The notes under the pieces: model-generated
What the model was told of the DNA's origin: nothing
What the model saw: the letters and a program-made list of their open reading frames with translations, nothing else
The model's database searches: none
Position numbers and translations under genes: made by a program
NCBI RefSeq assembly: GCF_003324485.1
Contig: NZ_QODK01000002.1
Coordinates: forward strand, 806,001-870,000
Length of the DNA stretch: 64,000 bases
Origin: Cohaesibacter intestini
GTDB taxonomy: Bacteria; Pseudomonadota; Alphaproteobacteria; Rhizobiales; Cohaesibacteraceae
Reading direction: 5' to 3'
Shown here: positions 1 through 64,000 of the stretch, one piece after another
Numbering within the stretch: the stretch's first letter is position 1
Layout: each line of letters begins with the position of its first letter

Positions 1-236
1 CCAAACCGCAACAGACCGACAGCCAGACCCAACAGTGCCAAAATACCGATCCCGGCCAGCAAACTGAGGAAAATAAGCTGTAACTGGCCACCGAACTGGC
101 CCTTGAAAAAGACGAGAGACGCAGCCACCCCAACGAGGAACAACGCCAATAGCAGCAACCCCTTGACGCTGCCTGACCGTTCTTCGTGATCGATCATGGC
201 TGCGGATGGCCCGCTCTGGCTCACGTGTTTGCCCAT
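1..236 (-). CDS. N-terminal fragment of a two-TM membrane protein, possibly a CckA-type sensor kinase
   Basis: Only the first 78 codons are in the window; the gene runs off the left edge. I chose the ATG at 236 because AGGGG lies about nine bases upstream; an in-frame ATG at 197 lacks a good ribosome site. After a short polar N-terminus there are two hydrophobic segments, about residues 26-44 and 52-75, separated by a short polar loop. Two closely spaced N-terminal membrane helices are typical of the hybrid histidine kinase CckA, which would fit the CtrA boxes in this window, but no kinase domain is visible here. It lies downstream of flhB on the same strand and may be co-transcribed with it. 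The identity is a guess; the membrane fragment itself is clear. Confidence 0.5.
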   Translation of the reverse strand, partial: MGKHVSQSGPSAAMIDHEERSGSVKGLLLLALFLVGVAASLVFFKGQFGGQLQLIFLSLLAGIGILALLGLAVGLLRF

Positions 237-364
237 TTGGATCTACCCCTGCCCTGCATCCGGCTCATCTTGACGATCGGGCCTGTGGCTCGATCCCATG
301 TTTCTTTCTCCCTCACACGCACGCTGTGCCTAGCGACTGAGCGTGTCGGGAATGCCCGTCTCGG

Positions 365-1450
365 TTATGGTCTGCGATTAGACCAGCTTTGCCGATTCTT
401 CAATTTCATAATATAGCCGATCACTTCTGCAACCGCTTTGTAGTGCTCTTCAGGCACTTCTTCTTCGATGTCCACTGTTGCATAGAGCGCGCGCGTCAAA
501 GGTGGATTCTGGACAATCGGAATGTCATGTTCCTTGGCGACCTCGCGAATGCGCAACGCCGTCTCGTCAACCCCCTTGGCAACACAGACCGGTGCGCCCA
601 TGCCATCTTCATATTTCAGGGCAACCGAATAGTGGGTCGGGTTGGTGAGCACCACAGAAGCTTCGGGCACCGCAGCCATCATCCGCTTGCGACTGCGTTC
701 CATACGCAGCTGCCGCAGCTTGGCCTTGACCGCCGGGTCACCTTCCTGCTGCTTGAACTCTTCCTTGATCTCGCGGACCGACATTTTCTGTTTTTCGAAC
801 CATTTGTTGCGTTGGTACATGTAATCGGCAATCGCCAACACCGTCATGACCACGATCACACCGATGATCAGCTGCAAGGCAAGGTCGCGCACCATCGGCA
901 GCAATTGGGTCGGATCGAGCCCGATGATTACATCAAGCTTGTCACGCTGCGGATAGAGAATCAGCACAAGCAGGGTCGTCACGATACCCAGCTTCAACAA
1001 TCCTTTGACAAAATTGATCAGGCTTTCGCCGGAAAAAAGCCGTTTTGCGCCGCTGGCAGGCGACACTTTCGACAGCTTCGGCTTCATGGGTTCGGTTGAA
1101 AATACAAATTTGTGCTGCACCAGATTGCCAAAAATGGCCATGACCAGCAGCGCAATCATGGGCAGAATCAGAAAACCGAGCAAGGTATAGCCGACATCAT
1201 TCCATAGCCGCGCCAGTACGCCACCTTCGATCGACAATTCGTGGGAATGCTCGAAAAAGCCCTTCAGATTGCTCGCCACACCACCGGCGATATAGGTGCC
1301 CAGCACAGCCACGACGAGCCCGGTGCCCATCATAGAGAACCAGGCAGAGACTTCCTGACTTTTGGCGACATCGCCTTTCTTGTGCGCGTCGTCCAGACGC
1401 TTCTGTGTCGGCTCTTCCGACTTTTCAGCATCATCATTTTCTTCGGCCAT
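365..1450 (-). CDS. flhB: FlhB, flagellar export switch protein
   Basis: Inner-membrane component of the flagellar type III export gate that switches substrate specificity from rod/hook to filament proteins. The protein is 361 aa. It has an acidic/basic N-terminus, four hydrophobic segments (about residues 37-57, 86-110, 148-166, 190-210) and a cytoplasmic C-domain. The autocleavage motif NPTH sits at 270-273, so self-processing should be intact. The length is normal for the family. The start is an ATG with GGAGG eight bases upstream. It is the last clear gene of the flgB-flgC-fliE-fliQ-fliR-flhB operon, 48 bases after fliR. The identification is secure. Confidence 0.97.
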   Translation of the reverse strand: MAEENDDAEKSEEPTQKRLDDAHKKGDVAKSQEVSAWFSMMGTGLVVAVLGTYIAGGVASNLKGFFEHSHELSIEGGVLARLWNDVGYTLLGFLILPMIALLVMAIFGNLVQHKFVFSTEPMKPKLSKVSPASGAKRLFSGESLINFVKGLLKLGIVTTLLVLILYPQRDKLDVIIGLDPTQLLPMVRDLALQLIIGVIVVMTVLAIADYMYQRNKWFEKQKMSVREIKEEFKQQEGDPAVKAKLRQLRMERSRKRMMAAVPEASVVLTNPTHYSVALKYEDGMGAPVCVAKGVDETALRIREVAKEHDIPIVQNPPLTRALYATVDIEEEVPEEHYKAVAEVIGYIMKLKNRQSWSNRRP

Positions 1451-1498
1451 AGCAGCCTCCTAGCCTGTCTGCACGGCTCAAGCGCGCCGCATGTACAG

Positions 1499-2260
1499 TC
1501 AGCGCGCCACAAAATTGCCGAGCACGGCTTCGATGTGCCCCATATACCAGTTCATCAGGCTCACCAACAGAATCATGAAGAGCATTGTACCAACCAAAAT
1601 GTTGGCAGGCATAGCAATAAAGTAGACCTGCAACTGTGGCATCAGGCGTGACAGCAGACCAAGCCCGAACTGGAAGATCATACCATAGACAATGAAGGGT
1701 GCCGACATCTTCAGCGCCACGACGAAGGAGGTGGCAACCACTTCAATCGCATATTCGGCAATGTCCCCAAGTGGCAGCATCTGATTGACCGGAAACAGCG
1801 TGTAACTGTCGAGCATTGCCCCGATCATCAAATAATGCAGGTTGGTCGTGAAAATCAGCGCCACCGCCAACGTGCCCATGAAGCGGCCCAATTGCACCGT
1901 CTGCTGACCCGTGCTCGGATCCGGCCCCATGGCAAAACTCAAACCCAGCTGAAAGGCGATTGTTGTCGCCGCAATCTGCAAGGCAGCCATCACCAGACGC
2001 ACCGACAGCCCCAGAAAGACCCCAATCAGGATCTCGATCCCCATTGCTGCGACAAGGGCATAGAAATTGGCAGGCACAGAGCCGTAGTTGCCTGAGACAA
2101 GGGGATAGAAAAGCAGGCACATCATCAGCGCCAGAATAAGACGGATCCGGACCGACACAGCCTGCTCGGAGAAGGCAGGCAAGATCATGAAAAGCGTTCC
2201 GACCCGCGCAAAGATCAGAAAGAAGATGTAGGCGGTTTGCGGTAGGATATCGAGTGTCAT
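1499..2260 (-). CDS. fliR: FliR, flagellar export gate membrane protein
   Basis: Polytopic subunit of the FliPQR export channel at the base of the flagellum. The protein is about 253 aa and almost entirely hydrophobic, with roughly six membrane segments. Several Gly/Pro-containing helices in the middle third are typical of FliR. I use the ATG at 2260; a TTG two codons upstream (2266) is also open, and neither has a strong ribosome site, so translation may be coupled to upstream fliQ. It sits between fliQ and flhB, the standard order for alphaproteobacterial export-gate genes. No truncation is seen. Confidence 0.95.
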   Translation of the reverse strand: MTLDILPQTAYIFFLIFARVGTLFMILPAFSEQAVSVRIRLILALMMCLLFYPLVSGNYGSVPANFYALVAAMGIEILIGVFLGLSVRLVMAALQIAATTIAFQLGLSFAMGPDPSTGQQTVQLGRFMGTLAVALIFTTNLHYLMIGAMLDSYTLFPVNQMLPLGDIAEYAIEVVATSFVVALKMSAPFIVYGMIFQFGLGLLSRLMPQLQVYFIAMPANILVGTMLFMILLVSLMNWYMGHIEAVLGNFVAR

Positions 2261-2306
2261 GCGCAAATGAGGATCCGGCCTGAGGACAGATCTACGTCCC
2301 CCGAGG

Positions 2307-2570
2307 TTAGCCAGAAATGACCCGCTCCATCAGAAACTGCGTGAAAGTGCCAAGGGTGGCCCCAATGAAGGGAAGTGCAATCATCAACGCTATGAAAATG
2401 GCGATGATCTTGGGAACGAAAACGAGGGTCATTTCCTGAATTTGCGTCAGAGCCTGGAACAGAGCGATCACCACACCGACGATCAGCCCGACCACCATGA
2501 TGGGGCCGGAAATCTTCAGCATCACCCAAAGCCCCTCGCGGGCAATATCGAGCATCTCAGGTCCGGTCAC
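2307..2570 (-). CDS. fliQ: FliQ, flagellar export gate membrane protein
   Basis: Small subunit of the FliPQR export gate: 87 aa with two membrane helices (about residues 14-40 and 50-75) joined by a short loop, the standard FliQ hairpin. Its start codon is GTG at 2570, supported by AGGAG about nine bases upstream; there is no better ATG. It lies between fliE and fliR in the minus-strand operon. The length is typical of the family (about 87-90 aa). Confidence 0.95.
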   Translation of the reverse strand: MTGPEMLDIAREGLWVMLKISGPIMVVGLIVGVVIALFQALTQIQEMTLVFVPKIIAIFIALMIALPFIGATLGTFTQFLMERVISG

Positions 2571-2669
2571 TGCCGGTTTCTCCTAGCCTATCGTGATCCA
2601 ACAAGCATGGGCGCGCCACCATGGCCCGCCCAAAAGATCTGCCGAAACCCGACCCGATATCAAACCTGC

Positions 2670-2990
2670 CTAGATCGGCATCCGCATGATTTCTTCATAG
2701 GCAGAGATCACCCGGTCCCGAACCGACACCATGGTTTCCAGTGCAACTTCGGTTTCGGCAACGGCTGTGACCACGTCAACCACATCCGCCTTGCCATGCA
2801 ACATGTTGGTTGCAGTCTTCTCGGCGACCTGCCCCTTGTCCAGCACCCCGGTGACACCATCCTTGACCATGGCACCGAAATCCGGCTTGGCATCGGCCGC
2901 CTTCTGCAGCGTCTGGTCCGATTGTGTCTGATTCGTCAGCTTCTGGGCTAGACTATAAGCGTTCGCTGCGGTCAAAGAGGTGTTGAGCAT
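2670..2990 (-). CDS. fliE: FliE, MS ring-rod junction protein
   Basis: Structural adapter between the MS ring and the proximal rod, secreted through the export apparatus. At 106 aa it has the usual FliE size. The C-terminal half carries the conserved helical region ending in a stretch about alternating polar/hydrophobic residues with VRDRVISAYEEIMRMPI at the end, a characteristic FliE terminus. The start is ATG at 2990. It is downstream of flgC and upstream of fliQ, as in other alphaproteobacteria where flgB, flgC and fliE form one unit. Confidence 0.94.
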   Translation of the reverse strand: MLNTSLTAANAYSLAQKLTNQTQSDQTLQKAADAKPDFGAMVKDGVTGVLDKGQVAEKTATNMLHGKADVVDVVTAVAETEVALETMVSVRDRVISAYEEIMRMPI

Positions 2991-3063
2991 TGTCTGTCTC
3001 GCTTGCCCAACATGGGGCTGCTAAATCGAAAAGAGAAGCCATGCCATACGGCACCCGAGGGTG

Positions 3064-3474
3064 TCAGGCCTTAAGAATGTCGATGGTTTTGGTGATCATG
3101 CTGCGCGTGGCCGAGACCACATTCAGGTTGGCCTGATAGCTGCGCTGCGCCTGCTGCAGGTCGGTCACTTCAACCAGCGAATTGACATTGGGCAGCTTCA
3201 CATAGCCATTGGGATCCGCAGCCGGATGGCCCGGTTCATAGCGTGTCCGAAAATCGGATTTGTCGGTCACAACCCGACCCATATCGACCGTTTTGGCTTC
3301 GATCTCGCGGTCATAATGCGACTTGAAAGTCGGGATCTGCCGACGATAGGGATCTCCACCCGCCTGCCGCGCCGTGGAGTCCGCATTGGCGATATTCTCC
3401 GAAATCACCCGCATACGACCACTTTGCGCCTTCAGCCCAGACGCGGCGATCATGATCGATCTAAGAAAATCCAT
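3064..3474 (-). CDS. flgC: FlgC, proximal rod protein
   Basis: Proximal rod subunit of the flagellar axial structure, 136 aa. The N-terminal rod/hook signature is present near residues 5-30 (ASGLKAQ..RMRVISENIANADS), as is the C-terminal coil ending in the flagellar rod pattern (RSYQANLNVVSATRSMITKTIDILKA, split by variable residues). I chose ATG 3474, which has GGAGAG about five bases upstream; the longer open frame would need a TTG at 3498. It follows flgB by 51 bases and precedes fliE. Confidence 0.95.
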   Translation of the reverse strand: MDFLRSIMIAASGLKAQSGRMRVISENIANADSTARQAGGDPYRRQIPTFKSHYDREIEAKTVDMGRVVTDKSDFRTRYEPGHPAADPNGYVKLPNVNSLVEVTDLQQAQRSYQANLNVVSATRSMITKTIDILKA

Positions 3475-3525
3475 TTCACTCTCCACCTTTTCGGCCAACG
3501 CCGAACCATAAGCCTATCTCGCGCC

Positions 3526-3933
3526 TTACCGGCGGCGAGACGCCATGCGAATGATACCAAGACCCTTTTTGTACAGGGTCGACGCCGCCTGATAGTCCAT
3601 CTGGTTGGCCGTCACTTTCATCATCTGCTCTTCAAGCACCACCTGATTGCCATCCGGTGTGATTTCGAAGCCATCCATTTTCTTGCCCGCCAGAGTGCCA
3701 TCGGGAAAGATTGCTCGCCCCTTGAGGTGATGCGCATTGGTCAGACGGGTTTCAAGCCCCCCCGTCTGCTGGGGCTTAAGCATGCGATCAAACTTGAAAC
3801 TGCTCAGATCACGCGCATGGTAACCGGGCGTATCGGCATTGGCGATATTCTCTGCCAGCACTTTCTGGCGCGCCTGATGCCAGTGCATCTTGGAGCGCAG
3901 CATAGAAAACAGCTTGAGATCTCCTACAGCCAT
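3526..3933 (-). CDS. flgB: FlgB, proximal rod protein
   Basis: First proximal rod subunit, attached to FliE and the MS ring. The protein is 135 aa from the ATG at 3933, which has GAAGG six bases upstream. Two in-frame upstream ATGs (3945 and 3972) would add 4 or 13 residues but have weaker ribosome sites. The rod motif VLAENIANADTPGY is visible around residues 28-41. As first gene of the minus-strand basal-body operon, its upstream region carries a perfect CtrA-type box at 4015-4030. Confidence 0.95.
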   Translation of the reverse strand: MAVGDLKLFSMLRSKMHWHQARQKVLAENIANADTPGYHARDLSSFKFDRMLKPQQTGGLETRLTNAHHLKGRAIFPDGTLAGKKMDGFEITPDGNQVVLEEQMMKVTANQMDYQAASTLYKKGLGIIRMASRRR

Positions 3934-4345
3934 GTCTGCCTTCATATCCCGGTTTGGATGCCAATTGCGCATCCGGTGTCACTTTGGTTCAGGCAAATTT
4001 TGCCTACCATATGGTTAACGAGACATTAACGTGACCCAAACTTTTCTCCATTGCGGCTGATTTCTGCCATTTACCTCAGATATTAGCTCGGCAAATCTTG
4101 CAAATTGCCCGCAAAAAAAAGCGACATATCTTTCGAAAAGGTTAAAATGGGCGCATCGACAGATTCGCAACAGGGGTGACGTCTGCCGCATATTCGCAAT
4201 GGATATGCCCGTTTCCCCGCCCTTGCAGCTGTCCTGCGTAACGCGTCTGATGCCTGTGATGGTGAGGTGCCAGACAGTTGAGTAAACACAACTGGCAACA
4301 TGTCTTTTATAGCGATAAGGCATGTTCGAGAGTGGAAGGCCCGTC
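3934..4345. other. Divergent intergenic region between flgB and fliO
   Basis: This 412-base region has no credible gene; the small open frames in it lack ribosome sites and conserved features. It is AT-richer than its surroundings and must hold the promoters for the flgB operon (leftward) and fliO-fliP (rightward). It contains the CtrA-type box at 4015-4030 and an inverted repeat (CAGTTG / CAACTG at 4275-4280 and 4289-4294), about 50 bases before the fliO start, that could be an operator or leader hairpin. Confidence 0.7.
4015..4030 (+). promoter_or_regulatory. CtrA-type binding box upstream of flgB operon
   Basis: The sequence reads TTAA-CGAGACA-TTAAC, an exact match to the CtrA consensus TTAA-N7-TTAAC. 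CtrA directly activates early (class II) flagellar genes in Caulobacter and relatives, and this box sits 80-100 bases upstream of the flgB start. Direct control by CtrA is an inference from the motif and position. Confidence 0.65.
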
Positions 4346-5629
4346 ATGGAAGACATCGGCACATTGATCAAGGCGCTCATTCTGTTGGGTGGAATCATTT
4401 TTCTGATCGTATTGCTCACCTGGATTCTGAAGAAGATAAACATGATGGGCGCGCGCATTGGCAAGGTCGGAGACGCACCACGCCTTGAAGTGCGCGAAGC
4501 CGTGCAGGTCGATCACCGCCGCCGTCTGGTTCTGGTGCGACGGGATCATGTGGAGCATCTGGTGATGATCGGCGGTGAGAATGACTTCCTCGTTGAGCAT
4601 CACATCATGCCACCAATGCCGGCGCAGCCATCCGCGCAACCACCAGTGCAGCAGCCGATGCAAGCCACACCGCAATCAGCCCAGCAATCAGGCCCACACT
4701 CAGGGACTCAGGCACCGCGTCCGGCAGCGCCCCAGCCTGCCCCGCAGCGCCCTCAGCCCACTGCCCAGCCAGTGCCGCCTCAGCGTCCAACACCGCAACA
4801 GGCTCCCCATTTGCCAGCTCAGCCCAAGCCTATGGCGCGACCAACTGAAGCGGCCAAAGGCACGGCCCCTGCCATCAAAGTGTCCGATGGAGCCCAGACA
4901 CGGTCAACCATACCGACTGTGGATGCCGCGAACAACAAGCCCTCTGCCTCGATCCAGACGCCATCTCAGCCACAGCCGGCCCGCTGGCAAAATGATCTGA
5001 CCGCCACCATGCCACCGCATCCACTCAAACCCAAGGATGCGGCATCCAGCCGCGAGGAAACGAAACCGGCCGAGTCAAAACCCGCAGAACAGTCTGCGCA
5101 ATCTGTTCGGTCAAACCAGCCCGCCCCTGCGGCAACAGAGCCCAAGGCGGCGTCCATAGGCAAGGCAACAGAACAAGGCACGGCACCGATATTCACCCAA
5201 CCAAAGCCCGGCCAACCAGAGGCCAGCCAACCAGAGACCCACCAACGGCAATCCGCTGCAAAAGACCAGCTCCCCTCCAGCGAAAAACCTGACCCAGCGG
5301 ACAAGAATGAAAAAGGTCAGCCATCAGTTGACCCTGTGCAGGACAGCACCACAGCACCGAAAGAGCAGTCCACCACACCTAAACAATCCAAGCCAGACGC
5401 TGACCTGCTGGCTGTGAAAGCAGACGAAGATCCCGGAACCACGGCACCAGTCGCCGCAGCACCCGAAGACTCTGCTCAGGAAGCATCAAAACCAGATGCA
5501 CCGCAGCAGGCAGCTCCAACGCAGGAAGAAGCAAAGCCGACACAATCCAAGCAGCCCCCGGCTTCGTCTGCTTACGATGATGAAATCAATCGTCTGCTCA
5601 ATGAGTTGTCGGGTGACTTCAAGAAATGA
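4346..5629 (+). CDS. fliO: FliO-family flagellar biosynthesis protein with long Pro/Gln/Ala tail
   Basis: FliO helps assemble the FliP ring of the export gate. This protein is 427 aa from ATG 4346, chosen because GGAAGG lies six bases upstream; an ATG at 4322 has no site. Residues 1-90 are the FliO domain: one N-terminal membrane helix (about 8-30), then a small beta-rich cytoplasmic part with the typical RLVLVRRDHVEHLVMIGG stretch. Residues from about 95 to 405 are low-complexity Pro, Gln, Ala and Lys, probably disordered, and the last 20 residues (DDEINRLLNELSGDFKK) look like a short conserved helix. FliO is normally 90-150 aa, so the tail is the odd part. It overlaps fliP by four bases (ATGA). 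Confidence 0.88.
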   Translation: MEDIGTLIKALILLGGIIFLIVLLTWILKKINMMGARIGKVGDAPRLEVREAVQVDHRRRLVLVRRDHVEHLVMIGGENDFLVEHHIMPPMPAQPSAQPPVQQPMQATPQSAQQSGPHSGTQAPRPAAPQPAPQRPQPTAQPVPPQRPTPQQAPHLPAQPKPMARPTEAAKGTAPAIKVSDGAQTRSTIPTVDAANNKPSASIQTPSQPQPARWQNDLTATMPPHPLKPKDAASSREETKPAESKPAEQSAQSVRSNQPAPAATEPKAASIGKATEQGTAPIFTQPKPGQPEASQPETHQRQSAAKDQLPSSEKPDPADKNEKGQPSVDPVQDSTTAPKEQSTTPKQSKPDADLLAVKADEDPGTTAPVAAAPEDSAQEASKPDAPQQAAPTQEEAKPTQSKQPPASSAYDDEINRLLNELSGDFKK

Positions 5630-6459
5630 GTGATCTGAAGAACGCGACCACGCAGACACCCGGTCAGAATATCAATGAAGCCACACGCACTCTGCTGACA
5701 AGCCTGAAACGCAGCGCCCTCACAGGGGGCTGCGTTGCTTTGTTGGCCATGCTGTTTCTGGCCATTGGCTTCAACCATCCTGTGCTGGCCCAGCAGCTCA
5801 GCATCGGCCTTGGCGATGATCTCACCCTGACCGAGCGGGCAATGCAGCTTGTTGCCCTCATCACCATCCTGTCGCTGGCCCCGTCAATCCTGATCATGGT
5901 GACCAGTTTCACCCGGATCGTCGTGGTGTTGTCTCTGTTGCGCTCGGCCATCGGTCTACAGACGGCTCCCCCCAACACCGTCATGGTCAGCCTCGCCCTG
6001 TTCCTGACTGCCTTCATCATGGCCCCCACCTTCGAGCAGGCTTACAATACCGGGATCCAGCCTTTGGTCGAGGGAAGCATCGAACTGCCAGAAGCCTTCG
6101 ACCGGGCTGCTGTGCCGTTTCATGCCTTCATGCGTCAGCATGTGCGGGAAAACGATCTGGCCCTGTTTCTCGACATGGCCCAACAGGAGCCGCCAGCCAC
6201 GCCAGAAGAAATCAGCCTTCGGGTGCTGGTGCCAGCCTTCATGATCAGTGAGCTACGACGCGCCTTCGAAATCGGTTTTCTGATCTTCCTACCCTTTATC
6301 ATCATCGACCTGGTGGTCGCCTCTATTCTGATGTCGATGGGTATGATGATGCTGCCGCCTGTGGTGATTTCCCTACCATTCAAGCTGATCTTTTTCGTAT
6401 TGGTCGATGGCTGGAATCTGATCACCGGTTCTCTGGTCAAGAGTTTCGTCGGCTCTTAG
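5626..6459 (+). CDS. fliP: FliP, flagellar export gate membrane protein
   Basis: Core subunit of the FliPQR export channel, 277 aa. A hydrophobic segment at about 35-55 ending in VLAQQ looks like a cleavable signal, as known for FliP. The conserved FliP body follows, with VTSFTRIVVVLSLLR and TFEQAYN in the N-terminal half and a C-terminal pair of membrane helices containing ILMSMGMMMLPP and SLPFKLIFFVLVDGW. It starts inside the end of fliO (ATGA), so translation is coupled. The length and all family blocks are normal. Confidence 0.97.
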   Translation: MSDLKNATTQTPGQNINEATRTLLTSLKRSALTGGCVALLAMLFLAIGFNHPVLAQQLSIGLGDDLTLTERAMQLVALITILSLAPSILIMVTSFTRIVVVLSLLRSAIGLQTAPPNTVMVSLALFLTAFIMAPTFEQAYNTGIQPLVEGSIELPEAFDRAAVPFHAFMRQHVRENDLALFLDMAQQEPPATPEEISLRVLVPAFMISELRRAFEIGFLIFLPFIIIDLVVASILMSMGMMMLPPVVISLPFKLIFFVLVDGWNLITGSLVKSFVGS

Positions 6460-6501
6460 CAAAGAGACGTGCCAAACACGTACCAGACACGCGCCAGACA
6501 C

Positions 6502-6515
6502 GCGCATGCATGCGC
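6502..6515. repeat. 14-base perfect palindrome between convergent fliP and TPR genes
   Basis: GCGCATGCATGCGC is a perfect palindrome in the 100-base gap between the convergent ends of fliP and the TPR protein gene. It is preceded by a repeated CCAGACACG(C) element. There is no T-run, so it is not a classical terminator, though it could form a hairpin in either transcript. Confidence 0.4.
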
Positions 6516-6559
6516 ACTTTGCCGGTGCAGACTGAAAGGGCCAGTTTCGACTGAACCAT

Positions 6560-9500
6560 TCAGACTTGCGGATTGTCTGCCGGAGGCACGTCTTCAGGAG
6601 GGGCAGCCTGTTCCTCTGCCAATTTGCTGTCATCGCCTTTCAGATAGCGGGACCGATATTCGGTGAGGAACCGCTCCATCGTATTGATGCCTGCAATTTG
6701 CTGCGCAACAGCGTGGAACTCCTCACCATTGCGTTCAATTGGCAGCGTCACAACATCGAACGCACCAGCAACCGGTGTGGCTGACATTTTCTCGGCATAT
6801 TTGCGACGCAGGCGATCAAGACCCAGCTTGTCATCTGCCAGACTGTAGGCGATGCCAGCGCGCAGAATGTTGGTTTGCTCCTGATCATCAAGCGCGGCAG
6901 CGAGGCTCCAGCGATCGCCCAGCATCATTTCGGTCTGTTCAGCCACATCCTGCCAACGCTTCGCATCCCACATGATATCGGCCCGCAACTGGTCCACATC
7001 GCCCCCTTGCAAAGGTTTCAGCAAATCAAGCGCCAGACTAACTTTATTCAACTGAGCCAAAGACTTGGCTTCCACCAGCCGCCGCTGCCGTTCCACTGAC
7101 AAAGGCAATTGGGACTGCCGTGTCCGGCGCAAGGTATCAAGGGCCATGTTCGGCTTGCTATCAAGCAGGTAGATCAACGCCAGATCGGCTGCAATCTGAG
7201 AGCGCGCGGCGCCTTTCAGGCGGTTGTCCACCTGATGTTTCAACAACTCGGACGCCCGATCCAGGAGATCAACCTCGACCAGCTTGTCTGCCAGCCGCCG
7301 CACCATTTCGTCCCCACGGCGACCAACAGGTGTCAGCTCACGAAAATCGTAATAAAGCGACAGCGCCTTGATGGCCGACAATTCATTGACCTTGCCATCG
7401 AGAAACAGCGATGAGAAGACGGCATTCATCTCTTCCTGCAACACCCGCGAAATCTCGGAGGCAGGATCGGAATCGGCTGCCGCCTTCAGGGTTTCAAAGG
7501 CGTTGCGATATTCTTTCTTGTCGACATAATAGTGCGCCAGTGTGCGAAGCGCATTCAACTCCACCTCATCACCGCGCCAGATTGTCGTCAGGCCTTCCAG
7601 TTCTTCAATTGCCTGATCGACATTGATCTGGTCTTCCTGACGCCGCAGCTTGACATCCTGCAGCCACGCATCATTGGCAATCGGCAGATACTTGGTATCG
7701 CGCGCCGCCTTGAACGCCTCAGAGGCTTCCTGGGCATCATTGCGGGCCACAGCGATTTTGCCGCGCAGCAGATTGTAACGCGCCACCCCTTGAGCATCTA
7801 GATAGGCAGGATTGACTTCGGCCAATGCCGCCGTGGCACTGCCGAACTGCTGATCAAGATAGGCGATCTCAACCCCATCGAGCAGCATCATCTGCCGCAC
7901 TTTCATGCTGTAATCTTGCGCCACGGTGGCCGCCAGATCGAGCGCATCGTCAGCCTCGCGCCAGCGGCCCGAACGGGCAGCCGCCAAACCACGCCAAACC
8001 GAAGCATCCGGATCATTTTCGAATTCCGGATGATTCAAACGACGAAAGGCCGACTCGGGTCGACCTGCAAACAATTCCGCGGCGGAATAGAGCGTTCGAA
8101 ACCCCTTGCCCCGGGCAAATTCCGGGGCGGCATCCTCAATCATTTGCAGATGCCCGAGCGCTTCGAACGCATATCCATTGGCCACCAGCAACTTGGACAG
8201 CGCCAATTGGCTCTGGATCGCCATCAAGTCAGTATAGTTGGAAAGCTTTCGTTCCAGATCCTGCCGCTTGCGCGAGAACTGTACCGGTGTCTTCGCCGCT
8301 AGCTTGTCGAGATTGAGAAAGGTCTCCCGCACCCGGCTGCCATTGTTGGTCAAGGCGCTGACATCCGCCGCACCAGGCTGGGCATTGGATATGGTCAAGC
8401 CCCGGTTCGAACTGATATAGACATAGCCTTCATCACGCGCCAGCAGCAAATCATCGACATGTTCGGCCAGAGCAATGCCATGCGCGGAAATCAAGGCGGT
8501 AAAATCGACAAATCGTTGCCCCTTGACGAAGCCGCGAGCAGGACCAAAACCGGTGACCACGTGCAAATTCTCACCCGTACCCGGATCGCGCAATTTCAGC
8601 ACCGTGCCGGAGCGTTCAAACTTCACCCGCATGGCCGACCGTCCGTCGCTAACCTTGGTGCGTGACATATGCAGCGGTTTGGTCGGCTCAACCACCATGT
8701 CACCAATCGTCAGCAGCCAGCCATAGCCTTCGGGAGAAAAGGTCACGAGGCGTGGATTCTTCATCGGAATGCGCAACACGGCTGTCGCACCGGCACGCCA
8801 GACCTCGATATCATCGGAAAAAGCCGACAAATGCTCGCGCGCTGCGGCCACATCTAGGTCCAGCACCGTATCGAAGACTGCCCAGATAACCCCGTTACGT
8901 CGGAACACTGCCGATGACGTCGGATTCTTGAACGGGAAGAACAGGCGCACACTGCGGCCAAATGTCTTGGCTTCGACGCGCAGACTCTGTGAGGTCAGGT
9001 CAGCTCCCTGCCCTTGCATCCGTTCAGCATTGCTGCGCACCATGGCAGGCATCGCCGTCTGCGGTTGCGTTTCGTCAGTCGCCCCGGCAGCATCCGTGCT
9101 TTGAGGCGCAGCAGGCTGCGGGGGTTGCGGCACTGGCTGGGTCGCAGACTGAACCGGATTGGTTACCTGCTGCACGGGTGCCGGTTGAAACATCTGAGGC
9201 TTGATCGTATCTCCCTCAGTCGCCTGTTCAGTCGCCTGTTCAGCCGCCTGCAATGGTGCACGCGATTGAGGCATGGGTGGCATTGCGGGCTGCTGTGGCG
9301 CTGGCACTGCCGATGTTGGATCTTCCGCCGGGCGAGGCAAAGGTTGACCAGCCTCAGGAGCCTGCGCCGGTTGTTGTTGCGGTTGCGGCACAGTCTGGTT
9401 GGCGACCGGCTCAACAAAAGGCTCGGACACATTGCCCGAGGCGGTTGGCCCAAGGATCAGTTTGCTCGGCCCCGAAGAAGCCGACAGATCGTCTGCAACA

Positions 9501-10555
9501 CCGAGAATCTGTGCGCCATCGGGAGCGATGGTCACCGTGCGTGGTGTCATGTCGATGCCCTTGGCCACCAGCACACCAGTATCACCGGGCTTGGAGACAG
9601 CCCGCGTCACATGCTCTTCCGCGCCCTTTGCATCAAACAGCGACTTGTCGCCCGTGATATCAATAATATAGGTGTTGTTCTCGCGAAACGCCCGTACATC
9701 GGCATTCTTGGCAACAATCAGCGTAAATTTTGCTCTTCCCTCTTCCATGGTCATCTGCATGTCGCGCACCAGTCCCGGCAGGGACGTGCGCAACTCGGAC
9801 AGATCCACATCGGTCTGGTGATTGAAGAACAGATTGACCGCCTCCCCTCGACGTTCAAAGGTCGAGTCGAACGGAATGTTCCAGATGAAGGCAAAACGAG
9901 AGAAGGTTGGATGATCGCCAATGCGGACATCCAGCTTCGGTTTCACCCGGGTGGCGCTTTCCTGCTGCTGTAGCGAGCGCGCCAACCGCAACGCTTCTTC
10001 CGCACGCCGTGCGAGCTCGGTGACGATCTCCGCCGGAAGAGACGGAGGAAGCCCGGCCCAGCTTTGCGGCAGCAGGTCGACAAACAGCCGCTCCCCAGCC
10101 TCCATCGTGTTGATCCGCACCCCTTCTTTCAGGGCAATCCGCAAGCCCTTGCCATCTGGGTCGAGGCGCGCAACGGTCACATAGTCGGGCAGGATTTGTG
10201 CCAGGGTCGCCACTGTATTGGACTGCATCCGCTCATCAAAGCGGACCACAAATACGCTGTTATTCTGCTTGATCGAATAACCCGGCAGCAGATTGCGCCC
10301 GGCAAAGTTGAGGACGATCCGACCGTAGCCTTCTTCCCTCGTCGTGGTAATTTCGAGCGAGCCCTTGTCGCTGCCTTCCAACGAGGGATCAGGCGCGCGC
10401 TGCTGCGCAACCGTGAGGGAAGGTGCAAGGATCAAGAACCATGACAAGACGAGCAGGAAGGCCAGCTGGCTGCGCGAAATCACGCACCCAAAAGCCTGCC
10501 CGATCCTCTCGGACCATGCATGCTTCATCCTACCATCTTGATCCAAACTGGACAT
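6560..10555 (-). CDS. Large exported TPR protein of the flagellar cluster, function unknown
   Basis: The protein has about 1331 aa from ATG 10555, chosen for GGCGGAG upstream; frames to 10588 and a later ATG at 10528 are alternatives. A basic N-terminus and hydrophobic segment (about residues 30-50, ending LTVAQQ) indicate a signal peptide or anchor, so the bulk is likely periplasmic. Next come a beta-rich domain (about 55-350), a Pro/Gln/Ala-rich linker (about 385-520), a second beta-rich domain similar in style to the first, and helical TPR-like repeats over the C-terminal 550 residues. It lies 257 bases downstream of motE on the same strand. In Rhizobiaceae the periplasmic protein MotC occupies a comparable motility role, but I see no basis to call this MotC. 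It is probably a cell-envelope scaffold for motor function. Confidence 0.8.
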   Translation of the reverse strand: MSSLDQDGRMKHAWSERIGQAFGCVISRSQLAFLLVLSWFLILAPSLTVAQQRAPDPSLEGSDKGSLEITTTREEGYGRIVLNFAGRNLLPGYSIKQNNSVFVVRFDERMQSNTVATLAQILPDYVTVARLDPDGKGLRIALKEGVRINTMEAGERLFVDLLPQSWAGLPPSLPAEIVTELARRAEEALRLARSLQQQESATRVKPKLDVRIGDHPTFSRFAFIWNIPFDSTFERRGEAVNLFFNHQTDVDLSELRTSLPGLVRDMQMTMEEGRAKFTLIVAKNADVRAFRENNTYIIDITGDKSLFDAKGAEEHVTRAVSKPGDTGVLVAKGIDMTPRTVTIAPDGAQILGVADDLSASSGPSKLILGPTASGNVSEPFVEPVANQTVPQPQQQPAQAPEAGQPLPRPAEDPTSAVPAPQQPAMPPMPQSRAPLQAAEQATEQATEGDTIKPQMFQPAPVQQVTNPVQSATQPVPQPPQPAAPQSTDAAGATDETQPQTAMPAMVRSNAERMQGQGADLTSQSLRVEAKTFGRSVRLFFPFKNPTSSAVFRRNGVIWAVFDTVLDLDVAAAREHLSAFSDDIEVWRAGATAVLRIPMKNPRLVTFSPEGYGWLLTIGDMVVEPTKPLHMSRTKVSDGRSAMRVKFERSGTVLKLRDPGTGENLHVVTGFGPARGFVKGQRFVDFTALISAHGIALAEHVDDLLLARDEGYVYISSNRGLTISNAQPGAADVSALTNNGSRVRETFLNLDKLAAKTPVQFSRKRQDLERKLSNYTDLMAIQSQLALSKLLVANGYAFEALGHLQMIEDAAPEFARGKGFRTLYSAAELFAGRPESAFRRLNHPEFENDPDASVWRGLAAARSGRWREADDALDLAATVAQDYSMKVRQMMLLDGVEIAYLDQQFGSATAALAEVNPAYLDAQGVARYNLLRGKIAVARNDAQEASEAFKAARDTKYLPIANDAWLQDVKLRRQEDQINVDQAIEELEGLTTIWRGDEVELNALRTLAHYYVDKKEYRNAFETLKAAADSDPASEISRVLQEEMNAVFSSLFLDGKVNELSAIKALSLYYDFRELTPVGRRGDEMVRRLADKLVEVDLLDRASELLKHQVDNRLKGAARSQIAADLALIYLLDSKPNMALDTLRRTRQSQLPLSVERQRRLVEAKSLAQLNKVSLALDLLKPLQGGDVDQLRADIMWDAKRWQDVAEQTEMMLGDRWSLAAALDDQEQTNILRAGIAYSLADDKLGLDRLRRKYAEKMSATPVAGAFDVVTLPIERNGEEFHAVAQQIAGINTMERFLTEYRSRYLKGDDSKLAEEQAAPPEDVPPADNPQV

Positions 10556-10812
10556 CGACTGTCTCCGCCTTCTCATTCTTCGCTTCATGCCTGCCGGTGA
10601 TGCGCTGTCACAAACTGGGTGACACTCTGCAGTTCACTGAGCTGCAATGAAACGAATATATGGGAAAATGCTTTATCGTCGCTTACCACAATCTCATATT
10701 GTCCGCTTTGCATCCGCTTTTCCAACAGATGCATCAGATGCCCCCGAAACGGGACATCTGAGCGTAGCCGCCTGATCTGTCCGAGCGGCTCACGCCTTCA
10801 AGACAGACGCCC

Positions 10813-11520
10813 TTAGTTGCCAATCTGAGGCAATGTATTGGATTCGAGATTCTTGACGTCCTGTTCCAGCGTGTTGCCCTTGGCAATCGCAAGGCTCAGA
10901 GCCCCTGCAGCATCGGCGCGCATCTGCCCCATGATGGCGGCAACCTTGCGTGGATTCATCATTTTGACGATCTCAAGCAAGACACCGGGTTCCAGTACTT
11001 CGAAAATCTGCGCGGCCTGTTTCGGCTTCATCGACTGATACATCGCCACCAACTTGCCAAGATCCTCTTCCTGTTCCTGATTGCGCTTGCTGGTGGCCTG
11101 CTTGATGGAAGCTTCCAGTGCCTTGAGCTCATCGACCCGTTTTTCCAACCGTTTCTCGGCAGCATTGAGCAGGGCTTCGCGCATTTCAATGCTCTTGGCA
11201 CGCTCATCCAGCTCTTCGCGCCGCTCCGACAAACGCTCCAGAATAGCCAGCTCGGAGCGCGAACTTTCGGACGGATCCACCTTCATCCCTTCAATCAGCG
11301 AAGTGGGTTCCTCTGTGTTCGCGGCACCATTGGTGTTGGCAGGCGCATCGGCGGGGGTCTCAGCAGGCGCTGCCTGTTGGCCCGGCTGTGTCTCCTGTGC
11401 CAAGGCAGGCGCAGTCGAAACAAAAAGCATATCGCTATTGAAAACCAGATGCGTCACCTTGATGAACAGCAATCCAGTCACGGCCACCAACAGGGTTGGC
11501 AACAGACGAAGATTGGTCAT
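10813..11520 (-). CDS. motE: MotE-family motility protein (MgtE_N-like)
   Basis: MotE of Rhizobiales is a periplasmic chaperone needed for motility. This protein is 235 aa with an N-terminal signal/membrane segment (about residues 8-28), a variable Ala/Pro-rich linker and a charged coiled coil (about 85-145). It ends in a helical domain like the MgtE N-terminal fold, with the tell-tale run MKPKQAAQIFEVL and MNPRKVAAIMGQM near 155-200. Its start overlaps the end of the upstream DUF6468 gene by four bases. It belongs to the fliL-fliM-DUF6468-motE operon. Confidence 0.85.
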   Translation of the reverse strand: MTNLRLLPTLLVAVTGLLFIKVTHLVFNSDMLFVSTAPALAQETQPGQQAAPAETPADAPANTNGAANTEEPTSLIEGMKVDPSESSRSELAILERLSERREELDERAKSIEMREALLNAAEKRLEKRVDELKALEASIKQATSKRNQEQEEDLGKLVAMYQSMKPKQAAQIFEVLEPGVLLEIVKMMNPRKVAAIMGQMRADAAGALSLAIAKGNTLEQDVKNLESNTLPQIGN

Positions 11521-12044
11521 GCCGCAACCCCTCTCTTTTGTCGAATGGCCATCAGGCGCTCGGACGTCGCCGCAGCAACATCCTTCAACCGGCGCGGGCT
11601 TTCCACTGCCTCAACCACCGGAGCGTTGCTGTAATGGTCCGCCTCACCATAAGCGTTGGCATAACCAGGCTCTGGCAATTCATAGCCACGCGGCGCTGCG
11701 AGCGGCTGACTTGGTGCGGCACCACGCACAGCGTCGGAAATCTTGACGAGGCGTCCCACGACCCCTTCGCCCTGATCGACATAATGCTGCAACTCACCGG
11801 AAAGCCGTTCGGCCTCACGCAGGCGATGAGCCAGATTGCGATCACAGTCACCGGCGGTAGCCTTCAGACCGAGGATCGCCCGTTCGGCAATTTCAGTCGC
11901 GGTGATCAGCTCGGCGATGGTCGCCCGCAACGCTTCCTCGTCGTTGCGCAACCGCTTCAAACGCCGATTGAGCGTCACACAATAGCTGATTGTCAGAACG
12001 AGCAACAGCGCCACCAGCAACTCAATCATCATCCCAACAGACAT
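11517..12044 (-). CDS. DUF6468 membrane protein of the fliM operon
   Basis: The protein is 175 aa with one N-terminal membrane helix (about residues 5-23, MMIELLVALLLVLTISYCV). A cytoplasmic coiled-coil region rich in Arg/Glu (about 27-110) and a variable tail follow. The domain is known only as DUF6468, found beside fliM and motE in alphaproteobacteria; I recognise it by context and layout. The ATG abuts the fliM stop codon directly, so it is probably translationally coupled. A role in motor assembly or stator/switch coupling is inferred from its constant neighbours. Confidence 0.75.
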   Translation of the reverse strand: MSVGMMIELLVALLLVLTISYCVTLNRRLKRLRNDEEALRATIAELITATEIAERAILGLKATAGDCDRNLAHRLREAERLSGELQHYVDQGEGVVGRLVKISDAVRGAAPSQPLAAPRGYELPEPGYANAYGEADHYSNAPVVEAVESPRRLKDVAAATSERLMAIRQKRGVAA

Positions 12045-13211
12045 CTATTCACCCTTTCCGGATCCGCCCTGTGCCGCTTTTTCAAACGCAGCCAGAGTCA
12101 TTTTTGGTTTGGCGAGCTTATTGGACAGCTGCACCGAAATATTGCCGTTATGTTGCCCCATGACACCATCCGTCAGATGAACCCCTCCGGTCTTCAGACT
12201 GACAGGATCTGTCGGTCCGGTCTCCAGCATCAGGGTTTGCCCGACATCCAGTTTCATCACTTCGTTCAGCGACATTTTCTTGTCAAACAGGACCGCATCG
12301 AGCTCGATTTCCGACAGAAACACCTCTGTCGCCAGATGGCCTTCCCAGATTTGGTCGCGCCCGAACTTCTCCCCCATGAACATCTGCAGGAGAAGGTCTC
12401 GAATCGGCTCGATGGTAGCATAAGGCAGCAGCAATTCGATCTTGCCGCCCCGGTCTTCCATATCAATTCTGAGTTCAACAAGGATCGCTGCGTTGGCAGG
12501 CCGTGAAATGGCCGCAAACCGCGGATTGGTCTCAAGTCGTTCCAGCAAGAACTTGACCGGCGAGAGCGGAGCAAAGGCCGCTTCCGCATCCTCAAGCACG
12601 ATCTCGATCATCTGGCGCACCAGATTGAGCTCGATGGTCGTATAGGGACGTCCTTCGACACGGATTGCCGACGTACCGCGTCCACCGCCCAGCAACACAT
12701 CAATGATCGAATAGATCAGGCTGGAATCGACCGTAATCAGACCCAGATTGTCCCATTCCTCGGCCTTGAAGACCGTCAAGATCGCAGGCAACGGGATCGA
12801 GTTGAGATAATCGCCAAACCGGATGGAAGTGATTGAATCCAGCGAAACCTCAACGTTGTCGGATGTAAAATTGCGCAAACTGGTGGTCGTCATCCTGACC
12901 AGACGGTCGAAGACGATTTCCAGCATGGGAAGACGTTCATACGAAACGATCGCGGAATCGATCAGGGCACGGACACCACTGCGCTCGCCCGCGAAGCCAT
13001 CATCAAGACTGAAACCGAGCAGATTGTCGATCTCTTCCTGATTGAGCACGCGGTCCGCGCCACGGGACGTCCCTTCTTCACCATCGATCGGCTCGTCGAT
13101 CATGGCCGCCCACTGCGCAGCCATTTCATCGGCACTACCGGCGCCCTGCTCCTCAAGAGCCGCGCCCCAGTCCGCCATCAGGTCTACGCTGTCATCATCG
13201 TCGTCAGCCAT
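12045..13211 (-). CDS. fliM: FliM, flagellar motor switch protein
   Basis: C-ring protein that binds CheY-P and transmits torque switching. The protein is 388 aa. The N-terminal region (about 1-75) is acidic and contains VLNQEEIDNLLGF near residues 56-68, which matches the CheY-binding peptide of FliM, although preceded by about 50 extra residues. The middle domain follows (about 95-280), with the conserved run LNSIPLPAILTVFKAEEWDNLGLI nearby, then a C-terminal SpoA/FliN-like domain (about 300-375). The N-terminal extension is longer than in E. coli FliM. It is nine bases downstream of fliL. Confidence 0.96.
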   Translation of the reverse strand: MADDDDDSVDLMADWGAALEEQGAGSADEMAAQWAAMIDEPIDGEEGTSRGADRVLNQEEIDNLLGFSLDDGFAGERSGVRALIDSAIVSYERLPMLEIVFDRLVRMTTTSLRNFTSDNVEVSLDSITSIRFGDYLNSIPLPAILTVFKAEEWDNLGLITVDSSLIYSIIDVLLGGGRGTSAIRVEGRPYTTIELNLVRQMIEIVLEDAEAAFAPLSPVKFLLERLETNPRFAAISRPANAAILVELRIDMEDRGGKIELLLPYATIEPIRDLLLQMFMGEKFGRDQIWEGHLATEVFLSEIELDAVLFDKKMSLNEVMKLDVGQTLMLETGPTDPVSLKTGGVHLTDGVMGQHNGNISVQLSNKLAKPKMTLAAFEKAAQGGSGKGE

Positions 13212-13219
13212 CTCAACCC

Positions 13220-13720
13220 CTACTGGATAAGGATTTCCTTGAACAGGATATCATTCACCTTGACCGGATAAATCGCATCATTGATCCGCTTGAGAAGCTC
13301 CCGCTTCAAACGGAACAGACCAGCAGACCCTTCCAGATCCGAAGTCCGAAGCTCCCGCAAATAGACCTGGAAAGCATCCAGAACCCGCGGCATAAAAGGC
13401 TCGATCCTACGGGCCTGCTCCTGACTGTTCATCTCAAGGGACACCTTGATGCGCAAATACTGCGCCCGACGGCTCTTCGAGTTCAGGTTAACAGTCATCT
13501 CAGGAAGATCGTAGAAATAGGCCTTTGCTTCCGGCTCTGCATTGGGATCATTCTCCGGTTCAACCACCTCGTCGGATGACATCATCAGAAAATAGTAAGC
13601 GGCACCGCCGCCGCCCAACAACAGCACGAGCGCAAGCGCGATGATGATGATCAGCTTTTTCTTGCCACCAGAGCCTTCGCCCTCGGCACCTTCTTCATCA
13701 ATTTCGACTTCGTCAGCCAT
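13220..13720 (-). CDS. fliL: FliL, motor-associated membrane protein
   Basis: Single-pass inner-membrane protein surrounding the stators. The protein is 166 aa with an acidic cytoplasmic N-terminus and Gly/Lys-rich segment, one membrane helix (about residues 22-44), an acidic linker and a periplasmic FliL domain. That domain ends in the typical LKRELLKRINDAI and KVNDILFKEILIQ blocks. It is the first gene of the minus-strand fliL-fliM-DUF6468-motE unit, and its upstream region is shared with flgF. Confidence 0.95.
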   Translation of the reverse strand: MADEVEIDEEGAEGEGSGGKKKLIIIIALALVLLLGGGGAAYYFLMMSSDEVVEPENDPNAEPEAKAYFYDLPEMTVNLNSKSRRAQYLRIKVSLEMNSQEQARRIEPFMPRVLDAFQVYLRELRTSDLEGSAGLFRLKRELLKRINDAIYPVKVNDILFKEILIQ

Positions 13721-14000
13721 TGCGATTCCAAATTAGAAACGATTCATAAATCATGGTTAATGACTCTTATTAAATAGCGTTAAAATGGTTAACAAAACCT
13801 TTCCAGCGGCCAGTCGGCAACTTTTTCCCACTAGGCATTTTCACCCCCTCATTCCTGCCCAGCCACACGCATCGAACCCAAGACATCCCGAGCATTTCTG
13901 CCATTTTTAAAGTTGGCACGCATTATGCAGGACATAGGCCGAACGCACCGTGCTGGGGAGCGAGCGTGCGCATCATTTGGGAGCAAAGTGGTTAACGGTT
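13721..14000. other. Divergent promoter region between fliL and flgF
   Basis: This 280-base region has no gene. Between 13755 and 13800 it contains five TTAA half-sites in 45 bases, but their spacings (5, 6 and 9 bases) do not match the canonical seven. A degenerate CtrA region or multiple overlapping sites is possible. The half closer to flgF has a pyrimidine-rich stretch and no evident terminator. Confidence 0.6.
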
Positions 14001-14741
14001 ATGGAGAACTCACAACTCATCGGCCTGTCGAGACAGATGGTCTTGCGACGCAAGATGGATGTCATCGCCAACAATCTGGCCAACATCAACACTGCCGGCT
14101 ACAAGGCCGACAATCTGATGTTCAAGGAACATCTGATGCCAGTGGCACGGATGAATGAATTTCAATCGTCCGATCGTAAGCTGTCCTATGTCGAGGATGA
14201 TCGCATCGCGCATAAGTTTGCACCCGGTGCCGTTGTTGACACTGGCAATCCGGTCAATGCTGCCCTCAACGATGAAAAATCCTTTTTCGTGGTTCAGGGC
14301 CCGGGCGGCGAACGGTATACCCGCAACGGTGAATTTGACATAAACTCGCAAGGTCAGCTGGTCACCTCCGATGGGCTTCCTGTCGTCGGTCAGGACGGAC
14401 CGATCCTCTTCACCACCGAAGACACCAACATCTCCATCTCCCGTGACGGCCTGATCACATCAGATCGTGGCGAGGTTGGCCGCTTTCAGGTTGTCACCTT
14501 CAACGACATGCAGTCTCTCAAGAAAGAGGGATATTCACTGTTTGCCGGTGAAAACCCAGTTCCTGTCGATGCTCCTGTCGTTCTGGGCGGCCGTGTTGAA
14601 CGCTCCAACGTCCAAGGCGTCGTCGAAATTTCCCGCATGATTCAGGTAACCCGCTCCTACACGTCCCTCGCCAAGGCCTTGAGCCAGGTCTCGGAACTGC
14701 GCTCCAACGCGATTGACACACTCGGCAAGCTTCAGGCTTGA
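14001..14741 (+). CDS. flgF: FlgF, proximal rod protein
   Basis: Rod protein, 246 aa, from the ATG at 14001, chosen because the family begins with MENSQLIGLSRQM-type sequence. The open frame extends to a GTG at 13950 without family similarity. The rod signature MDVIANNLANINTAGYK lies near residues 18-34, and the C-terminal FlgG/FlgE-type block (SRMIQVTRSYTSLAKALSQ) is present. The ribosome site is weak. It heads the operon flgF-flgG-flgA-flgH on the plus strand. Confidence 0.95.
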   Translation: MENSQLIGLSRQMVLRRKMDVIANNLANINTAGYKADNLMFKEHLMPVARMNEFQSSDRKLSYVEDDRIAHKFAPGAVVDTGNPVNAALNDEKSFFVVQGPGGERYTRNGEFDINSQGQLVTSDGLPVVGQDGPILFTTEDTNISISRDGLITSDRGEVGRFQVVTFNDMQSLKKEGYSLFAGENPVPVDAPVVLGGRVERSNVQGVVEISRMIQVTRSYTSLAKALSQVSELRSNAIDTLGKLQA

Positions 14742-14767
14742 CGCAGCAATAGACAAGGAAAACCGAT

Positions 14768-15553
14768 ATGAGAGCCCTCTATATTGCGTCAACCGGCATG
14801 CTGGCACAGGAACGCAACGTCGAAGTAACATCGAACAACATCGCCAACATGCGGACGACTGGCTTCAAAAAATTCCGCGCCGAATTTCAGGATCTGCTCT
14901 ATCAGGATTTGCGCCGGACCGGCTCCTCGACCTCAGCCACAGGAACCACCGTACCGGTTGGCATCCAGATTGGTTCTGGTGTCCGGGTCGCCGCCACCTC
15001 GCGCATCATGTCGCAGGGGTCGGTAGAAAATACCGGCAAGGAGCTCGACGTTGCCATTCGGGGCCAAGGCTTCTTCCAGATCACCATGCCTGATGGCCGG
15101 GTTGGCTACACACGGGACGGTTCCTTCGAGATCGACAACAATGGCCGTCTGGTCACCGTCGATGGCTATGAAGTCCAGCCCGGCATCACATTCCCCAATG
15201 ACACCCGCGACATCACCATCAACAATGAAGGGGAAGTGCAGGTCACGACCGGCAACAGCACCGCAGTGCAGACGCTGGGTCAGCTGACCCTTGCCCGTTT
15301 CGTCAACAAGGCTGGCCTCGATGCAATGGGGGACAATCTGTATCTGGAAACCGGTGCCAGCGGTGCGCCGCAGGTCTCAACCCCCGGCACAGCAGGCTAT
15401 GGCACTTTGCTGCAAAAGCATCTGGAAATGGCAAACGTCAACTCGGTCGCCGAGATTTCTGATCTGATCGCCGCCCAGCGCGCCTATGAAATGAACTCGC
15501 GCGTCATCAAGGCAGCAGACGAAATGCTCTCCGCAACATCCAACCTTCGCTAG
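14768..15553 (+). CDS. flgG: FlgG, distal rod protein
   Basis: Distal rod subunit crossing the peptidoglycan and LPS rings. The protein is 261 aa, the classical FlgG length. It has the N-terminal motif near residues 20-40 (VTSNNIANMRTTGFKK) and a C-terminal block (VAEISDLIAAQRAYEMNSR) diagnostic of FlgG. AAGGAAAA precedes the ATG. It lies 26 bases after flgF and nine bases before flgA. Confidence 0.97.
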   Translation: MRALYIASTGMLAQERNVEVTSNNIANMRTTGFKKFRAEFQDLLYQDLRRTGSSTSATGTTVPVGIQIGSGVRVAATSRIMSQGSVENTGKELDVAIRGQGFFQITMPDGRVGYTRDGSFEIDNNGRLVTVDGYEVQPGITFPNDTRDITINNEGEVQVTTGNSTAVQTLGQLTLARFVNKAGLDAMGDNLYLETGASGAPQVSTPGTAGYGTLLQKHLEMANVNSVAEISDLIAAQRAYEMNSRVIKAADEMLSATSNLR

Positions 15554-15562
15554 GTCATTGAT

Positions 15563-16612
15563 ATGAAACGATTCTCTTACATCGTGAAAAAGCACTGCCT
15601 GAGAAGAGGATGGGTCAGCCTCGCCTTTTCCGCGATTGCCCTGCTGTCCATCACAGGCACCAGTCACGCCCAAACCGCACAGGCAGCACAGGCAGCACAG
15701 AACAGGGAACCGGCCATACTGATTGACAATGTCACCGTGTCCGAGACCCTCGTTCGCCTCGGCGATCTGTTCAGAAATGCAGGCAGCCTGAGCAACAAGG
15801 CTGTCTTCCGCGCCCCGTCCATCGGTCAAAGCGGCACCATCAGCGCGCTGCGCGTGATCGACGCGGCCCGTCGCGCCGGTTTGCACCATATCGCGCCAAG
15901 CGCCATTCAGACCGTACATGTGCAGCGCGCTTCCGAACTGGTCACCGAGCAGGATGTGACCGAAGGCATCAAGGCACAATTGCGGGCCATGGGCTATATC
16001 GCAGCCTCAGGCCGGGTCGACATGGAACTGTCCAGCCGCCTCATCGACCAGCACGCCTCCCCTGCCGTTGCACATCCCTTTGATCTGCGCAATCTGCGCT
16101 TTGATCGCAACAGCGGTCGCTTTTCGACCGACCTGTTCATCGGCGGCCGCGAGGATATCGGCACCATCCGTCTGACCGGACGGGCCATTGAAACTGTTAT
16201 GGCCCCGGTCCTGACCCGCAACATGCGCCGCGGTGAGGTGGTTGCCGAAAGCGATGTGACCCTGACCCCGATGCCACGCCAGCAGGCTATGCTCGCCAAA
16301 CCGGCCAGCATCAAGGACATCATCGGCATGGCGACCCGTCAGCCCCTGCGGGCAGGGATCATCGCCAATGAAGGCTACTTCGTTGCCCCCGACATCGTTG
16401 AGCGTTCAGCCAACGTGACGATCCTGTTCAAGGCGGGCAGCCTGACATTGAGCATGATGGGCAAGGCCCTGACCGGCGGTGCCAAGGGGGACATCATCTC
16501 GGTCCAGAATGTCCAGACCAACCGCATCGTCCGCGCCCAAGTGATTGACCGGGGACTTCTGCAAATCAATACCCCCACCACCAGCATCGCGGCCCTGGGA
16601 GCCACAGAATAA
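15563..16612 (+). CDS. flgA: FlgA, P-ring assembly chaperone
   Basis: Periplasmic chaperone needed to polymerise FlgI into the P ring. The protein is 349 aa with a basic N-terminus and signal peptide ending around residue 36 (SHAQ). The C-terminal half is an SAF/FlgA domain, with VLTRNMRRGEVVAESDV, a conserved helix, and RQPLRAGIIANEGYFVAP-like segments around 210-275. The N-terminal part (about 50-200) is longer than in enterobacterial FlgA. It overlaps flgH by one base (TAATG). Confidence 0.9.
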   Translation: MKRFSYIVKKHCLRRGWVSLAFSAIALLSITGTSHAQTAQAAQAAQNREPAILIDNVTVSETLVRLGDLFRNAGSLSNKAVFRAPSIGQSGTISALRVIDAARRAGLHHIAPSAIQTVHVQRASELVTEQDVTEGIKAQLRAMGYIAASGRVDMELSSRLIDQHASPAVAHPFDLRNLRFDRNSGRFSTDLFIGGREDIGTIRLTGRAIETVMAPVLTRNMRRGEVVAESDVTLTPMPRQQAMLAKPASIKDIIGMATRQPLRAGIIANEGYFVAPDIVERSANVTILFKAGSLTLSMMGKALTGGAKGDIISVQNVQTNRIVRAQVIDRGLLQINTPTTSIAALGATE

Positions 16613-17361
16613 TGAAACTCTCTCACTTGCTCTCAATCAGCCTGATGGCAATTTCGCTGGCCGCTTGCGGCGCTGGTGATCGCCTGAAAAATATCGGCAA
16701 GGCCCCGGCCCTGTCCGGCATCGAAAACCCGACGGCTCAAAAAGGCTACAAACCGGTCCAGATGCCGATGCCAACTGCGCAACCGGTCAATTACAGCCCG
16801 AACTCCCTGTGGCAGACCGGGTCCCGCGCCTTCTTCAAGGATCAGCGCGCCAACCGCGTCGGCGACATCCTGACCGTCGAGGTTTCGATCACCGACAGCG
16901 CCAAGATCGACAATACCTCGAAACGGTCGCGCACCAATTCCGACAATGTCGGCCTGTCGGGCAGCATCGGCAACCAGCTTGCCAGCGTCATTCCCAAGGC
17001 CCTGATCGGCAACGGCGATCCATCCTCGCTGGCGGCCGCCACATCGGATTCAACCTCTGAAGGGTCCGGCGAGATCGACCGCTCCGAAGCCATCACCGTG
17101 ACGGTCGCCGCAGTCGTTCTGCAGGTTCTGCCCAATGGCAATCTGGTGATTGAAGGACGTCAGGAAATCCGCGTCAACTTCGAGGTGCGCGAACTGTTGG
17201 TCGCTGGCATTGTCCGGCCGGAAGACATTTCGTCAGGCAACACGATCGCCTCGGAAAAAATTGCCGAAGCCCGCATCGCCTACGGCGGCAGAGGTCAACT
17301 CACCGATGTCCAGCAGCCACGCTACGGCCAGCAAGTCATGGACATCATCCTGCCATTCTGA
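16612..17361 (+). CDS. flgH: FlgH, L-ring lipoprotein
   Basis: Outer-membrane L-ring subunit. The protein is 249 aa with a lipoprotein signal peptide and lipobox LAAC (Cys at residue 19). The FlgH body contains the conserved SLWQTGSRAFFKDQRANRVGD stretch (about 63-83) and a C-terminal region ending GRGQLTDVQQPRYGQQVMDIILPF, both family hallmarks. Start and flgA stop overlap by one base. No terminator with a T-run follows directly; a strong GC-rich hairpin lies about 30 bases beyond the stop. Confidence 0.96.
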   Translation: MKLSHLLSISLMAISLAACGAGDRLKNIGKAPALSGIENPTAQKGYKPVQMPMPTAQPVNYSPNSLWQTGSRAFFKDQRANRVGDILTVEVSITDSAKIDNTSKRSRTNSDNVGLSGSIGNQLASVIPKALIGNGDPSSLAAATSDSTSEGSGEIDRSEAITVTVAAVVLQVLPNGNLVIEGRQEIRVNFEVRELLVAGIVRPEDISSGNTIASEKIAEARIAYGGRGQLTDVQQPRYGQQVMDIILPF

Positions 17362-17390
17362 TCCAACCCAACCAGAATAGATTGAAAGCT

Positions 17391-17425
17391 CCCGATCCGC
17401 TGCAGACCACGCAGCGGATCTCGGG
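17391..17425. repeat. Strong GC-rich hairpin after flgH
   Basis: The arms GATCCGCTGC and GCAGCGGATC are a perfect 10-base inverted repeat around the seven-base loop AGACCAC. CCC/GGG pairing outside extends the stem with a small bulge. It lies 30 bases after flgH and lacks a U-tract, so it may stabilise or attenuate the flgF-flgH transcript. Confidence 0.5.
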
Positions 17426-17570
17426 ACCGGCTCCAAGCTCCCCAATTTTGGAGATCCGGCTCCCTGCGTGATCCCCTAACCACCGGATCGCGCATGGCAA
17501 GGCAAGCTCCCCAACCCTGCCTTGCTGTCCCGGCCATCAGAACCGCTCCCCAACAGGCTCTGTGGCAAAC

Positions 17571-17610
17571 AAAAAAGGCGCGGATCCAGCTCCCGGATCC
17601 GCGTCCTTTT
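17571..17610 (-). terminator. Rho-independent terminator for dksA, possibly bidirectional
   Basis: A nine-base perfect stem (CGCGGATCC / GGATCCGCG, 17579-17587 and 17595-17603) has a seven-base loop. On the minus strand it is followed by TTTTTT; on the plus strand by only four T. It sits about 45 bases downstream of the dksA stop. Confidence 0.75.
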
Positions 17611-17653
17611 CATGTCTTGATTGCTTGTTTTGCAGTTGGCCTGACCCGAACGA

Positions 17654-18070
17654 TCAATCGTCCCGATAGACCTTTTCCCGACGCTCATGGCGTTCCTGTG
17701 CCTCAATAGACAAGGTTGCCGTTGGTCGGGCATCCAGACGCTTGAGAGAGATCGGTTCGCCCGTATCCTCACAATAGCCATAGGAGCCATCCTCGATCCG
17801 CTTCAATGCGGCATCGATCTTCGAGATCAGCTTGCGCTGGCGATCCCGGGCCCTGAGCTCGATGGCGCGGTCCGTCTCGGAAGACGCCCGATCCACGAGA
17901 TCCGGATGGTTTGAACTGTCATCTTGAAGGTGTTGCAAAGTCTCGCGGCTTTCGCGCAGAATATCGTCCCGCCACTTGAAAAGTTTGCGGCGGAAATATT
18001 CCGTCTGCCGTTCATTCATGAAGGGCTCATTGTCCGTTGGACGATAGTCATCTTCTATCTCGACCGACAT
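17654..18070 (-). CDS. dksA: DksA, RNA polymerase-binding transcription factor (one-cysteine type)
   Basis: DksA binds the RNA polymerase secondary channel and works with ppGpp. The protein is 138 aa: an N-terminal helix, a long coiled coil (about 20-95) whose tip keeps the two Asp residues (D57 and D60, in DLVDRA) needed for activity, and a C-terminal zinc-finger-like module. Only one of the four classical zinc cysteines remains (C100, in YGYCEDTGEP). This is known for alphaproteobacterial DksA, so the protein is not degenerate. It lies between flgH and fliX; the flagellar neighbourhood may be coincidental. A terminator follows it. Confidence 0.92.
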   Translation of the reverse strand: MSVEIEDDYRPTDNEPFMNERQTEYFRRKLFKWRDDILRESRETLQHLQDDSSNHPDLVDRASSETDRAIELRARDRQRKLISKIDAALKRIEDGSYGYCEDTGEPISLKRLDARPTATLSIEAQERHERREKVYRDD

Positions 18071-18232
18071 GGGCTACCCCTTGGTTCCCTATATAAAAGA
18101 CGAGGTCTATATAGATTGACATGCTCTTTTAGACAACTACCAAGTAGCAAAAAGTGAAGTTGATATTAATTTTGCCGGGTGTAATCCAACTCTTTTCCCG
18201 CCCCTTAAGACCTTCGTAGGTTTTACGAGACC

Positions 18233-18661
18233 TCAACCTGCGCGATGCCCCTCCAACTTTGCCAGTTCTACCTGTGCTCTCAAACCGATTTCCTCGACAA
18301 GGGCATCGATTCGCGCGTCTCCGCTTGATTCTGCCATCTCGGTCAGGCGCTCCAGCTGATGCAAAATCGACATGGACAGATTGCCGGACAACAGCCCAAG
18401 ACGCACATCTTCCAGCAGATCCAACATCCGGTTGCCTTTGCGGATCGCCTTGCGCCGCTTGCCATGCAACGGATCCTCGACCCCCTGCAATGCGAGAAGC
18501 GAGGTGACATCACTCAAACCAGCAGAGTGAGAGGTCTGCTGCGCCTGGCTCGTCTGGCCACTTTCCTGCGGCACGGAAAAGCTGCTTGAGCTGCTGCGCG
18601 CACGACCTGCGGAACCCGATTTGCCAAGTTGTGTGGCTGGGTTGTTTGATTGAATGCGCAT
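18233..18661 (-). CDS. fliX: FliX, flagellar assembly regulator
   Basis: FliX in Caulobacter couples basal-body assembly to transcription of later flagellar genes through FlbD and is membrane-associated. This protein is 142 aa, close to the 139 aa of the Caulobacter protein. It has a disordered Ser/Gln-rich N-terminal third (1-50), then a helical conserved part with GNRMLDLLEDVRLGLLSG and LHQLERL. No flbD gene is in the window, so its partner here is unknown. The gene diverges from flgI; a CtrA-type box lies in the shared upstream region. Confidence 0.88.
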   Translation of the reverse strand: MRIQSNNPATQLGKSGSAGRARSSSSSFSVPQESGQTSQAQQTSHSAGLSDVTSLLALQGVEDPLHGKRRKAIRKGNRMLDLLEDVRLGLLSGNLSMSILHQLERLTEMAESSGDARIDALVEEIGLRAQVELAKLEGHRAG

Positions 18662-18970
18662 ATTGCTTTACCCTTTTGGCTACTCGCTTGTGGCACCGAT
18701 CAGCAAACCTGGATCGACGGGCTGTGACGGCTTTTGACCTCGTTAAGGAAAAGATTAACTTATTCGGTTAACAAGCCGTTAATTGACCCGGCAATTCTTG
18801 CAGCCCGGCACTGCGCGCAACAATGACAATATGCTCAGGCGCATAATTAAAGCAAATAAAGTCAACACCTTAAAGAAATGCCTCCTTCTTGGAAAAGCTG
18901 GCATAGAGCTTGCAAAAGACAAGGGAAGACGCGTCATTTAATCAAGCCGGTTCACAAAGGTTAATCCGCA
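18662..18970. other. Divergent promoter region between fliX and flgI
   Basis: This 309-base region has no gene. TTAA motifs cluster at 18742-18783, including one canonically spaced CtrA box (18768-18782). The same arrangement, fliX diverging from flgI with CtrA control, is known from Caulobacter. Confidence 0.7.
18768..18782 (+). promoter_or_regulatory. CtrA-type binding box between fliX and flgI
   Basis: The sequence reads TTAA-CAAGCCG-TTAA, matching the TTAA-N7-TTAA core, followed by T rather than the consensus C. Two further TTAAC half-sites lie within 30 bases upstream. It is about 190 bases from flgI and 107 bases from the fliX start. Confidence 0.6.
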
Positions 18971-20080
18971 ATGTCAATTCGCTCTGCTCTTCTGATTGCA
19001 CTGTCTGCATTGTGCTTGGCTGTTCTGCCAGCGCAGAGTGCATCCCGGATCAAGGACATCGTCGATTTTGAAGGCATTCGAGACAACCAGCTGATCGGTT
19101 ATGGTCTGGTTGTCGGCCTCAATGGCACGGGTGACTCACTGGGCAGCGCCCCCTTCACCAAGCAGAGCCTGCAGGCCATGCTGGAACGGATGGGCGTCAA
19201 GATTTCCGACAGCAACCTGAACACCAAGAATGTCGCAGCCGTCATGGTCACCGCCAACCTGCCACCCTTCAGCGTGCAGGGTTCGCGCATTGACGTTACC
19301 ATCAGCGCTCTGGGTGACGCCAAGAGCCTGCAGGGCGGCACCCTGATGGTCACCCCCTTGATGGGTGCGGATGGCGAAGCCTATGCCATCGCGCAGGGCT
19401 CCATCGCAATCGGCGGCTTCTCGGCCAAAGGCGATGCAGCTACCATCACCCAAGGGGTGCCTACCGCAGGTCGCATTGCCAATGGTGGCCTTGTGGAACG
19501 CGAATTGCCCTTCAAGCTGGCCAGCATGTCCACCATGCGCCTGTCTTTGCGCAATCCGGACCTGACCACCGCCCGCCGCATCGCCCAATCGATCAATGAC
19601 CTGATTGGCCAGCCGGTTGCCGAGCCGCTGAACCCGACCGAAGTGCGCCTGTCCCTGCCGCGCAATTTCAACGGCAACATGGTGGATCTGGTCACCGACA
19701 TCGAACAATTGCTGATCGAGCCGGACCTGCCAGCCAAGATCGTCATTGACGAGACCACCGGCATCATCGTCATGGGTCAGGAAGTGCGCGTCAGCACCGT
19801 AGCCATTGCGCAAGGCAACCTGACGGTTACCGTCTCCGAGGCCCCGCAGGTCGCCCAGCCAAACCCCTTGGCCAATGGCGAAACCACCGTCGTGCCTCGC
19901 TCTCAGGTGGATGTCTCGACAGACTCCGATAAGAAACTGGCCCTGTTGCAAGGCAGCGTGCCCCTGCGCGATCTGGTCTCCGGCCTCAACGCGCTGGGCG
20001 TCGGCCCCCGCGACATGATCTCCATCCTTCAGGCCATCAAGGCCGCAGGCGCCCTTCAGGCAGAAATCGAGGTGATGTAA
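18971..20080 (+). CDS. flgI: FlgI, P-ring protein
   Basis: Periplasmic P-ring subunit, 369 aa, with a signal peptide ending at about residue 23. The conserved start of mature FlgI follows, with RIKDIVDFEGIRDNQLIGYG and GLNGTGDS (about 26-56). The C-terminal region (LVSGLNALGVGPRDMISILQAIK) is complete. AAAGG precedes the start by about ten bases. It begins a continuous plus-strand run of genes that extends through the sugar locus to flaF, about 21 kb. Its stop overlaps the next start by one base. Confidence 0.97.
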   Translation: MSIRSALLIALSALCLAVLPAQSASRIKDIVDFEGIRDNQLIGYGLVVGLNGTGDSLGSAPFTKQSLQAMLERMGVKISDSNLNTKNVAAVMVTANLPPFSVQGSRIDVTISALGDAKSLQGGTLMVTPLMGADGEAYAIAQGSIAIGGFSAKGDAATITQGVPTAGRIANGGLVERELPFKLASMSTMRLSLRNPDLTTARRIAQSINDLIGQPVAEPLNPTEVRLSLPRNFNGNMVDLVTDIEQLLIEPDLPAKIVIDETTGIIVMGQEVRVSTVAIAQGNLTVTVSEAPQVAQPNPLANGETTVVPRSQVDVSTDSDKKLALLQGSVPLRDLVSGLNALGVGPRDMISILQAIKAAGALQAEIEVM

Positions 20081-20385
20081 TGACCACTCTGAATGCAACA
20101 CCTTTTTCCATCACGCCCAATCAGGGCTTGAACTCCCAGCTCAACAGCAAGGAACAGGCGCGCGCCGTAGCCGAACAGTTTGAAGGCGTCTTTCTCAATC
20201 AGATGATGTCTGCCATGTTCGAAGGCGTGGGCAAGGATGATGCCTTCGGCGGTTCCTACGCCGAGGAAACCTATCGCGGCCTGTTGACCGAAACCTATGC
20301 CGACACCATCACCAAATCCGGCGGGATCGGCATTGCCGACTCCATCATGCGCGAATTGATCAGCCTTCAGGAAATGGAGCAATAA
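20080..20385 (+). CDS. flgJ: Rod-binding protein, FlgJ N-domain / CheL type
   Basis: Rod-capping or rod-binding protein, 101 aa, consisting only of the rod-binding domain (QFEGVFLNQMMSAMF near residues 30-44, then SYAEETYRGLLTE). The muramidase half of enterobacterial FlgJ is absent, as usual in alphaproteobacteria, where the gene is also called cheL. A separate peptidoglycan hydrolase must open the wall; none is seen here. Overlap with flgI by one base shows operon coupling. Confidence 0.9.
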   Translation: MTTLNATPFSITPNQGLNSQLNSKEQARAVAEQFEGVFLNQMMSAMFEGVGKDDAFGGSYAEETYRGLLTETYADTITKSGGIGIADSIMRELISLQEMEQ

Positions 20386-20386
20386 G

Positions 20387-20893
20387 ATGTCCGAAGAGAA
20401 CCAGACCGCCCCCAATCCTGTAACGCAGGCAGCAACCCTTGCCAAAACGCCGATCGGCAGCCCGGACGATGTCCAGCGCCTGCTCGGCGCCATCGAACAG
20501 ATCATGGATAGCCTTGATGACGTGCTGGTCGAGGAAACCGACCTGCTGCGGGAAGGCAAGCTTGCAGAGGCTCTCGAGCTGGTCGAAGCAAAAAACCAAC
20601 TGTCGATCCAGTATATGCTTTTGCAAAAGGCAATCACCACCAATGCCTCCCTCGTCAAGCAGCTTGCCCCGCAAGATGCCGAGCAGCTGACCCGCCGTCA
20701 CCATATGTTCCAAAGCACTCTTCAGGCCAATCTGGCAGTGATCAGCACCGCGCGTGAAGTCTCTGCCGAACTGGTGGACGGGCTGAACCAGAAAGTTCAA
20801 AAGCACGGTCAGACCCAGACCTACGGTCAGTCCGGCCAGGTGCCACAACAAGTGAAGCAGCAGCGCGGCCTGTCAATCGACACCGCGTCCTGA
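20387..20893 (+). CDS. flgN: FlgN-like flagellar export chaperone
   Basis: The protein is 168 aa and largely helical, with a heptad pattern over residues 28-130 and a Gln-rich, probably disordered tail. Size, composition and position directly after the flgI-flgJ pair match the FlgN-type chaperone of alphaproteobacteria, which escorts the hook-filament junction proteins FlgK and FlgL. Sequence motifs are weak, so the name rests mostly on context. GGAG lies eight bases before the ATG; only one base separates it from flgJ. Confidence 0.7.
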   Translation: MSEENQTAPNPVTQAATLAKTPIGSPDDVQRLLGAIEQIMDSLDDVLVEETDLLREGKLAEALELVEAKNQLSIQYMLLQKAITTNASLVKQLAPQDAEQLTRRHHMFQSTLQANLAVISTAREVSAELVDGLNQKVQKHGQTQTYGQSGQVPQQVKQQRGLSIDTAS

Positions 20894-20930
20894 GGCCATT
20901 GGGTCCTGCGCTGAGCAAGTGGAAGCCCTC

Positions 20931-21518
20931 ATGACCGGTGCTCCCTATCTGATTTTTCTCGACCGGGACGGCACCCTGATCCGGCATATCCCCTATTTGT
21001 GCGATCCCGATGCCGTTGAGCTGCTGCCCGGTGTGCGCGATGGTTTGGTGCGCCTCAAGGAAGCAGGCCATTTGCTGTTTCTTCACACCAACCAGTCCGG
21101 GGTTGGTCGGGGCTATTTCACGTTGGAGCAAGCCATCGCCTGCAACGAGCGAATGATCGAGCTGCTTGCCTTCCCGTCCTCTCCCTTCGAAGCCATCTGC
21201 GTGGCACCGGAGCATCCCGACGCAGAACCGGTCCACCGCAAACCCTCCCCCCGCTTTGCCCTTGAAATGGCCAAGCGACATGACGCCACGCCCGACCAGA
21301 TTGTCTATATCGGTGACACCCCGTCCGATCTGCTGGCCGCACAAGCCGCAGGAGGTCTCGGCATTGGCGTCAATAGCGGCGACGGCCCGCTGCCCGACAG
21401 GCTGAAGGCGCAAGGGTTGGAGGCTGTCTTCCCGGTCTTTGATTGCTTTGGCGCCGCTGTCAGCCATATCCTTGCGACAGACTTGGACAGCACAAAGAGG
21501 GACACGGAAACTCCATGA
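20931..21518 (+). CDS. gmhB: HAD phosphatase of the GmhB/HisB type
   Basis: Probably removes the 7-phosphate of heptose 1,7-bisphosphate. The protein is 195 aa from ATG 20931, with GGAAG five bases upstream; the frame is open to a GTG at 20919. HAD motifs are complete: DRDGT (11-15), TNQSG (53-57), HRKPSP with the motif III Lys (102-107) and GDTPSD (128-133). The zinc loop of GmhB is incomplete: C90 and H95 are present but the second Cys pair is replaced by AEPVH. The family is therefore sure, the exact substrate less so. It opens the sugar locus and overlaps the next gene by four bases. Confidence 0.82.
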   Translation: MTGAPYLIFLDRDGTLIRHIPYLCDPDAVELLPGVRDGLVRLKEAGHLLFLHTNQSGVGRGYFTLEQAIACNERMIELLAFPSSPFEAICVAPEHPDAEPVHRKPSPRFALEMAKRHDATPDQIVYIGDTPSDLLAAQAAGGLGIGVNSGDGPLPDRLKAQGLEAVFPVFDCFGAAVSHILATDLDSTKRDTETP

Positions 21519-22222
21519 CAAACATGCCTCTTTTGGTTTTGGCCGGGGGGTTCGGCACCCGTCTGCAATCCGTTGTCCATGATGTCCCCAAGCCGCTCGC
21601 CCCGGTTCATGGCCGCCCGTTCCTCGCCTATATGCTGGACAATTGGCGTGATGCAGGCATCCGCGATTTTGTGTTCCTGTTGCATCACCGGGCCGAGCAG
21701 ATCGAAGCCTTTCTGGAAGACCAGTTCGCCCAGCCCAGCTTTGAAGGTTGCAGCTGTCGCTCCATCATCGAGGCTCAGCCTCTGGGCACCGGAGGGTCTT
21801 TAGCCAATGCCTTGGCAGAGCTTGCCATTGAGGAGACATTCCTTGCCACCAATGCCGACACCTGGCTGCCAGCCGGAATGGAAGCCATGGTCAAGGCAGA
21901 CGGGCAAGCCATGGCCATTACCCATGTCGAGAATGCCAACCGCTATGGCCGCGTTCAATTCGACAAAGACCGGATCATTGCCTTTGAAGAAAAACAGAAC
22001 CAAAGCGAGTCGGGCTGGATCAATGCAGGCATTTATCGCCTCAATCCGCACTGTCTGACCGATTGGGATGGATCATTTCTGTCGTTGGAGGCTGAGATTC
22101 TGCCGAAACTGGTGAAATCCGGCGCAATCCGCGCCATCAAGATCGATTGTGCCTTCATCGACATTGGCGTTCCTGCTGATTATGAGTATTTTCAAGCGAT
22201 GATCGCAGAACAGGGAATCTAG
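21515..22222 (+). CDS. hddC: Sugar-1-phosphate nucleotidyltransferase, HddC-like
   Basis: The protein is 235 aa from ATG 21515, which overlaps the upstream stop (ATGA) and has GGAAA ahead. The nucleotidyltransferase signature GGFGTRL is at 11-17 and VPKPLAP at 24-30, and a NADTW-type metal site is near 110. Size and sequence style match D-glycero-alpha-D-manno-heptose 1-phosphate guanylyltransferase (HddC). With gmhB-, hddA- and gmhA-like neighbours it would complete GDP-heptose synthesis. A hexose-1-phosphate substrate cannot be excluded. Confidence 0.8.
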   Translation: MTNMPLLVLAGGFGTRLQSVVHDVPKPLAPVHGRPFLAYMLDNWRDAGIRDFVFLLHHRAEQIEAFLEDQFAQPSFEGCSCRSIIEAQPLGTGGSLANALAELAIEETFLATNADTWLPAGMEAMVKADGQAMAITHVENANRYGRVQFDKDRIIAFEEKQNQSESGWINAGIYRLNPHCLTDWDGSFLSLEAEILPKLVKSGAIRAIKIDCAFIDIGVPADYEYFQAMIAEQGI

Positions 22223-22224
22223 CA

Positions 22225-23604
22225 GTGCCTCTCGATAAATTTCAGATCCATCAGAATGCCACACTTCGGGAAACGCTGGTCAAGATCGAGAAAAATCACG
22301 AAGGCTGCATTCTGGTGACCGATGATGCGGATCGGGTCATTGCTATTGCCACCGACGGCGACATCCGGCGCAAACTGCTCGCGGACATGACCCTCGAAGA
22401 CCCGATTAGCCATTGCGGCAATGCCGATTTCATGGCCGCTGACTTGAAAACCCCGCGCGAGTTGCTGCTTAAACAGCTTGATCAGAAAATTCGACTGATC
22501 CCGGTGCTCGATGAGGATGGCAAGTTGGTGCAGGTCGTCACCAAAAAACACGTCCCGATCCAGATTGAGGAACCGGTCTATGCCCGCGCCCGCGCGCCCG
22601 TCCGGGTCAGCTTTGGCGGCGGCGGGTCGGACCTGACCCACTTTTTCTCTGATCATCAGGGCGCGGTGATCAATTCCACCATTTCCTCCTATTCCCACGC
22701 CACCTTGCGCAAACGCAAGGATTTGAAGGTGATCATTTCGTCCCTTGATCTGGGCGAGACCCTCAAGGCTGACAATCTGCAAGAGGCTTTCACCAAACCG
22801 GGGCCCTTCAATCTGATTTTGGCTCTGCTGCGCACCATCCAGCCAGCCTTCGGCTTTGAACTCTATGTCAATTCCGATTTTCCGCTGAAATCCGGACTTG
22901 GCGGCTCGTCGGCGGTGTCGGCTGCCATCCTTGGCTGCTTCAACCAGTTCCGGCAGGACCGTTGGGACCGCCATGAACTGGCCGAACTGGCCTTTCAGGC
23001 CGAACGCCTCTATCTCGACATTGCCGGCGGTTGGCAGGACCAATATGCGACCGTTTTCGGCGGCTTCAACTTCATGGAATTCGGCATGGAGCAGACGGTG
23101 GTCAATCCCTTGCGGATCAATGACGACATCCTGTTCGAGCTAGAAGAGAGCCTTGTTCTGTGCAACACCGGCACCGTGCATGAATCCGGCGAAATCCACG
23201 ATGATCAGCGCAAGACCATGTTGAATGCCGAAATCCGCGCGCTGGTCAGCCGCTCGGTCGAGCTGACCTATCAGCTGCGCAACGATCTGCTGCGCGGCCG
23301 CCTGATGCAATTTGGCCAGAGCTTGCATGAATTATGGAAGATCAAGCGCCAATTGAGCGGCAAGATCAGCACCGACGAACTTGACCGCATTTATGATGCG
23401 GCCCTCGAATTGGGGGCCATTGGCGGCAAGATTTTGGGTGCTGGCGGCGGCGGCTTTTTCCTCTTTTATGTTCCGCCCTTCAAAAAGCATAAAGTCATGA
23501 CCGGTTTGCAGGCCATGGGCCTGACGACCCTGCCCTTCCGCTTTGAAGCTGATGGCCTGAATGCCTGGACCATCCGCGAAGGCAAGCAATCCCTCGAAGA
23601 TTAG
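22225..23604 (+). CDS. hddA: Fusion of a CBS-domain pair with an HddA-type heptose kinase
   Basis: The protein is 459 aa starting at GTG 22225 with AGGGA upstream. Residues 1-115 form two CBS motifs (VIAIATDGDIRRKLL, and LIPVLDEDGKLVQVVTKK near 91-108). Residues 120-455 are a GHMP kinase of the D-glycero-D-manno-heptose 7-phosphate kinase family: FGGGGSDLTHF (130-140), ATP loop LKSGLGGSSA (221-230) and a late GAGGGGFFLF motif. CBS pairs usually bind adenine nucleotides and regulate. In the legionaminic acid route a CBS pair is fused to the nucleotidyltransferase PtmE, not to a kinase. The next gene starts 14 bases downstream. Confidence 0.85.
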   Translation: MPLDKFQIHQNATLRETLVKIEKNHEGCILVTDDADRVIAIATDGDIRRKLLADMTLEDPISHCGNADFMAADLKTPRELLLKQLDQKIRLIPVLDEDGKLVQVVTKKHVPIQIEEPVYARARAPVRVSFGGGGSDLTHFFSDHQGAVINSTISSYSHATLRKRKDLKVIISSLDLGETLKADNLQEAFTKPGPFNLILALLRTIQPAFGFELYVNSDFPLKSGLGGSSAVSAAILGCFNQFRQDRWDRHELAELAFQAERLYLDIAGGWQDQYATVFGGFNFMEFGMEQTVVNPLRINDDILFELEESLVLCNTGTVHESGEIHDDQRKTMLNAEIRALVSRSVELTYQLRNDLLRGRLMQFGQSLHELWKIKRQLSGKISTDELDRIYDAALELGAIGGKILGAGGGGFFLFYVPPFKKHKVMTGLQAMGLTTLPFRFEADGLNAWTIREGKQSLED

Positions 23605-23618
23605 TCTGGAAGTTCAAG

Positions 23619-25511
23619 ATGTCCCTGAAAATTGACCCATTCACTGTCGGCGAAGGGCGATGCTTTGTCATCGCCGAGATAGGCAACAACCACAATGGCT
23701 CTTTCGAGCTGGCCATCGATCTGATCAATCAGGCGATCGATGCCGGAGCCGATTGCGTCAAATTCCAGATGCGTCATCTCGATCAGGTCTATCGCGAACG
23801 CAGCCTCAAAAAGGCAGGCGAGGATCTCGGCTCGGAATATATTGTCGATCTGCTCCAACGCTTCGAGCTGAGCAAGGATGAACATCGCAAACTGAAAAGC
23901 TATTGTGACGAAAAAGGCGTGCTTTATCTCTGCACCCCTTGGGACGTTACAAGCCTCGCCGTGCTGGAGGAAATGGGCGTAGAAGCCTATAAGGTGGCGT
24001 CCGCGGACCTCACCAACCTGCCTCTGCTCGATGCCTTGGCCAAAACCGGCAAGCCGCTGATCCTGTCCACCGGCATGAGCCGCACCGGAGAGGTCGAAAC
24101 CACAGTCGCCTTCCTGCAGGCGCGCAAGGCCGCTTTCGCGCTTCTTCATTGCAACAGCACCTATCCCGCTCCCTTCCACGACATCAATCTGCGCTGGATG
24201 GAAGGCTTGCGTCAGCGTCATCCGGTGGTGGGCTATTCCGGCCATGAGCGCGGCACGGCGGTCTCCATCGCAGCCGTTGCCTTGGGAGCTTCCATCATCG
24301 AGCGCCATTTCACCGCCGACAGGTCAATGGAAGGCCCTGACCATGCAGCCTCCTTGGAAAAAGCCGAATTCCGCCAGCTGGTCGATGGCATCCGGCAGGT
24401 TGAAGAAGCCTTGGGCTCCGGCACCGAGCGCAATCTGTCGCAAGGCGAAATGATCAACCGGGAAAATCTCGCCAAAAGCCTTGTTGCGGCCGCCCCCATT
24501 GCCAAAGGCACAGAAATCACCGCCGATCTGATCAAGATCCGCAGCCCCGGGCAGGGCCTCGCCCCGCATCATTATCAGGCGCTGATCGGCAAGACGGCCA
24601 AGCGCGACATGGGCTATGAGGATTTCTTCTATCCCGCCGATCTGGCGCTTCATGCCGCCGAACCCCGCCAATATGCCTTTGACCGCCCATGGGGCGTGCC
24701 GGTGCGCTATCATGATTATGCCGCCTTCGCCAAACGCATCACGCCGGACTTCTACGAATTCCATCTCTCCTATTCGGATATGGATCTAAAGCTCGAAGAC
24801 TATCTCGAGGGCCCTTATGACTGCGACTTTGTCGTCCATGCGCCGGAATTGTTCGCCGAAAGCCGCCTGATGGACCTCGCCACGCCCGATGAGGCCGAGC
24901 GGCAGAAATCCATCGCCGAGACCCAGCGGGTCATCGACATCACCCGTGCGCTGAAGGCCTATTTCCCCAAAACCGAGCGCCCGATGATCGTCGCCAATAT
25001 TGGCGGCTTCACCATGGATGCGCCGCTGCCCAAAGACGCCATTGAAGGCTATTACGAGCGCTTCGCCCAAAGCCTTGAGGCGCTGGACCGCGATGGTGTT
25101 GAGCTGATCCCGCAAACCATGGCGCCTTTCCCATGGCATTTTGGCGGCCAGCGCTACCAGAATCTCTTCGTCACCATCGAAGACATCCTGCATTATTGCC
25201 AGAAACTTGACCTGCGGATGTGTTTCGACATTTCCCATTCCTCGCTGACCTGCAACCATCTGGGTGTCGATTTTTATGACTTTGCGGCAAAAATTGCCCC
25301 CGTCTCCGCTCATCTCCATTTGGGTGACGCCAGCGGGCTGAATGGGGAAGGCCTGCAAATCGGCGAAGGCACGCTCGATTTTGATCGCCTCGGCGCGATC
25401 CTCAAGCAAGGCTGCCCCGACACCCCCTTCATCCCGGAAATCTGGCAGGGCCACAAGGGCGAGGGCGAAGGCTTCTGGATCGCCTTTGAACGCCTTGAAG
25501 GCAGGCTCTAG
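23619..25511 (+). CDS. neuB: NeuB-type ulosonic acid synthase fused to a TIM-barrel isomerase-like domain
   Basis: The protein is 630 aa, nearly twice the usual NeuB length of about 350. Residues 12-275 are a PEP-dependent NeuB barrel: EIGNNHNG (20-27), KFQ (48-50), TPWD (106-109), KVASAD (125-130), the metal histidines in GYSGHE (H209) and ERHFT (H230). Residues 285-345 are the SAF (antifreeze-like) domain. Residues about 355-630 are a second barrel resembling sugar-phosphate isomerase/epimerase (xylose isomerase-like), with conserved His/Asp/Glu positions in FDISHSS and HLHLGDASG. NeuB enzymes condense PEP with a C6 sugar. The fused barrel could make the substrate or modify the product; its role is unknown. 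Confidence 0.88.
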   Translation: MSLKIDPFTVGEGRCFVIAEIGNNHNGSFELAIDLINQAIDAGADCVKFQMRHLDQVYRERSLKKAGEDLGSEYIVDLLQRFELSKDEHRKLKSYCDEKGVLYLCTPWDVTSLAVLEEMGVEAYKVASADLTNLPLLDALAKTGKPLILSTGMSRTGEVETTVAFLQARKAAFALLHCNSTYPAPFHDINLRWMEGLRQRHPVVGYSGHERGTAVSIAAVALGASIIERHFTADRSMEGPDHAASLEKAEFRQLVDGIRQVEEALGSGTERNLSQGEMINRENLAKSLVAAAPIAKGTEITADLIKIRSPGQGLAPHHYQALIGKTAKRDMGYEDFFYPADLALHAAEPRQYAFDRPWGVPVRYHDYAAFAKRITPDFYEFHLSYSDMDLKLEDYLEGPYDCDFVVHAPELFAESRLMDLATPDEAERQKSIAETQRVIDITRALKAYFPKTERPMIVANIGGFTMDAPLPKDAIEGYYERFAQSLEALDRDGVELIPQTMAPFPWHFGGQRYQNLFVTIEDILHYCQKLDLRMCFDISHSSLTCNHLGVDFYDFAAKIAPVSAHLHLGDASGLNGEGLQIGEGTLDFDRLGAILKQGCPDTPFIPEIWQGHKGEGEGFWIAFERLEGRL

Positions 25512-25636
25512 GACAAGCTGTCAAACAAGGCTTGTGACAATCCGTTAACAAGCCATGGCCCGGCAATACCACAGAGCTGGACCATGGTTTACACTGCTCC
25601 CACTATCTTTGATTCTGGGAAAGATTTGGGTTCACT

Positions 25637-26236
25637 GTGCTTTCAATAATAAAACAAGAAATCGAAGCCTCGATTGATGCCAAAAAGGCAGCCCTCGCCG
25701 ATGAAGCCCTGCTCGAGCAACTTGCTGTGCTTTCTCAAAAATGCGTCGACAGCCTAAGAGCGGGCGGCAAAGTGGTTCTGGCGGGCAATGGCGGCTCCTT
25801 CGCCGATGCCCAGCATTTGGCGGCTGAATTTGTCTGTCGCTTCCGGCGCGACCGCGCGCCCCTGCCCGGCCTTGTGCTTGGTGCCAATGCGTCGCTCGCC
25901 ACCGCCATTTCCAATGATTATGGCTATGACCATATCTTTGCCCGCGAATTGGAAGCGATGGCGACCAGCCAAGATGTCTTCATCGCCATTTCCACCAGTG
26001 GCAATAGCGGCAATATTATCGAAGCGGTCAAGACCGCCAAAAAACTCAGCATCCATACCGTCGCCTTCACTGGGGACTCGGGCGGACAGTTGGCGGCGCT
26101 CTGTGACTGCATCAAGGTGCCATCCAGCGTCACCGCTCGCATTCAGGAATGCCATATCCTGTTTGGCCATATCATTTGCGGCATTGTCGAAGACAGCCTC
26201 TTCCCTGAGAGCCACCAGCCGGGAGGCGATGCATGA
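25637..26236 (+). CDS. gmhA: SIS-domain phosphoheptose isomerase, GmhA-like
   Basis: Likely converts sedoheptulose 7-phosphate to D-glycero-D-manno-heptose 7-phosphate. The protein is 199 aa starting at a GTG with a poor ribosome site. SIS motifs are GNGGSFADAQH (50-60), the Glu in AAEF (64) and STSGNSGN (119-126). A catalytic-type His lies in ECHILFGHI (171-179), as in GmhA. It is preceded by a 125-base gap, the only sizeable break in the front part of the sugar locus, which may hold an internal promoter. It overlaps neuA by four bases. Confidence 0.85.
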   Translation: MLSIIKQEIEASIDAKKAALADEALLEQLAVLSQKCVDSLRAGGKVVLAGNGGSFADAQHLAAEFVCRFRRDRAPLPGLVLGANASLATAISNDYGYDHIFARELEAMATSQDVFIAISTSGNSGNIIEAVKTAKKLSIHTVAFTGDSGGQLAALCDCIKVPSSVTARIQECHILFGHIICGIVEDSLFPESHQPGGDA

Positions 26237-26967
26237 GTGAGATCATCGCGCTGATCCCGGCCCGTGGCGGCTCCAAAGGGGTGCCGAACAAAAATATCCG
26301 CCCGCTGGCCGGTCACAGCCTGCTCGAATGGTCCATCGCCGCTTGCCTCAAATCCAAGCGCATCGACCGCACCATCGTGACGACGGATTCTGAGGAGTAT
26401 CGCCAATTGGCTTTGTCCCTCGGAGCTGAAGCCCCCTTCCTGCGCCCAGCCGAAATCTCGCAAGATCGCTCGCAGGATATCGAATTTGTCCTCCATGCGC
26501 TGGATTGGCTGAAAGAGCATGACAGCGAGCCACGCCTGATTGTCCAGATCCGCCCGACCACACCGATGCGCGACCCGGCGCTGATTGATGCGGCGATTGC
26601 CGCCTTTGAGGCCTCCAGCACAGCCACCTCCCTGCGCTCGGTTCATGAAATGTCGGAATCGGCCTACAAGACCTTCGAGATCAATCAAGATGGCATTTTG
26701 GCCTGCGTTGGCACCGGCAGCACGGCACTCGACGCTGCCAACCGGGCGCGACAGGCCTGCCCGACCACCTATTTCCCCAATGGCTATGTCGATGTGCTTT
26801 CGACCGACTTCATCCGTCGCACCGGATTGATGAATGGCGACCATGTTCTGCCCTTCCTCACCCCGGTCTCCCTTGAAGTCGATAGCGAAGACGATTTCCG
26901 CCATATCGAATATCGGGTCAGCCAAGAACCCGAAATCCTAGACCTTCTGTTTGATGAGGCCCCTTGA
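26233..26967 (+). CDS. neuA: CMP-ulosonate cytidylyltransferase, NeuA-like
   Basis: The protein is 244 aa. It begins with the acylneuraminate cytidylyltransferase signature IPARGGSKGVPNKNI (about 8-22) and has the conserved IVTTDSEEY and QIRPTTPMRDP blocks (about 48-57 and 97-108). It should activate the NeuB product as a CMP-sugar for transfer. The length is typical of single-domain NeuA. It starts inside the end of gmhA and ends overlapping the aminotransferase start by one base, so all three are co-translated. Confidence 0.88.
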   Translation: MSEIIALIPARGGSKGVPNKNIRPLAGHSLLEWSIAACLKSKRIDRTIVTTDSEEYRQLALSLGAEAPFLRPAEISQDRSQDIEFVLHALDWLKEHDSEPRLIVQIRPTTPMRDPALIDAAIAAFEASSTATSLRSVHEMSESAYKTFEINQDGILACVGTGSTALDAANRARQACPTTYFPNGYVDVLSTDFIRRTGLMNGDHVLPFLTPVSLEVDSEDDFRHIEYRVSQEPEILDLLFDEAP

Positions 26968-28346
26968 TGGCGCACCAGCTTTTCTCCCGCGACCCGCAAC
27001 AGGTCGCCCCGGTCGACACGGCCCACCGGACGATCAAGACGACCATCCCCTGCCCCGGCACCGCCGAGATTTTGGCCCGCCTCGATGAAACCGAGAGCCG
27101 CTCCATGCATGGCCAGCTGCCTTTGGTCTGGGATAGCGCGATCAATTACAATGTGTTTGATGCGGCAGGCAACAAATGGATCGACTTCACCTCCTGCATC
27201 TTTGTCGCCAATGTCGGCCATTCCAACCCGCATCTTTCGAGCGCCATTGCCGCCACATTGGATAAGCCGCTTTATAGCTGCTACGCCTATGGCAACGAGG
27301 TCCGCGCCCGCTATCTCGAAAAATTGCTGGCCTTTGCTGGCAAGCCATTTGAGAAAGCATTTCTTTTGTCTGCGGGCACCGAGGCCACCGAAGCGGCTTT
27401 GAAGCTGATGCGCATGCATGGCCAGTCGGTCGGCAAAAAGCGTGGCGGCATCATCACCATCCAGAATAACTGGCATGGCCGCACCCTCGGCGCTCAAATG
27501 TTGAGCTCGAATGTCGGCCAGAAAAGCTGGATCGGCACCCTCGACCCGGACATTCATCACATTCCCTTCCCCTATCCGTGGGAGACCAACGACAAGACCG
27601 GCCTCGACATCCTCGACAAGGGCCTTGCCGAGCTGGCGGACAAGGGCATTGATCTGGCCACCGACATTGCTGGTTTCATGTTGGAGACCTTTCAAGGCTG
27701 GGGCGCGGTCTTCTATCCCAAGGACTATGTGCAGGCCATCAAGGCGATCTGCGACAAGCATAATATCCTGCTGGCCTTTGACGAAATGCAGGCCGGGTTC
27801 GCCCGCTGCGGCAAGGCCTTTGGCTATCAGCATTATGAGGTCGAACCCGATCTCATTTGCGTTGGTAAGGGCATGGGCGGCGGCGTGCCGATTTCCGGCG
27901 TCATCGGTCGCAAGCACATTATGGACCTGCCCGACATTGGCAATATGAGCAGCACCCATTCCGCCAACCCGCTCTGCTGCGCCGCTGGCCTTGCGGTGCT
28001 GGAGGAAATCGAGAGCAAAAATCTGATTGAGGAATCCCGCCGCAAGGGCGAGCTTCTATTTGCCGAGCTGCGCAAGCTGGAAGCCCGCTTCCCGCACCGG
28101 ATGGGGCCGTCTCTGGGCCATGGCCTGCTGGCTGCGATCTTCTTTTATAAGCCCGGCACGCGCGAGGCCGACGGGGCCTTTGGCAGCAAGGTCTGTGAAC
28201 TTGCCATGCAGAAGGGCCTGCTGATGGTTCATACCGGACGCGAATCCATCAAGCTTGGCCCACCGTTGACCATCCCCGACGACGCCATTCTTGAAGCCAT
28301 GGCGGTCTTGGGCGAGTGCATCGCAGAAGTGGACGCCGACGCATGA
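26967..28346 (+). CDS. Class III PLP-dependent aminotransferase
   Basis: The protein is 459 aa from ATG 26967 (TGATG overlap). It has the fold-type I class III pattern: SAGTEATEAALKLMR (phosphate-binding region), the D272 of LAFDEMQAGF that holds the pyridine nitrogen, and K301 in VGKGMGGGVP as the PLP lysine. Members act on omega-amines, glutamate semialdehyde or sugars. In this position it presumably aminates a keto- or aldehyde-sugar intermediate. Sugar-nucleotide aminotransferases are usually of the DegT/PseC type, so class III is unusual for a glycan locus. It overlaps the VOC gene by four bases. Confidence 0.88.
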   Translation: MAHQLFSRDPQQVAPVDTAHRTIKTTIPCPGTAEILARLDETESRSMHGQLPLVWDSAINYNVFDAAGNKWIDFTSCIFVANVGHSNPHLSSAIAATLDKPLYSCYAYGNEVRARYLEKLLAFAGKPFEKAFLLSAGTEATEAALKLMRMHGQSVGKKRGGIITIQNNWHGRTLGAQMLSSNVGQKSWIGTLDPDIHHIPFPYPWETNDKTGLDILDKGLAELADKGIDLATDIAGFMLETFQGWGAVFYPKDYVQAIKAICDKHNILLAFDEMQAGFARCGKAFGYQHYEVEPDLICVGKGMGGGVPISGVIGRKHIMDLPDIGNMSSTHSANPLCCAAGLAVLEEIESKNLIEESRRKGELLFAELRKLEARFPHRMGPSLGHGLLAAIFFYKPGTREADGAFGSKVCELAMQKGLLMVHTGRESIKLGPPLTIPDDAILEAMAVLGECIAEVDADA

Positions 28347-28780
28347 TCACCAACATCCGTCATACCGGCCTCGTGGTTCAGGATCTCGACAAGAGCCTCC
28401 ATTTCTGGTGCGACGTCATGGGCTTCACAGTGGCCCGACGGATGGACGAAGCAGGACCCCATATCGACGCGATCATGGAGCTTGATGATGTGGCCGTCAC
28501 CACGGTCAAGCTGGCCGCCCCCGATGGCAATCTGCTCGAACTGCTGAAATTCACTTCCCATCCGGACAAGCCGGATTGGGAGGGCAGCCCCGTCAGCACC
28601 GGCCTCACCCATATGGCCTTCACGGTGAGCGATCTGGAAGCCACCTGCGCCACGCTCCTCCAGCATGGAGTCCGGCTGCATTCCGACATCCAAGTTTCCC
28701 CCGATGGCATGGCCAAGCTGGTTTATTGCCGCGGCCCGGAAGGCCTGATCCTCGAACTTGTGGAGATGATCGCTTCATGA
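28343..28780 (+). CDS. VOC-superfamily (glyoxalase-like) protein
   Basis: The protein is 145 aa from ATG 28343 (ATGA overlap). It contains two beta-alpha-beta-beta-beta modules, with metal-ligand-type residues in IRHTGLVV (His 6), LLELLKF, LTHMAFTV and LILELVEMI. The layout is that of methylmalonyl-CoA epimerase and glyoxalase I relatives. Such a metal enzyme could epimerise or isomerise a sugar intermediate; the substrate is not predictable. Its stop overlaps the following methyltransferase. Confidence 0.8.
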   Translation: MITNIRHTGLVVQDLDKSLHFWCDVMGFTVARRMDEAGPHIDAIMELDDVAVTTVKLAAPDGNLLELLKFTSHPDKPDWEGSPVSTGLTHMAFTVSDLEATCATLLQHGVRLHSDIQVSPDGMAKLVYCRGPEGLILELVEMIAS

Positions 28781-29439
28781 CCCGACACTCCATCGATTGG
28801 CATACCAAGCAGGATGAGGATTATCTCCAGCTCTGCATTGACCGCCTGTCCCAGCCACCGCTCTTCTGGGTGGAGCAATTCGTCACCTTCATCAATGAAA
28901 AGACCGCTGACTGGGGGGACAATCCGCGCAAGGTCAATGACATTGGCTGCTGCACCGGGGCCTTCAATGTCGGCCTGCGTGAGTTGGGCCAATGCCCGAT
29001 TGATTATCAGGGCTATGACATTTCCCAGACCTATCTCGACATTGCCCGCCTGCATTTCCCCAAGCGCCCCTTCGAGCTGCTCGATATTGGCCAAAGCAAG
29101 CCGCGTGAGACCGACATTTCGGTCATGTCCGGCACGCTGGAACATGTCGATGAGTGGCAAAGCGCCCTTTCTCATATCTGCCAGACCACCAAACGTTTCG
29201 TGCTAATGCGCACCTTCCTTGGCACCAGCTTTGAGGTCGGCCACTATTCCCAGCCCGGCGCGGACCATTCCTACCCGATCTATCAATTCACCTTCCAGCA
29301 GCTGCATGAAGAAGCCGAAAAGCATGGCTTCTCGGTGGAAATGATGCGCGACAAGGCCACGGATTCCATTGCCAAATATCTCGGCTGCGGCATCACCCGC
29401 ACCCAATATGTCTGTCTGCTGACCGCAAAGGGGGCGTAA
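28777..29439 (+). CDS. SAM-dependent methyltransferase
   Basis: The protein is 220 aa, from an ATG within the VOC stop. A Rossmann-type SAM site is seen in NDIGCCTGAFNVGL (about 49-62). An acidic loop follows strand beta-2 (GYDISQTYLDIARL) and MSGTLEHVDEWQ corresponds to the motif after beta-4. These are typical of class I methyltransferases on small molecules or sugars. It is probably an O- or N-methylation step in the same sugar pathway. The gene overlaps the next by one base (TAATG). Confidence 0.8.
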   Translation: MTRHSIDWHTKQDEDYLQLCIDRLSQPPLFWVEQFVTFINEKTADWGDNPRKVNDIGCCTGAFNVGLRELGQCPIDYQGYDISQTYLDIARLHFPKRPFELLDIGQSKPRETDISVMSGTLEHVDEWQSALSHICQTTKRFVLMRTFLGTSFEVGHYSQPGADHSYPIYQFTFQQLHEEAEKHGFSVEMMRDKATDSIAKYLGCGITRTQYVCLLTAKGA

Positions 29440-30413
29440 TGCTTGCCCATCAGATCATTGACGGCCTGACCAAGCCCTGCCCACGCTGTGGCGCGGTCTG
29501 CGATCATGTCCTGACCGCCAAATTGCGCCGGGGCGAAGGGGTGGTCTATCATTGCCCCTCCTGCGACATCGGCTTCCTCGATGGCAAACCCTTCGACGTC
29601 AAAGCCTTCTATGAGACCGAATATCGCAAAAATGTCTCCCACAAGGCGGAAGGCACCGCGACCCATGCGCAAGAGATGTTCACCATCTATAGCCGCTTTC
29701 AGCAGCAGCGCCTCGATTTGATCCTGCCCCATGTGACACCCCAGACGGACCTGTTGGAAATCGGCGCGTCCGCCGGGCAGTTCCTCACCCATCTGGAGGG
29801 CAAGACCAACCGGCTCGCAGCCATTGAGCTGGATAGAGATTGCTGCGCCTTCATGGCCGAACGCTTCGCCTTTGAAATCAGCACCGACTTCTTCGCCGAC
29901 GGCCCCTTTGCCGATCAGCAATTTGATATCGTCTGCTCCTTTCAGGTGTTGGAGCATACGCCCGACCCGGTCGCCTTCCTCAAGGATGTGCACAAGGCCC
30001 TAAAGCCCGGCGGCCGTGCCTTCATCGAGGTGCCGAACCTCTATGACCCTTTGCTGACCACATGGAAGGTCCCCAGCTACACCCAATTCTATTATCACGC
30101 CGAGCATCTTTTCTATTTTTCGGGCGACGCTTTGAAAAAGGCCTGCAAGGACGCCGGCTTTGCGGATGAGGCGATGAGTCTACACTTCGCGCAGGATTAT
30201 AATCTGCTCAATCATCTCCACTGGATCATGAATGACGGCCCGCAAGGCACCTGCGAGATCGGCCTGTCCGAGGTCAAGCTCGAGGGTCATGATCCGGCGC
30301 TGACCTCTTGGCTCAGCGACCAGTTGGCCGCGCTCAATGCAGCTTATATCGACAAGCTGGTGGCCAGCGGCCAAACCTCAAATCTTCTGATCGAATTGGT
30401 GAAAGAGACATGA
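29439..30413 (+). CDS. Sugar-type methyltransferase with N-terminal zinc ribbon
   Basis: The protein is 324 aa. Four cysteines in two CxxC pairs (C14/C17 and C39/C42) form a zinc-ribbon-like head. The SAM-binding domain follows, with LLEIGASAGQFL (about 104-115) and SFQVLEHTPDP (about 168-178). The zinc-finger plus methyltransferase order recalls the TylF/NovU-type C-methyltransferases that act on NDP-sugars, but the C-terminal part here is shorter and different. Overlaps on both sides place it firmly in the sugar operon. Confidence 0.8.
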   Translation: MLAHQIIDGLTKPCPRCGAVCDHVLTAKLRRGEGVVYHCPSCDIGFLDGKPFDVKAFYETEYRKNVSHKAEGTATHAQEMFTIYSRFQQQRLDLILPHVTPQTDLLEIGASAGQFLTHLEGKTNRLAAIELDRDCCAFMAERFAFEISTDFFADGPFADQQFDIVCSFQVLEHTPDPVAFLKDVHKALKPGGRAFIEVPNLYDPLLTTWKVPSYTQFYYHAEHLFYFSGDALKKACKDAGFADEAMSLHFAQDYNLLNHLHWIMNDGPQGTCEIGLSEVKLEGHDPALTSWLSDQLAALNAAYIDKLVASGQTSNLLIELVKET

Positions 30414-31252
30414 TTGGCTTCATTCAGGGCCGCTTGGTCCCACAGGTCAATGGCATGATTCAGGCCTTCCCATGGGAAGACTGGCAAAAGGAAATCGCGC
30501 TCGCTGACAGCATCGGCATCCATTGCATGGAATGGACGCTCGATCAGGCGGGCCTCTATGACAATCCGCTGATGACCGAGCAAGGCCAGGCCGAAATCCG
30601 CGCTCTGTGTGACAAGCATCACCTCACCATCCCGAACCTCACCGGCGATTGCTTCATGCAAGCGCCTTTTTGGAAGGCCGAAAGCGCGGCGGAAAAAACC
30701 GCTCTGCTTGCCGATTTCGAAGCCATCTGCCGGGCTGCCAGCACAGTCGGCATCCGCAACATCGTCGTGCCTCTGGTCGACAATGGTAGCTTGCAGACCG
30801 AAGCTGAAACCGCATGCTTGATCGATGCGCTGCTCGCCCGCAAGGCTTTGTTTGACAGCCTTGGCATCGCCATCCTGTTCGAAAGTGACTTTGCCCCCCA
30901 GCCATTGGCAGAATTCATTGCCAAGCTGCCCGCCCCGACCTTTGGCATCAATTATGACAGCGGCAACAGCGCTGGCATTGGCTATGATGTCAAACAAGAA
31001 TGGGCTGCCTATGGCGAGCGGATTGTCAATCTTCATATCAAAGACCGCCTCTATCAAGGCACCACCGTGCCGCTCGGCTCGGGGGCGGCGGATTTCCCTT
31101 CACTGTTCGCCTGCATGGCGGAAGCCAAGTATTCAGGCGACATCATTCTGCAAACCGCCCGTGCTGCCGATGGCGATCATCTCAGAGCCATTCTCGCCTA
31201 CCGCGCCTTCGTCAAGGACGGGCTGAAGCAGGCGGGAGGCACCTATGATTGA
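30410..31252 (+). CDS. TIM-barrel sugar isomerase/epimerase-like protein
   Basis: The protein is 280 aa from ATG 30410 (ATGA overlap). It belongs to the xylose isomerase-like barrel family: an early MIGFIQGRLV strand and metal-type residues in MEWTLD (Glu), FESDFAP (Glu), FGINYDSGNS (Asp) and VNLHIKDR (His/Asp). This is the second such barrel in the locus; the other is the C-terminal half of the NeuB fusion. It probably interconverts ketose/aldose or epimers. It overlaps the following SDR by eight bases. Confidence 0.82.
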   Translation: MIGFIQGRLVPQVNGMIQAFPWEDWQKEIALADSIGIHCMEWTLDQAGLYDNPLMTEQGQAEIRALCDKHHLTIPNLTGDCFMQAPFWKAESAAEKTALLADFEAICRAASTVGIRNIVVPLVDNGSLQTEAETACLIDALLARKALFDSLGIAILFESDFAPQPLAEFIAKLPAPTFGINYDSGNSAGIGYDVKQEWAAYGERIVNLHIKDRLYQGTTVPLGSGAADFPSLFACMAEAKYSGDIILQTARAADGDHLRAILAYRAFVKDGLKQAGGTYD

Positions 31253-32003
31253 TCTCAAAGGCAAGTCCGTCCTCATCACCGGTTCATCCAAAGGCATTGG
31301 CCTTGCCATCGCCCGCGCCCTGCATCAGGCCGGCTGTCATGTGCTGCTGAATGGCCGCACCGAAGCGCCCCTGAAACAGGCATGCGACAGCCTCGGCGCT
31401 GAGCGCTGTTCCTATGTGGTGGGTGATGTCTCTGATCCGGCAGAGGCGCAAAGAATCGCTGATGCAGCCCGCGCCCGGTTTGGTAGCCTCGATATCCTTG
31501 TCTGCAATGTCGGCTCCGGGGCCTCTGTGCCACCCGGTCAGGAAACAGCCGCCGAATGGCAACGGGTGTTTGCCACCAATCTGTGGAGCACGACAAATAT
31601 GGTGGAAAGCTGTCGCGACCTGATCACCAGACAGACCGGGTCGATCCTCTGCATTTCCTCCATTTGCGGCAATGAAACCATCCCCGGCGCACCCGTCACC
31701 TATTCCACCGCCAAGGCTGCGCTCAATGCTTTTGTCAAAGGCATCGCCCGGCCCTTGGGCAAGGATGGCATTCGCATCAACGCCATCGCGCCGGGCAACA
31801 TCCTGTTTGACGGCTCGGTCTGGCAGCGCAAGCTGGATGAGAATGAAGAAGCCGTTGATCAGATGCTGCAAAAGGATGTGGCGCTTGCCCGTCTGGGCAC
31901 CCCCGAAGAGATCGCCAATCTCACCCTTTGGCTGGCCTCCGGTCAGGCAACCTATGCCACGGGCCAAATCTGGACCCTTGATGGCGGCCAGACCCGCCGC
32001 TGA
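31245..32003 (+). CDS. Short-chain dehydrogenase/reductase
   Basis: The protein is 252 aa, a classical SDR. It has the NAD(P) site TGSSKGIG (12-19), the NVGSG strand, catalytic Ser about 12 residues before Y153, and YxxxK (Y153, K157). The C-terminal segment ATGQIWTLDGGQTRR is standard. It presumably oxidises or reduces a sugar hydroxyl in the pathway. It starts eight bases before the end of the barrel protein gene and ends 22 bases before a second SDR. Confidence 0.88.
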   Translation: MIDLKGKSVLITGSSKGIGLAIARALHQAGCHVLLNGRTEAPLKQACDSLGAERCSYVVGDVSDPAEAQRIADAARARFGSLDILVCNVGSGASVPPGQETAAEWQRVFATNLWSTTNMVESCRDLITRQTGSILCISSICGNETIPGAPVTYSTAKAALNAFVKGIARPLGKDGIRINAIAPGNILFDGSVWQRKLDENEEAVDQMLQKDVALARLGTPEEIANLTLWLASGQATYATGQIWTLDGGQTRR

Positions 32004-32025
32004 CATGACTGAAGGATAGACGTCC

Positions 32026-32859
32026 ATGACCAACAGTGTATTGAGCAGCTTTGATCTAACCGACCGAGTGGCGATCATCACCGGCGGCGCAGGTTTGCTT
32101 GGCCGCAAACATGCCGAGGCTGTGGCTGAGCTTGGCGGCATCCCTTGCCTGCTTGACCTTGATGCGATCCGAGCGGCGGATGCCGCCAAAGATCTGGAAG
32201 CCACCCATGGCTGCCAGACCTTCTCCATTGGCGTCGACATCACCAACCCCGACGCCATCACGGCAGTGCGCGACGCCATTCTGACGCGCTTTGGCCGCAT
32301 TGATATCCTGATCAACAATGCCGCCAACAATCCCAAGATGGAATCCACCGATGGGGCCAACTGGTCGCGCTTTGAGGATTTCCCGCTTCAGATCTGGCAA
32401 GACGACATCTCCGTCGGCCTGACCGGAGCGATGCTCTGCGCGAAAATCTTCGGCACGCACATGGCGCAGAAGGACGGTGGTGTCATTCTCAACATCGCCT
32501 CCGATCTCGGCGTTATCGCCCCAGACCAGCGGATCTATCGCAACGAGGGCGAAAGCGCAGAGACACAAAGCGTCAAGCCCGTCACCTATTCCGTCGTCAA
32601 AGCAGGTCTCATCGGCCTCACCCGCTATCTCGCCACCTATTGGCCCGATAAGGGTGTGCGCGCCAACGCGCTGGCCCCCGGCGGGGTCTATAATGGCCAG
32701 GATGACGCCTTCGTTGAACGCTTGACCAATCTCATCCCCATGGGCCGGATGGCCGACAAGGACGAATATAAGGCCGCCGTTGCCTTCATGATATCGGACG
32801 CATCGAGCTACATGAATGGCACCACCCTTTCCATCGATGGAGGCCGCACCGTCTGGTAG
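32026..32859 (+). CDS. Short-chain dehydrogenase/reductase
   Basis: The protein is 277 aa with a glycine motif TGGAGLLG and catalytic Y188/K192 in the YxxxK pattern, ending TTLSIDGGRTVW. It resembles the SDRs found in ulosonic-acid and capsule loci, including PtmA-type proteins of Campylobacter flagellin glycosylation. AAGGA lies about ten bases before the ATG. A small terminator-like hairpin overlaps its stop codon, suggesting the sugar operon ends here, before the glycosyltransferase. Confidence 0.85.
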   Translation: MTNSVLSSFDLTDRVAIITGGAGLLGRKHAEAVAELGGIPCLLDLDAIRAADAAKDLEATHGCQTFSIGVDITNPDAITAVRDAILTRFGRIDILINNAANNPKMESTDGANWSRFEDFPLQIWQDDISVGLTGAMLCAKIFGTHMAQKDGGVILNIASDLGVIAPDQRIYRNEGESAETQSVKPVTYSVVKAGLIGLTRYLATYWPDKGVRANALAPGGVYNGQDDAFVERLTNLIPMGRMADKDEYKAAVAFMISDASSYMNGTTLSIDGGRTVW

Positions 32860-32870
32860 GGCCTTTTTTT
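32841..32870 (+). terminator. Terminator-like hairpin overlapping the end of the second SDR gene
   Basis: AGGCC (32841-32845) pairs with GGCCT (32860-32864) and is followed by a run of seven T. The stem is short (five pairs, 14-base loop), so termination may be partial, with read-through to the glycosyltransferase 126 bases downstream. Confidence 0.5.
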
Positions 32871-32995
32871 GCACGGGGGACGAATTGTGAATGCGCCCCC
32901 TTTTGCCCTAAACTGGCCCGACTTGACTGATTTGCCCGCCAATCCTTCACCGATCCGGCGGCATCCAGCGACCCGAAACGTAAGGCAGATCCAAC

Positions 32996-34912
32996 ATGCA
33001 AGCTCAGACCGCTGACCGCCTCCAGAAGGCCCAGAAATATCTCGCAGCCGGAAAAGCCGATCGGGCGGAGACAATCTGCCGCAAACTGCTCAAGTCAAAA
33101 GATGGCTATGTCGATATTCGCCTCACCCTGTCCAAGGCCTTGCTGGCGCAGGACAAGCCGGATCAGGCCCTGAAATATCTCTCGGAAGCCGCCAACCATC
33201 AGCCCGACAAACTGGCCCTCCAATCGGCCACCGGCGACCTTGCCTTCCGGATCAAGAAATATGCAGAGGCCATCGATCACTACCAGAAGGCCGTCAGCCT
33301 TGAGCCGTCCAATCCCGACTATTGGTACAGGCTGAGTGATGCCCTGTTTCAGGCTGCCACAGAGAATTTCAAGTCTTATCTGGATCGGGGTGAAGTCACG
33401 CAAAGCGGCGAGACCAAACCTAGAGTCGACTTCTACGACGATGCGATTGCCATCTCCAACAAGGCGATCGAACTCTTCTCTGAAGATGTCCCATTGTTGC
33501 GTCTGGCCGGTGAGATCCTCCTCAAGGCTGGCATCGAGGATGTGGCCATGCTGTGCTTTGAGCGCTGTCTGCCGCTGGACCCCTTCGATCACATTGCCCA
33601 TTATCACTGGCTTGAGTACAAACGCTCCAAGAACGCCAATCAGGAGATTGTCGATTACGCCATTGCGCAAGGCGACCGCATTGCCAACGATGCCATCTGC
33701 AATCGGACCGTCACTTATGCCTATGCCCAGCTTGGCCGCTATGACAAGGCGATGGAGCATATCAACCGCTCGGTCGAACTTGCTCCGAAAAACGACAAAT
33801 TCGTCACCGCCAAAGCGCATATCTATTATCGACTGGGGCAGTTTGAAAAATCGATCACCTACAGCAACAAAGCGCTGCAGCTCAACCCCGAAGCGACCTA
33901 TCCGCATTGGCTGAACTGTCTGTCCAACTGGAAACTAGGCAATCTGCCCGAAGCCCACAAATGCAACCCCTATCGCTTCGAGGTTGCTGACGTCTGCACC
34001 AAGTTCAATTTGAAAAGCCCCCTCTGGCGTGGGGAAAGCCTTGAAGACAAGCGAATTTATGTCTGGTCGGATCAGGGCATCGGTGACATTTTCAAAACGA
34101 CCAGCATGCTGAGGGAAATCACTCCGCATGAAAATGTGATTGTCGCTGTGCAAGACAAATGCATGCCGTTCATCAAGGCCCTGTTCCCCCGGATCGATGT
34201 CCGGCCCCTGCCAACCAAACTGCCAGCCCTGAGCATCGTCAGCAATGCCTTTGGCACCAAACAGAGCCGCAAGAATGAATTCCCATCGATTGAAGAGGAT
34301 TTTGACTGTCAGATCCCGCTTGGCTCACTGATCGAGGTTCTGCGCCCCGAAGTCTCCGATTTCGAAGGCAAAGACAAAATAATGATCCTGCCGGAGGAGC
34401 ATGTCGCCCCCTTCCGCGCGCTCAACATCCTGTCCAATCCAAACACCACCAAGGTCGGCATGGCCTGGTCGAGCAAGACCTTCGGTGACCCGGAAGCCTA
34501 CGGCTATCTGGAACTGGAAGAGCTGTTGGATGTCCTGCGGATGCCCGGTTTCGAATTCTATAACTTCCAGTATACGACCAAGGAGCACGAAATCACGGCT
34601 TTCCGCGAAAAGCACGATGTGCCGCTCTATCATGCGCCGGGTCTTGATCTGATGGATGACATGCTGGAAACCGCCGCCTTTAACAGCTGCATGGATCTGT
34701 TTGTCGGTCCGGGCTCGACCAGTTCGGACATTGCCGGCGCTGTTGGCATCAAGTGCTTGCGTTACGCCCCATGCCACTATCAGGACAATCTGGGCCAACC
34801 CTATGTGCCATGGTTCGCAGATCAGAAGTCCATCGACATTCCATGGGGAGACGACGCGCTCAACTATATCGACGTGATCAAGCAGTGGCTGCTGGACAAT
34901 AAAAAACACTGA
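32996..34912 (+). CDS. flmG: TPR-glycosyltransferase of FlmG architecture, candidate flagellin glycosyltransferase
   Basis: The protein is 638 aa. Residues 1-315 are TPR repeats (for example 77-104, 232-262 and 266-296 with the W-LG-Y-A-P spacing). Residues about 340-635 are a glycosyltransferase domain of the GT41/GT9 style: VWSDQGIGDIFKT (356-368), KVGMAWSSK (486-494) and GPGSTSSDIAGAVG (571-584). In Caulobacter, FlmG has the same order; its TPR part binds flagellin and its transferase part attaches pseudaminic acid. Here the gene sits between a ulosonic-acid locus and two flagellin genes, so I infer it glycosylates the flagellins. AAGG lies ten bases before the ATG. Confidence 0.78.
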   Translation: MQAQTADRLQKAQKYLAAGKADRAETICRKLLKSKDGYVDIRLTLSKALLAQDKPDQALKYLSEAANHQPDKLALQSATGDLAFRIKKYAEAIDHYQKAVSLEPSNPDYWYRLSDALFQAATENFKSYLDRGEVTQSGETKPRVDFYDDAIAISNKAIELFSEDVPLLRLAGEILLKAGIEDVAMLCFERCLPLDPFDHIAHYHWLEYKRSKNANQEIVDYAIAQGDRIANDAICNRTVTYAYAQLGRYDKAMEHINRSVELAPKNDKFVTAKAHIYYRLGQFEKSITYSNKALQLNPEATYPHWLNCLSNWKLGNLPEAHKCNPYRFEVADVCTKFNLKSPLWRGESLEDKRIYVWSDQGIGDIFKTTSMLREITPHENVIVAVQDKCMPFIKALFPRIDVRPLPTKLPALSIVSNAFGTKQSRKNEFPSIEEDFDCQIPLGSLIEVLRPEVSDFEGKDKIMILPEEHVAPFRALNILSNPNTTKVGMAWSSKTFGDPEAYGYLELEELLDVLRMPGFEFYNFQYTTKEHEITAFREKHDVPLYHAPGLDLMDDMLETAAFNSCMDLFVGPGSTSSDIAGAVGIKCLRYAPCHYQDNLGQPYVPWFADQKSIDIPWGDDALNYIDVIKQWLLDNKKH

Positions 34913-35112
34913 CAACATTTGCGACGGAAATGCCACGAAAGCCAGTCACCAGAAGGGAAACTCCCTTCCTTGCGCAAAGCTTTCGTTCGGCAGCCCAGAT
35001 TTATTAAAGTGCAGTTAGCCAATTTGCTGCTTTTTTGATTGTCAGAAATGACAGACCGTAAAATTTCCGCTAGTATAGTTCCCAAGTTTACCTTGTACAC
35101 TTGAGGCTACAC

Positions 35113-35508
35113 ATGGATTTATCGGTCCAGAAAATGCAGCCGCCAGCGTCAGTTCAAGGCAAATCGGCGGCAAGGAAGGCATCCCGCTCAGGCGCCCTGA
35201 CTGAAGACGAAGCGGTCGAATCCACTGAACGCGACGCGGAAATTCGATTCATGCATGGCAATACGGCCTATGAAGGCATCGAACAGGACGACCAGCTGGA
35301 TCAGGATCCCAAAGGCAGAAAGCCGCGCCGCAAAAGGCGAGGCGCCAACCTGCTGTCGGGTGAAGACCTCTCTCAACTGACCATATCGATGGAAATGGAG
35401 AACACACCACAGCATTCCGCTGATGGTTTGATGAATCTGCGGGCCTACACGGCAGCTCCAGCCCCCCGAGAGGATGACGAAGAGCCCAACTTCGATCGCA
35501 ATATCTAA
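35113..35508 (+). CDS. Small acidic, probably disordered protein of unknown function
   Basis: The protein is 131 aa from ATG 35113, with TGAGG seven bases upstream; a TTG at 35101 is also open. The sequence is polar with no membrane segment, a basic patch (KGRKPRRKRRG near residue 80), acidic flanks and the end EEPNFDRNI. I recognise no family. Coding potential is supported by a ribosome site, continuous frame and codon use like neighbours. Its place between the glycosyltransferase and flagellin genes suggests a flagellar role, possibly regulatory, but this is only contextual. Confidence 0.6.
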   Translation: MDLSVQKMQPPASVQGKSAARKASRSGALTEDEAVESTERDAEIRFMHGNTAYEGIEQDDQLDQDPKGRKPRRKRRGANLLSGEDLSQLTISMEMENTPQHSADGLMNLRAYTAAPAPREDDEEPNFDRNI

Positions 35509-35935
35509 AAACAGTAACATTCGCCTGCCGCATTGTATTTACTTCTAGACAATAATGCCTGCTCTGCGTGAGCTTTTTGCTCGCACTGAAGCAACGAAAG
35601 CAATCGCAAAGTTGAAATCTTAACCGTTACATTTCACCATCAAAATCCCGAAAATCCGCTCTTGTTAACCAGTTTCGATGGCATAGAAACTGACCCGTTT
35701 TAGCAAAACGCAAACAGAATCAAAACGCTAGTTGGTAACAGTAAAAAGACCTGACGATACTTGCAGAAAATCGTTCGAATCCTGTTTTACTGATATTAAC
35801 CATGAAAGAGAACTCATAATTAACCCTGACATCTGTTAACCATATAATTTTACTATTGATTTTCGGTTTTCCGACATTCTTTCCCCACGACCAAGGACGG
35901 TCTCGAGTACAAAAACCAGAAAGGTTATGGGGATT
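35509..35935. other. AT-rich flagellin upstream region
   Basis: This 427-base region has no gene and is clearly more AT-rich than its flanks. It carries five TTAACC half-sites all in the same orientation (35620, 35665, 35796, 35820 and 35836), none at canonical CtrA spacing to one another. The flagellin promoter and leader must lie here. Confidence 0.65.
35904..35935 (+). promoter_or_regulatory. Flagellin 1 mRNA leader with conserved motif
   Basis: CGAGTAC, five A, then CCAGAAAGGT lies just before the start. The same CGAGTAC-CCAGAAAGGT pair, without the five A, precedes flagellin 2. The AAAGG part is the ribosome site. FlbT in Caulobacter acts on the flagellin mRNA leader, so this shared element is a candidate FlbT target. 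Confidence 0.5.
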
Positions 35936-37357
35936 ATGTCAGGAATTACTCTCTCAGCAGGCGTTCGCTCGAATTTGCTTTCTTTGCAGAACACTGCAAG
36001 CATGATGTCTGATACGGCAAACCGGCTTTCAACGGGTAAGAAAGTCAACTCCGCGTTGGACAATCCAAACAGTTACTTTACCTCTCAAGGTCTCAGCACG
36101 CGGGCAAACGAGCTGGGCAACCTTCTTGACGGTATCGGCAACGCAACCAAAACACTCGAAGCAGCTGACAATGGCATCAAAGCCATCACCAAGCTGGTAG
36201 AGAGTGCGCAGTCGACCGTTCGTCAGGCTCAGCAGGCCAACAGCGATTCAAGCGGCACCCACATTCAGTCTGGCGCCAACATCGACACGTCGGGCTCCAC
36301 TGGATCCACCACCAAGGCTCGCGCTGAAAACCAGACCCTTACCAATCTGGGCTTCACCACCGGTACCAGCTCCAACCTCACCATCACGTCTACCTCTGAA
36401 AATGGCGTGACCAAGACGTTCGACCTGAATGCTCACTTTACAGCAACCGGCGAAACCCTGCTTGATGGCGATGGCTCTGCATCCACCAGCACCGACGACT
36501 ATTCCGTCAGCGATCTGGTTAATGACATCAACGCATCGGGCGTTGCAACGGCTTCGATCACCGATGACGGACGTCTGGACCTGAAAGCCAACGGCAACGC
36601 CGAACTGGAACTGCAGTTGGTCAACACCGATACCGAAACCGCAACCACGCAGGCCGGCACCACCGGTACCTCACTGGCAGCAGCTCTCGGTTTTGGTGCA
36701 TCCGCTGACGAACTGGGTGAACTGGCTGATGGCTCCACCGGTACGGTTGGTGACGCTGGTGGTACCGACGTTGCATTCACCGCAGGCGCAACGTCTGGTG
36801 ATGCTGATACCTTCACGGTTACCAACGTGGCCTCCTCGTCTGACGCTGACAATGCCGAACTGGTTTCCCAGTTCAACGACATTCTCGATCAGATTGACGA
36901 ATTGGCATCAGATGCCACCTATAACGGTGTGAACCTGATCAATGGCGAAGGCAGTGACTTGACCGTTGCTTTCAACGAGCATCGTGACAGCAAGAAGTCC
37001 GAACTGACGATCAAATCTGCCGACCTCACCGCCACGGGCCTGAGCATCGGTAGTGCGACCTCTCTGAGTTCTGATGAAGCCAACACCAAGCTGGATAACC
37101 TCTCCGAGGCCCTCTCCACCTTGCGTGCCCAGTCTTCGACCTTCGGTTCGAAACTGAACACGGTGACCATTCGTGAGGAATTCACGAAAGACAGCATCAA
37201 CACCCTGCAGACCGGTGCAGACTCGCTGGTCCTCGCAGACTCCAACGAAGAAGGTGCAAACATGCTGGCGCTGCAAACCCGCCAGACCCTGTCCACCACC
37301 TCCCTTTCCCTGGCGTCTCAGGCAGACCAGGCTGTGCTGCGCTTCTTGCGCGCTTAA
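35936..37357 (+). CDS. fliC: Flagellin, first copy
   Basis: Filament subunit, 473 aa, from ATG 35936, matching the start of the second copy; an in-frame ATG at 35927 would add three residues. Conserved D0/D1 helices lie at residues 1-100 (SAGVRSNLLSLQNTA, NRLSTGKKVNSALDNP) and 385-473 (ending QADQAVLRFLRA). The central 100-380 part is Thr/Ser/Gly/Asp-rich with many TSTS- and GATSGDAD-like stretches, offering many possible O-glycosylation sites. It aligns without any gap to the downstream copy. A strong terminator follows it. Confidence 0.95.
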   Translation: MSGITLSAGVRSNLLSLQNTASMMSDTANRLSTGKKVNSALDNPNSYFTSQGLSTRANELGNLLDGIGNATKTLEAADNGIKAITKLVESAQSTVRQAQQANSDSSGTHIQSGANIDTSGSTGSTTKARAENQTLTNLGFTTGTSSNLTITSTSENGVTKTFDLNAHFTATGETLLDGDGSASTSTDDYSVSDLVNDINASGVATASITDDGRLDLKANGNAELELQLVNTDTETATTQAGTTGTSLAAALGFGASADELGELADGSTGTVGDAGGTDVAFTAGATSGDADTFTVTNVASSSDADNAELVSQFNDILDQIDELASDATYNGVNLINGEGSDLTVAFNEHRDSKKSELTIKSADLTATGLSIGSATSLSSDEANTKLDNLSEALSTLRAQSSTFGSKLNTVTIREEFTKDSINTLQTGADSLVLADSNEEGANMLALQTRQTLSTTSLSLASQADQAVLRFLRA

Positions 37358-37383
37358 CAGCAACCAAAATTTCACTAAAATCC

Positions 37384-37414
37384 AAAACGGCGGGACATTC
37401 CCGCCGTTTTTTTG
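37384..37414 (+). terminator. Rho-independent terminator after flagellin 1
   Basis: A perfect 12-base stem (37384-37395 with 37399-37410, GC-rich core ACGGCGGGA) has a three-base loop CAT and is followed by further T. This is one of the strongest terminators in the window. Confidence 0.9.
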
Positions 37415-37532
37415 TCGTTAATAATCTGTTCACCAATGTCTTTAACGACGTTCCTGCACACTCTATTAACCTTAAATTAGCCTTTCATAGCGATCATCCG
37501 ACTAAGCCTTAGAAAAAGGTCAATATTGTATT

Positions 37533-37555
37533 CGAGTACCCAGAAAGGTAACACA
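37533..37555 (+). promoter_or_regulatory. Flagellin 2 mRNA leader with conserved motif
   Basis: CGAGTAC directly followed by CCAGAAAGGT and AACACA, then the ATG. It shares both blocks with the flagellin 1 leader but lacks its five-A spacer and has a shorter distance from ribosome site to start (six versus ten bases). Confidence 0.5.
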
Positions 37556-38977
37556 ATGTCGGATATCACTCTCTCTGCTGGCGTGCGCCAGAACTTGTTG
37601 TCACTCCAGAATACTGCGGACTTGATGTCCACAACGCAGAACCGTCTGGCAACTGGTAAAAAAGTTAACTCAGCGTTGGACAATCCAACCAACTACTTTA
37701 CGTCCCAGGGATTGAGCAGCCGTGCGGCCGATTTGAGCAACCTTCTCGATGGCATTGGCAACTCGATCAAAACCTTGGAATCAGCTGATAACGGCATCAA
37801 AGCCATCACCAAGCTGGTTGAAAGTGCACAGTCTACTGTTCGTCAGTCTCAGTCTGCCAACAGCAATTCCAGCGGCACCCACATCCAGTCCGATGCCGGC
37901 ATCAACACTGCGGGTTCTTCAGGCTCGACCACCAAGGCACGTGCAGAAAACCAGACCCTTACCACTCTGGGCTTCACCGCGGGCACCAGCTCGAACCTGA
38001 CGATCACTTCCACGTCTGAAAATGGTGTCACGTCGACCTTCGATTTGAACGCCCACTTCACGGCGACTGGCAAAAGCTATCTGGACGGAGACGGCTCCGC
38101 TTCCACCAGCACCGACGACTACACCATCAGCAATCTGGTTGACGACATCAACGCGTCTGGCGTTGCAACCGCATCGATCACCGATGACGGCCGTCTTGAC
38201 CTGAAAGCCAATGGCAACGAAGAGTTGGAACTGCAGCTGGTCAACACCGATACCGAAACCGCTACCACGCAGGCCGGCACCACCGGTACGTCTCTGGCAG
38301 CAGCTCTCGGCTTTGGTGCTTCCACTGACGGGCTTGGTGAACTGGCAGATGGCTCCACCGGTACGGTAGGTGACGCTGGTGGTACTGATGTTGAATTCAC
38401 CGCTGGTGCGACCTCTGGTGACGCTGATACCTTCACCATCACCAACCAGGCCTCCACCTCGGATGCTGACAACTCTGAACTCGTCACCCAGTTCAACGAT
38501 ATTCTTGACCAGATCGACTCGCTTGCAGCTGACTCCAGCTTCAACGGCATCAACCTGATCAACGGTACAGGCAACGACCTGACCGTATCGTTCAACGAAC
38601 ATCGTGATGAAAAGAAATCAGAACTCGAAATCAAGTCTGCTGACCTGACTTCTGATGGCCTGAGCATCAGTGCAGCAACGTCCTTGAGCTCTGACGAAGC
38701 AAACCTGAAACTGGACTCTCTGGCCGACGCCCTGACGACCCTTCGTAAGCAGGCTTCGACCTTCGGTTCCAACCTTTCCACCGTGCAGATCCGTAAGGAC
38801 TACACCAAGGAAAGCATCAATACCCTGCAGACCGGTGCGGATGCTCTGGTTCTCGCAGATTCCAACGAAGAAGGTGCGAACATGCTGGCGTTGCAAACCC
38901 GCCAGACCCTGTCCACCACTGCTCTGTCTCTGGCTTCCCAGGCAGACCAGGCCGTTACCCGGTTCCTCCGGGCCTAA
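37556..38977 (+). CDS. fliC: Flagellin, second copy
   Basis: Filament subunit, 473 aa, exactly the length of copy 1 and offset from it by 1,620 bases at every position compared, so no insertion or deletion separates them. Substitutions are spread over the gene, but blocks such as the stretch near residues 218-255 are nearly identical at DNA level, suggesting recent duplication or gene conversion. The D0/D1 ends are intact (end QADQAVTRFLRA). It has its own leader and terminator, so it is separately expressed. Confidence 0.95.
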   Translation: MSDITLSAGVRQNLLSLQNTADLMSTTQNRLATGKKVNSALDNPTNYFTSQGLSSRAADLSNLLDGIGNSIKTLESADNGIKAITKLVESAQSTVRQSQSANSNSSGTHIQSDAGINTAGSSGSTTKARAENQTLTTLGFTAGTSSNLTITSTSENGVTSTFDLNAHFTATGKSYLDGDGSASTSTDDYTISNLVDDINASGVATASITDDGRLDLKANGNEELELQLVNTDTETATTQAGTTGTSLAAALGFGASTDGLGELADGSTGTVGDAGGTDVEFTAGATSGDADTFTITNQASTSDADNSELVTQFNDILDQIDSLAADSSFNGINLINGTGNDLTVSFNEHRDEKKSELEIKSADLTSDGLSISAATSLSSDEANLKLDSLADALTTLRKQASTFGSNLSTVQIRKDYTKESINTLQTGADALVLADSNEEGANMLALQTRQTLSTTALSLASQADQAVTRFLRA

Positions 38978-39002
38978 TCGGTTCCTTCGTAAGGCGATTA
39001 GA

Positions 39003-39029
39003 AAGGCGGGGATTTCCTCGCCTTTTTTT
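39003..39029 (+). terminator. Rho-independent terminator after flagellin 2
   Basis: The stem is AGGCGGGGA with TCCTCGCCT (one G-U pair) and a very short loop, followed by seven T, about 25 bases beyond the stop codon. Confidence 0.85.
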
Positions 39030-39147
39030 GTTTCTGCCACGCAGCGATCCCGCGCTCCAGCGTCTTTATTCTTTCCAAGAGCCCCCAACTCCTCTAGGAA
39101 GAAAGAGCAAGCCTCAACACGAAGACTTGCGACAAACAGGAGGTCCC

Positions 39148-39579
39148 ATGCCCCTCAAGATCGAGTTGCGCCCCGGCGAAAAAATCATCATCGGCAATAG
39201 CGTCATCACCAATGGAGAGAACCGCGCCAAATTGTTCGTGGATGGTGAAGCGCCTATCCTCAGAGAGAAGGATATCCTGACCAGCGAAACCGCCAACAGC
39301 CCCGCCAAACGCATCTATCTTTGCGTTCAGTTGATGTATCTGGGTCAGGATCTGGAAAAGCACAGAGAAACCTATTTTACTTTGGTGAATGAATTTCTAC
39401 AGGCGGCTCCCAGTGCATTAACTATTATAGACGCCATAAATAGGAAAATATTAACCTATTCCCTCTATCCTGCTTTGAAGGAAACCAAGGCGCTTATAAA
39501 GTACGAAGAGGAGTTGCTCCGAGATGTACAACCAATCCGCAGCGAGAGCCTATCAGGAGACGGGCTATCAGGGGGGTGA
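39148..39579 (+). CDS. flbT: FlbT, flagellin mRNA regulator
   Basis: Post-transcriptional regulator that binds the 5' leader of flagellin mRNA and affects its stability in Caulobacter and relatives. The protein is 143 aa from ATG 39148, with a perfect AGGAGG seven bases upstream. It begins MPLKIELRPGEKIIIGN, the family start, and has the helical C-terminal half (NRKILTYSLYPALKETKALIKYEEELL). It overlaps the flaF start by 56 bases in another frame. Confidence 0.95.
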   Translation: MPLKIELRPGEKIIIGNSVITNGENRAKLFVDGEAPILREKDILTSETANSPAKRIYLCVQLMYLGQDLEKHRETYFTLVNEFLQAAPSALTIIDAINRKILTYSLYPALKETKALIKYEEELLRDVQPIRSESLSGDGLSGG

Positions 39580-39892
39580 GCCGCGCGAGCGCGAAGCAGC
39601 CCTGTTGATCAAGGCAGCAGCCAACCTGCAGCGGACCAAGTCGGAAGAAGCCACGCGTGAAGAGCTTGATCACGCACTGACCTTCAACCGTCATGTTTGG
39701 ACCTTGTTCGTCGGCGAATTGCTTGACGAAAACCATGAAATGCCGAAGGATTTGCGCCAAAACCTTGTTAATCTTGGCCTTTTTACCTTCAATCACACTT
39801 TGGATGTGATGGCTGATCCGCAAAACAAGACTGTCGACAGCCTGATCAACATCAATCGCAACATCGCAGAAGGCCTGCGCGCCAACGGCTAA
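39524..39892 (+). CDS. flaF: FlaF, flagellin synthesis regulator
   Basis: Helical protein, 122 aa, that binds flagellin and promotes its synthesis and secretion, opposing FlbT. Family features: the N-terminal AARAYQET, EREAALLIKAA, the central HALTFNRHVWTLF and the end NLGLFTFNHTLDV. The start ATG lies inside the last 56 bases of flbT (different frame), so translation of the two is likely linked. A terminator follows about 50 bases after the stop. Confidence 0.95.
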   Translation: MYNQSAARAYQETGYQGGEPREREAALLIKAAANLQRTKSEEATREELDHALTFNRHVWTLFVGELLDENHEMPKDLRQNLVNLGLFTFNHTLDVMADPQNKTVDSLININRNIAEGLRANG

Positions 39893-39939
39893 AAGCCGGC
39901 AAGCAAGCGAAGCTTCGATAGGATGCGAGCAGGAATGCC

Positions 39940-39974
39940 AAATGCGCCACCACACCGGTTGGCGCATTTTTTCG
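39940..39974 (+). terminator. Rho-independent terminator after flaF
   Basis: A ten-base stem AAATGCGCCA / TGGCGCATTT (39940-39949 with 39960-39969) is followed by more T. It ends the flbT-flaF unit. Confidence 0.85.
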
Positions 39975-40035
39975 TTTGACGATCACAAACGCCGCCCTTC
40001 GAAGCATTTGAACGCGAATGAACAGAAGTATAGAC

Positions 40036-40066
40036 AAAGAAAAAGGTGGCCCGTGCCACCTTCTTT
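40036..40066 (-). terminator. Rho-independent terminator after flgL
   Basis: The perfect stem AAGGTGGC / GCCACCTT (40043-40050 and 40055-40062) has the four-base loop CCGT. On the minus strand it is followed by TTTTTC. It lies about 55 bases after the flgL stop and closes the flgE-flgK-flgL operon. Confidence 0.85.
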
Positions 40067-40120
40067 TAAACTCGCTGCCCAATACATCAAGCAACCGGCG
40101 CCTGCACGTAAGCAACAGAT

Positions 40121-41620
40121 TTACATAAACTTTGTTAGCGTCAGATTATAAAGCATGGACGTCGCCTGATAGGAGGCTTCAATACGTGTCTGCATGACCA
40201 TGATTTTCGCGGCAACCTCTTCATCGTTAATTGCCTCGATGCCATCTGATGCAGATTGCAACATGCTCAGGCTGGTCGTGTGCCTCGTATTGGCATCGGA
40301 CAACATCTTCGTTGCCACCCCCAGCTGGGTCTGGATCGTTTTGACCACATCTCCCTGGTTCGCACTCGACAGCCCCGCTGACACAGCATCGGCCAACGCC
40401 GAGTAACGATCCTGATCAACGCTGCTGTCCTGATCATAGGACGGCAATGTGAAAGCAGTCATATAGGCCAACTGACGCACGATGCTTTTCTCATTGGCTC
40501 GCGCCCCATAAGAAACATCCAGATGACTGTCGACATGTGCCTTGGCAGTGTCGCGCGCGTTGCCAGGATTGTTGTCACCAAGATACCAATTGACCGTTGG
40601 CTTACCGGCATTGGTGGCCGTATCGAGCGTGGTGGCCGTCTCAGGCGTCCCAACAACACGTTTGGGCTCACCTCCGTTGGATGTATCATAGAAGTCCATA
40701 GCCGCCTGTATGCGCGACGCAGCCTCCCCTTCATCCTGAACATTCTTCTCGATCTGGAAAGCCAGCACGCTTTCCAGCGAGGCCGCGGTGTCCGCAGGCG
40801 TTGCGCCAATGGAAAAGATCCCTTCCCCCGGATCGGAAGCACCCGAGCCCGCTTTGAGCTGAATGACTTCATTTGATCCATCCGGCAGCGTGAAGGTGAA
40901 GGACAGAACCTCATTAGGATCGGGTTGCCCGGTAAACGCGACATCGACCGACAAAGGCGCGCCAGTTGGCCCGGTGACCGTGGCATTGCTCAACGTGCTG
41001 GTGACCGCTTCGAGCTTATAGCCAAAGTCGGTCGCCTGTTCGGCCAGCGTCACCGTCCCAGCAGCTGCCGACAGCGTTAGCCGTCCTCGGCCATCCGCAC
41101 CGGCATCCGCCCGCATGCGTTCGTCGGTGACAGTGATCAACCCTTCCTCACCACCAAAGCCATTGATGATCTGGTCGTAGTTGCGCGTCGGTTCAATCTC
41201 GGACGTGGTACCGGAGAAAACGAAGTCTCCATCCACCTCAGTGTCAAGCAGCCCCAATATTTCCTTGACAAAAGCCGTCGTCGTCATCTGACCGACCGAC
41301 TGATTGGTGTCAGTGATGTTGTATTCTGTCGACGTTGCAGACCCACTGACCTCAGATCCAATATCAACGATCCGCTCAAGAGCGGTGTTCATCATCGAAA
41401 TCTGCAGCTTGGCTTGCGCGATCGTCGATTGAAACCCTTTGAAGGTTGAAATGTCCGACCGCAGATCCAGCGCCTTGGAAGACTGCTCGCCCAACCCACC
41501 ATAGGTCTGTGCCTTTTTGCCAGTGCTGATCTGAACCGTCAGTTCTTCCATTTGGGCGGAATTGCGACTGAGCGACGTCATCAGCATCGTAGAAGAAAAG
41601 CCGTTAAGTCCACTGATCAT
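40121..41620 (-). CDS. flgL: FlgL, hook-filament junction protein
   Basis: Junction protein between FlgK and the filament. The protein is 499 aa with flagellin-like ends: N-terminal RNSAQMEELTVQISTGKKAQTYGG region and C-terminal SYQATSMLYNLTLTKFM. Many alphaproteobacterial FlgL proteins are around 300-360 aa; the extra length is a central insertion (about residues 190-340) rich in Thr, Asp and Gly. It follows flgK by 16 bases on the minus strand and ends at a good terminator. Confidence 0.9.
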   Translation of the reverse strand: MISGLNGFSSTMLMTSLSRNSAQMEELTVQISTGKKAQTYGGLGEQSSKALDLRSDISTFKGFQSTIAQAKLQISMMNTALERIVDIGSEVSGSATSTEYNITDTNQSVGQMTTTAFVKEILGLLDTEVDGDFVFSGTTSEIEPTRNYDQIINGFGGEEGLITVTDERMRADAGADGRGRLTLSAAAGTVTLAEQATDFGYKLEAVTSTLSNATVTGPTGAPLSVDVAFTGQPDPNEVLSFTFTLPDGSNEVIQLKAGSGASDPGEGIFSIGATPADTAASLESVLAFQIEKNVQDEGEAASRIQAAMDFYDTSNGGEPKRVVGTPETATTLDTATNAGKPTVNWYLGDNNPGNARDTAKAHVDSHLDVSYGARANEKSIVRQLAYMTAFTLPSYDQDSSVDQDRYSALADAVSAGLSSANQGDVVKTIQTQLGVATKMLSDANTRHTTSLSMLQSASDGIEAINDEEVAAKIMVMQTRIEASYQATSMLYNLTLTKFM

Positions 41621-41636
41621 CTTTGTGTCTCATTTC

Positions 41637-43493
41637 CTAAATGCGCATCAAGGAGTCCATCATCTCCTTGACGGCCGTCATCACACGGGCATTGGCGGTA
41701 TAGGCGGTTTGCAGCTCCAGCAGATGCGCCAGCTCGGAGTCGATATCAACCTTCGAGCCTTCCTCATAACGCGCCATGACATTGTTCATGACGATTTGCT
41801 GGCCCTCGTTCCGGGTCTTGGCGGTTGCACTCTGCTGGGACTGATAGGCGATCACTTCGCGTGCATATTCATCCACGCTCATGGTCACCGGAGCGCCACC
41901 ATCTTTCAGGTTAAACTGCAGCGAGGTGTTGTTGAGCGCATCAAACATCGCATCCGGACGCGTCTGATCAGACGCCCCGATCCCGGCGCTATATTTGACC
42001 AGCAACGATGGGTCATTCACCAAAGCGGCATTAACCTGGATGCGAGAAGCAAAGCCGGTCTGCTGGACCATGCCATCAACACTGCCGGTATAAAGCCCCG
42101 GACCTGTGCCACCATCCACGAAGAAGGGCAAAGCACCAGCCTGATCCTGAAGGCCCGTCGCCGTCATGCGAGCGTCCAGCGCGGTCACATCCACTGTGTT
42201 TGCGGCTCCATCATCCAGAATGCGGATGGAGTTGCCGGACGGATTGCTAACGCTGAAGGCACCGCCCAGAGCGGCCTGAATCTGAGTTGCCACGCTGGCC
42301 ATACCGCCGGAAAAGTCAATCCCCACAACGGTATCGTCATTGCGCGCGGTAACATCATCGCCCAGCGGCAACGACGCGGCAGAATCCACCCGCACGAACG
42401 TTACGACGTTGGTCTCACCCGTCCCCACATCCTGATAGGTCAGAGTGAACTCGTCGCCCGATTGCAGCCCCGTCAGATCGACATCGAAGCCAGCCTGCGC
42501 GCCTGCTGTTGCCGCTGTCCCGGCCACGTCATATTTGGCAAAGGCATCTGCCAGACCATCAGCGAGGCTATCAAGCTGGTTCTGGGTCTCGACAAGGACC
42601 TCATCGCGCAGCTCAAACAGGGCACCGATCTTGCCACCCTCAAAGCCACCGGTGTCGGTCATGTCATGGCGCGTGCCACCCTGCGAAACCAGATTGAGGC
42701 TACCAAGCAGCCCCTGCCCCGTGGCACTGTCTCGCTTGGTTTCCGCGCTGACGGTGCCATAGGCATCAAACTCGAACTGCGAGGCCACCTGATCATAGAT
42801 GGTGACACCATTCTCAAGCGAAATCTGAACGGAATTGTTCGGCGCATCATCGACCCGCAGAGGCACCAGTTCCGACAACTGACTGATCAGGGCATCGCGC
42901 TGATCCATCATGGCGACTGGCTCAATCTGGTTGAGCGTCATTTCCTGAATCCGCCCATCGATATCTTCGATATCCTTGAGCAGGCGGTTCATGTCCTCAA
43001 CGGCCGTCTCAATGGCAAATTCCGCGTCCTGCCGCAAAGACTGCACCTTGTCGGCGGATTGATTGATCTTCTGCGCCAGAATGGCCGCATCATTGAGCAC
43101 ATCCAAACGGCTTGCGGCATCATCTGGTGACGTCTGCAAGGTCTGCAATGCATTCGAGAAGGAGTTCAGCAAGGTGTCCAGCGCATTGGCACCACCTGGC
43201 TGTCCCATGGTGGCATCCACCTGACCCAGATAATCGGCCATCACGTTGGTATAATTGCTGGCGGCGGTTTCGGTCCATAGCTGTTTCTGCGCCACCTCAT
43301 CGATGGTCCGCTGAACGGTGGTCCCGATGACCGCTGTCACCTTGCCATCGACGGTCACATCTTCACGATTGGAGACCTTGCGCGTATAGCCCGGCGTATT
43401 GGCATTGGTGATGTTGGAGGCAGTGATCTCCAGCTCACGGTTGGTCGTGCGCAACCCCGAGGACGCGACAGAAAGTGCAAGACCAAGACCCAT
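41637..43493 (-). CDS. flgK: FlgK, hook-associated protein 1
   Basis: First hook-filament junction protein, 618 aa. The N-terminal rod/hook signature is around residues 10-45 (SGLRTTNRELEITASNITNANTPGYTRK) in variable pieces. A long coiled region, a variable centre and the C-terminal LLELQTAYTANARVMTAVKEMMDSL block are all complete. GGAG lies eight bases upstream of the ATG. It stands between flgE and flgL. Confidence 0.95.
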   Translation of the reverse strand: MGLGLALSVASSGLRTTNRELEITASNITNANTPGYTRKVSNREDVTVDGKVTAVIGTTVQRTIDEVAQKQLWTETAASNYTNVMADYLGQVDATMGQPGGANALDTLLNSFSNALQTLQTSPDDAASRLDVLNDAAILAQKINQSADKVQSLRQDAEFAIETAVEDMNRLLKDIEDIDGRIQEMTLNQIEPVAMMDQRDALISQLSELVPLRVDDAPNNSVQISLENGVTIYDQVASQFEFDAYGTVSAETKRDSATGQGLLGSLNLVSQGGTRHDMTDTGGFEGGKIGALFELRDEVLVETQNQLDSLADGLADAFAKYDVAGTAATAGAQAGFDVDLTGLQSGDEFTLTYQDVGTGETNVVTFVRVDSAASLPLGDDVTARNDDTVVGIDFSGGMASVATQIQAALGGAFSVSNPSGNSIRILDDGAANTVDVTALDARMTATGLQDQAGALPFFVDGGTGPGLYTGSVDGMVQQTGFASRIQVNAALVNDPSLLVKYSAGIGASDQTRPDAMFDALNNTSLQFNLKDGGAPVTMSVDEYAREVIAYQSQQSATAKTRNEGQQIVMNNVMARYEEGSKVDIDSELAHLLELQTAYTANARVMTAVKEMMDSLMRI

Positions 43494-43565
43494 GAACCAA
43501 TCTCCAAATCACCTATAGGAAAGCCGCCGCACCCAAACAATCGATGCGGCCGGCTCAATCATCTG

Positions 43566-44918
43566 TTACCGAATAACCTGCATCACTTCGCTCAGCATGT
43601 CGCGTGCAGTCGACAGCACGCGGGTATTGGCCGTGTAGGCCTGCTGGGAAACGATCATTTTGGAGAATTCGTCCGCAATATCGACGTTGGAAGATTCCAG
43701 CGACGAGCCACGAATGGAGCCGGTGGCACCCAGAATGGCCTCGCCGGAATCTTCCGTTGCCCGGAAGGCGCCGCCGCTTTCACGGGCCAGATAGTTATCA
43801 CCGTCAAAGGAAGCCAGAATGATCTCAGCCAGATTGCTCGACTTGCCATTCGAATAGTTGGCCACAACATGGCCTGAGCTGTCGATGCTGATGTTGGTCA
43901 GCTCACCAGCAGCCGCGCCATCCTGCGACAGGTTCATGTTGGCAACACCGGTCTGAGTGGCGAAGGCCGTGATGCCATTACCGCCATGATCAAGGACGAT
44001 ATTGCCAAGGTTGATGCCATCAACCGTCATGCCTGCGACAGTAACGTTTGAGGTAGGTGCTGTCATCGCACCTGTGGAGTCAAAGGTATAGTTCTGACCG
44101 ACATTGGTCCACTTGGTTGCGGTGCCGGTGGCAGTGGAATCCGACTTGTAGTAAAGGTTCCATGTATCAGGGGTGTCGGAAATCTTACCCCAACGCAGCT
44201 GTAGGGACGCATTCTCACCATTGGCGATATAGGTGGTGATAGCACCGCCAGAGATGGTCTGAGACAGAAACTGGGTTTCGTCCTGCGCCTGCACGACACC
44301 GGCACCGGCCGAGGTCGGATCAACAGTGTAACCCGCACCCGGCGTGATCATGCTGCCTGCAGTATCAGTGGTGGACGGAACCGCTGGCAGGTTGCCGGTA
44401 TATTTGACGGTCGTGGTCGCCTCGGCAGCCATAAAGCCTTCCTCAAAGGTCGCAGGCTGCGGCACGGAGCTCACCGGATTGCCGGTTGCATCATCCAACT
44501 CGATCACTGCCAGATAATGCCCGGCTTCGTTGACGAAATAGCCGTCCTCATCAAGGGTGAAGTCACCGCGACGGGTATACATCGGCGTGCCGTCAAAAAT
44601 CGGTGTGCCATCGGTTTCACCGATTTTCTCGTAAACGACGAAATAACCATCCCCACTGATCGACATATGGGTTGAAGTATCAGACGACCCAATCGGACCA
44701 GACACCGTGTTGGTCTGACGGGAGTTGGTCATGACCGAGCCGGAAGTCTGTGCGGACTTGTTTGAGGTGAAGTTGCTGACGAGATCCACGAAAGCGGTAT
44801 CGACTCGCTTGTAGCCAACCGTCGAGGTGTTGGCGATATTGCCGGAAATATTCTGCATCGATTTGGATTGCGCAGCCATGCCCGCAACGGAGGTCGTAAG
44901 CGCCGAATAAAGACTCAT
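43566..44918 (-). CDS. flgE: FlgE, hook protein
   Basis: Hook subunit, 450 aa. It has the N-terminal signature MQNISGNIANTSTVGYKR (about 22-39), the FlgE-type core and a C-terminal block SQQAYTANTRVLSTARDMLSEVMQVIR. GGGAAG lies upstream of the ATG. First gene of the minus-strand flgE-flgK-flgL operon; a CtrA-type box is about 110 bases upstream. No hook-length protein FliK or cap FlgD is in the window. Confidence 0.95.
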   Translation of the reverse strand: MSLYSALTTSVAGMAAQSKSMQNISGNIANTSTVGYKRVDTAFVDLVSNFTSNKSAQTSGSVMTNSRQTNTVSGPIGSSDTSTHMSISGDGYFVVYEKIGETDGTPIFDGTPMYTRRGDFTLDEDGYFVNEAGHYLAVIELDDATGNPVSSVPQPATFEEGFMAAEATTTVKYTGNLPAVPSTTDTAGSMITPGAGYTVDPTSAGAGVVQAQDETQFLSQTISGGAITTYIANGENASLQLRWGKISDTPDTWNLYYKSDSTATGTATKWTNVGQNYTFDSTGAMTAPTSNVTVAGMTVDGINLGNIVLDHGGNGITAFATQTGVANMNLSQDGAAAGELTNISIDSSGHVVANYSNGKSSNLAEIILASFDGDNYLARESGGAFRATEDSGEAILGATGSIRGSSLESSNVDIADEFSKMIVSQQAYTANTRVLSTARDMLSEVMQVIR

Positions 44919-45271
44919 GGTACTTCCCTTTGATCAGGTACAAATCAGGTTGCCAATCTGAAGAGCAAAAACCGGGCCAACTGGAAGAATCAAAATTCCC
45001 TTTAAATTTCAATTAACTAGAAAATTTAACCTCTTGTTAAGCAGGTAATAAACGCCCCTACTGAACCACAAGCGGCATTTTTTGCCCGCCTGCATGGCCC
45101 ATTTCTGCCCTATGAAAGACTGTCCGTCTGCGAGATATCAGGCCATTATCGCCCAATTTCCCATTGCACCGTCCTGATTGCCGCGATAGGTCAGACGATG
45201 GAAACGGCAACAAAAAACATCAGAACCACAAAGAGCTGCAACCGCATCAGGGCTCAGCAAGGGGAGAAAGC
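44919..45271. other. Divergent region between flgE and the MoxR gene
   Basis: This 353-base region has no gene. The half near flgE is AT-rich with several TTAA motifs, including a correctly spaced CtrA box at 45026-45040. The half near the MoxR gene ends in AGGGGAGAAAGC, its ribosome site. Confidence 0.65.
45026..45040 (-). promoter_or_regulatory. CtrA-type binding box upstream of flgE operon
   Basis: On the minus strand it reads TTAA-CAAGAGG-TTAA, the CtrA core with seven-base spacer, followed by A rather than C. It lies about 110-120 bases upstream of the flgE start. CtrA control is inferred. Confidence 0.55.
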
Positions 45272-46114
45272 ATGCGATTTGAAGGTACGTCCAATTATGT
45301 CGCCACCGACGATCTGCGCATCGCGGTCAATGCCGCCATCACGCTGGAACGCCCGCTTCTGGTGAAGGGCGAACCGGGCACTGGCAAGACCGTACTTGCC
45401 CGCGAAATCGCCACGGCACTCGACGCCCCGATGATCGAATGGAACATCAAGTCGACCACCAAGGCGCAGCAGGGTCTGTATGAATATGATGCGGTCTCGC
45501 GCCTGCGCGACAGCCAGCTGGGCGATGAACGCGTCAAGGACATTGCCAATTACATCCGCCGCGGCAAGGTCTGGGAGGCCTTTGTCTCAGACAAGCGCCC
45601 TGTCCTGCTGATTGACGAAATCGACAAGGCCGACATCGAGTTCCCCAACGATCTGTTGCAGGAACTCGACCGGATGGAGTTCCATGTCTATGAGACTGGT
45701 GAATTGGTCAAGGCCAAGCAGCGGCCAATCATCCTGATCACTTCAAACAACGAGAAGGAACTGCCCGACGCCTTTCTGCGCCGCTGCTTCTTCCACTATA
45801 TCAAGTTCCCCGATGAAGAGACGATGCGCGAGATTGTCGAGGTGCATTATCCGGGCATCAAGAACCGCTTGCTGAATCAGGCGCTCACGACCTTTTTCTC
45901 CGTCCGCGAAGTGCCGGGTCTGAAGAAAAAACCCTCCACCTCGGAGCTACTCGACTGGATCAAGCTGCTGCTGAATGAGGATATCGATCTGGAAACATTG
46001 CGTGAGGCGGATGCCACCAAGGTCATTCCACCGTTGCATGGAGCCCTCCTGAAGAATGAGCAGGATGTTCATCTCTTCCAGCGCCTCGCCTTCATGGCCA
46101 GAGGACAGAGATAG
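45272..46114 (+). CDS. MoxR-family AAA+ ATPase
   Basis: The protein is 280 aa from ATG 45272, with AGGGGAG upstream. It has Walker A GEPGTGKT (33-40), Walker B LLIDEIDKAD (about 108-117), sensor ITSNNEKELPDAFLRRC and a C-terminal helical lid. MoxR ATPases act as chaperones that insert metals or assemble complexes together with a VWA protein. Its likely partner, the VWA protein at 51196, is unusually five kilobases away rather than adjacent. The flagellar operons end immediately upstream. Confidence 0.9.
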   Translation: MRFEGTSNYVATDDLRIAVNAAITLERPLLVKGEPGTGKTVLAREIATALDAPMIEWNIKSTTKAQQGLYEYDAVSRLRDSQLGDERVKDIANYIRRGKVWEAFVSDKRPVLLIDEIDKADIEFPNDLLQELDRMEFHVYETGELVKAKQRPIILITSNNEKELPDAFLRRCFFHYIKFPDEETMREIVEVHYPGIKNRLLNQALTTFFSVREVPGLKKKPSTSELLDWIKLLLNEDIDLETLREADATKVIPPLHGALLKNEQDVHLFQRLAFMARGQR

Positions 46115-46159
46115 CGGCCAGCGATAAGACGCAGCTCAAGACTAATGGCAGGTGCGACC

Positions 46160-47452
46160 CTAGCCGCGCCGCTCTTCCCACATATCTTGCAATTGAAGAC
46201 CCCAATAGACCATCTGCGTCGCAATCCGGCCAATCGACCCGCCACCCCACTGGGCGGTAAAGGGCTTGAACAGCCGATGGCGATCCGACGTGCCGGCAAT
46301 CCCCTCTGCCGCCACCACACCAATGGTCGCTGTGGCATTCAGGCCATGGCCACCGGTCCCGGTTGCCGCCCATAAACCGGGTTCCATTTCCCGCAGGATC
46401 GGCATCTTGTGAACGCAATAGCCCATCAGCCCCGCCCAGGCGTGCTCTATCTTGAAATCACCCAATTGCGGATAGATCGCCAGAATGTCCTTTTTCAGCA
46501 TGTCGGCCAAGGCCTTCGGCTCTGAGCGGCGCGTGGTGATACGCCCGCCCCACAAAAGCCGCGCGCCATCCTCAACCAGCCGATAATAATCCCCCGCCCG
46601 GCGCGTATCGCCAATGCAGCCTGCATAGCGGATCGCCTCAGCCAGACGCTCTGGCATGGCCTCTGAGGTGATCACATAGGTCGCCACCGGCAGAACGGCC
46701 CGTTCAAGCTTGGGATAAAGATCCTGCATATAGGCGCTGCCACACAGCAGCACAGCCCCCACCTTGACCCTCGCCCCGGTCTCGCATGTCACCGTCCAGC
46801 CAGCACCCGAGCGATCCAGGGCGCGTGCCGGACTTGCCTCATAAAGTCGCCCACCTGTAGCCACCAGATCCGCTGCCAGCGCCAAGGCATAATTAAGCGG
46901 CTGGATATGAAAGGCAGTTGGATCATTCAGCCCCTGAAAATAACGTTTGGTGACCAGACTGTCGCGCACCTGCTCGGTGGTCCAGACACCGAAACGGGGC
47001 CCATATTTCTCTTTCATATGGTCCGCAGAGCGGCGCAACTGATCTTCGTTGCTGTAGCGCAACACCCTCAGCCAGCCCTTTTTCGGCTCAACGCCGGGAG
47101 GCTGCAAAGCTGCGATGGTGTTGCGCACATAATCCGTGCCCATCACCGACAGATCAAACAGGGCCTTGGCATGATCCAGCCCCAATTTGTCTTCAAGCGC
47201 CTGCATGCCCTCGGCATAGCCGTTGGAGACAAAACCGCCATTGCGACCCGACGCCCCCCAACCAATCCGCTGACCTTCGAGCAAGATGACAGACTTGCCT
47301 GCCTTGGCCAACTCGCGGGCTGCAGTCAAACCAGCCAGACCACCACCGATGACACAGACATCAGCCTCCTGCTCGCCCTCAATCGGCGCATGAAAGGCCG
47401 CATCGACCTTGGTGTCACGATAATAGCTGTCGATATAATGGTCCATTGTCAT
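46160..47452 (-). CDS. FAD-dependent oxidoreductase of the DAO family
   Basis: The protein is 430 aa. The Rossmann motif VIGGGLAGLTAARELAKAG lies near residues 34-52 and a FAD-contacting RIGWGASGRNGGFVSNG region near 62-78. A conserved C-terminal GTGGHGLNATATIGVVAAEGIAG completes the fold. This pattern fits the gamma-glutamylputrescine oxidase/glycine oxidase group, which oxidise amines with FAD. No polyamine genes are nearby, so the substrate stays open. It is convergent with the MoxR gene. Confidence 0.82.
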   Translation of the reverse strand: MTMDHYIDSYYRDTKVDAAFHAPIEGEQEADVCVIGGGLAGLTAARELAKAGKSVILLEGQRIGWGASGRNGGFVSNGYAEGMQALEDKLGLDHAKALFDLSVMGTDYVRNTIAALQPPGVEPKKGWLRVLRYSNEDQLRRSADHMKEKYGPRFGVWTTEQVRDSLVTKRYFQGLNDPTAFHIQPLNYALALAADLVATGGRLYEASPARALDRSGAGWTVTCETGARVKVGAVLLCGSAYMQDLYPKLERAVLPVATYVITSEAMPERLAEAIRYAGCIGDTRRAGDYYRLVEDGARLLWGGRITTRRSEPKALADMLKKDILAIYPQLGDFKIEHAWAGLMGYCVHKMPILREMEPGLWAATGTGGHGLNATATIGVVAAEGIAGTSDRHRLFKPFTAQWGGGSIGRIATQMVYWGLQLQDMWEERRG

Positions 47453-47674
47453 GAAAATGTAGCCTGTTGCGATAGAATGGCCGCAGCCGGAGCAGCCCCA
47501 ATATGGTCATGGGTGGGTTCGCACCAACGAGAACCGTGGTGAAGGGGCAACGTTAATGCCGTCATTCAATCGAGGCCAGTGCCGATTGCCCTCACACCAG
47601 TGGTTTGCACAAGTCTATGCTTTTGTGCCAAGAAGCCTCTGACAGTCAGAACTCCAGAGACTGGCTTGAAGGAT

Positions 47675-47702
47675 CTGACCCAAAGGAACTGACCCAAAGG
47701 AA
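47675..47702 (+). repeat. Tandem duplication of a ribosome-site segment before the sixA-like gene
   Basis: CTGACCCAAAGGAA occurs twice back to back (47675-47688 and 47689-47702), followed by a partial third CTGACA just before the ATG at 47709. Each copy carries AAGGA; only the second is at functional distance. Confidence 0.7.
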
Positions 47703-47708
47703 CTGACA

Positions 47709-48290
47709 ATGCTGCGTCTTTACTTGCTTCGCCATGCAAAATCCTCCTGGTCAGATCCGTCTCTGCACGACTTTGACCGCCCCCTCAACAAAAGAGGCCG
47801 CAAGGATGCGCCAAAGCTGGCCCGCGCCATGCAGGAGCGCGCCTATCACCCCGACCGGATTCTTTGCTCCAGCGCTCAGCGCACCAAAGAAACACTGGCG
47901 GGCATCATTCCCGGACTGTCGGGCGATGTCAGTCTCAGCTTGCTTGACGCGCTTTATGAGGGCAATGCACCGGACTATCTGTCACTGCTGCGCCTTCACG
48001 CCAAACAAAGCCGCAATCTCATGCTGGTTGGCCACAATAGTGGTCTTCAGGACACAGCGATCCGGCTGGCCGGGCGTGGCGATGTGGACCTGCTTTTGGC
48101 TCTTCAAGACAAATATCCAACTGGCGCACTCGCCGTTCTTGATTTCAATACCGATGATTGGAACATGGTCATGCCGGGCAGCGGCAAGCTGATCGATTTC
48201 ATCAAGCCCCGCGATCTGACCCATGACGTCGAAGGGAGCGACGAGGCGCATCTGGTTGAAAACCCTGCTCCGACCTTCTTTCGCCGCTAA
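47709..48290 (+). CDS. sixA: Histidine phosphatase of the SixA type
   Basis: The protein is 193 aa. The catalytic motif is LLRHAKSSW (residues 6-14, phosphohistidine site His 9), and the second His is in LMLVGHNSGLQD. SixA dephosphorylates phosphohistidines of signalling proteins; the alphaproteobacterial branch carries RHAKS. An Hpt-domain protein is encoded 7 kb away, but no functional link is evident. The AAGGA ribosome site lies in a duplicated 14-base segment. Confidence 0.82.
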   Translation: MLRLYLLRHAKSSWSDPSLHDFDRPLNKRGRKDAPKLARAMQERAYHPDRILCSSAQRTKETLAGIIPGLSGDVSLSLLDALYEGNAPDYLSLLRLHAKQSRNLMLVGHNSGLQDTAIRLAGRGDVDLLLALQDKYPTGALAVLDFNTDDWNMVMPGSGKLIDFIKPRDLTHDVEGSDEAHLVENPAPTFFRR

Positions 48291-48405
48291 AGCGTTGGCA
48301 CATCAAACTTCCATCCCATAGCCGCGGTGATGTGCATTTGCATTTGCCACTTTCTGTGCCTACATGCTTTTAAGACAAGACGCCGCTCAAGATCAGGCAG
48401 GGTAT

Positions 48406-49941
48406 ATGAAATTCTTCGATGAAATGCGCATCGCCGCATCCAACCTCACCGACTTTGCCAGTGACATGGCCGAACCATCCGTCCGCCTCGGCGTGACCGG
48501 GCTGGCGCGGGCGGGCAAAACCATTTTCATTTCCTCAGCTCTGCATAACATCATCCATGCTGGTCGCCTGCCGCGCTTCGAAGCCCATGCCACCGGCCGG
48601 ATCGCGTCGGCCGAGATTGCCCCCCAGCCAGACAAGCTTGTACCGCGCTTTCGCTATGAGGACCACATTGCCGACCTGACAGACAGGCGCATCTGGCCTG
48701 TTTCCACTTCGCGCACCAGCCAGGTTCGTCTGTCCCTGCGCTACCAATCGAAAGAAACACTCAAACGCACCTTTCGCTCCGATCGGATGGCCATCGACAT
48801 TGTCGACTATCCCGGCGAATGGCTGCTCGATTTGACCTTGATGGAGTTAAGCTATCGGGACTGGTCAAGCCGGTCCTTCGAGCAGGCATCAAAGCCCCTT
48901 TACAGCCCCCATGCACGGGACTGGTTCGCCCATTGCGACGGGATTGCCACCAGTCTCGCCAATCCAGAACAGGGCGACGAGCCTTATCTGGAAACCCTTG
49001 CCCGCAGCACCGCCAAGCACTTCACCGACTATCTGACCGCCGCCAAACAGGCGCGCGGGGCCTATGCCTTGCTGACGCCGGGGCGCTTTTTGATGCCCGG
49101 CGAATATCAGGACAGCCCGACTTTGTCCTTTGCACCCCTGCCCGACGCCCTCTATAGCAAAGACAAACATAGTCTCTGGGCGATGATGGAGCGGCGCTTT
49201 GAAGACTATAAAGCCTCTATCGTTGTGCCCTTCTATCGCGATCACTTTGCCCGTCTCGACCGCCAGATCGTGCTGATCGACCTGCTCGCCGCCTTGAATG
49301 AAGGGCCAGAAACCTTGGCTGAGCTGGAAGAAACCATCACCGAGATCCTGCGGGCCTTCCGCCCCGGCTCGCGCTTCTGGCTGCGCAATCTGGTCTCGCG
49401 CCGGATCGACAAGATCCTGTTTGCCGCCACCAAGGCCGACCATCTCCACCACACCTCCCATGACCGGCTCGAGCGCATTCTGGCCCGGCTGGTTGAACGG
49501 GCCACCGAACGGGTACAATCCTCCGGCGGCGAATGCCAGACCATGGCCATTGCGGCGGTCCGCGCCACCCGCGAAGCCACCCTGACGGTGGAAGGCGATG
49601 AGCTGCCGTCCCTTGTCGGCATTCCCCTTGAAGGCGAAATACTGGGCGAGGATGCCTTTGACGGCGAAACCGAATTTGCCCTCTTCCCCGGCGACTTGCC
49701 TGCCAATCCCGATCTGTTTTTCCGCGCCGCCGGACAACCGGCACCTTGGGGGCCACATCCGGACAAGGCTGCACAATTGGAAGACGAACCAAACGAAGAT
49801 GACCTGTTTCAGGATCCCCTGTGTTTCGTTCGCTTCCGGCCACCTCATCTGGAAAAAGACGCCGAGGGACTGCCCCGCTCGCTGCCCCATATCCGTCTTG
49901 ATCGCGCCCTTGATTTCCTCCTCGGAGACATTCTGAAATGA
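48406..49941 (+). CDS. ycjX: YcjX-family GTPase-like protein
   Basis: The protein is 511 aa from ATG 48406, with AGGG just upstream; an ATG at 48364 (14 residues longer) lacks a site. P-loop GLARAGKT at 32-39, then IDIVDYPGEWLLDLTL as the Walker B/G3 region and FAATKADHL as the G4-type motif. YcjX is a stress-related putative GTPase of unknown target. It always pairs with the YcjF membrane protein, which follows here with a four-base overlap. The protein is somewhat longer than the E. coli homologue. Confidence 0.9.
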   Translation: MKFFDEMRIAASNLTDFASDMAEPSVRLGVTGLARAGKTIFISSALHNIIHAGRLPRFEAHATGRIASAEIAPQPDKLVPRFRYEDHIADLTDRRIWPVSTSRTSQVRLSLRYQSKETLKRTFRSDRMAIDIVDYPGEWLLDLTLMELSYRDWSSRSFEQASKPLYSPHARDWFAHCDGIATSLANPEQGDEPYLETLARSTAKHFTDYLTAAKQARGAYALLTPGRFLMPGEYQDSPTLSFAPLPDALYSKDKHSLWAMMERRFEDYKASIVVPFYRDHFARLDRQIVLIDLLAALNEGPETLAELEETITEILRAFRPGSRFWLRNLVSRRIDKILFAATKADHLHHTSHDRLERILARLVERATERVQSSGGECQTMAIAAVRATREATLTVEGDELPSLVGIPLEGEILGEDAFDGETEFALFPGDLPANPDLFFRAAGQPAPWGPHPDKAAQLEDEPNEDDLFQDPLCFVRFRPPHLEKDAEGLPRSLPHIRLDRALDFLLGDILK

Positions 49942-51071
49942 CCAAAGACAAATCTTCGAAAGGACCTTCGAACGGGACTTCCAAATCAGGCAGCCGCGCC
50001 CCGCGCGCCATCAAGCTCGACCGTGGTGCCTATGGCGATGACATGGCCCAGCCAACCCCGAACACCGGCGCGACCCTGTCGATGACACCGGACCATATCC
50101 CCGACAGCGAGGACTATGCCGACCGGTTCGAGACGCTGGAAGAACCAAGCTTCAAGCCCGCCCGCAAGAAAGGCTGGTCGCTCAGCACCTTCTTCTGGAG
50201 TGCCCTGTCCGGCGTGGTGATGATGGCCCTTGGCCTGTGGCTTGATGGCTTGGTGCGTGAATTGTTCGCCCGTTGGGACTATCTCGGCTGGGCGGGGCTA
50301 ACCTTGGTTGCCATCGCCACCTTGTCGCTGTTCTTCTTCTTACTGCGCGAATATCTTGCTATGCGACGGCTGTCCCATTTGGGAAATCTGCGCGAGCAAA
50401 TCGTCGAGTTGCAGGCCAATGGCGACCGCAAAAGCACCATGGCCATAGCGAAAGACTTGTTGGGGCTCTATGCCAAGCAGCCTTCACTTTTCAAGGCCCG
50501 TCAGGCCCTGAAACAGGATTTGCCGCATCTGTTTGATGCCGAAGACATCCTCGCCCAGACCGAAAACCACCTGATGCCGCCCTTGGATCAGGCTGCCACC
50601 CATCGGGTGCATCAGGCTGCTCGCCGTGTGGCTCTTGTCACCGCCCTCAGCCCCCGCCCCATCTTTGACATCCTTGTCGTGCTGATCGAAACCGTTCGAA
50701 TGGTCCGTGCCATTGCCGAAATCTATGGCAAACGACCCGGCTTCATCGCCATGCTGCGCCTGTCAGGCCATATTGCAGGACATCTGGCGGTCACAGGCGG
50801 CATGGCCGCAGGTGAAACCCTGATCCAGCAGATTGTCGGCCACGGCTTGGCCGCCCGTCTGTCGGCCAAATTGGGAGAAGGTCTGCTGAATGGCATCCTC
50901 ACCGCCCGCATCGGGCTGGCCTGCATTGATCTGTGTCGACCGATGCCCTTTGTCACCCAGTCCCAGCCAAAGCTTGGCGCGGTGATCAAGACCCTGCGCG
51001 CCCAGTCCGAAGAACTGGAAGGCGAACCATTGAAGGATAAAAAGCAGGCCAAGTCGAAGACCAGAGCGTAA
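49938..51071 (+). CDS. ycjF: YcjF / UPF0283 membrane protein
   Basis: The protein is 377 aa with a polar N-terminus (1-75) and two adjacent membrane helices (about 82-104 and 116-136). A long cytoplasmic helical part follows, with the TIGR01620-like region (LVTALSPRPIFDILVVLIETVRM in pieces near 233-256). It is the constant partner of YcjX, overlapping it by four bases. Function is unknown; co-regulation with envelope or heat stress is known in enterobacteria. Confidence 0.88.
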   Translation: MTKDKSSKGPSNGTSKSGSRAPRAIKLDRGAYGDDMAQPTPNTGATLSMTPDHIPDSEDYADRFETLEEPSFKPARKKGWSLSTFFWSALSGVVMMALGLWLDGLVRELFARWDYLGWAGLTLVAIATLSLFFFLLREYLAMRRLSHLGNLREQIVELQANGDRKSTMAIAKDLLGLYAKQPSLFKARQALKQDLPHLFDAEDILAQTENHLMPPLDQAATHRVHQAARRVALVTALSPRPIFDILVVLIETVRMVRAIAEIYGKRPGFIAMLRLSGHIAGHLAVTGGMAAGETLIQQIVGHGLAARLSAKLGEGLLNGILTARIGLACIDLCRPMPFVTQSQPKLGAVIKTLRAQSEELEGEPLKDKKQAKSKTRA

Positions 51072-51195
51072 GTCAGCGCCCCCTGTCAGGACGGCATCTC
51101 CATCCATAGACGACTTGACCCTGCCCTTGCGCTCAGCCTAACTCATGGGGCGAGCCGCAAATCCGCATTCCAGCGGTCGGCAGAGAAGAGGCACC

Positions 51196-52374
51196 ATGTT
51201 CATTCATTTTTTCGCAGAATTGCGAGCGGCCAAGGTTCCCGTCTCCTTGCGCGAATATCTGATGCTGATGGAGGCCATGGAAGCCGATCTTGCAGAAAGC
51301 CGGGTCGAGGATTTCTATTATCTCTCCCGCGCTGCCTTGGTGAAGGACGAAACCAATCTCGACAAATTCGATCAGGTCTTCAGCGCCACCTTCAAGGGGC
51401 TGCAAAGCCTCTCTGATGCGGTCGAGCAGGCCGAGATCCCGGAAGACTGGCTGAAAAAGCTGGCCGAGAAATTCCTCACCGACGAGGAAAAGGCTGAGAT
51501 TGAGGCACTGGGCGGTTTTGACAAGCTGATGGAAACCCTGCAACAGCGCCTTACTGAGCAAAAAGACCGACACCAAGGCGGCAACAAATGGATCGGCACG
51601 GCTGGCACCTCCCCCTTCGGGGCCTATGGCTACAACCCGGAAGGCGTCCGCATCGGCCAGCATGAAAGCCGCCATCGCCGCGCGGTCAAGGTCTGGGACA
51701 AGCGCGAGTTCAAGGATCTCGATGGCAGCGTCGAGCTTGGCACCCGCAATCTCAAGGTTGCCTTACGCCGTCTGCGCCAATTTGCCCGCACCGGCAGCGC
51801 CGACGAGCTGGACCTGTCCGGCACCATCCGCAACACCGCCCACAAAGGCTATCTCGACATCAAGATGCGCCCCGAGCGCCACAATGCGGTGAAGGTGCTG
51901 CTCTTCTTCGATGTCGGCGGCTCGATGGACGATCACGTCAAGATCTGCGAAGAGCTCTTTTCCGCCGTCCATACCGAATTTAAACATCTGGAATATTTCT
52001 ACTTCCACAATTGCCTTTACGAAAATGTCTGGAAGGACAATGCCCGCCGCCACAATGAAAAGATCCCCACATGGGACCTGCTGCATAAATTCGGCTCGGA
52101 CTATAAGATCATTTTCGTCGGCGATGCCGCCATGTCCCCCTATGAAGTCTCCCACCCCGGCGGCTCGGTGGAACATTGGAACAAGGAAGCTGGTTCTGTC
52201 TGGCTCTCGCGCATTCAGGATGTTTATGACAAAGTGGTCTGGCTCAACCCGACGCCAGAGCGCCACTGGGACTACACCTATTCCATCGGCATCATAAAGG
52301 AGCTGATGCAGGAGCGGATGTTCCCCTTGACGCTAGAAGGCATCGACGAAGCCATGCGCGCCCTGATGCGATAA
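51196..52374 (+). CDS. VWA-domain protein (CoxE-like)
   Basis: The protein is 392 aa from ATG 51196, with AGAGG upstream; the frame is open to 51145. It begins with a helical region that ends in the conserved FGAYGYNPEGVRIGQ stretch. A C-terminal VWA domain carries a MIDAS-like DVGGSMD (239-245), with Gly in place of the usual first Ser. Such proteins are normally encoded next to a MoxR ATPase and act with it. Here the MoxR gene is at 45272 with four unrelated genes between. Confidence 0.88.
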   Translation: MFIHFFAELRAAKVPVSLREYLMLMEAMEADLAESRVEDFYYLSRAALVKDETNLDKFDQVFSATFKGLQSLSDAVEQAEIPEDWLKKLAEKFLTDEEKAEIEALGGFDKLMETLQQRLTEQKDRHQGGNKWIGTAGTSPFGAYGYNPEGVRIGQHESRHRRAVKVWDKREFKDLDGSVELGTRNLKVALRRLRQFARTGSADELDLSGTIRNTAHKGYLDIKMRPERHNAVKVLLFFDVGGSMDDHVKICEELFSAVHTEFKHLEYFYFHNCLYENVWKDNARRHNEKIPTWDLLHKFGSDYKIIFVGDAAMSPYEVSHPGGSVEHWNKEAGSVWLSRIQDVYDKVVWLNPTPERHWDYTYSIGIIKELMQERMFPLTLEGIDEAMRALMR

Positions 52375-52495
52375 CAGCACGGCTCGTGCATTCATCAATG
52401 CTTCCCATCGCCTGCATCAATCATTGTCATTTGACCAATCAGTCACTCTACTGATAGCGTCAGGCCTCTTGTGAATTGCGATGAAGGCCCGAACG

Positions 52496-53728
52496 ATGAA
52501 TGTGAGCAATCCAACCAACAGCACATGGCGCACACCTTTTGTTATGCTGATGCTGATGAGCGCTGCAATGCAGCTTTCCTTTGCCAGCTGGTGGACCCTG
52601 CTCAACAACTTCGCGGTCAATGAAGTCGGCTTCACCGGCCGCGAAATTGGCATTCAGCAATCAATCCGCGAAATTCCGGGCTTTCTGGCCTTCACCGCCA
52701 TTTTCCTTTTGCTGTTGGTGCGCGAGCAGACCTTTGCTCTGCTGGCCCTGCTGACCCTTGGAGTCGGGGTGGCCATTACCGGTTTCATGCCGTCGGTCTG
52801 GGGGCTTTATTTCACCACCATCATCATGTCGATCGGCTTCCATTATTACGAGACCGCCAACCAGTCGCTGGCGCTGCAATGGCTGCCAAAGGACAAGGCC
52901 CCCGCCATGATGGGCCGCATCCTGTCGGTTGCCGCTTTTGCCCAGCTGATCGCCTATGGCATCATCTTCATCACTTGGAAGACCTTCCATCTGTCCTTTG
53001 AAATGGTGTTCGGCATTGCTGGCATTCTGACCATTGTCATGGTCGGCTTCCTGTGGCTGACCTTTCCCCATTTTGAAGCCCCGCATCCGCAACGAAAGCA
53101 ACTGGTGCTCCGCAAACGCTACTCGCTTTATTATGCCCTGACCTTCATGGGCGGTGCCCGGCGGCAGATCTTCACGGTCTTTGCGGGCTTCATGATGGTT
53201 GAGAAATTCGGCTATCAGGTGCACGAAGTCTCGGCCCTGTTCCTGATCAATTGCCTGTTCAACATGTTCTTTGCGCCGCAAATCGGCAAATTCATCGGCC
53301 GCTTTGGCGAACGCCGCATGCTGACCGTTGAATATGTCGGCCTGATCCTCGTTTTCACCGCCTATGCCTTCGTCAACAATCCGTGGGCGGCGGCGGCACT
53401 TTATGTCATCGACCACGGTTTCTTTGCCATGTCGATTGCCATGAAAACCTACTTCCAGAAAATCGCTGATCCCGGTGACATGGCCCCGACCGCAGGGGTT
53501 GCCTTCACAATCAACCACATCGCAGCGGTCTTCATTCCCGCTCTGTTCGGCCTGATCTGGCTGGTCAGCCCGTCTGCCGTCTTCTTCCTTGGCGCTGGCA
53601 TGGCTGGCATTTCGCTGGTACTGGCCCGTTTGGTGCCGCGCGACCCGGCAGAAGGGCGCGAATGGATCGGCAAGATCACCAAGGCACCGATGGCCGGAGA
53701 GTCTGCTGCCAAACAACCCGCAGAATAG
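52496..53728 (+). CDS. MFS transporter
   Basis: The protein is about 410 aa with roughly twelve hydrophobic segments and a MFS-like loop FIGRFGERRMLT after helix 8. AAGG lies eight bases before ATG 52496; ATG 52481 is an in-frame alternative. The substrate is not predictable. It converges with the methyltransferase gene with a single base between the two stop codons, so transcripts must overlap. Confidence 0.85.
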   Translation: MNVSNPTNSTWRTPFVMLMLMSAAMQLSFASWWTLLNNFAVNEVGFTGREIGIQQSIREIPGFLAFTAIFLLLLVREQTFALLALLTLGVGVAITGFMPSVWGLYFTTIIMSIGFHYYETANQSLALQWLPKDKAPAMMGRILSVAAFAQLIAYGIIFITWKTFHLSFEMVFGIAGILTIVMVGFLWLTFPHFEAPHPQRKQLVLRKRYSLYYALTFMGGARRQIFTVFAGFMMVEKFGYQVHEVSALFLINCLFNMFFAPQIGKFIGRFGERRMLTVEYVGLILVFTAYAFVNNPWAAAALYVIDHGFFAMSIAMKTYFQKIADPGDMAPTAGVAFTINHIAAVFIPALFGLIWLVSPSAVFFLGAGMAGISLVLARLVPRDPAEGREWIGKITKAPMAGESAAKQPAE

Positions 53729-53729
53729 C

Positions 53730-54389
53730 TCAAAGCTTGCGGGCGATCCCCAAATGGTGGGTGCCGATGATACCGGTGCCCACGCCCAGGTCATAGACAT
53801 CATAGCGATCCAGCGCAAAGCCCGCCGCAGCAATCAAGCGACCCGGATCGCGATTGAGATGACAGCCCGCCGCCATGAAACGCCATGGCGCATTCAGCCC
53901 ATCCTGCAACCGCGCCACCAATAGGCTCGGCGATCGCCCATGCTCACAAAAGAAAAGCCGGCCATGAGGTCTGAGGATCCGGTAAATTTCTGCCAACGCT
54001 GACGAGATATCTGGGATGGAACAAAGACTATAGGTCACCACAACCGAATCCGCTGACGCTGATGGCAGAGACATGGCTTCCGCACTTTCCACCAGCAAAG
54101 TTGCAGGCAAGTGGTGCGCGGCGATGGCTTTCTGTCCCAATGCGGGCAAGCCGTCATCAGGATTGATACCGATCAGACTGGTCACCGTGGAGCGGTCATA
54201 ATGGGGCAGATTGAGCCCCGATCCGAACCCGATCTCCACCACATCCCCGCTCGCCAAGGGAACGATCTTTTGACGCTGCCGGGTGACCATCGGCAAGCCA
54301 CAGACCCAGTGCACCCCGTTTGGCATCAAGCCACCAAACAGCGAACGGGTTTTTCCAGACGTCGGCAAAGGAGAACAGCAAGGGGACAT
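53730..54389 (-). CDS. Class I SAM-dependent methyltransferase
   Basis: The protein is about 219 aa from ATG 54389; ATG 54326 has a better ribosome site (GGTGG) and would shorten it by 21 residues. SAM motif DVVEIGFGSGLNLPHYD in the first half, followed by VVTYSLCSIPD and LRPHGRLFFCEHGRSP. This is the pattern of UbiE/Coq5-like small-molecule methyltransferases often annotated as phosphatidylethanolamine N-methyltransferase relatives. Substrate unknown. It is separated from the upstream ASCH gene by 95 bases. Confidence 0.8.
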   Translation of the reverse strand: MSPCCSPLPTSGKTRSLFGGLMPNGVHWVCGLPMVTRQRQKIVPLASGDVVEIGFGSGLNLPHYDRSTVTSLIGINPDDGLPALGQKAIAAHHLPATLLVESAEAMSLPSASADSVVVTYSLCSIPDISSALAEIYRILRPHGRLFFCEHGRSPSLLVARLQDGLNAPWRFMAAGCHLNRDPGRLIAAAGFALDRYDVYDLGVGTGIIGTHHLGIARKL

Positions 54390-54484
54390 GGCACACCGTC
54401 GGACATTATTTTCAACAAAGTGAAAATAGAGGACCTGACCGGCCAAGGTCAATGCACGAAACTCAGAGCAGCAAAGCTCAGCCT

Positions 54485-54970
54485 TCAGGCGGCAGGCCAT
54501 AGACGGCGAAAGCGCTCTGTGATGATCTCCACGTCATCGCGCATCGCGCCACCAATCTCTTCAAATTCCTTGGCGAAAAAGTCCCAATGCACCGCACGCC
54601 ACCAAGTATAACTCTTGTCGCCTTCCCCTTCGGCGGCAGCAAAGTCAGCATCAATGGCACGAAAAGGCAGGCGGTCAACGGCAATCAACTCAACCAAAGC
54701 CACGGGATTGCGATTCCAATTCTGGACAATCAGCAAATCACCGACCTGCGGCATCCGCTCTTGGCCACTATCAACCCAATGCGCCAGACCGCAGGAGGCC
54801 CGTTTTTCATCTCGCAGGACAAGATCTGCACAGAGATTGGCATTCACTTCGTCGGCGCAAAAATAATCTGCGGCCACGTGCCGACAGGCCATCGCTTCAC
54901 GCTGCTGCAGCGACAGGGTGTCCAGATAGGCATCAAAGAAGGCCTGAGTCGCCGCAGTCAGCTTGGTCAT
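54485..54970 (-). CDS. ASCH-domain protein
   Basis: The protein is 161 aa. An N-terminal helical part (AFFDAYLDTL) leads into an ASCH beta-barrel with GLAHWVDSG, PQVGDLLIVQNW, ALVELIAVDRLPF and a C-terminal WWRAVHWDFFAKE. ASCH proteins bind RNA or modified nucleosides; one E. coli member is an N4-acetylcytidine amidohydrolase. The conserved residues of this subgroup appear present, but a function cannot be assigned. It starts 15 bases downstream of the ferredoxin stop. Confidence 0.78.
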   Translation of the reverse strand: MTKLTAATQAFFDAYLDTLSLQQREAMACRHVAADYFCADEVNANLCADLVLRDEKRASCGLAHWVDSGQERMPQVGDLLIVQNWNRNPVALVELIAVDRLPFRAIDADFAAAEGEGDKSYTWWRAVHWDFFAKEFEEIGGAMRDDVEIITERFRRLWPAA

Positions 54971-54985
54971 CGGACAAACGTGTCC

Positions 54986-55306
54986 TCAAGCCTGAAATTC
55001 AGGGATGCGAATAACGATGCCATCAAGCTCGTCACTCATACGGATCTGGCAGGACAGGCGACTGGATTCATTCGCATCCTGCGCAAAGTCGAGCATATCC
55101 TCTTCCATCGGATCCGGATCGCCGGTTTTTTCCGCCCAACTTTCGTCCACATAGACATGGCAGGTCGCGCAAGCGCAGGCACCACCACATTCCGCCTCGA
55201 TGCCGGGCACGCCATTTTTTACAGCGCTTTCCATCACCGTTGCCCCGTTGGAGGCCTCCACTTCATATTTGGTACCATCGAAAGCGACAAAATTGATCTT
55301 CGGCAT
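54986..55306 (-). CDS. 2Fe-2S ferredoxin, adrenodoxin type
   Basis: Electron-transfer protein, 106 aa. The four cluster cysteines are C40, C46, C49 and C86, spaced C-x5-C-x2-C-x36-C, as in adrenodoxin/ISC-type and Rhodobacter FdVI-type ferredoxins. Acidic surface patches ([12 protein letters not shown]) fit partner docking. No P450 or ISC genes are nearby, so its partner is unknown. Confidence 0.93.
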
Positions 55307-55484
55307 TGGATATCATCTCTGATTGAATTGGTCACATGCCCCGCTATAGCGCAATTTGCCGGTGAGTCAAAGTTGCCTTTGCCCTAAAGCGACAGAACGG
55401 CCAGCCCCTCACGCACTTTTCATCCCCAAGCCCTCTGCGATCACAATCGCGATGCTGCGAACGGCACAGAGAATGACAATTGCG

Positions 55485-55793
55485 TCACAGGTTGAGAATC
55501 GCGCGGATATCCTCCATCGCTTCCTCAACCGCGTTACCCAACTGGGCAATCAGCGTCGGATCCGGACAATCTGCCTGTTCCAATTTTTCAGCAAGAGCCG
55601 CGACATCAACCGCCCCGACCCCGCGGGCCGAGCCCTTGATGCTGTGGGCCAGCTCTTTCACCGATCCTTGAGCACACGCCAGATCAGCCATTTTGTCGTT
55701 CATCTGTTGCTCGAAGATTCGCAACACCTCACGCTGCAAATTCGCATCATTCATTGTCTGGCGAGCAAGATGCTCGAGGTCCAGTCGCGCCAT
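55485..55793 (-). CDS. Hpt-domain phosphotransfer protein
   Basis: The protein is 102 aa, consisting of a single four-helix Hpt module. The phosphorylated histidine is H50 in LAHSIKGSARGVGA, the standard motif. It could relay phosphate between a hybrid kinase and a response regulator. No kinase is adjacent. It lacks the C-terminal catalytic-like domain of ChpT, so it is not the CckA-CtrA phosphotransferase. Confidence 0.88.
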   Translation of the reverse strand: MARLDLEHLARQTMNDANLQREVLRIFEQQMNDKMADLACAQGSVKELAHSIKGSARGVGAVDVAALAEKLEQADCPDPTLIAQLGNAVEEAMEDIRAILNL

Positions 55794-56368
55794 GGAACGC
55801 CCCCCTTTTTATACATTGTCGACCATTTGAAACCACCGGGATCAGGATTCGCCCGACAGTCACTTTTGATATTTTCTGTTAACCATAATTGCCGAATTTG
55901 ACCCTGGAATACAAAATTTAATTCCTGTGGTCCCCATCTCCATTGCGACATTGGCTGAACGCTTGGTTTGTCGACAAAAATTCCATTTTTCCAATCTCTT
56001 AACCTTAACAGGCTATCCCTACTGTGTGACGTCCCCTCTCCCGTGGCATCGATTGTTGAACAAATGCAGCCAAGGGTCGGAAATTTCTTGTTCCTTTGCC
56101 TTTGCTCTGCCTGTACGATGCTATCCCGATATATCGATTGATAGCGACAGACTAACTTTGACCCCAAATAGCGCTTCCCATTGCCTTGCCACAAGGCCAT
56201 GAGACAGCCGTAATTTCGGGTCAAGCGGATGCGGCGAGATCAAGATATTGCAAGACCCCTTTCGCAAAAGGGGAGGCATTGGTGCCCACGAGGCAAGACC
56301 GGCATTGTAGTCGGTTCGGGGCGACCAATGAAGTGGCGAGTATAGAGTAAGACAAGGCTGGTATAGAC
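55794..56368. other. Gene-poor region between hpt and the giant polar protein gene
   Basis: This 575-base region has no convincing gene. A 157-residue minus-strand frame here overlaps the hpt start and looks random. Visible elements are a TTAACC-TTAAC pair near 55999, and a hairpin of CCCCTTT / AAAAGGGG near 56254, about 110 bases before the next gene. Confidence 0.55.
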
Positions 56369-59300
56369 ATGGTCAATAAGTCTCCAAAGATTCAGGATCC
56401 GACAGAAGCGGCTCTGTCGGCGGTTGAAGACGCGTTGAAACTCGATTTCGACGGCACGGAAGAGGCAAAGAGCGACGGCGGCAAACAGGACATGGCCAAG
56501 GCAACGGCCAGTGATCTTGCCCCAAGCGAGGTTGAGAGCAAGTCGGACATGCGTCCCTCTTCTGGCCGACCACGCCCCGCCAACGACGACCAGCAATCGG
56601 TCGGTCATTTGCTGCACAGCCTGCAAAGACCCGCAAGCTCTGCTCCCTACTGGTTTGCCACCCTGCTTGCCGTGATCTGGGCAGGTATGGCTGGCAGCGC
56701 TTTCTATATTGCCTTTGGCCAAGAGCTGATCACCGCTGGCGGAGCGCCTGCCATCCTGCAAAGCCCGATGGCGCTCGGTGCCATGGCGGCCATCGTGCTG
56801 CCGGTCGTGCTGTTCTTCATGATGGCCTATATGATCGTACGCTCCCACGAAATGCGCCAGGTCTCCCACACCATGACCGAAGTGGCCATGCGTCTGGTCG
56901 AGCCGGAAAGCGTCGCCAAGGAATCCGTCGTCAATGTCGGACAGGCCATCCGCCGCGAAGTCGCTTCCATGAGCGATGGCATCGAACGCGCTCTCGCCCG
57001 CGCGTCCGAGCTGGAAGTCATGGTGCATAACGAGGTTTCCTCGCTGGAGCGCGCCTACTCTGAGAATGAATTGCGCATCCGCTCACTGATCGAGGAACTG
57101 ATCACCCAGCGCGAAGCCATCGTATCCAACTCCGAGCGTGTACGGGCCTCTATTTCCGGCGCTCACACGTCCCTCTCTGATGAATTGACGACCACGAGCG
57201 AGTCCATTTCCAAGAGCGTGTCCGACGCGGGTTCCCGCGTCACCCTGTCTCTGGCAGAAAAAGGCGAGCAGATCACCATTGCTTTGGCCAATGCTGGCGA
57301 GACCATGGTCAATGTCCTCTCCAACCGCGGCTCCGATCTGGTCGACCGCCTGTCCTCGACGGGTGCCGATGTGACCTCGTCCCTGTCCACGGCAGGTCAG
57401 TCCATCACGGACCAGCTCAATATGTCCGGCACCGAGATTTCCCAAAAACTGGAAGTTACCGGCTCCGATCTGACCGGTCAGTTGGCCAGCATCGGCCATG
57501 AAGTCACCGATCGCTTCATCAATGCAGGTCAGGAACTCACCTCTACCCTGTCGCAGACCGGCAATGACGTGACAACCAACATTTCGCAGGTCGGCGAAAA
57601 CATGAACGCCAACTTGCAGGCCATCGGCTCTGAAGTGACCAACAATCTCAGCGTCACCGGCAACAACCTGACCGGCGAATTGAAATCGATCGGCACGGAA
57701 GTCACCGCGAATCTGGCCAATACCGGCCAGAGCCTGACCGGCGAGTTGCGCACCATTGGCTCCGAGGTCACCGAAAATCTCGCCAATACGGGCGGCACGC
57801 TGACCAACGAACTGCGCACCATCGGCTCCGAAGTCACCGAAAATCTGGCAACCACCGGCGGTGCACTCACCACCGAGCTCAATGCCATCAGCCAGAATGT
57901 CACCGGCAGCCTGACCGAAATCAGCGCCAACATGACCCAGACCATGTCACAGACCGGGTCTACGGTGGCCGAAAATATTCGCGATCAGGGCACCCAGATC
58001 GTCACCGCCATCACCGAACGCTCCTCTGAAGTTTCCGAAGCGCTGAAAGGCACTGGCGACGCGTTGCTGGTTGACCTGTCGCTGCGTGGCACAGAAATCA
58101 ACGAAAAACTCGACGAAACCGGCTCCAACATTGCTCATTCCATCTCGCAGGCAGGCGCAGGCCTGACCTCCAACATGAACGAGACCGGTGGTCGGATTGT
58201 CGAAACCCTGACCAGCCGCGGCGACGAGCTGACCAGCAAGCTGGATCAGACCGCAGAGCGGATCCACGAAACCGTTGCCGTCAAAGGCGGAGAACTCGAC
58301 AAGCAGCTCAACGAACATGCCCGGTCTCTTGGGTCCATGCTCGACGAACGCACCCTGAATATGGGGACCCTGCTCGAAGGTCAGTCCGTTGCCATCACCG
58401 AGCAGCTTGATCAGGCCGCAGGCAAAGCCAGCGAAGCCCTCAACAGCCGCTCGATGGAAGTCACCGAACGGCTCGCAATGGTTGGCTCCGAAATCGCCAA
58501 GGTCATTGCCCAGCGCGGTTCCAAGGTCAAGGAACTGTTCGAGACAACGGGTGGCGAGTTGACCGCAGCCCTCGAAGGCCAGAGCGAAAGCATCCGTCTG
58601 GCGATGGAAGAACGCGTCAAGGCGTTCGACGAAGTCATCGGCGTGCAGGGCACCAATCTGGTCAGCCATCTTGGCGACCGCCTCGACAGCCTCACCCAGT
58701 CGATGGATCAGCGGATCAATGCGCTCGACCAGACCCTGTTTGCCCGTGCTGGTGAAATCGAAACCGTGCTCGATTCCCGCCTTGATGGCTTCTCCGTCAG
58801 CGTCGCCACCAAGGCTCAGCAGGTCACCGACACGCTGGTTGAACGCACGTCCAACTTCGAGAAGGACATTTCCACCCGCCTCGATGGGTTCGAGCAGAAT
58901 ATCTCCAGCCTGACGATGAATTTCGCCAGCAAGGCCGATACGCTCAACACCACCCTCGACGAGCGCACCAGCAAGCTCGACGACGCGCTCGATGTCCGTG
59001 CCCGTCAGATCAACGACACCCTGCTGGATCGCACCCGTGATATCGCAGCGGCCTACTCCAAGGGTCAGCAGGATATCAACGAGAGCATGGACAACCGCCT
59101 CACCATGGTTGGCGAGACCCTGTCCCGTCAGGCCCATGACCTCACCGAAACCCTGTCGGATCGCGTTGCCGAGATCAATGTCTCCCTTGGCAGCAAAGTG
59201 TTCGAAGTGGCAGAAACGCTCGACAGCCGCTCGGCCCAGATCGAGGCCATCCTCAATGACCGGATGAATGCGATCTCGACCAACTTCGCAACCGAGAGTG

Positions 59301-61594
59301 CCAAAGCACGCGATTCCCTCGCATCGACCCTGACCGAAGCAAGTTCGGCCATCACCGAGAAGACCGAGAATTTCAATGCGGTTCTGGGCTCCCGCTCCGC
59401 AGAGCTGTCCTCGATCCTCGATGAAAAAGGCAATGCGGTCATTCAGGCTCTCGACAGCCGGTCTGAAAACATCACCTCCACCTTCCAGAAGGCCGGTGAG
59501 AGCATCATTCAGAGCCTGTCGAGCCGTGGCGGCGAAATCGCCAAGGCCGTGGCAATGGAAAGCGCTCGTGCATCCCAGTCCTTGGCTGAAACCGGCGACG
59601 GTCTGGTGGCTGCCATCACCGAGAATAGCAGCCGGGCGACCGAAAGTCTTGATCTGAGCGCCAATCGCGCGGTTCAGGCAATCAACGAAAGCTCGGATCG
59701 CACGGTCAACGCAGTCAGCAGCAGCACCGAACTGGCTGCCCAGTCCCTGTCCGAGAATGCTCAGCGTGCCGTCGAAGCCATGGAAGGCTCGACCCAGCGC
59801 ACCGTTGGCACTCTGAACAGCAACACCGAGCGGACCGCACAGGTGCTGGCAGAAAGCGCGCAGAAAGCATCGGAAACCCTCTCCTCCAGTGCCAACGAAA
59901 CTCTGGCAGCAATGGAAGACAATTCCAAACGCGCCGTCGAAGCCCTCACCGTCAGCTCGGAACAGGCTCGTGCCGCTTTGGAAGCTTCATCCAGCAACCT
60001 CGTGCGTTCGATCGCCCAGAGCAGCCACGATGCGATTGTCAATCTCGACAATTCCAACAAGCGTCTGGTGGAAGCGGTTCGCGCCTCCACAGAGGAAGCA
60101 ACCTCGTCGCTCAACAGCACCAACGAGCTCTTGCGCAATGACGGAACCGAAATCGTTGAGCGCCTGAAAAACGCCAACGACACCCTGTCCGAACTGTTGC
60201 TCAATGCTGGACACAGCCTGTCCACCATCGAGACCAGCCTTTCGGCCCAGACCAACCAGTTCCGCGATGTGGTCGACACGGTTGTCAATCAGGCTGGTGC
60301 CTCTGCCCAGCAGCTGACCGGTCAGGTCTCTGATCTGCGCTCCGTATCGGGCAACATTCTCGAACAGGTCGCCACCCTGACCAACAAGTTCGAGGAACAG
60401 GCCGGTGCCTTGATCAACACCACCCAGATGATGGAATCGGCCAATCAGCGTCTGGAAGGCAATGTCGATGAACGTCGTGCGGCCCTCGCTGCCATGACAG
60501 ATGATCTCAGCCAACGCACCGATGCCATAGAAGGTGTGCTGAACAGCTTTACCAATGTCATTGCCAACACGCTCAACACAGCCGAGGCCCGGGCGCGCGA
60601 TGTCGGCATGCTGCTCAGTCAGAGCACGGAAGGCGTATCCAAGGAAGTCATGGATCAGCTCGAGCAGCTGCGCATCAACACCGCGTCCGAAGGTCGCCGC
60701 GCCGCGGAAAGCATTCGGGCTGCCCAGCAGGACCTCAACGAGGAAATGCTGCAATCCATGGCCGATGCCAACAGCCGGTTTGAGAAAGCCACACAGGACA
60801 TCCGCACCATCACACAGGATATCCGCCGTGATCTGGATACCACCCGTGCCGAGTTGCGCAACGGTCTGGCAGAACTGCCTGAAGAAACCCGCGAAGCCAC
60901 CGGTGCCATGCGCCGCGTTGTCTCCGAGCAGATCGATGCTCTGAAGGAACTGTCCCGTGTTGTCCAACGCCATGGCAACAGCTTTGACAGCCTGCCCGCA
61001 GGCCGTTCAAGCCAGCCATCCGCTCCGGCACCGCGTCCAACCCCTCCGGCTCCGCAGACCATGCGTCAGCCAGAGCAGCCACCGGCGCGGGCCCCGGAAC
61101 CACGCCAAGAACCACGCCAGGAACCGCGCCAAGAGTCCAGAAACGACTATGCGCCAGCACAGCGTGATGACGACGATAGCCGCTCCGGCGGCTGGGTCTC
61201 CGATCTGCTGCGCCGTGCGTCCCAGTCTGACGACGGCTTCCCGCAACCGGGCGACGCCGCAGCGCTGGCGCCTCTGTCCAAGGAAATCGTCCGCGGCATC
61301 GACGGGCAAAATCAGGAACAGGCATGGGAAAGCTATCGCCGCGGCGAAGGTGGCAGCTTCACCCGTCGTCTCTACACCCTGAAAGGCCAGCAGATCTTTG
61401 AAGATGTGCGGATGCGCTATCAGCGCGACAATGATTTCCGCACCACGGTCAACCGCTATGTCGCCGATTATGAGCGCATCCTTGACGATATTTCCCGCAA
61501 GGATCGCGATGGCACCAACACCATGAACTACCTCACTTCGGAAACCGGCAAGGTCTATACCATGCTGGCCCATGCCAGTGGTCGATTGGGCTAA
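56369..61594 (+). CDS. Giant membrane-anchored coiled-coil protein resembling the Rhizobiales growth pole ring protein
   Basis: The protein is 1741 aa: an acidic N-terminus, two membrane helices (about residues 94-116 and 134-157), then about 1380 residues of alanine/serine-rich helical repeats. An early part (about 255-560) repeats an 18-22 residue unit with TG-x-L-x-x-x-L-x-x-I-G-x-E-V pattern. Later parts carry SR-x-x-E-I-x-x-L-x-x-R units. A Pro/Arg linker (about 1545-1600) precedes a conserved globular end (about 1610-1741). Agrobacterium GPR (about 2100 aa, apolipoprotein-like, organises unipolar growth) has the same design. I infer a polar growth or polarity organiser. A terminator follows. 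Confidence 0.75.
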   Translation: MVNKSPKIQDPTEAALSAVEDALKLDFDGTEEAKSDGGKQDMAKATASDLAPSEVESKSDMRPSSGRPRPANDDQQSVGHLLHSLQRPASSAPYWFATLLAVIWAGMAGSAFYIAFGQELITAGGAPAILQSPMALGAMAAIVLPVVLFFMMAYMIVRSHEMRQVSHTMTEVAMRLVEPESVAKESVVNVGQAIRREVASMSDGIERALARASELEVMVHNEVSSLERAYSENELRIRSLIEELITQREAIVSNSERVRASISGAHTSLSDELTTTSESISKSVSDAGSRVTLSLAEKGEQITIALANAGETMVNVLSNRGSDLVDRLSSTGADVTSSLSTAGQSITDQLNMSGTEISQKLEVTGSDLTGQLASIGHEVTDRFINAGQELTSTLSQTGNDVTTNISQVGENMNANLQAIGSEVTNNLSVTGNNLTGELKSIGTEVTANLANTGQSLTGELRTIGSEVTENLANTGGTLTNELRTIGSEVTENLATTGGALTTELNAISQNVTGSLTEISANMTQTMSQTGSTVAENIRDQGTQIVTAITERSSEVSEALKGTGDALLVDLSLRGTEINEKLDETGSNIAHSISQAGAGLTSNMNETGGRIVETLTSRGDELTSKLDQTAERIHETVAVKGGELDKQLNEHARSLGSMLDERTLNMGTLLEGQSVAITEQLDQAAGKASEALNSRSMEVTERLAMVGSEIAKVIAQRGSKVKELFETTGGELTAALEGQSESIRLAMEERVKAFDEVIGVQGTNLVSHLGDRLDSLTQSMDQRINALDQTLFARAGEIETVLDSRLDGFSVSVATKAQQVTDTLVERTSNFEKDISTRLDGFEQNISSLTMNFASKADTLNTTLDERTSKLDDALDVRARQINDTLLDRTRDIAAAYSKGQQDINESMDNRLTMVGETLSRQAHDLTETLSDRVAEINVSLGSKVFEVAETLDSRSAQIEAILNDRMNAISTNFATESAKARDSLASTLTEASSAITEKTENFNAVLGSRSAELSSILDEKGNAVIQALDSRSENITSTFQKAGESIIQSLSSRGGEIAKAVAMESARASQSLAETGDGLVAAITENSSRATESLDLSANRAVQAINESSDRTVNAVSSSTELAAQSLSENAQRAVEAMEGSTQRTVGTLNSNTERTAQVLAESAQKASETLSSSANETLAAMEDNSKRAVEALTVSSEQARAALEASSSNLVRSIAQSSHDAIVNLDNSNKRLVEAVRASTEEATSSLNSTNELLRNDGTEIVERLKNANDTLSELLLNAGHSLSTIETSLSAQTNQFRDVVDTVVNQAGASAQQLTGQVSDLRSVSGNILEQVATLTNKFEEQAGALINTTQMMESANQRLEGNVDERRAALAAMTDDLSQRTDAIEGVLNSFTNVIANTLNTAEARARDVGMLLSQSTEGVSKEVMDQLEQLRINTASEGRRAAESIRAAQQDLNEEMLQSMADANSRFEKATQDIRTITQDIRRDLDTTRAELRNGLAELPEETREATGAMRRVVSEQIDALKELSRVVQRHGNSFDSLPAGRSSQPSAPAPRPTPPAPQTMRQPEQPPARAPEPRQEPRQEPRQESRNDYAPAQRDDDDSRSGGWVSDLLRRASQSDDGFPQPGDAAALAPLSKEIVRGIDGQNQEQAWESYRRGEGGSFTRRLYTLKGQQIFEDVRMRYQRDNDFRTTVNRYVADYERILDDISRKDRDGTNTMNYLTSETGKVYTMLAHASGRLG

Positions 61595-61621
61595 ACGGCC
61601 CATCGAGCCATCACAAGCAAA

Positions 61622-61656
61622 CAAAAAAGGGTGCCGACTGGGCACCCTTTTTTTTG
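61622..61656. terminator. Bidirectional Rho-independent terminator
   Basis: The stem AGGGTGCC / GGCACCCT (61628-61635 and 61641-61648) has a five-base loop, flanked by A6 on the left and T8 on the right. It can terminate both the plus-strand giant gene and the minus-strand cheZ-like gene, although the latter ends 66 bases before it. Confidence 0.88.
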
Positions 61657-61721
61657 TTGTATCTGTTATGCGCTGTGAGACACCTTGATCTTGAGATCCT
61701 TCCAGCTAACAACCGTCAGGA

Positions 61722-63140
61722 TCAGCTGAAATCAGCAACCCGGTCTCTCAGATCGGCAATGCTGCCTTCCAATGCTTCCAGATCCTCTTCATCTTCAGGC
61801 GCCGCCGCAAAGATATCTGCTTCAACATTGTCGATGGTCACACCGGCGAAGACGTCGGCCTTTGCAGCAGGCGAGACCGTTTCATCGCTGTCGTCATCCC
61901 CATTGTCCAGATCTGCAGATGCGAAAACGTCAGCATCCCCTTCATCAACCATCTCGGTTGCATCATCCGCACCAGCTGCATCGACCTTGGCATCGGCCCA
62001 GTCGAGATCTTCCATATCCAGAACATCGGCACCGATATTGCCTTTGGCTGCCACAATGTCATCGTTCGGAGCAATTGCGCTGTCTGCCATCATGGCATCG
62101 ATGTCGTCCTGCCCGGCTTCGGCAGACAGGTCCGGTGCACCGGGGACGGCAACATCATCAACTGCCTCGGCAGGCGCCGCATCAAACATTGCGTCGATGT
62201 CATCCTGATCGGCCTCTTCAGGTGCCGCATCAAACATCGCATCGATATCACCCTGATCGGATTCTTCAGGTGCCGCATCAAACATCGCATCGATGTCATC
62301 CTGATCGGCCTCTTCAGGTGCCGCATCAAACATCGCGTCGATGTCACCCTGATCGGCCTCTTCAGGTGCTGCATCAAACATCGCATCGATATCACCCTGA
62401 TCGGCAGGGCCATGATCGGCATTATTCAGCAGAAGATCGACATCGCTCTGTTCGACGCCTTCGCCTGCAAATTGCGGACCATTGAGCAAATGCGCATCCG
62501 GGCGCTCGTCATGCGACCGGTGGTGGTTAGCATCCACTTCGACCGTGTGGGATTCAAATCCCCAGATATCGATCATCGAATTGATGCGGCTTTCTACATA
62601 GCGCATCGCATCGACAATTTTCTTGATCCGCTGACCGGTCAGATCCTGGAAGGAGCAAGACATGTAAATATTGGTTGCTTCCATATCCAGTTCATTGCAC
62701 TTGTCTTCATCAGCGCCCATTTCCCGCAGGGTCCAGGCATATTCCTGGATTTTCTCTGCTGCGCCAAGGATTTCGCCCGTCGCAGATTCGGTCTGGGACA
62801 CAATGGCATCCAGCTCGAGCGAAGCCCGCTCAAACCGTTCTGAACCATCATTATTTTCATGCTTGATTTGGGCGATTTCCCGTTTGGTCCGTTCAATGGC
62901 GCCGGCCATGTCGGCCAAATCCACCTTGACCCGGTCCATAACGGTTGCCGGTGCCCGCTCACGGACAACGGTTTTTTCCAGTTTATCTATCGCCGCCAAT
63001 AGAGTATCTGTATCGGAGTTCCGGTTTCTGCGTGCATATTCAGACAGAAACCACCGTCCTCTGGCTGTTTCCATAACAGCGGCTTCGATGGCCAGATAGT
63101 CTTCTTGTCTCAGGGGCGTCGGAGGCATAGCGTTGCTCAT
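61722..63140 (-). CDS. cheZ: CheZ-type CheY phosphatase with repeated acidic motif tail
   Basis: The protein is 472 aa, more than twice E. coli CheZ (214 aa). Residues 1-200 form the helical CheZ body with the catalytic motif SFQDLTGQRIKKI: D166 and Q170 correspond to D143 and Q147 of E. coli. Residues 246-325 are five 16-residue repeats of ADQGDIDAMFDAAPEE type. A diverged copy lies before (EQSDVDLLLNN, 230-240) and after (GQDDIDAMMAD, 343-353). These resemble the EIDALLN-type peptide of FliM and the end of CheZ, both of which bind CheY. The last 110 residues are acidic. ATG 63140 has no strong ribosome site; ATG 63128 is an alternative. Confidence 0.85.
   Translation of the reverse strand: MSNAMPPTPLRQEDYLAIEAAVMETARGRWFLSEYARRNRNSDTDTLLAAIDKLEKTVVRERAPATVMDRVKVDLADMAGAIERTKREIAQIKHENNDGSERFERASLELDAIVSQTESATGEILGAAEKIQEYAWTLREMGADEDKCNELDMEATNIYMSCSFQDLTGQRIKKIVDAMRYVESRINSMIDIWGFESHTVEVDANHHRSHDERPDAHLLNGPQFAGEGVEQSDVDLLLNNADHGPADQGDIDAMFDAAPEEADQGDIDAMFDAAPEEADQDDIDAMFDAAPEESDQGDIDAMFDAAPEEADQDDIDAMFDAAPAEAVDDVAVPGAPDLSAEAGQDDIDAMMADSAIAPNDDIVAAKGNIGADVLDMEDLDWADAKVDAAGADDATEMVDEGDADVFASADLDNGDDDSDETVSPAAKADVFAGVTIDNVEADIFAAAPEDEEDLEALEGSIADLRDRVADFS
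62166..62405 (-). repeat. Five tandem 48-base coding repeats within the cheZ-like gene
   Basis: Five consecutive in-frame 48-base units encode ADQ(G/D)DIDAMFDAAPEE. They are nearly identical at DNA level, differing mainly at the GGT/GAT-type codon and a few third positions. Such repeats can expand or contract by recombination or slippage without frameshift. Confidence 0.9.
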
Positions 63141-63224
63141 CGGTCAGACCGGGTCCCTATCCTGCATGGCGCGAATCAGTGCCAAAATACGTAGATATTC
63201 CCTTCCTATGCTACAGCCGAAATC

Positions 63225-63239
63225 TTAACGGTTGTTTAC
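63225..63239 (+). promoter_or_regulatory. Near-consensus CtrA-type box between cheZ-like gene and MFS gene
   Basis: TTAA-CGGTTGT-TTAC matches TTAA-N7-TTAA except for the last base. It lies 85 bases upstream of the cheZ-like start and 21 bases before the MFS start. Weak evidence. Confidence 0.3.
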
Positions 63240-63259
63240 TCTATTCAAGGCCATTTCTT

Positions 63260-64000
63260 ATGTATTCTGCCCCTCCTCCACACTATGCAACCCGCATATC
63301 CCTTTTCTTTGGGGCATTCTTCTTTCCCTATGGCATTTACATCCCTTTTGCCGGGATATGGCTAAAAAGCTTGGGTCTGAGCCCGGAATCCATCGGCATC
63401 GTGCTGATGGTGCCGCTGATTGCCCGCGTCGTTTTCACCCCGGTAATGGCAGCGATGGCCGACAAGATCGGAGATCGGCGGTTAACCCTTCAGATCTATT
63501 GCACCCTCTTCGCGTTAACCTTCGCCTTCATAACCATTGATGATAGCCTGGGCTGGATTTTGGCGGTGATGGCCATCTCCCACATCACCCAAGGGGCCAT
63601 CGTACCGATTGCCGATTCTCTCGCCATGGCAGGCACCCGTCGCTATGATCTCGACTATGGCCGGATGCGCCGCTGGGGTTCGCTGGCCTTTGTTGTCGCC
63701 AACTTGGCTGGTGGATTTTGCCTTGATCTGTTGGGCGCCAACAAGATCATCTGGCTGATGATTGGAGGCAATCTGCTGCAGATCGTCTTCTCCCTCACTC
63801 TGCCCAAGGACCCTCGCCTGATCGACCACCAGCGCATGAGCAAGGGCAACAAACTTGACTGGACCCAGCTCAAACAGTTCGGCCAGACCGGCTTCTGGAT
63901 CGTCTTGGCCAGCATCAGTCTCATTCAGGCCTCCCACGCGCTGCTCTACACCTTCGGCACCATCTATTGGGAACAGCGCGGCGTCGCCGCCAGCATGACC
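63260..64000 (+). CDS. MFS transporter of the HcaT/PPP type, partial
   Basis: The first 247 codons are present; the gene is cut by the right window edge. AAGG lies nine bases before ATG 63260. The N-terminal sequence FFGAFFFPYGIYIPF followed by WLKSLGLSPESIG is characteristic of the MFS_1-like phenylpropionate-permease family. The loop ADKIGDRR after helix 2 is the MFS signature. About six membrane segments are visible. Substrate unknown. It diverges from the cheZ-like gene. Confidence 0.85.
   Translation, partial: MYSAPPPHYATRISLFFGAFFFPYGIYIPFAGIWLKSLGLSPESIGIVLMVPLIARVVFTPVMAAMADKIGDRRLTLQIYCTLFALTFAFITIDDSLGWILAVMAISHITQGAIVPIADSLAMAGTRRYDLDYGRMRRWGSLAFVVANLAGGFCLDLLGANKIIWLMIGGNLLQIVFSLTLPKDPRLIDHQRMSKGNKLDWTQLKQFGQTGFWIVLASISLIQASHALLYTFGTIYWEQRGVAASMT

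Follow-up and report, generated by a model that had tools for sequence, protein, structure and literature searches.

The flagellar region of Cohaesibacter intestini contains an operon in which genes of the GDP-heptose pathway are combined with genes for the synthesis and activation of an ulosonic acid. The operon lies in a 64,000-nucleotide stretch of contig NZ_QODK01000002.1 (here called the window), and our analysis supports its earlier assignment as a flagellin-glycosylation locus of this mixed type. At its center is a NeuB synthase fused to a TIM barrel, and an HddA-type kinase is found upstream of this fusion in all 77 loci that could be tested. We consider it an even call that the product of the operon is a single CMP-activated acidic sugar for flagellin, a ten-carbon acid with D-glycero-D-manno-heptose as the acceptor. 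The flagellar nonulosonic acids described to date are, to our knowledge, nine-carbon sugars derived from activated GlcNAc. If our reading is true, a heptose kinase-synthase pair conserved across many phyla would add a class of ten-carbon ulosonic acids, orphan NeuB genes would be explained, and glycan mass spectrometrists would know which masses to seek. It also makes testable the question of whether the acceptor of a NeuB-type synthase follows the adjoining sugar-supply gene.

Organization of the Locus

Protein families were assigned using Pfam, NCBIfam and PDB sequences. Thirteen genes and a FlmG-like gene occupy positions 20931-34912, and they are flanked by flgI/flgN-like genes and two flagellins:

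20931..21518, +, GmhB-type HAD-IIIA phosphatase (heptose 1,7-bisphosphate 7-phosphatase family); NCBIfam PRK08942, 8e-27, below cut-off; PDB GmhB chains 4pnh and 2gmw among the matches
21515..22222, +, HddC-type sugar-1-phosphate nucleotidyltransferase; best NCBIfam match NF049965 HddC, 1.9e-40, below cut-off
22225..23604, +, fusion of a CBS domain and an HddA-type (heptose 7-phosphate kinase) GHMP kinase; NF049969 HddA, 8.2e-71; CBS PF00571
23619..25511, +, NeuB-SAF synthase fused to a xylose-isomerase-like TIM barrel; PF03102, 3.5e-89; SAF; PF01261, 3.1e-23
25637..26236, +, GmhA-type sedoheptulose 7-phosphate isomerase; PDB 2xbl, 2e-52; SIS_2, 91 bits
26233..26967, +, NeuA/PseF-type CMP-ulosonate cytidylyltransferase; PF02348, 3e-22; TIGR03584 PseF, 4.5e-32, below cut-off
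26967..28346, +, class III (omega-type) aminotransferase, tailoring; PF00202, 2.4e-86; PDB GabT/PuuE-like chains
28343..28780, +, VOC/glyoxalase-fold protein, tailoring; PF00903, 2e-16
28777..29439, +, SAM methyltransferase 1, tailoring; PF13489/PF08241
29439..30413, +, SAM methyltransferase 2, tailoring; PF13489, 1.1e-20; Cys-rich N-terminus read from the sequence
30410..31252, +, second xylose-isomerase-like TIM barrel (UlaE-like), tailoring; PF01261, 2.1e-19
31245..32003, +, SDR oxidoreductase 1, tailoring; PF13561, 4.7e-54
32026..32859, +, SDR oxidoreductase 2, tailoring; PF13561, 1.3e-39
32996..34912, +, FlmG-like TPR protein, proposed flagellin glycosyltransferase; TPR matches
35927..37357, +, flagellin A, proposed acceptor; PF00669/PF00700, PRK12688
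37526..38977, +, flagellin B, proposed acceptor; PF00669/PF00700, PRK12688

All genes named in a preliminary description of this DNA are present at 20931-34912, open and on the plus strand, and its assignments (four heptose-type enzymes, NeuB, NeuA and seven tailoring enzymes) hold up at the level of protein families. Eight of the 13 junctions between the 14 genes overlap by 1-8 bases, and the widest gaps are 125 and 136 bases. Scans for promoters and terminators gave about the counts expected from shuffled sequence (9 vs. 7.5 and 20 vs. 18.4, respectively). At a threshold of 0.001, neither Pfam nor NCBIfam gave a match to the flgN-like gene. FlbT is found downstream of the two flagellins. The flagellin B reading frame opens at TTG; ten codons downstream is a Met that agrees with where flagellin A starts.

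The FlmG-like protein has the N-terminal TPR domain and the gene position near flagellins that characterize the FlmG type. Its Pfam and PDB matches are confined to the TPR half, and its C-terminal half has no Pfam or PDB sequence match. The C-terminal part is 28% identical over 286 amino acids to a TPR protein that adjoins flagellin in locus L052 (1.8e-28), and a relative in L095 has a weak Glyco_transf_9 match. From these sequence features, we propose that it is a flagellin glycosyltransferase. Among the tailoring enzymes, the model of the second TIM barrel (30410..31252; pLDDT 95.7) has UlaE 3cqj_B as its best Foldseek match (TM 0.82), and SDR oxidoreductase 2 is matched in 62 of 80 related loci.

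The NeuB-TIM Fusion and Its Substrate Site

NmNeuB residues Glu25, Lys53, Gln55, Tyr186, His215, His236, and Asp247 are all conserved in the window NeuB, which places it among the NeuB-family ulosonate synthases. Some of these residues we take to belong to the active site. The others belong to the active-site set given in the available text of PMC6795526, according to which Arg314 of NmNeuB positions the N-acetyl group. Ser309 of the window NeuB occupies the Arg314 position. Ser is found there in 70 of 70 NeuB-TIM fusions (the window and 69 of 80 loci) and in two relatives whose fusion occurs without HddA, while Arg is found in all 12 comparison synthases that reach this position. The window NeuB scores 358.4 bits with the N-acetylneuraminate synthase model TIGR03569 (cut-off 399.65), and hence has neither the curated score nor the N-acetyl-binding Arg314 of a 2-acetamido-sugar synthase. 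In the best reading, the NeuB-TIM family makes KDN-type acids.

A structure model of the TIM domain of NeuB (pLDDT 88.9) was matched by Foldseek and VIA. A hydrolase role for this domain was considered. VIA matched it to endonuclease IV chains (5zhz, Z 22.4, rmsd 2.6, 235 aligned) but also to many epimerases and isomerases, so the fold does not decide function.

The preliminary description noted no PseB/PseC- or LegB/LegC-type genes in the locus and proposed a whole-genome search for them. The search, made for NeuB, PseB, PseC, LegC and Epimerase_2, agrees with its view. No second NeuB was found in the whole genome. The best PseB and PseC matches reach 33.9 bits (cut-off 407.75) and 197.4 bits (cut-off 423.5), and a pseudaminic pathway was not recognized in the genome. 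LegC reaches 131.3 bits (cut-off 420), and NeuC/LegG-type Epimerase_2 has no match in the genome, with control matches in 11 of 14 genomes. The pair that would mark a legionaminic pathway, LegC with a LegG/NeuC-type Epimerase_2, is therefore not found in this genome.

Pairing of HddA and NeuB-TIM Across Genomes

Eighty NeuB-TIM loci from several phyla were kept, every one matching both domains. Seventy-seven have at least 600 bases upstream and could be tested for an HddA neighbor (three of the 80 do not). In all 77, an HddA-type kinase lies at most 1.3 kb upstream of NeuB-TIM on the same strand, and this pairing is kept while the tailoring block varies between loci. Of 43 non-Bradyrhizobium loci, 35 have HddC no more than 900 bases upstream of HddA. 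A CMP-transferase is encoded up to 6 kb downstream in 42 of 48 loci, and in 28 of 28 for Bradyrhizobium. Among 398 sampled genomes of the phylum, five contain the full NeuB-TIM fusion. Only four HddA matches in this sample cover the CBS part as well; they come from four of these five genomes and lie no more than 1 kb from the fusion. In the remaining 45 genomes with an HddA match, the alignment is limited to the kinase part. One island (L043) comprises HddC, HddA, NeuB-TIM, a CMP-transferase, a methyltransferase, a 201-aa protein, a Maf-like protein and flagellins. Among the scanned genes of this island, no other sugar supply was seen, and there is one candidate transferase. In locus L068, a methyltransferase-like match sits between HddA and NeuB-TIM.

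The fusion also occurs without HddA or HddC, in an Ensifer locus (L093) and in the genome G034, where it has the form CBS-NeuB-TIM. This lineage branches outside the HddA-linked lineage in the tree. The Ensifer fusion adjoins the GDP-mannose enzyme gene ManC, and the G034 genome has a GmhA-type SIS_2 gene. In the sister lineage, mannose would be the acceptor and nine-carbon KDN the product. Searches for further HddA-free fusions returned only G034 itself among 48 genomes of its class, only a 35% NeuB relative in viral contigs, only Ensifer in plasmids, and none in E. coli genomes (DNA search). As a result, the comparison of pocket positions rests on two HddA-free sequences, with conserved positions selected; HddA-linked and HddA-free fusions differ at positions neighboring the substrate site, a difference that is only suggestive.

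A Proposed Pathway and Its Alternatives

Two models had been put forward for the locus, one with two activated sugars and one with heptose as the NeuB acceptor. Conservation favors the second, on the basis of HddA in 77 of 77 loci and the change of Arg to an invariant Ser; we infer the heptose-to-NeuB step itself from sequence. GmhA, HddA, GmhB and HddC would produce GDP-D-glycero-D-manno-heptose. NeuB-TIM would take heptose freed from GDP or phosphate, perhaps isomerized by the TIM domain, and join it with phosphoenolpyruvate to form a 3-deoxy-ulosonic acid of ten carbons, one more than in its homologue KDN. The NeuA-type enzyme would form the CMP donor. The aminotransferase, VOC protein, second TIM barrel, SDRs and methyltransferases would decorate the acid, and the FlmG-like protein would transfer it onto flagellin.

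One sugar is favored by the constant HddA neighbor, Ser309 and its counterparts, the content of the L043 island, the HddA-free lineage beside ManC, the KDN of Serratia, and the lack of a NeuC/LegG match. Several observations stand against heptose as the acceptor. In all 29 Bradyrhizobium loci, gmhA is absent from the fetched stretch and HddA has no adjoining HddC. Two Bradyrhizobium genomes with HddA and NeuB-TIM (L060 and L074) have no SIS_2/GmhA match, and three more have only weak ones. The fusion exists without HddA and HddC, the heptose-type enzymes score below curated cut-offs, some Neu5Ac is present in the Serratia capsule as well, and the evidence for the transferase half of the FlmG-like protein is indirect. 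A GDP-sugar activated at C1 must open before NeuB can use it, and the operon has no known hydrolase; a role of the TIM domain in opening GDP-heptose is guesswork. The wider proposal is a class of 3-deoxy-dec-2-ulosonic acids from D-glycero-D-manno-heptose and PEP, each with one carbon more than a sialic acid, made by an HddA/NeuB-TIM module in many phyla and placed here on flagellin, with KDN made by the same family where the partner supplies mannose. We put this forward tentatively, at a little under an even chance.

The operon could instead make two activated sugars. NeuB-TIM would then use mannose from central metabolism to form a KDN-type acid of nine carbons, and GDP-heptose, made separately by the heptose genes, would be attached as a second sugar. 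No unexplained step from GDP-heptose to a free aldose is then required, and the sister lineage, the two Bradyrhizobium genomes without GmhA, and a Serratia NeuB with a similar extra domain that is linked to KDN (available text of PMC9000132) all fit. We nevertheless consider two sugars unlikely, since HddA stays upstream of NeuB-TIM while the tailoring genes vary, a second donor needs a second transferase where the window and L043 islands have one candidate each among their genes, and the pocket positions differ from those of the two HddA-free sequences.

A further alternative concerns the heptose itself. All four families of the GDP-heptose pathway are together in the operon and matched the correct NCBIfam models, each under its curated cut-off (GmhB, 93.9 vs. 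178 bits; HddC, 138.9 vs. 300; HddA, 239.2 vs. 600; GmhA TIGR00441, 171.1 vs. 209.5). LmbN/P/K/O act on an octose in lincosamide synthesis. The low scores and the hosts without GmhA would fit action of these enzymes on a non-heptose aldose, leading to an ulosonic acid of another chain length, but the closest solved chains are named heptose enzymes. These are 4n3o, a putative D-glycero-D-manno-heptose 7-phosphate kinase, for HddA (3.4e-56) and the phosphoheptose isomerase 2xbl for GmhA (2e-52), whose gene leads the SIS_2 matches in the genome with 91 bits, against 38 for the next. Action on another aldose is accordingly judged improbable.

Flagellin or FlgI is matched in the fetched flanks of 3 of 80 loci (L010, L043, and L052), and eight loci have one protein cluster in common, of which the single member scanned is an ABC transporter. 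Two HddA/NeuB-TIM loci form flagellar islands that include Maf- or FlmG-like proteins. Both the rarity of flagellar flanks and the shared cluster would suit an operon that serves another surface glycan (LPS or exopolysaccharide) and lies near flagellar genes by chance, but this is very improbable given that L010 of Cohaesibacter has the same flgI/flgN-like neighbors as the window and that islands beside flagellins or Maf-like/FlmG-like proteins are found in L043, L052, and G034/L095.

Comparison With Known Systems

The GDP-D-glycero-D-manno-heptose pathway comprises the same four families, here in one operon; it differs in that HddA of the window is fused to a CBS domain and linked to NeuB-TIM. 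GDP-D-glycero-D-manno-heptose is used in capsules and S-layers, and we know of no use as an ulosonate acceptor. The Campylobacter legionaminic pathway is similar in that a GDP-sugar route and a CBS-domain activation enzyme, PtmE, precede a NeuB-type synthase. It differs in starting from a GlcN/GlcNAc sugar. The window genome has no LegC above cut-off and no LegG-type gene. Bradyrhizose is a ten-carbon O-antigen sugar, and the carbon count of heptose plus PEP made it a candidate product. It was rejected on its description: PMC4743980 links it to a cluster of 11 genes that includes a dTDP-glucose 4,6-dehydratase, and no NeuB or heptose gene is named for it in the available text. The Caulobacter FlmG system likewise combines a NeuB-family synthase and a CMP-activated acid with a TPR protein that acts on flagellins, but it uses the PseB/PseC-like FlmA/FlmB (available text of PMC7591256), neither of which is found above cut-off in the window genome.

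No description of a heptose-fed NeuB was recognized in searches of open-licence PMC text, where "deculosonic" returned no paper. The locus had been called undescribed, which is only partly right: the NeuB-isomerase fusion is found in 80 loci, and a similar NeuB has been described in Serratia marcescens (PMC9000132, available text, also for what follows). The KL1/KL2 capsule loci contain a NeuB with an extra domain and neuA alongside; in the window, NeuB has an isomerase-type TIM domain, and neuA follows after gmhA. The Serratia system is a capsule, whereas the window locus has a flagellar neighborhood. The available text mentions no heptose gene, and the word "kinase" does not occur in it. By length alone, the 2241-bp Serratia neuB (about 743 aa) fits the CBS-NeuB-TIM form of Ensifer and G034, and not the window form. 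Serratia neuB is required for sialic acid production, the capsule contains KDN, and KDN production depends on the capsule locus that holds this neuB. Neu5Ac amounts to a twentieth of KDN, and a main product without an N-acetyl group agrees with the prediction from Ser309.

Gene layout and protein families

A locus with heptose-type and NeuB/NeuA-type genes among flagellar genes had been proposed in the preliminary description, and both layout and family searches confirm it. The source assembly has 27 contigs (4.79 Mb, completeness 99.4%). Thirteen plus-strand genes, starting with a GmhB-type phosphatase and ending with a second SDR, are bounded by flgI and a flgN-like gene on one side and by two flagellins on the other.

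18971-20080, flgI, 5' flank of the 13-gene run
23619-25511, plus strand, NeuB-TIM, a NeuB-SAF synthase fused to a xylose-isomerase-like TIM barrel
30410-31252, plus strand, TIM2, a separate TIM barrel

A FlmG-like gene lies 136 bases beyond the second SDR, and 8 of the 13 junctions in the run extended by this gene overlap. Composition does not mark the 13 genes as a recent insertion, since their GC (0.55-0.60) resembles that of the window (0.565). The gene described as flgN-like has no match in Pfam or NCBIfam. An AT-richer stretch (34913-35926) with a promoter-like site (35820-35848) precedes flagellin A, a 135-aa ORF at 35101-35508 matches no Pfam or NCBIfam family, and a terminator-like hairpin of 12 pairs lies between the flagellins (37384-37410).

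Searches of Pfam, NCBIfam and PDB sequences agree with the families first assigned to the four heptose-type enzymes, NeuB and the cytidylyltransferase, and uphold the seven tailoring genes (class III aminotransferase, VOC, two methyltransferases, the second TIM barrel and two SDRs). The heptose-type proteins score under the curated cut-offs, so their assignments hold at family level. The GmhA of the operon is the strongest SIS_2 match in the genome (91 bits; runner-up 38). The FlmG-like protein has a direct match for its TPR half only. Over 286 residues, the C-terminal half shares 28% identity with a TPR protein adjoining a flagellin at L052, a betaproteobacterial locus, and a relative at L095, the locus of genome G034, has a weak Glyco_transf_9 match.

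The lack of a pseudaminic or legionaminic acid pathway, noted earlier for the locus, extends to the genome: it holds a single NeuB gene, and nothing passes the cut-offs for PseB, PseC or LegC, which 1, 2 and 1 of 14 control genomes pass, respectively. Epimerase_2, the family of NeuC, LegG and WecB, has no match in this genome and was found by the same search in 11 of the 14 controls.

The NeuB-TIM module across genomes

A scan of genome contigs yielded 367 relatives of the fusion, of which we kept the best 80, each matching both domains; 29 are from Bradyrhizobium or Bradyrhizobiaceae. The nearest named relative is in a Cohaesibacter MAG (L010, 81% identity). An HddA-type kinase lies on the same strand within 1.3 kb upstream of NeuB-TIM in all 77 loci whose upstream sequence reaches 600 bases or more (it is shorter in the other three). 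It is the immediate neighbour in most loci; at L068 a methyltransferase-like match intervenes. In non-Bradyrhizobium loci, HddC is no more than 900 bases upstream of HddA in 35 of 43 (Bradyrhizobium, 0 of 29), and the retrieved sequence includes gmhA in 37 of 51 (0 of 29). A search profile made from 12 of the CMP-transferases detects such an enzyme within 6 kb 3' of the module in 42 of 48 (28 of 28). The segment after the core is exchanged between loci; the scanned representatives have a class III aminotransferase plus a VOC protein, a class IV aminotransferase, a DegT protein together with Gfo/Idh, or one additional SDR.

The full fusion is present in at least 5 of 398 sampled genomes of the phylum. 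HddA matches spanning the CBS part number only four, in four of the five fusion genomes and less than 1 kb from the fusion, and in the remaining 45 genomes with HddA matches the alignment is restricted to the kinase part; these counts are lower bounds, as the first few candidates per genome were scored.

Several other features accompany these loci. In Bradyrhizobium (L059 19800-21026, L060 18807-20087 and others) HddC and GmhB seem to form a single protein of roughly 400 aa, encoded a few kilobases away from NeuB-TIM and often on the other strand. A second, TIM-less NeuB-family gene shares the locus in L011, L022, L025, L026, L034, L040, L047 and L050, so two ulosonic acids may be the output of some islands. 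An HddC-like stretch at L041 has two ORFs upstream (6173-7512) whose sequence resembles an IS3-type transposase, and a viral-collection contig (L099 5001-5702) encodes a NeuB relative that shares 35% identity with residues 132-380 of the query, a CBS-NeuB-TIM protein.

Synthase residues and TIM domains

The window fusion retains the active-site residues of NeuB enzymes. In the Neisseria synthase, Arg314 is reported to position the N-acetyl group of ManNAc (PMC6795526). Its counterpart in the window fusion is Ser309. Serine occupies this position in all 70 aligned fusions (the window and 69 of the 80 loci, 11 having been missed by the ORF caller) and in two HddA-free relatives. Arginine is found in all 12 comparison synthases reaching it, including annotated LegB/LegC- and Pse-context enzymes; four further rows have no residue there, two of them cut in preparation. 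This difference argues for an acceptor that would lack a 2-acetamido group.

The modelled fused TIM domain (pLDDT 88.9) matches ketose 3-epimerases, endonuclease IV and xylose isomerases, and TIM2 (pLDDT 95.7) matches UlaE best. Both were compared with the metal-ligand pattern that tagatose 3-epimerases have at strand ends (residues 499, 537, 567 and 607 in the window fusion). An invariant Gln replaces the first Glu in the fused barrel and the last Glu in TIM2. Of the two catalytic Glu, one is missing in the fused barrel and the other in TIM2, so neither barrel looks like a two-base epimerase.

An HddA-free sister lineage

Three relatives carry a CBS domain or a similar stretch on NeuB-TIM itself.

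L093 (Ensifer) 11611-13920, CBS-NeuB-TIM, CBS by Pfam
L095 (G034) 6975-9224, CBS-NeuB-TIM, CBS by Pfam
L080 from about 9630, CBS-like N-terminus on NeuB-TIM, by alignment only

In the fetched Ensifer and G034 loci the HddA query matches the CBS part only. The G034 genome has a GmhA-type SIS_2 gene, with no HddC at 1e-25 and no HddA at 1e-30. In the tree this pair (support 0.999) lies outside all 70 HddA-linked proteins (0.85). L080 falls within the HddA-linked group and has a short HddA of 327 aa. In the window the CBS domain is on HddA, and its distribution looks as if it moved between HddA and NeuB-TIM. The Ensifer coding frame ahead of neuA is a mannose-1-phosphate guanylyltransferase/mannose-6-phosphate isomerase, above cut-off.

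Mannose and D-glycero-D-manno-heptose are both manno-configured and one carbon apart, as are GDP-mannose and GDP-heptose. The inference that unites these facts most simply is a NeuB-TIM that joins PEP to an aldose of manno configuration. The HddA-free lineage would use mannose, giving KDN, and the HddA-linked lineage heptose, giving a C10 acid. What the sequences themselves show is the gene content, the linkage, the residue change and the sister lineage. Substrate-site neighbours (e.g., the NmNeuB 246, 249, 250 and 288 equivalents) separate HddA-linked fusions from the two HddA-free sequences compared and would agree with this split. The closest experimental anchor, likened through its published description, is the NeuB of Serratia marcescens. 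The published work gives it an additional COG1082 isomerase/epimerase domain and reports that sialic acid and capsule production require neuB, and that the capsule contains KDN, with Neu5Ac at one twentieth, both dependent on the capsule region (PMC9000132). The Neu5Ac trace speaks mildly against a strict reading of Ser309.

Heptose supply and flagellar context

The reading in which heptose is the acceptor is weakened because a heptose source is not evident in some hosts. Among 50 genomes selected to represent the 80 loci, the GmhA model matches 47 at 0.001 (9 of the 50 above the curated cut-off) and finds nothing in those of L016 (a 2.1 Mb MAG) and of two Bradyrhizobium, L060 and L074. The broader SIS_2 model also has no match in the L060 and L074 genomes, and three further Bradyrhizobium genomes have weak GmhA matches only (1e-22 to 1e-24). 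At 1e-25 an HddC-type gene is found for 16 of 22 handles, two of which (G159 and G439, L058) give the same place and are apparently one genome; the six with no such gene are G034, L041, L036, L037, L047 and L054.

At L010 the upstream genes still include FlgH, FlgI and the flgN-like gene, and the contig stops short of any FlmG position. The fusion lies beside flagellin genes or Maf-like/FlmG-like proteins in three more contexts. L043, from a Desulfuromonas MAG, has FlgI together with proteins whose sequences read as FlgK-, FlgL- and FliW-like. HddC, HddA, NeuB-TIM, a CMP-transferase, a methyltransferase, a protein of 201 aa, a Maf/PseD-like protein (its PF01973 match passes the cut-off, whereas the PseD model falls far short of its own) and two flagellins follow. 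This locus is informative in holding little besides heptose genes, synthase, CMP-transferase, methylation and one transferase candidate. The island at L052 (MOLA814) is flanked by two flagellin genes and has FliD and a TPR protein related to the FlmG-like one. At L095 a MptE/Maf-like protein and TPR proteins adjoin CBS-NeuB-TIM, and no flagellin is seen. Maf enzymes of two species are reported to accept CMP-Neu5Ac and Kdo as donors (PMC11339370). Among the best 80 loci, only L010, L043 and L052 have a flagellin or FlgI match in the fetched flanks; the module is therefore mostly used elsewhere.

It is likely that the window locus serves to glycosylate flagellin with an ulosonic acid. Heptose as acceptor of NeuB has roughly even odds against all the alternatives combined. 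With heptose as acceptor, a C1-activated sugar would be opened, condensed and tailored in some order, and the C10 product would be transferred to flagellin. The sugar made by the locus may itself be new, and the system is a variant of known flagellin nonulosonic-acid glycosylation.
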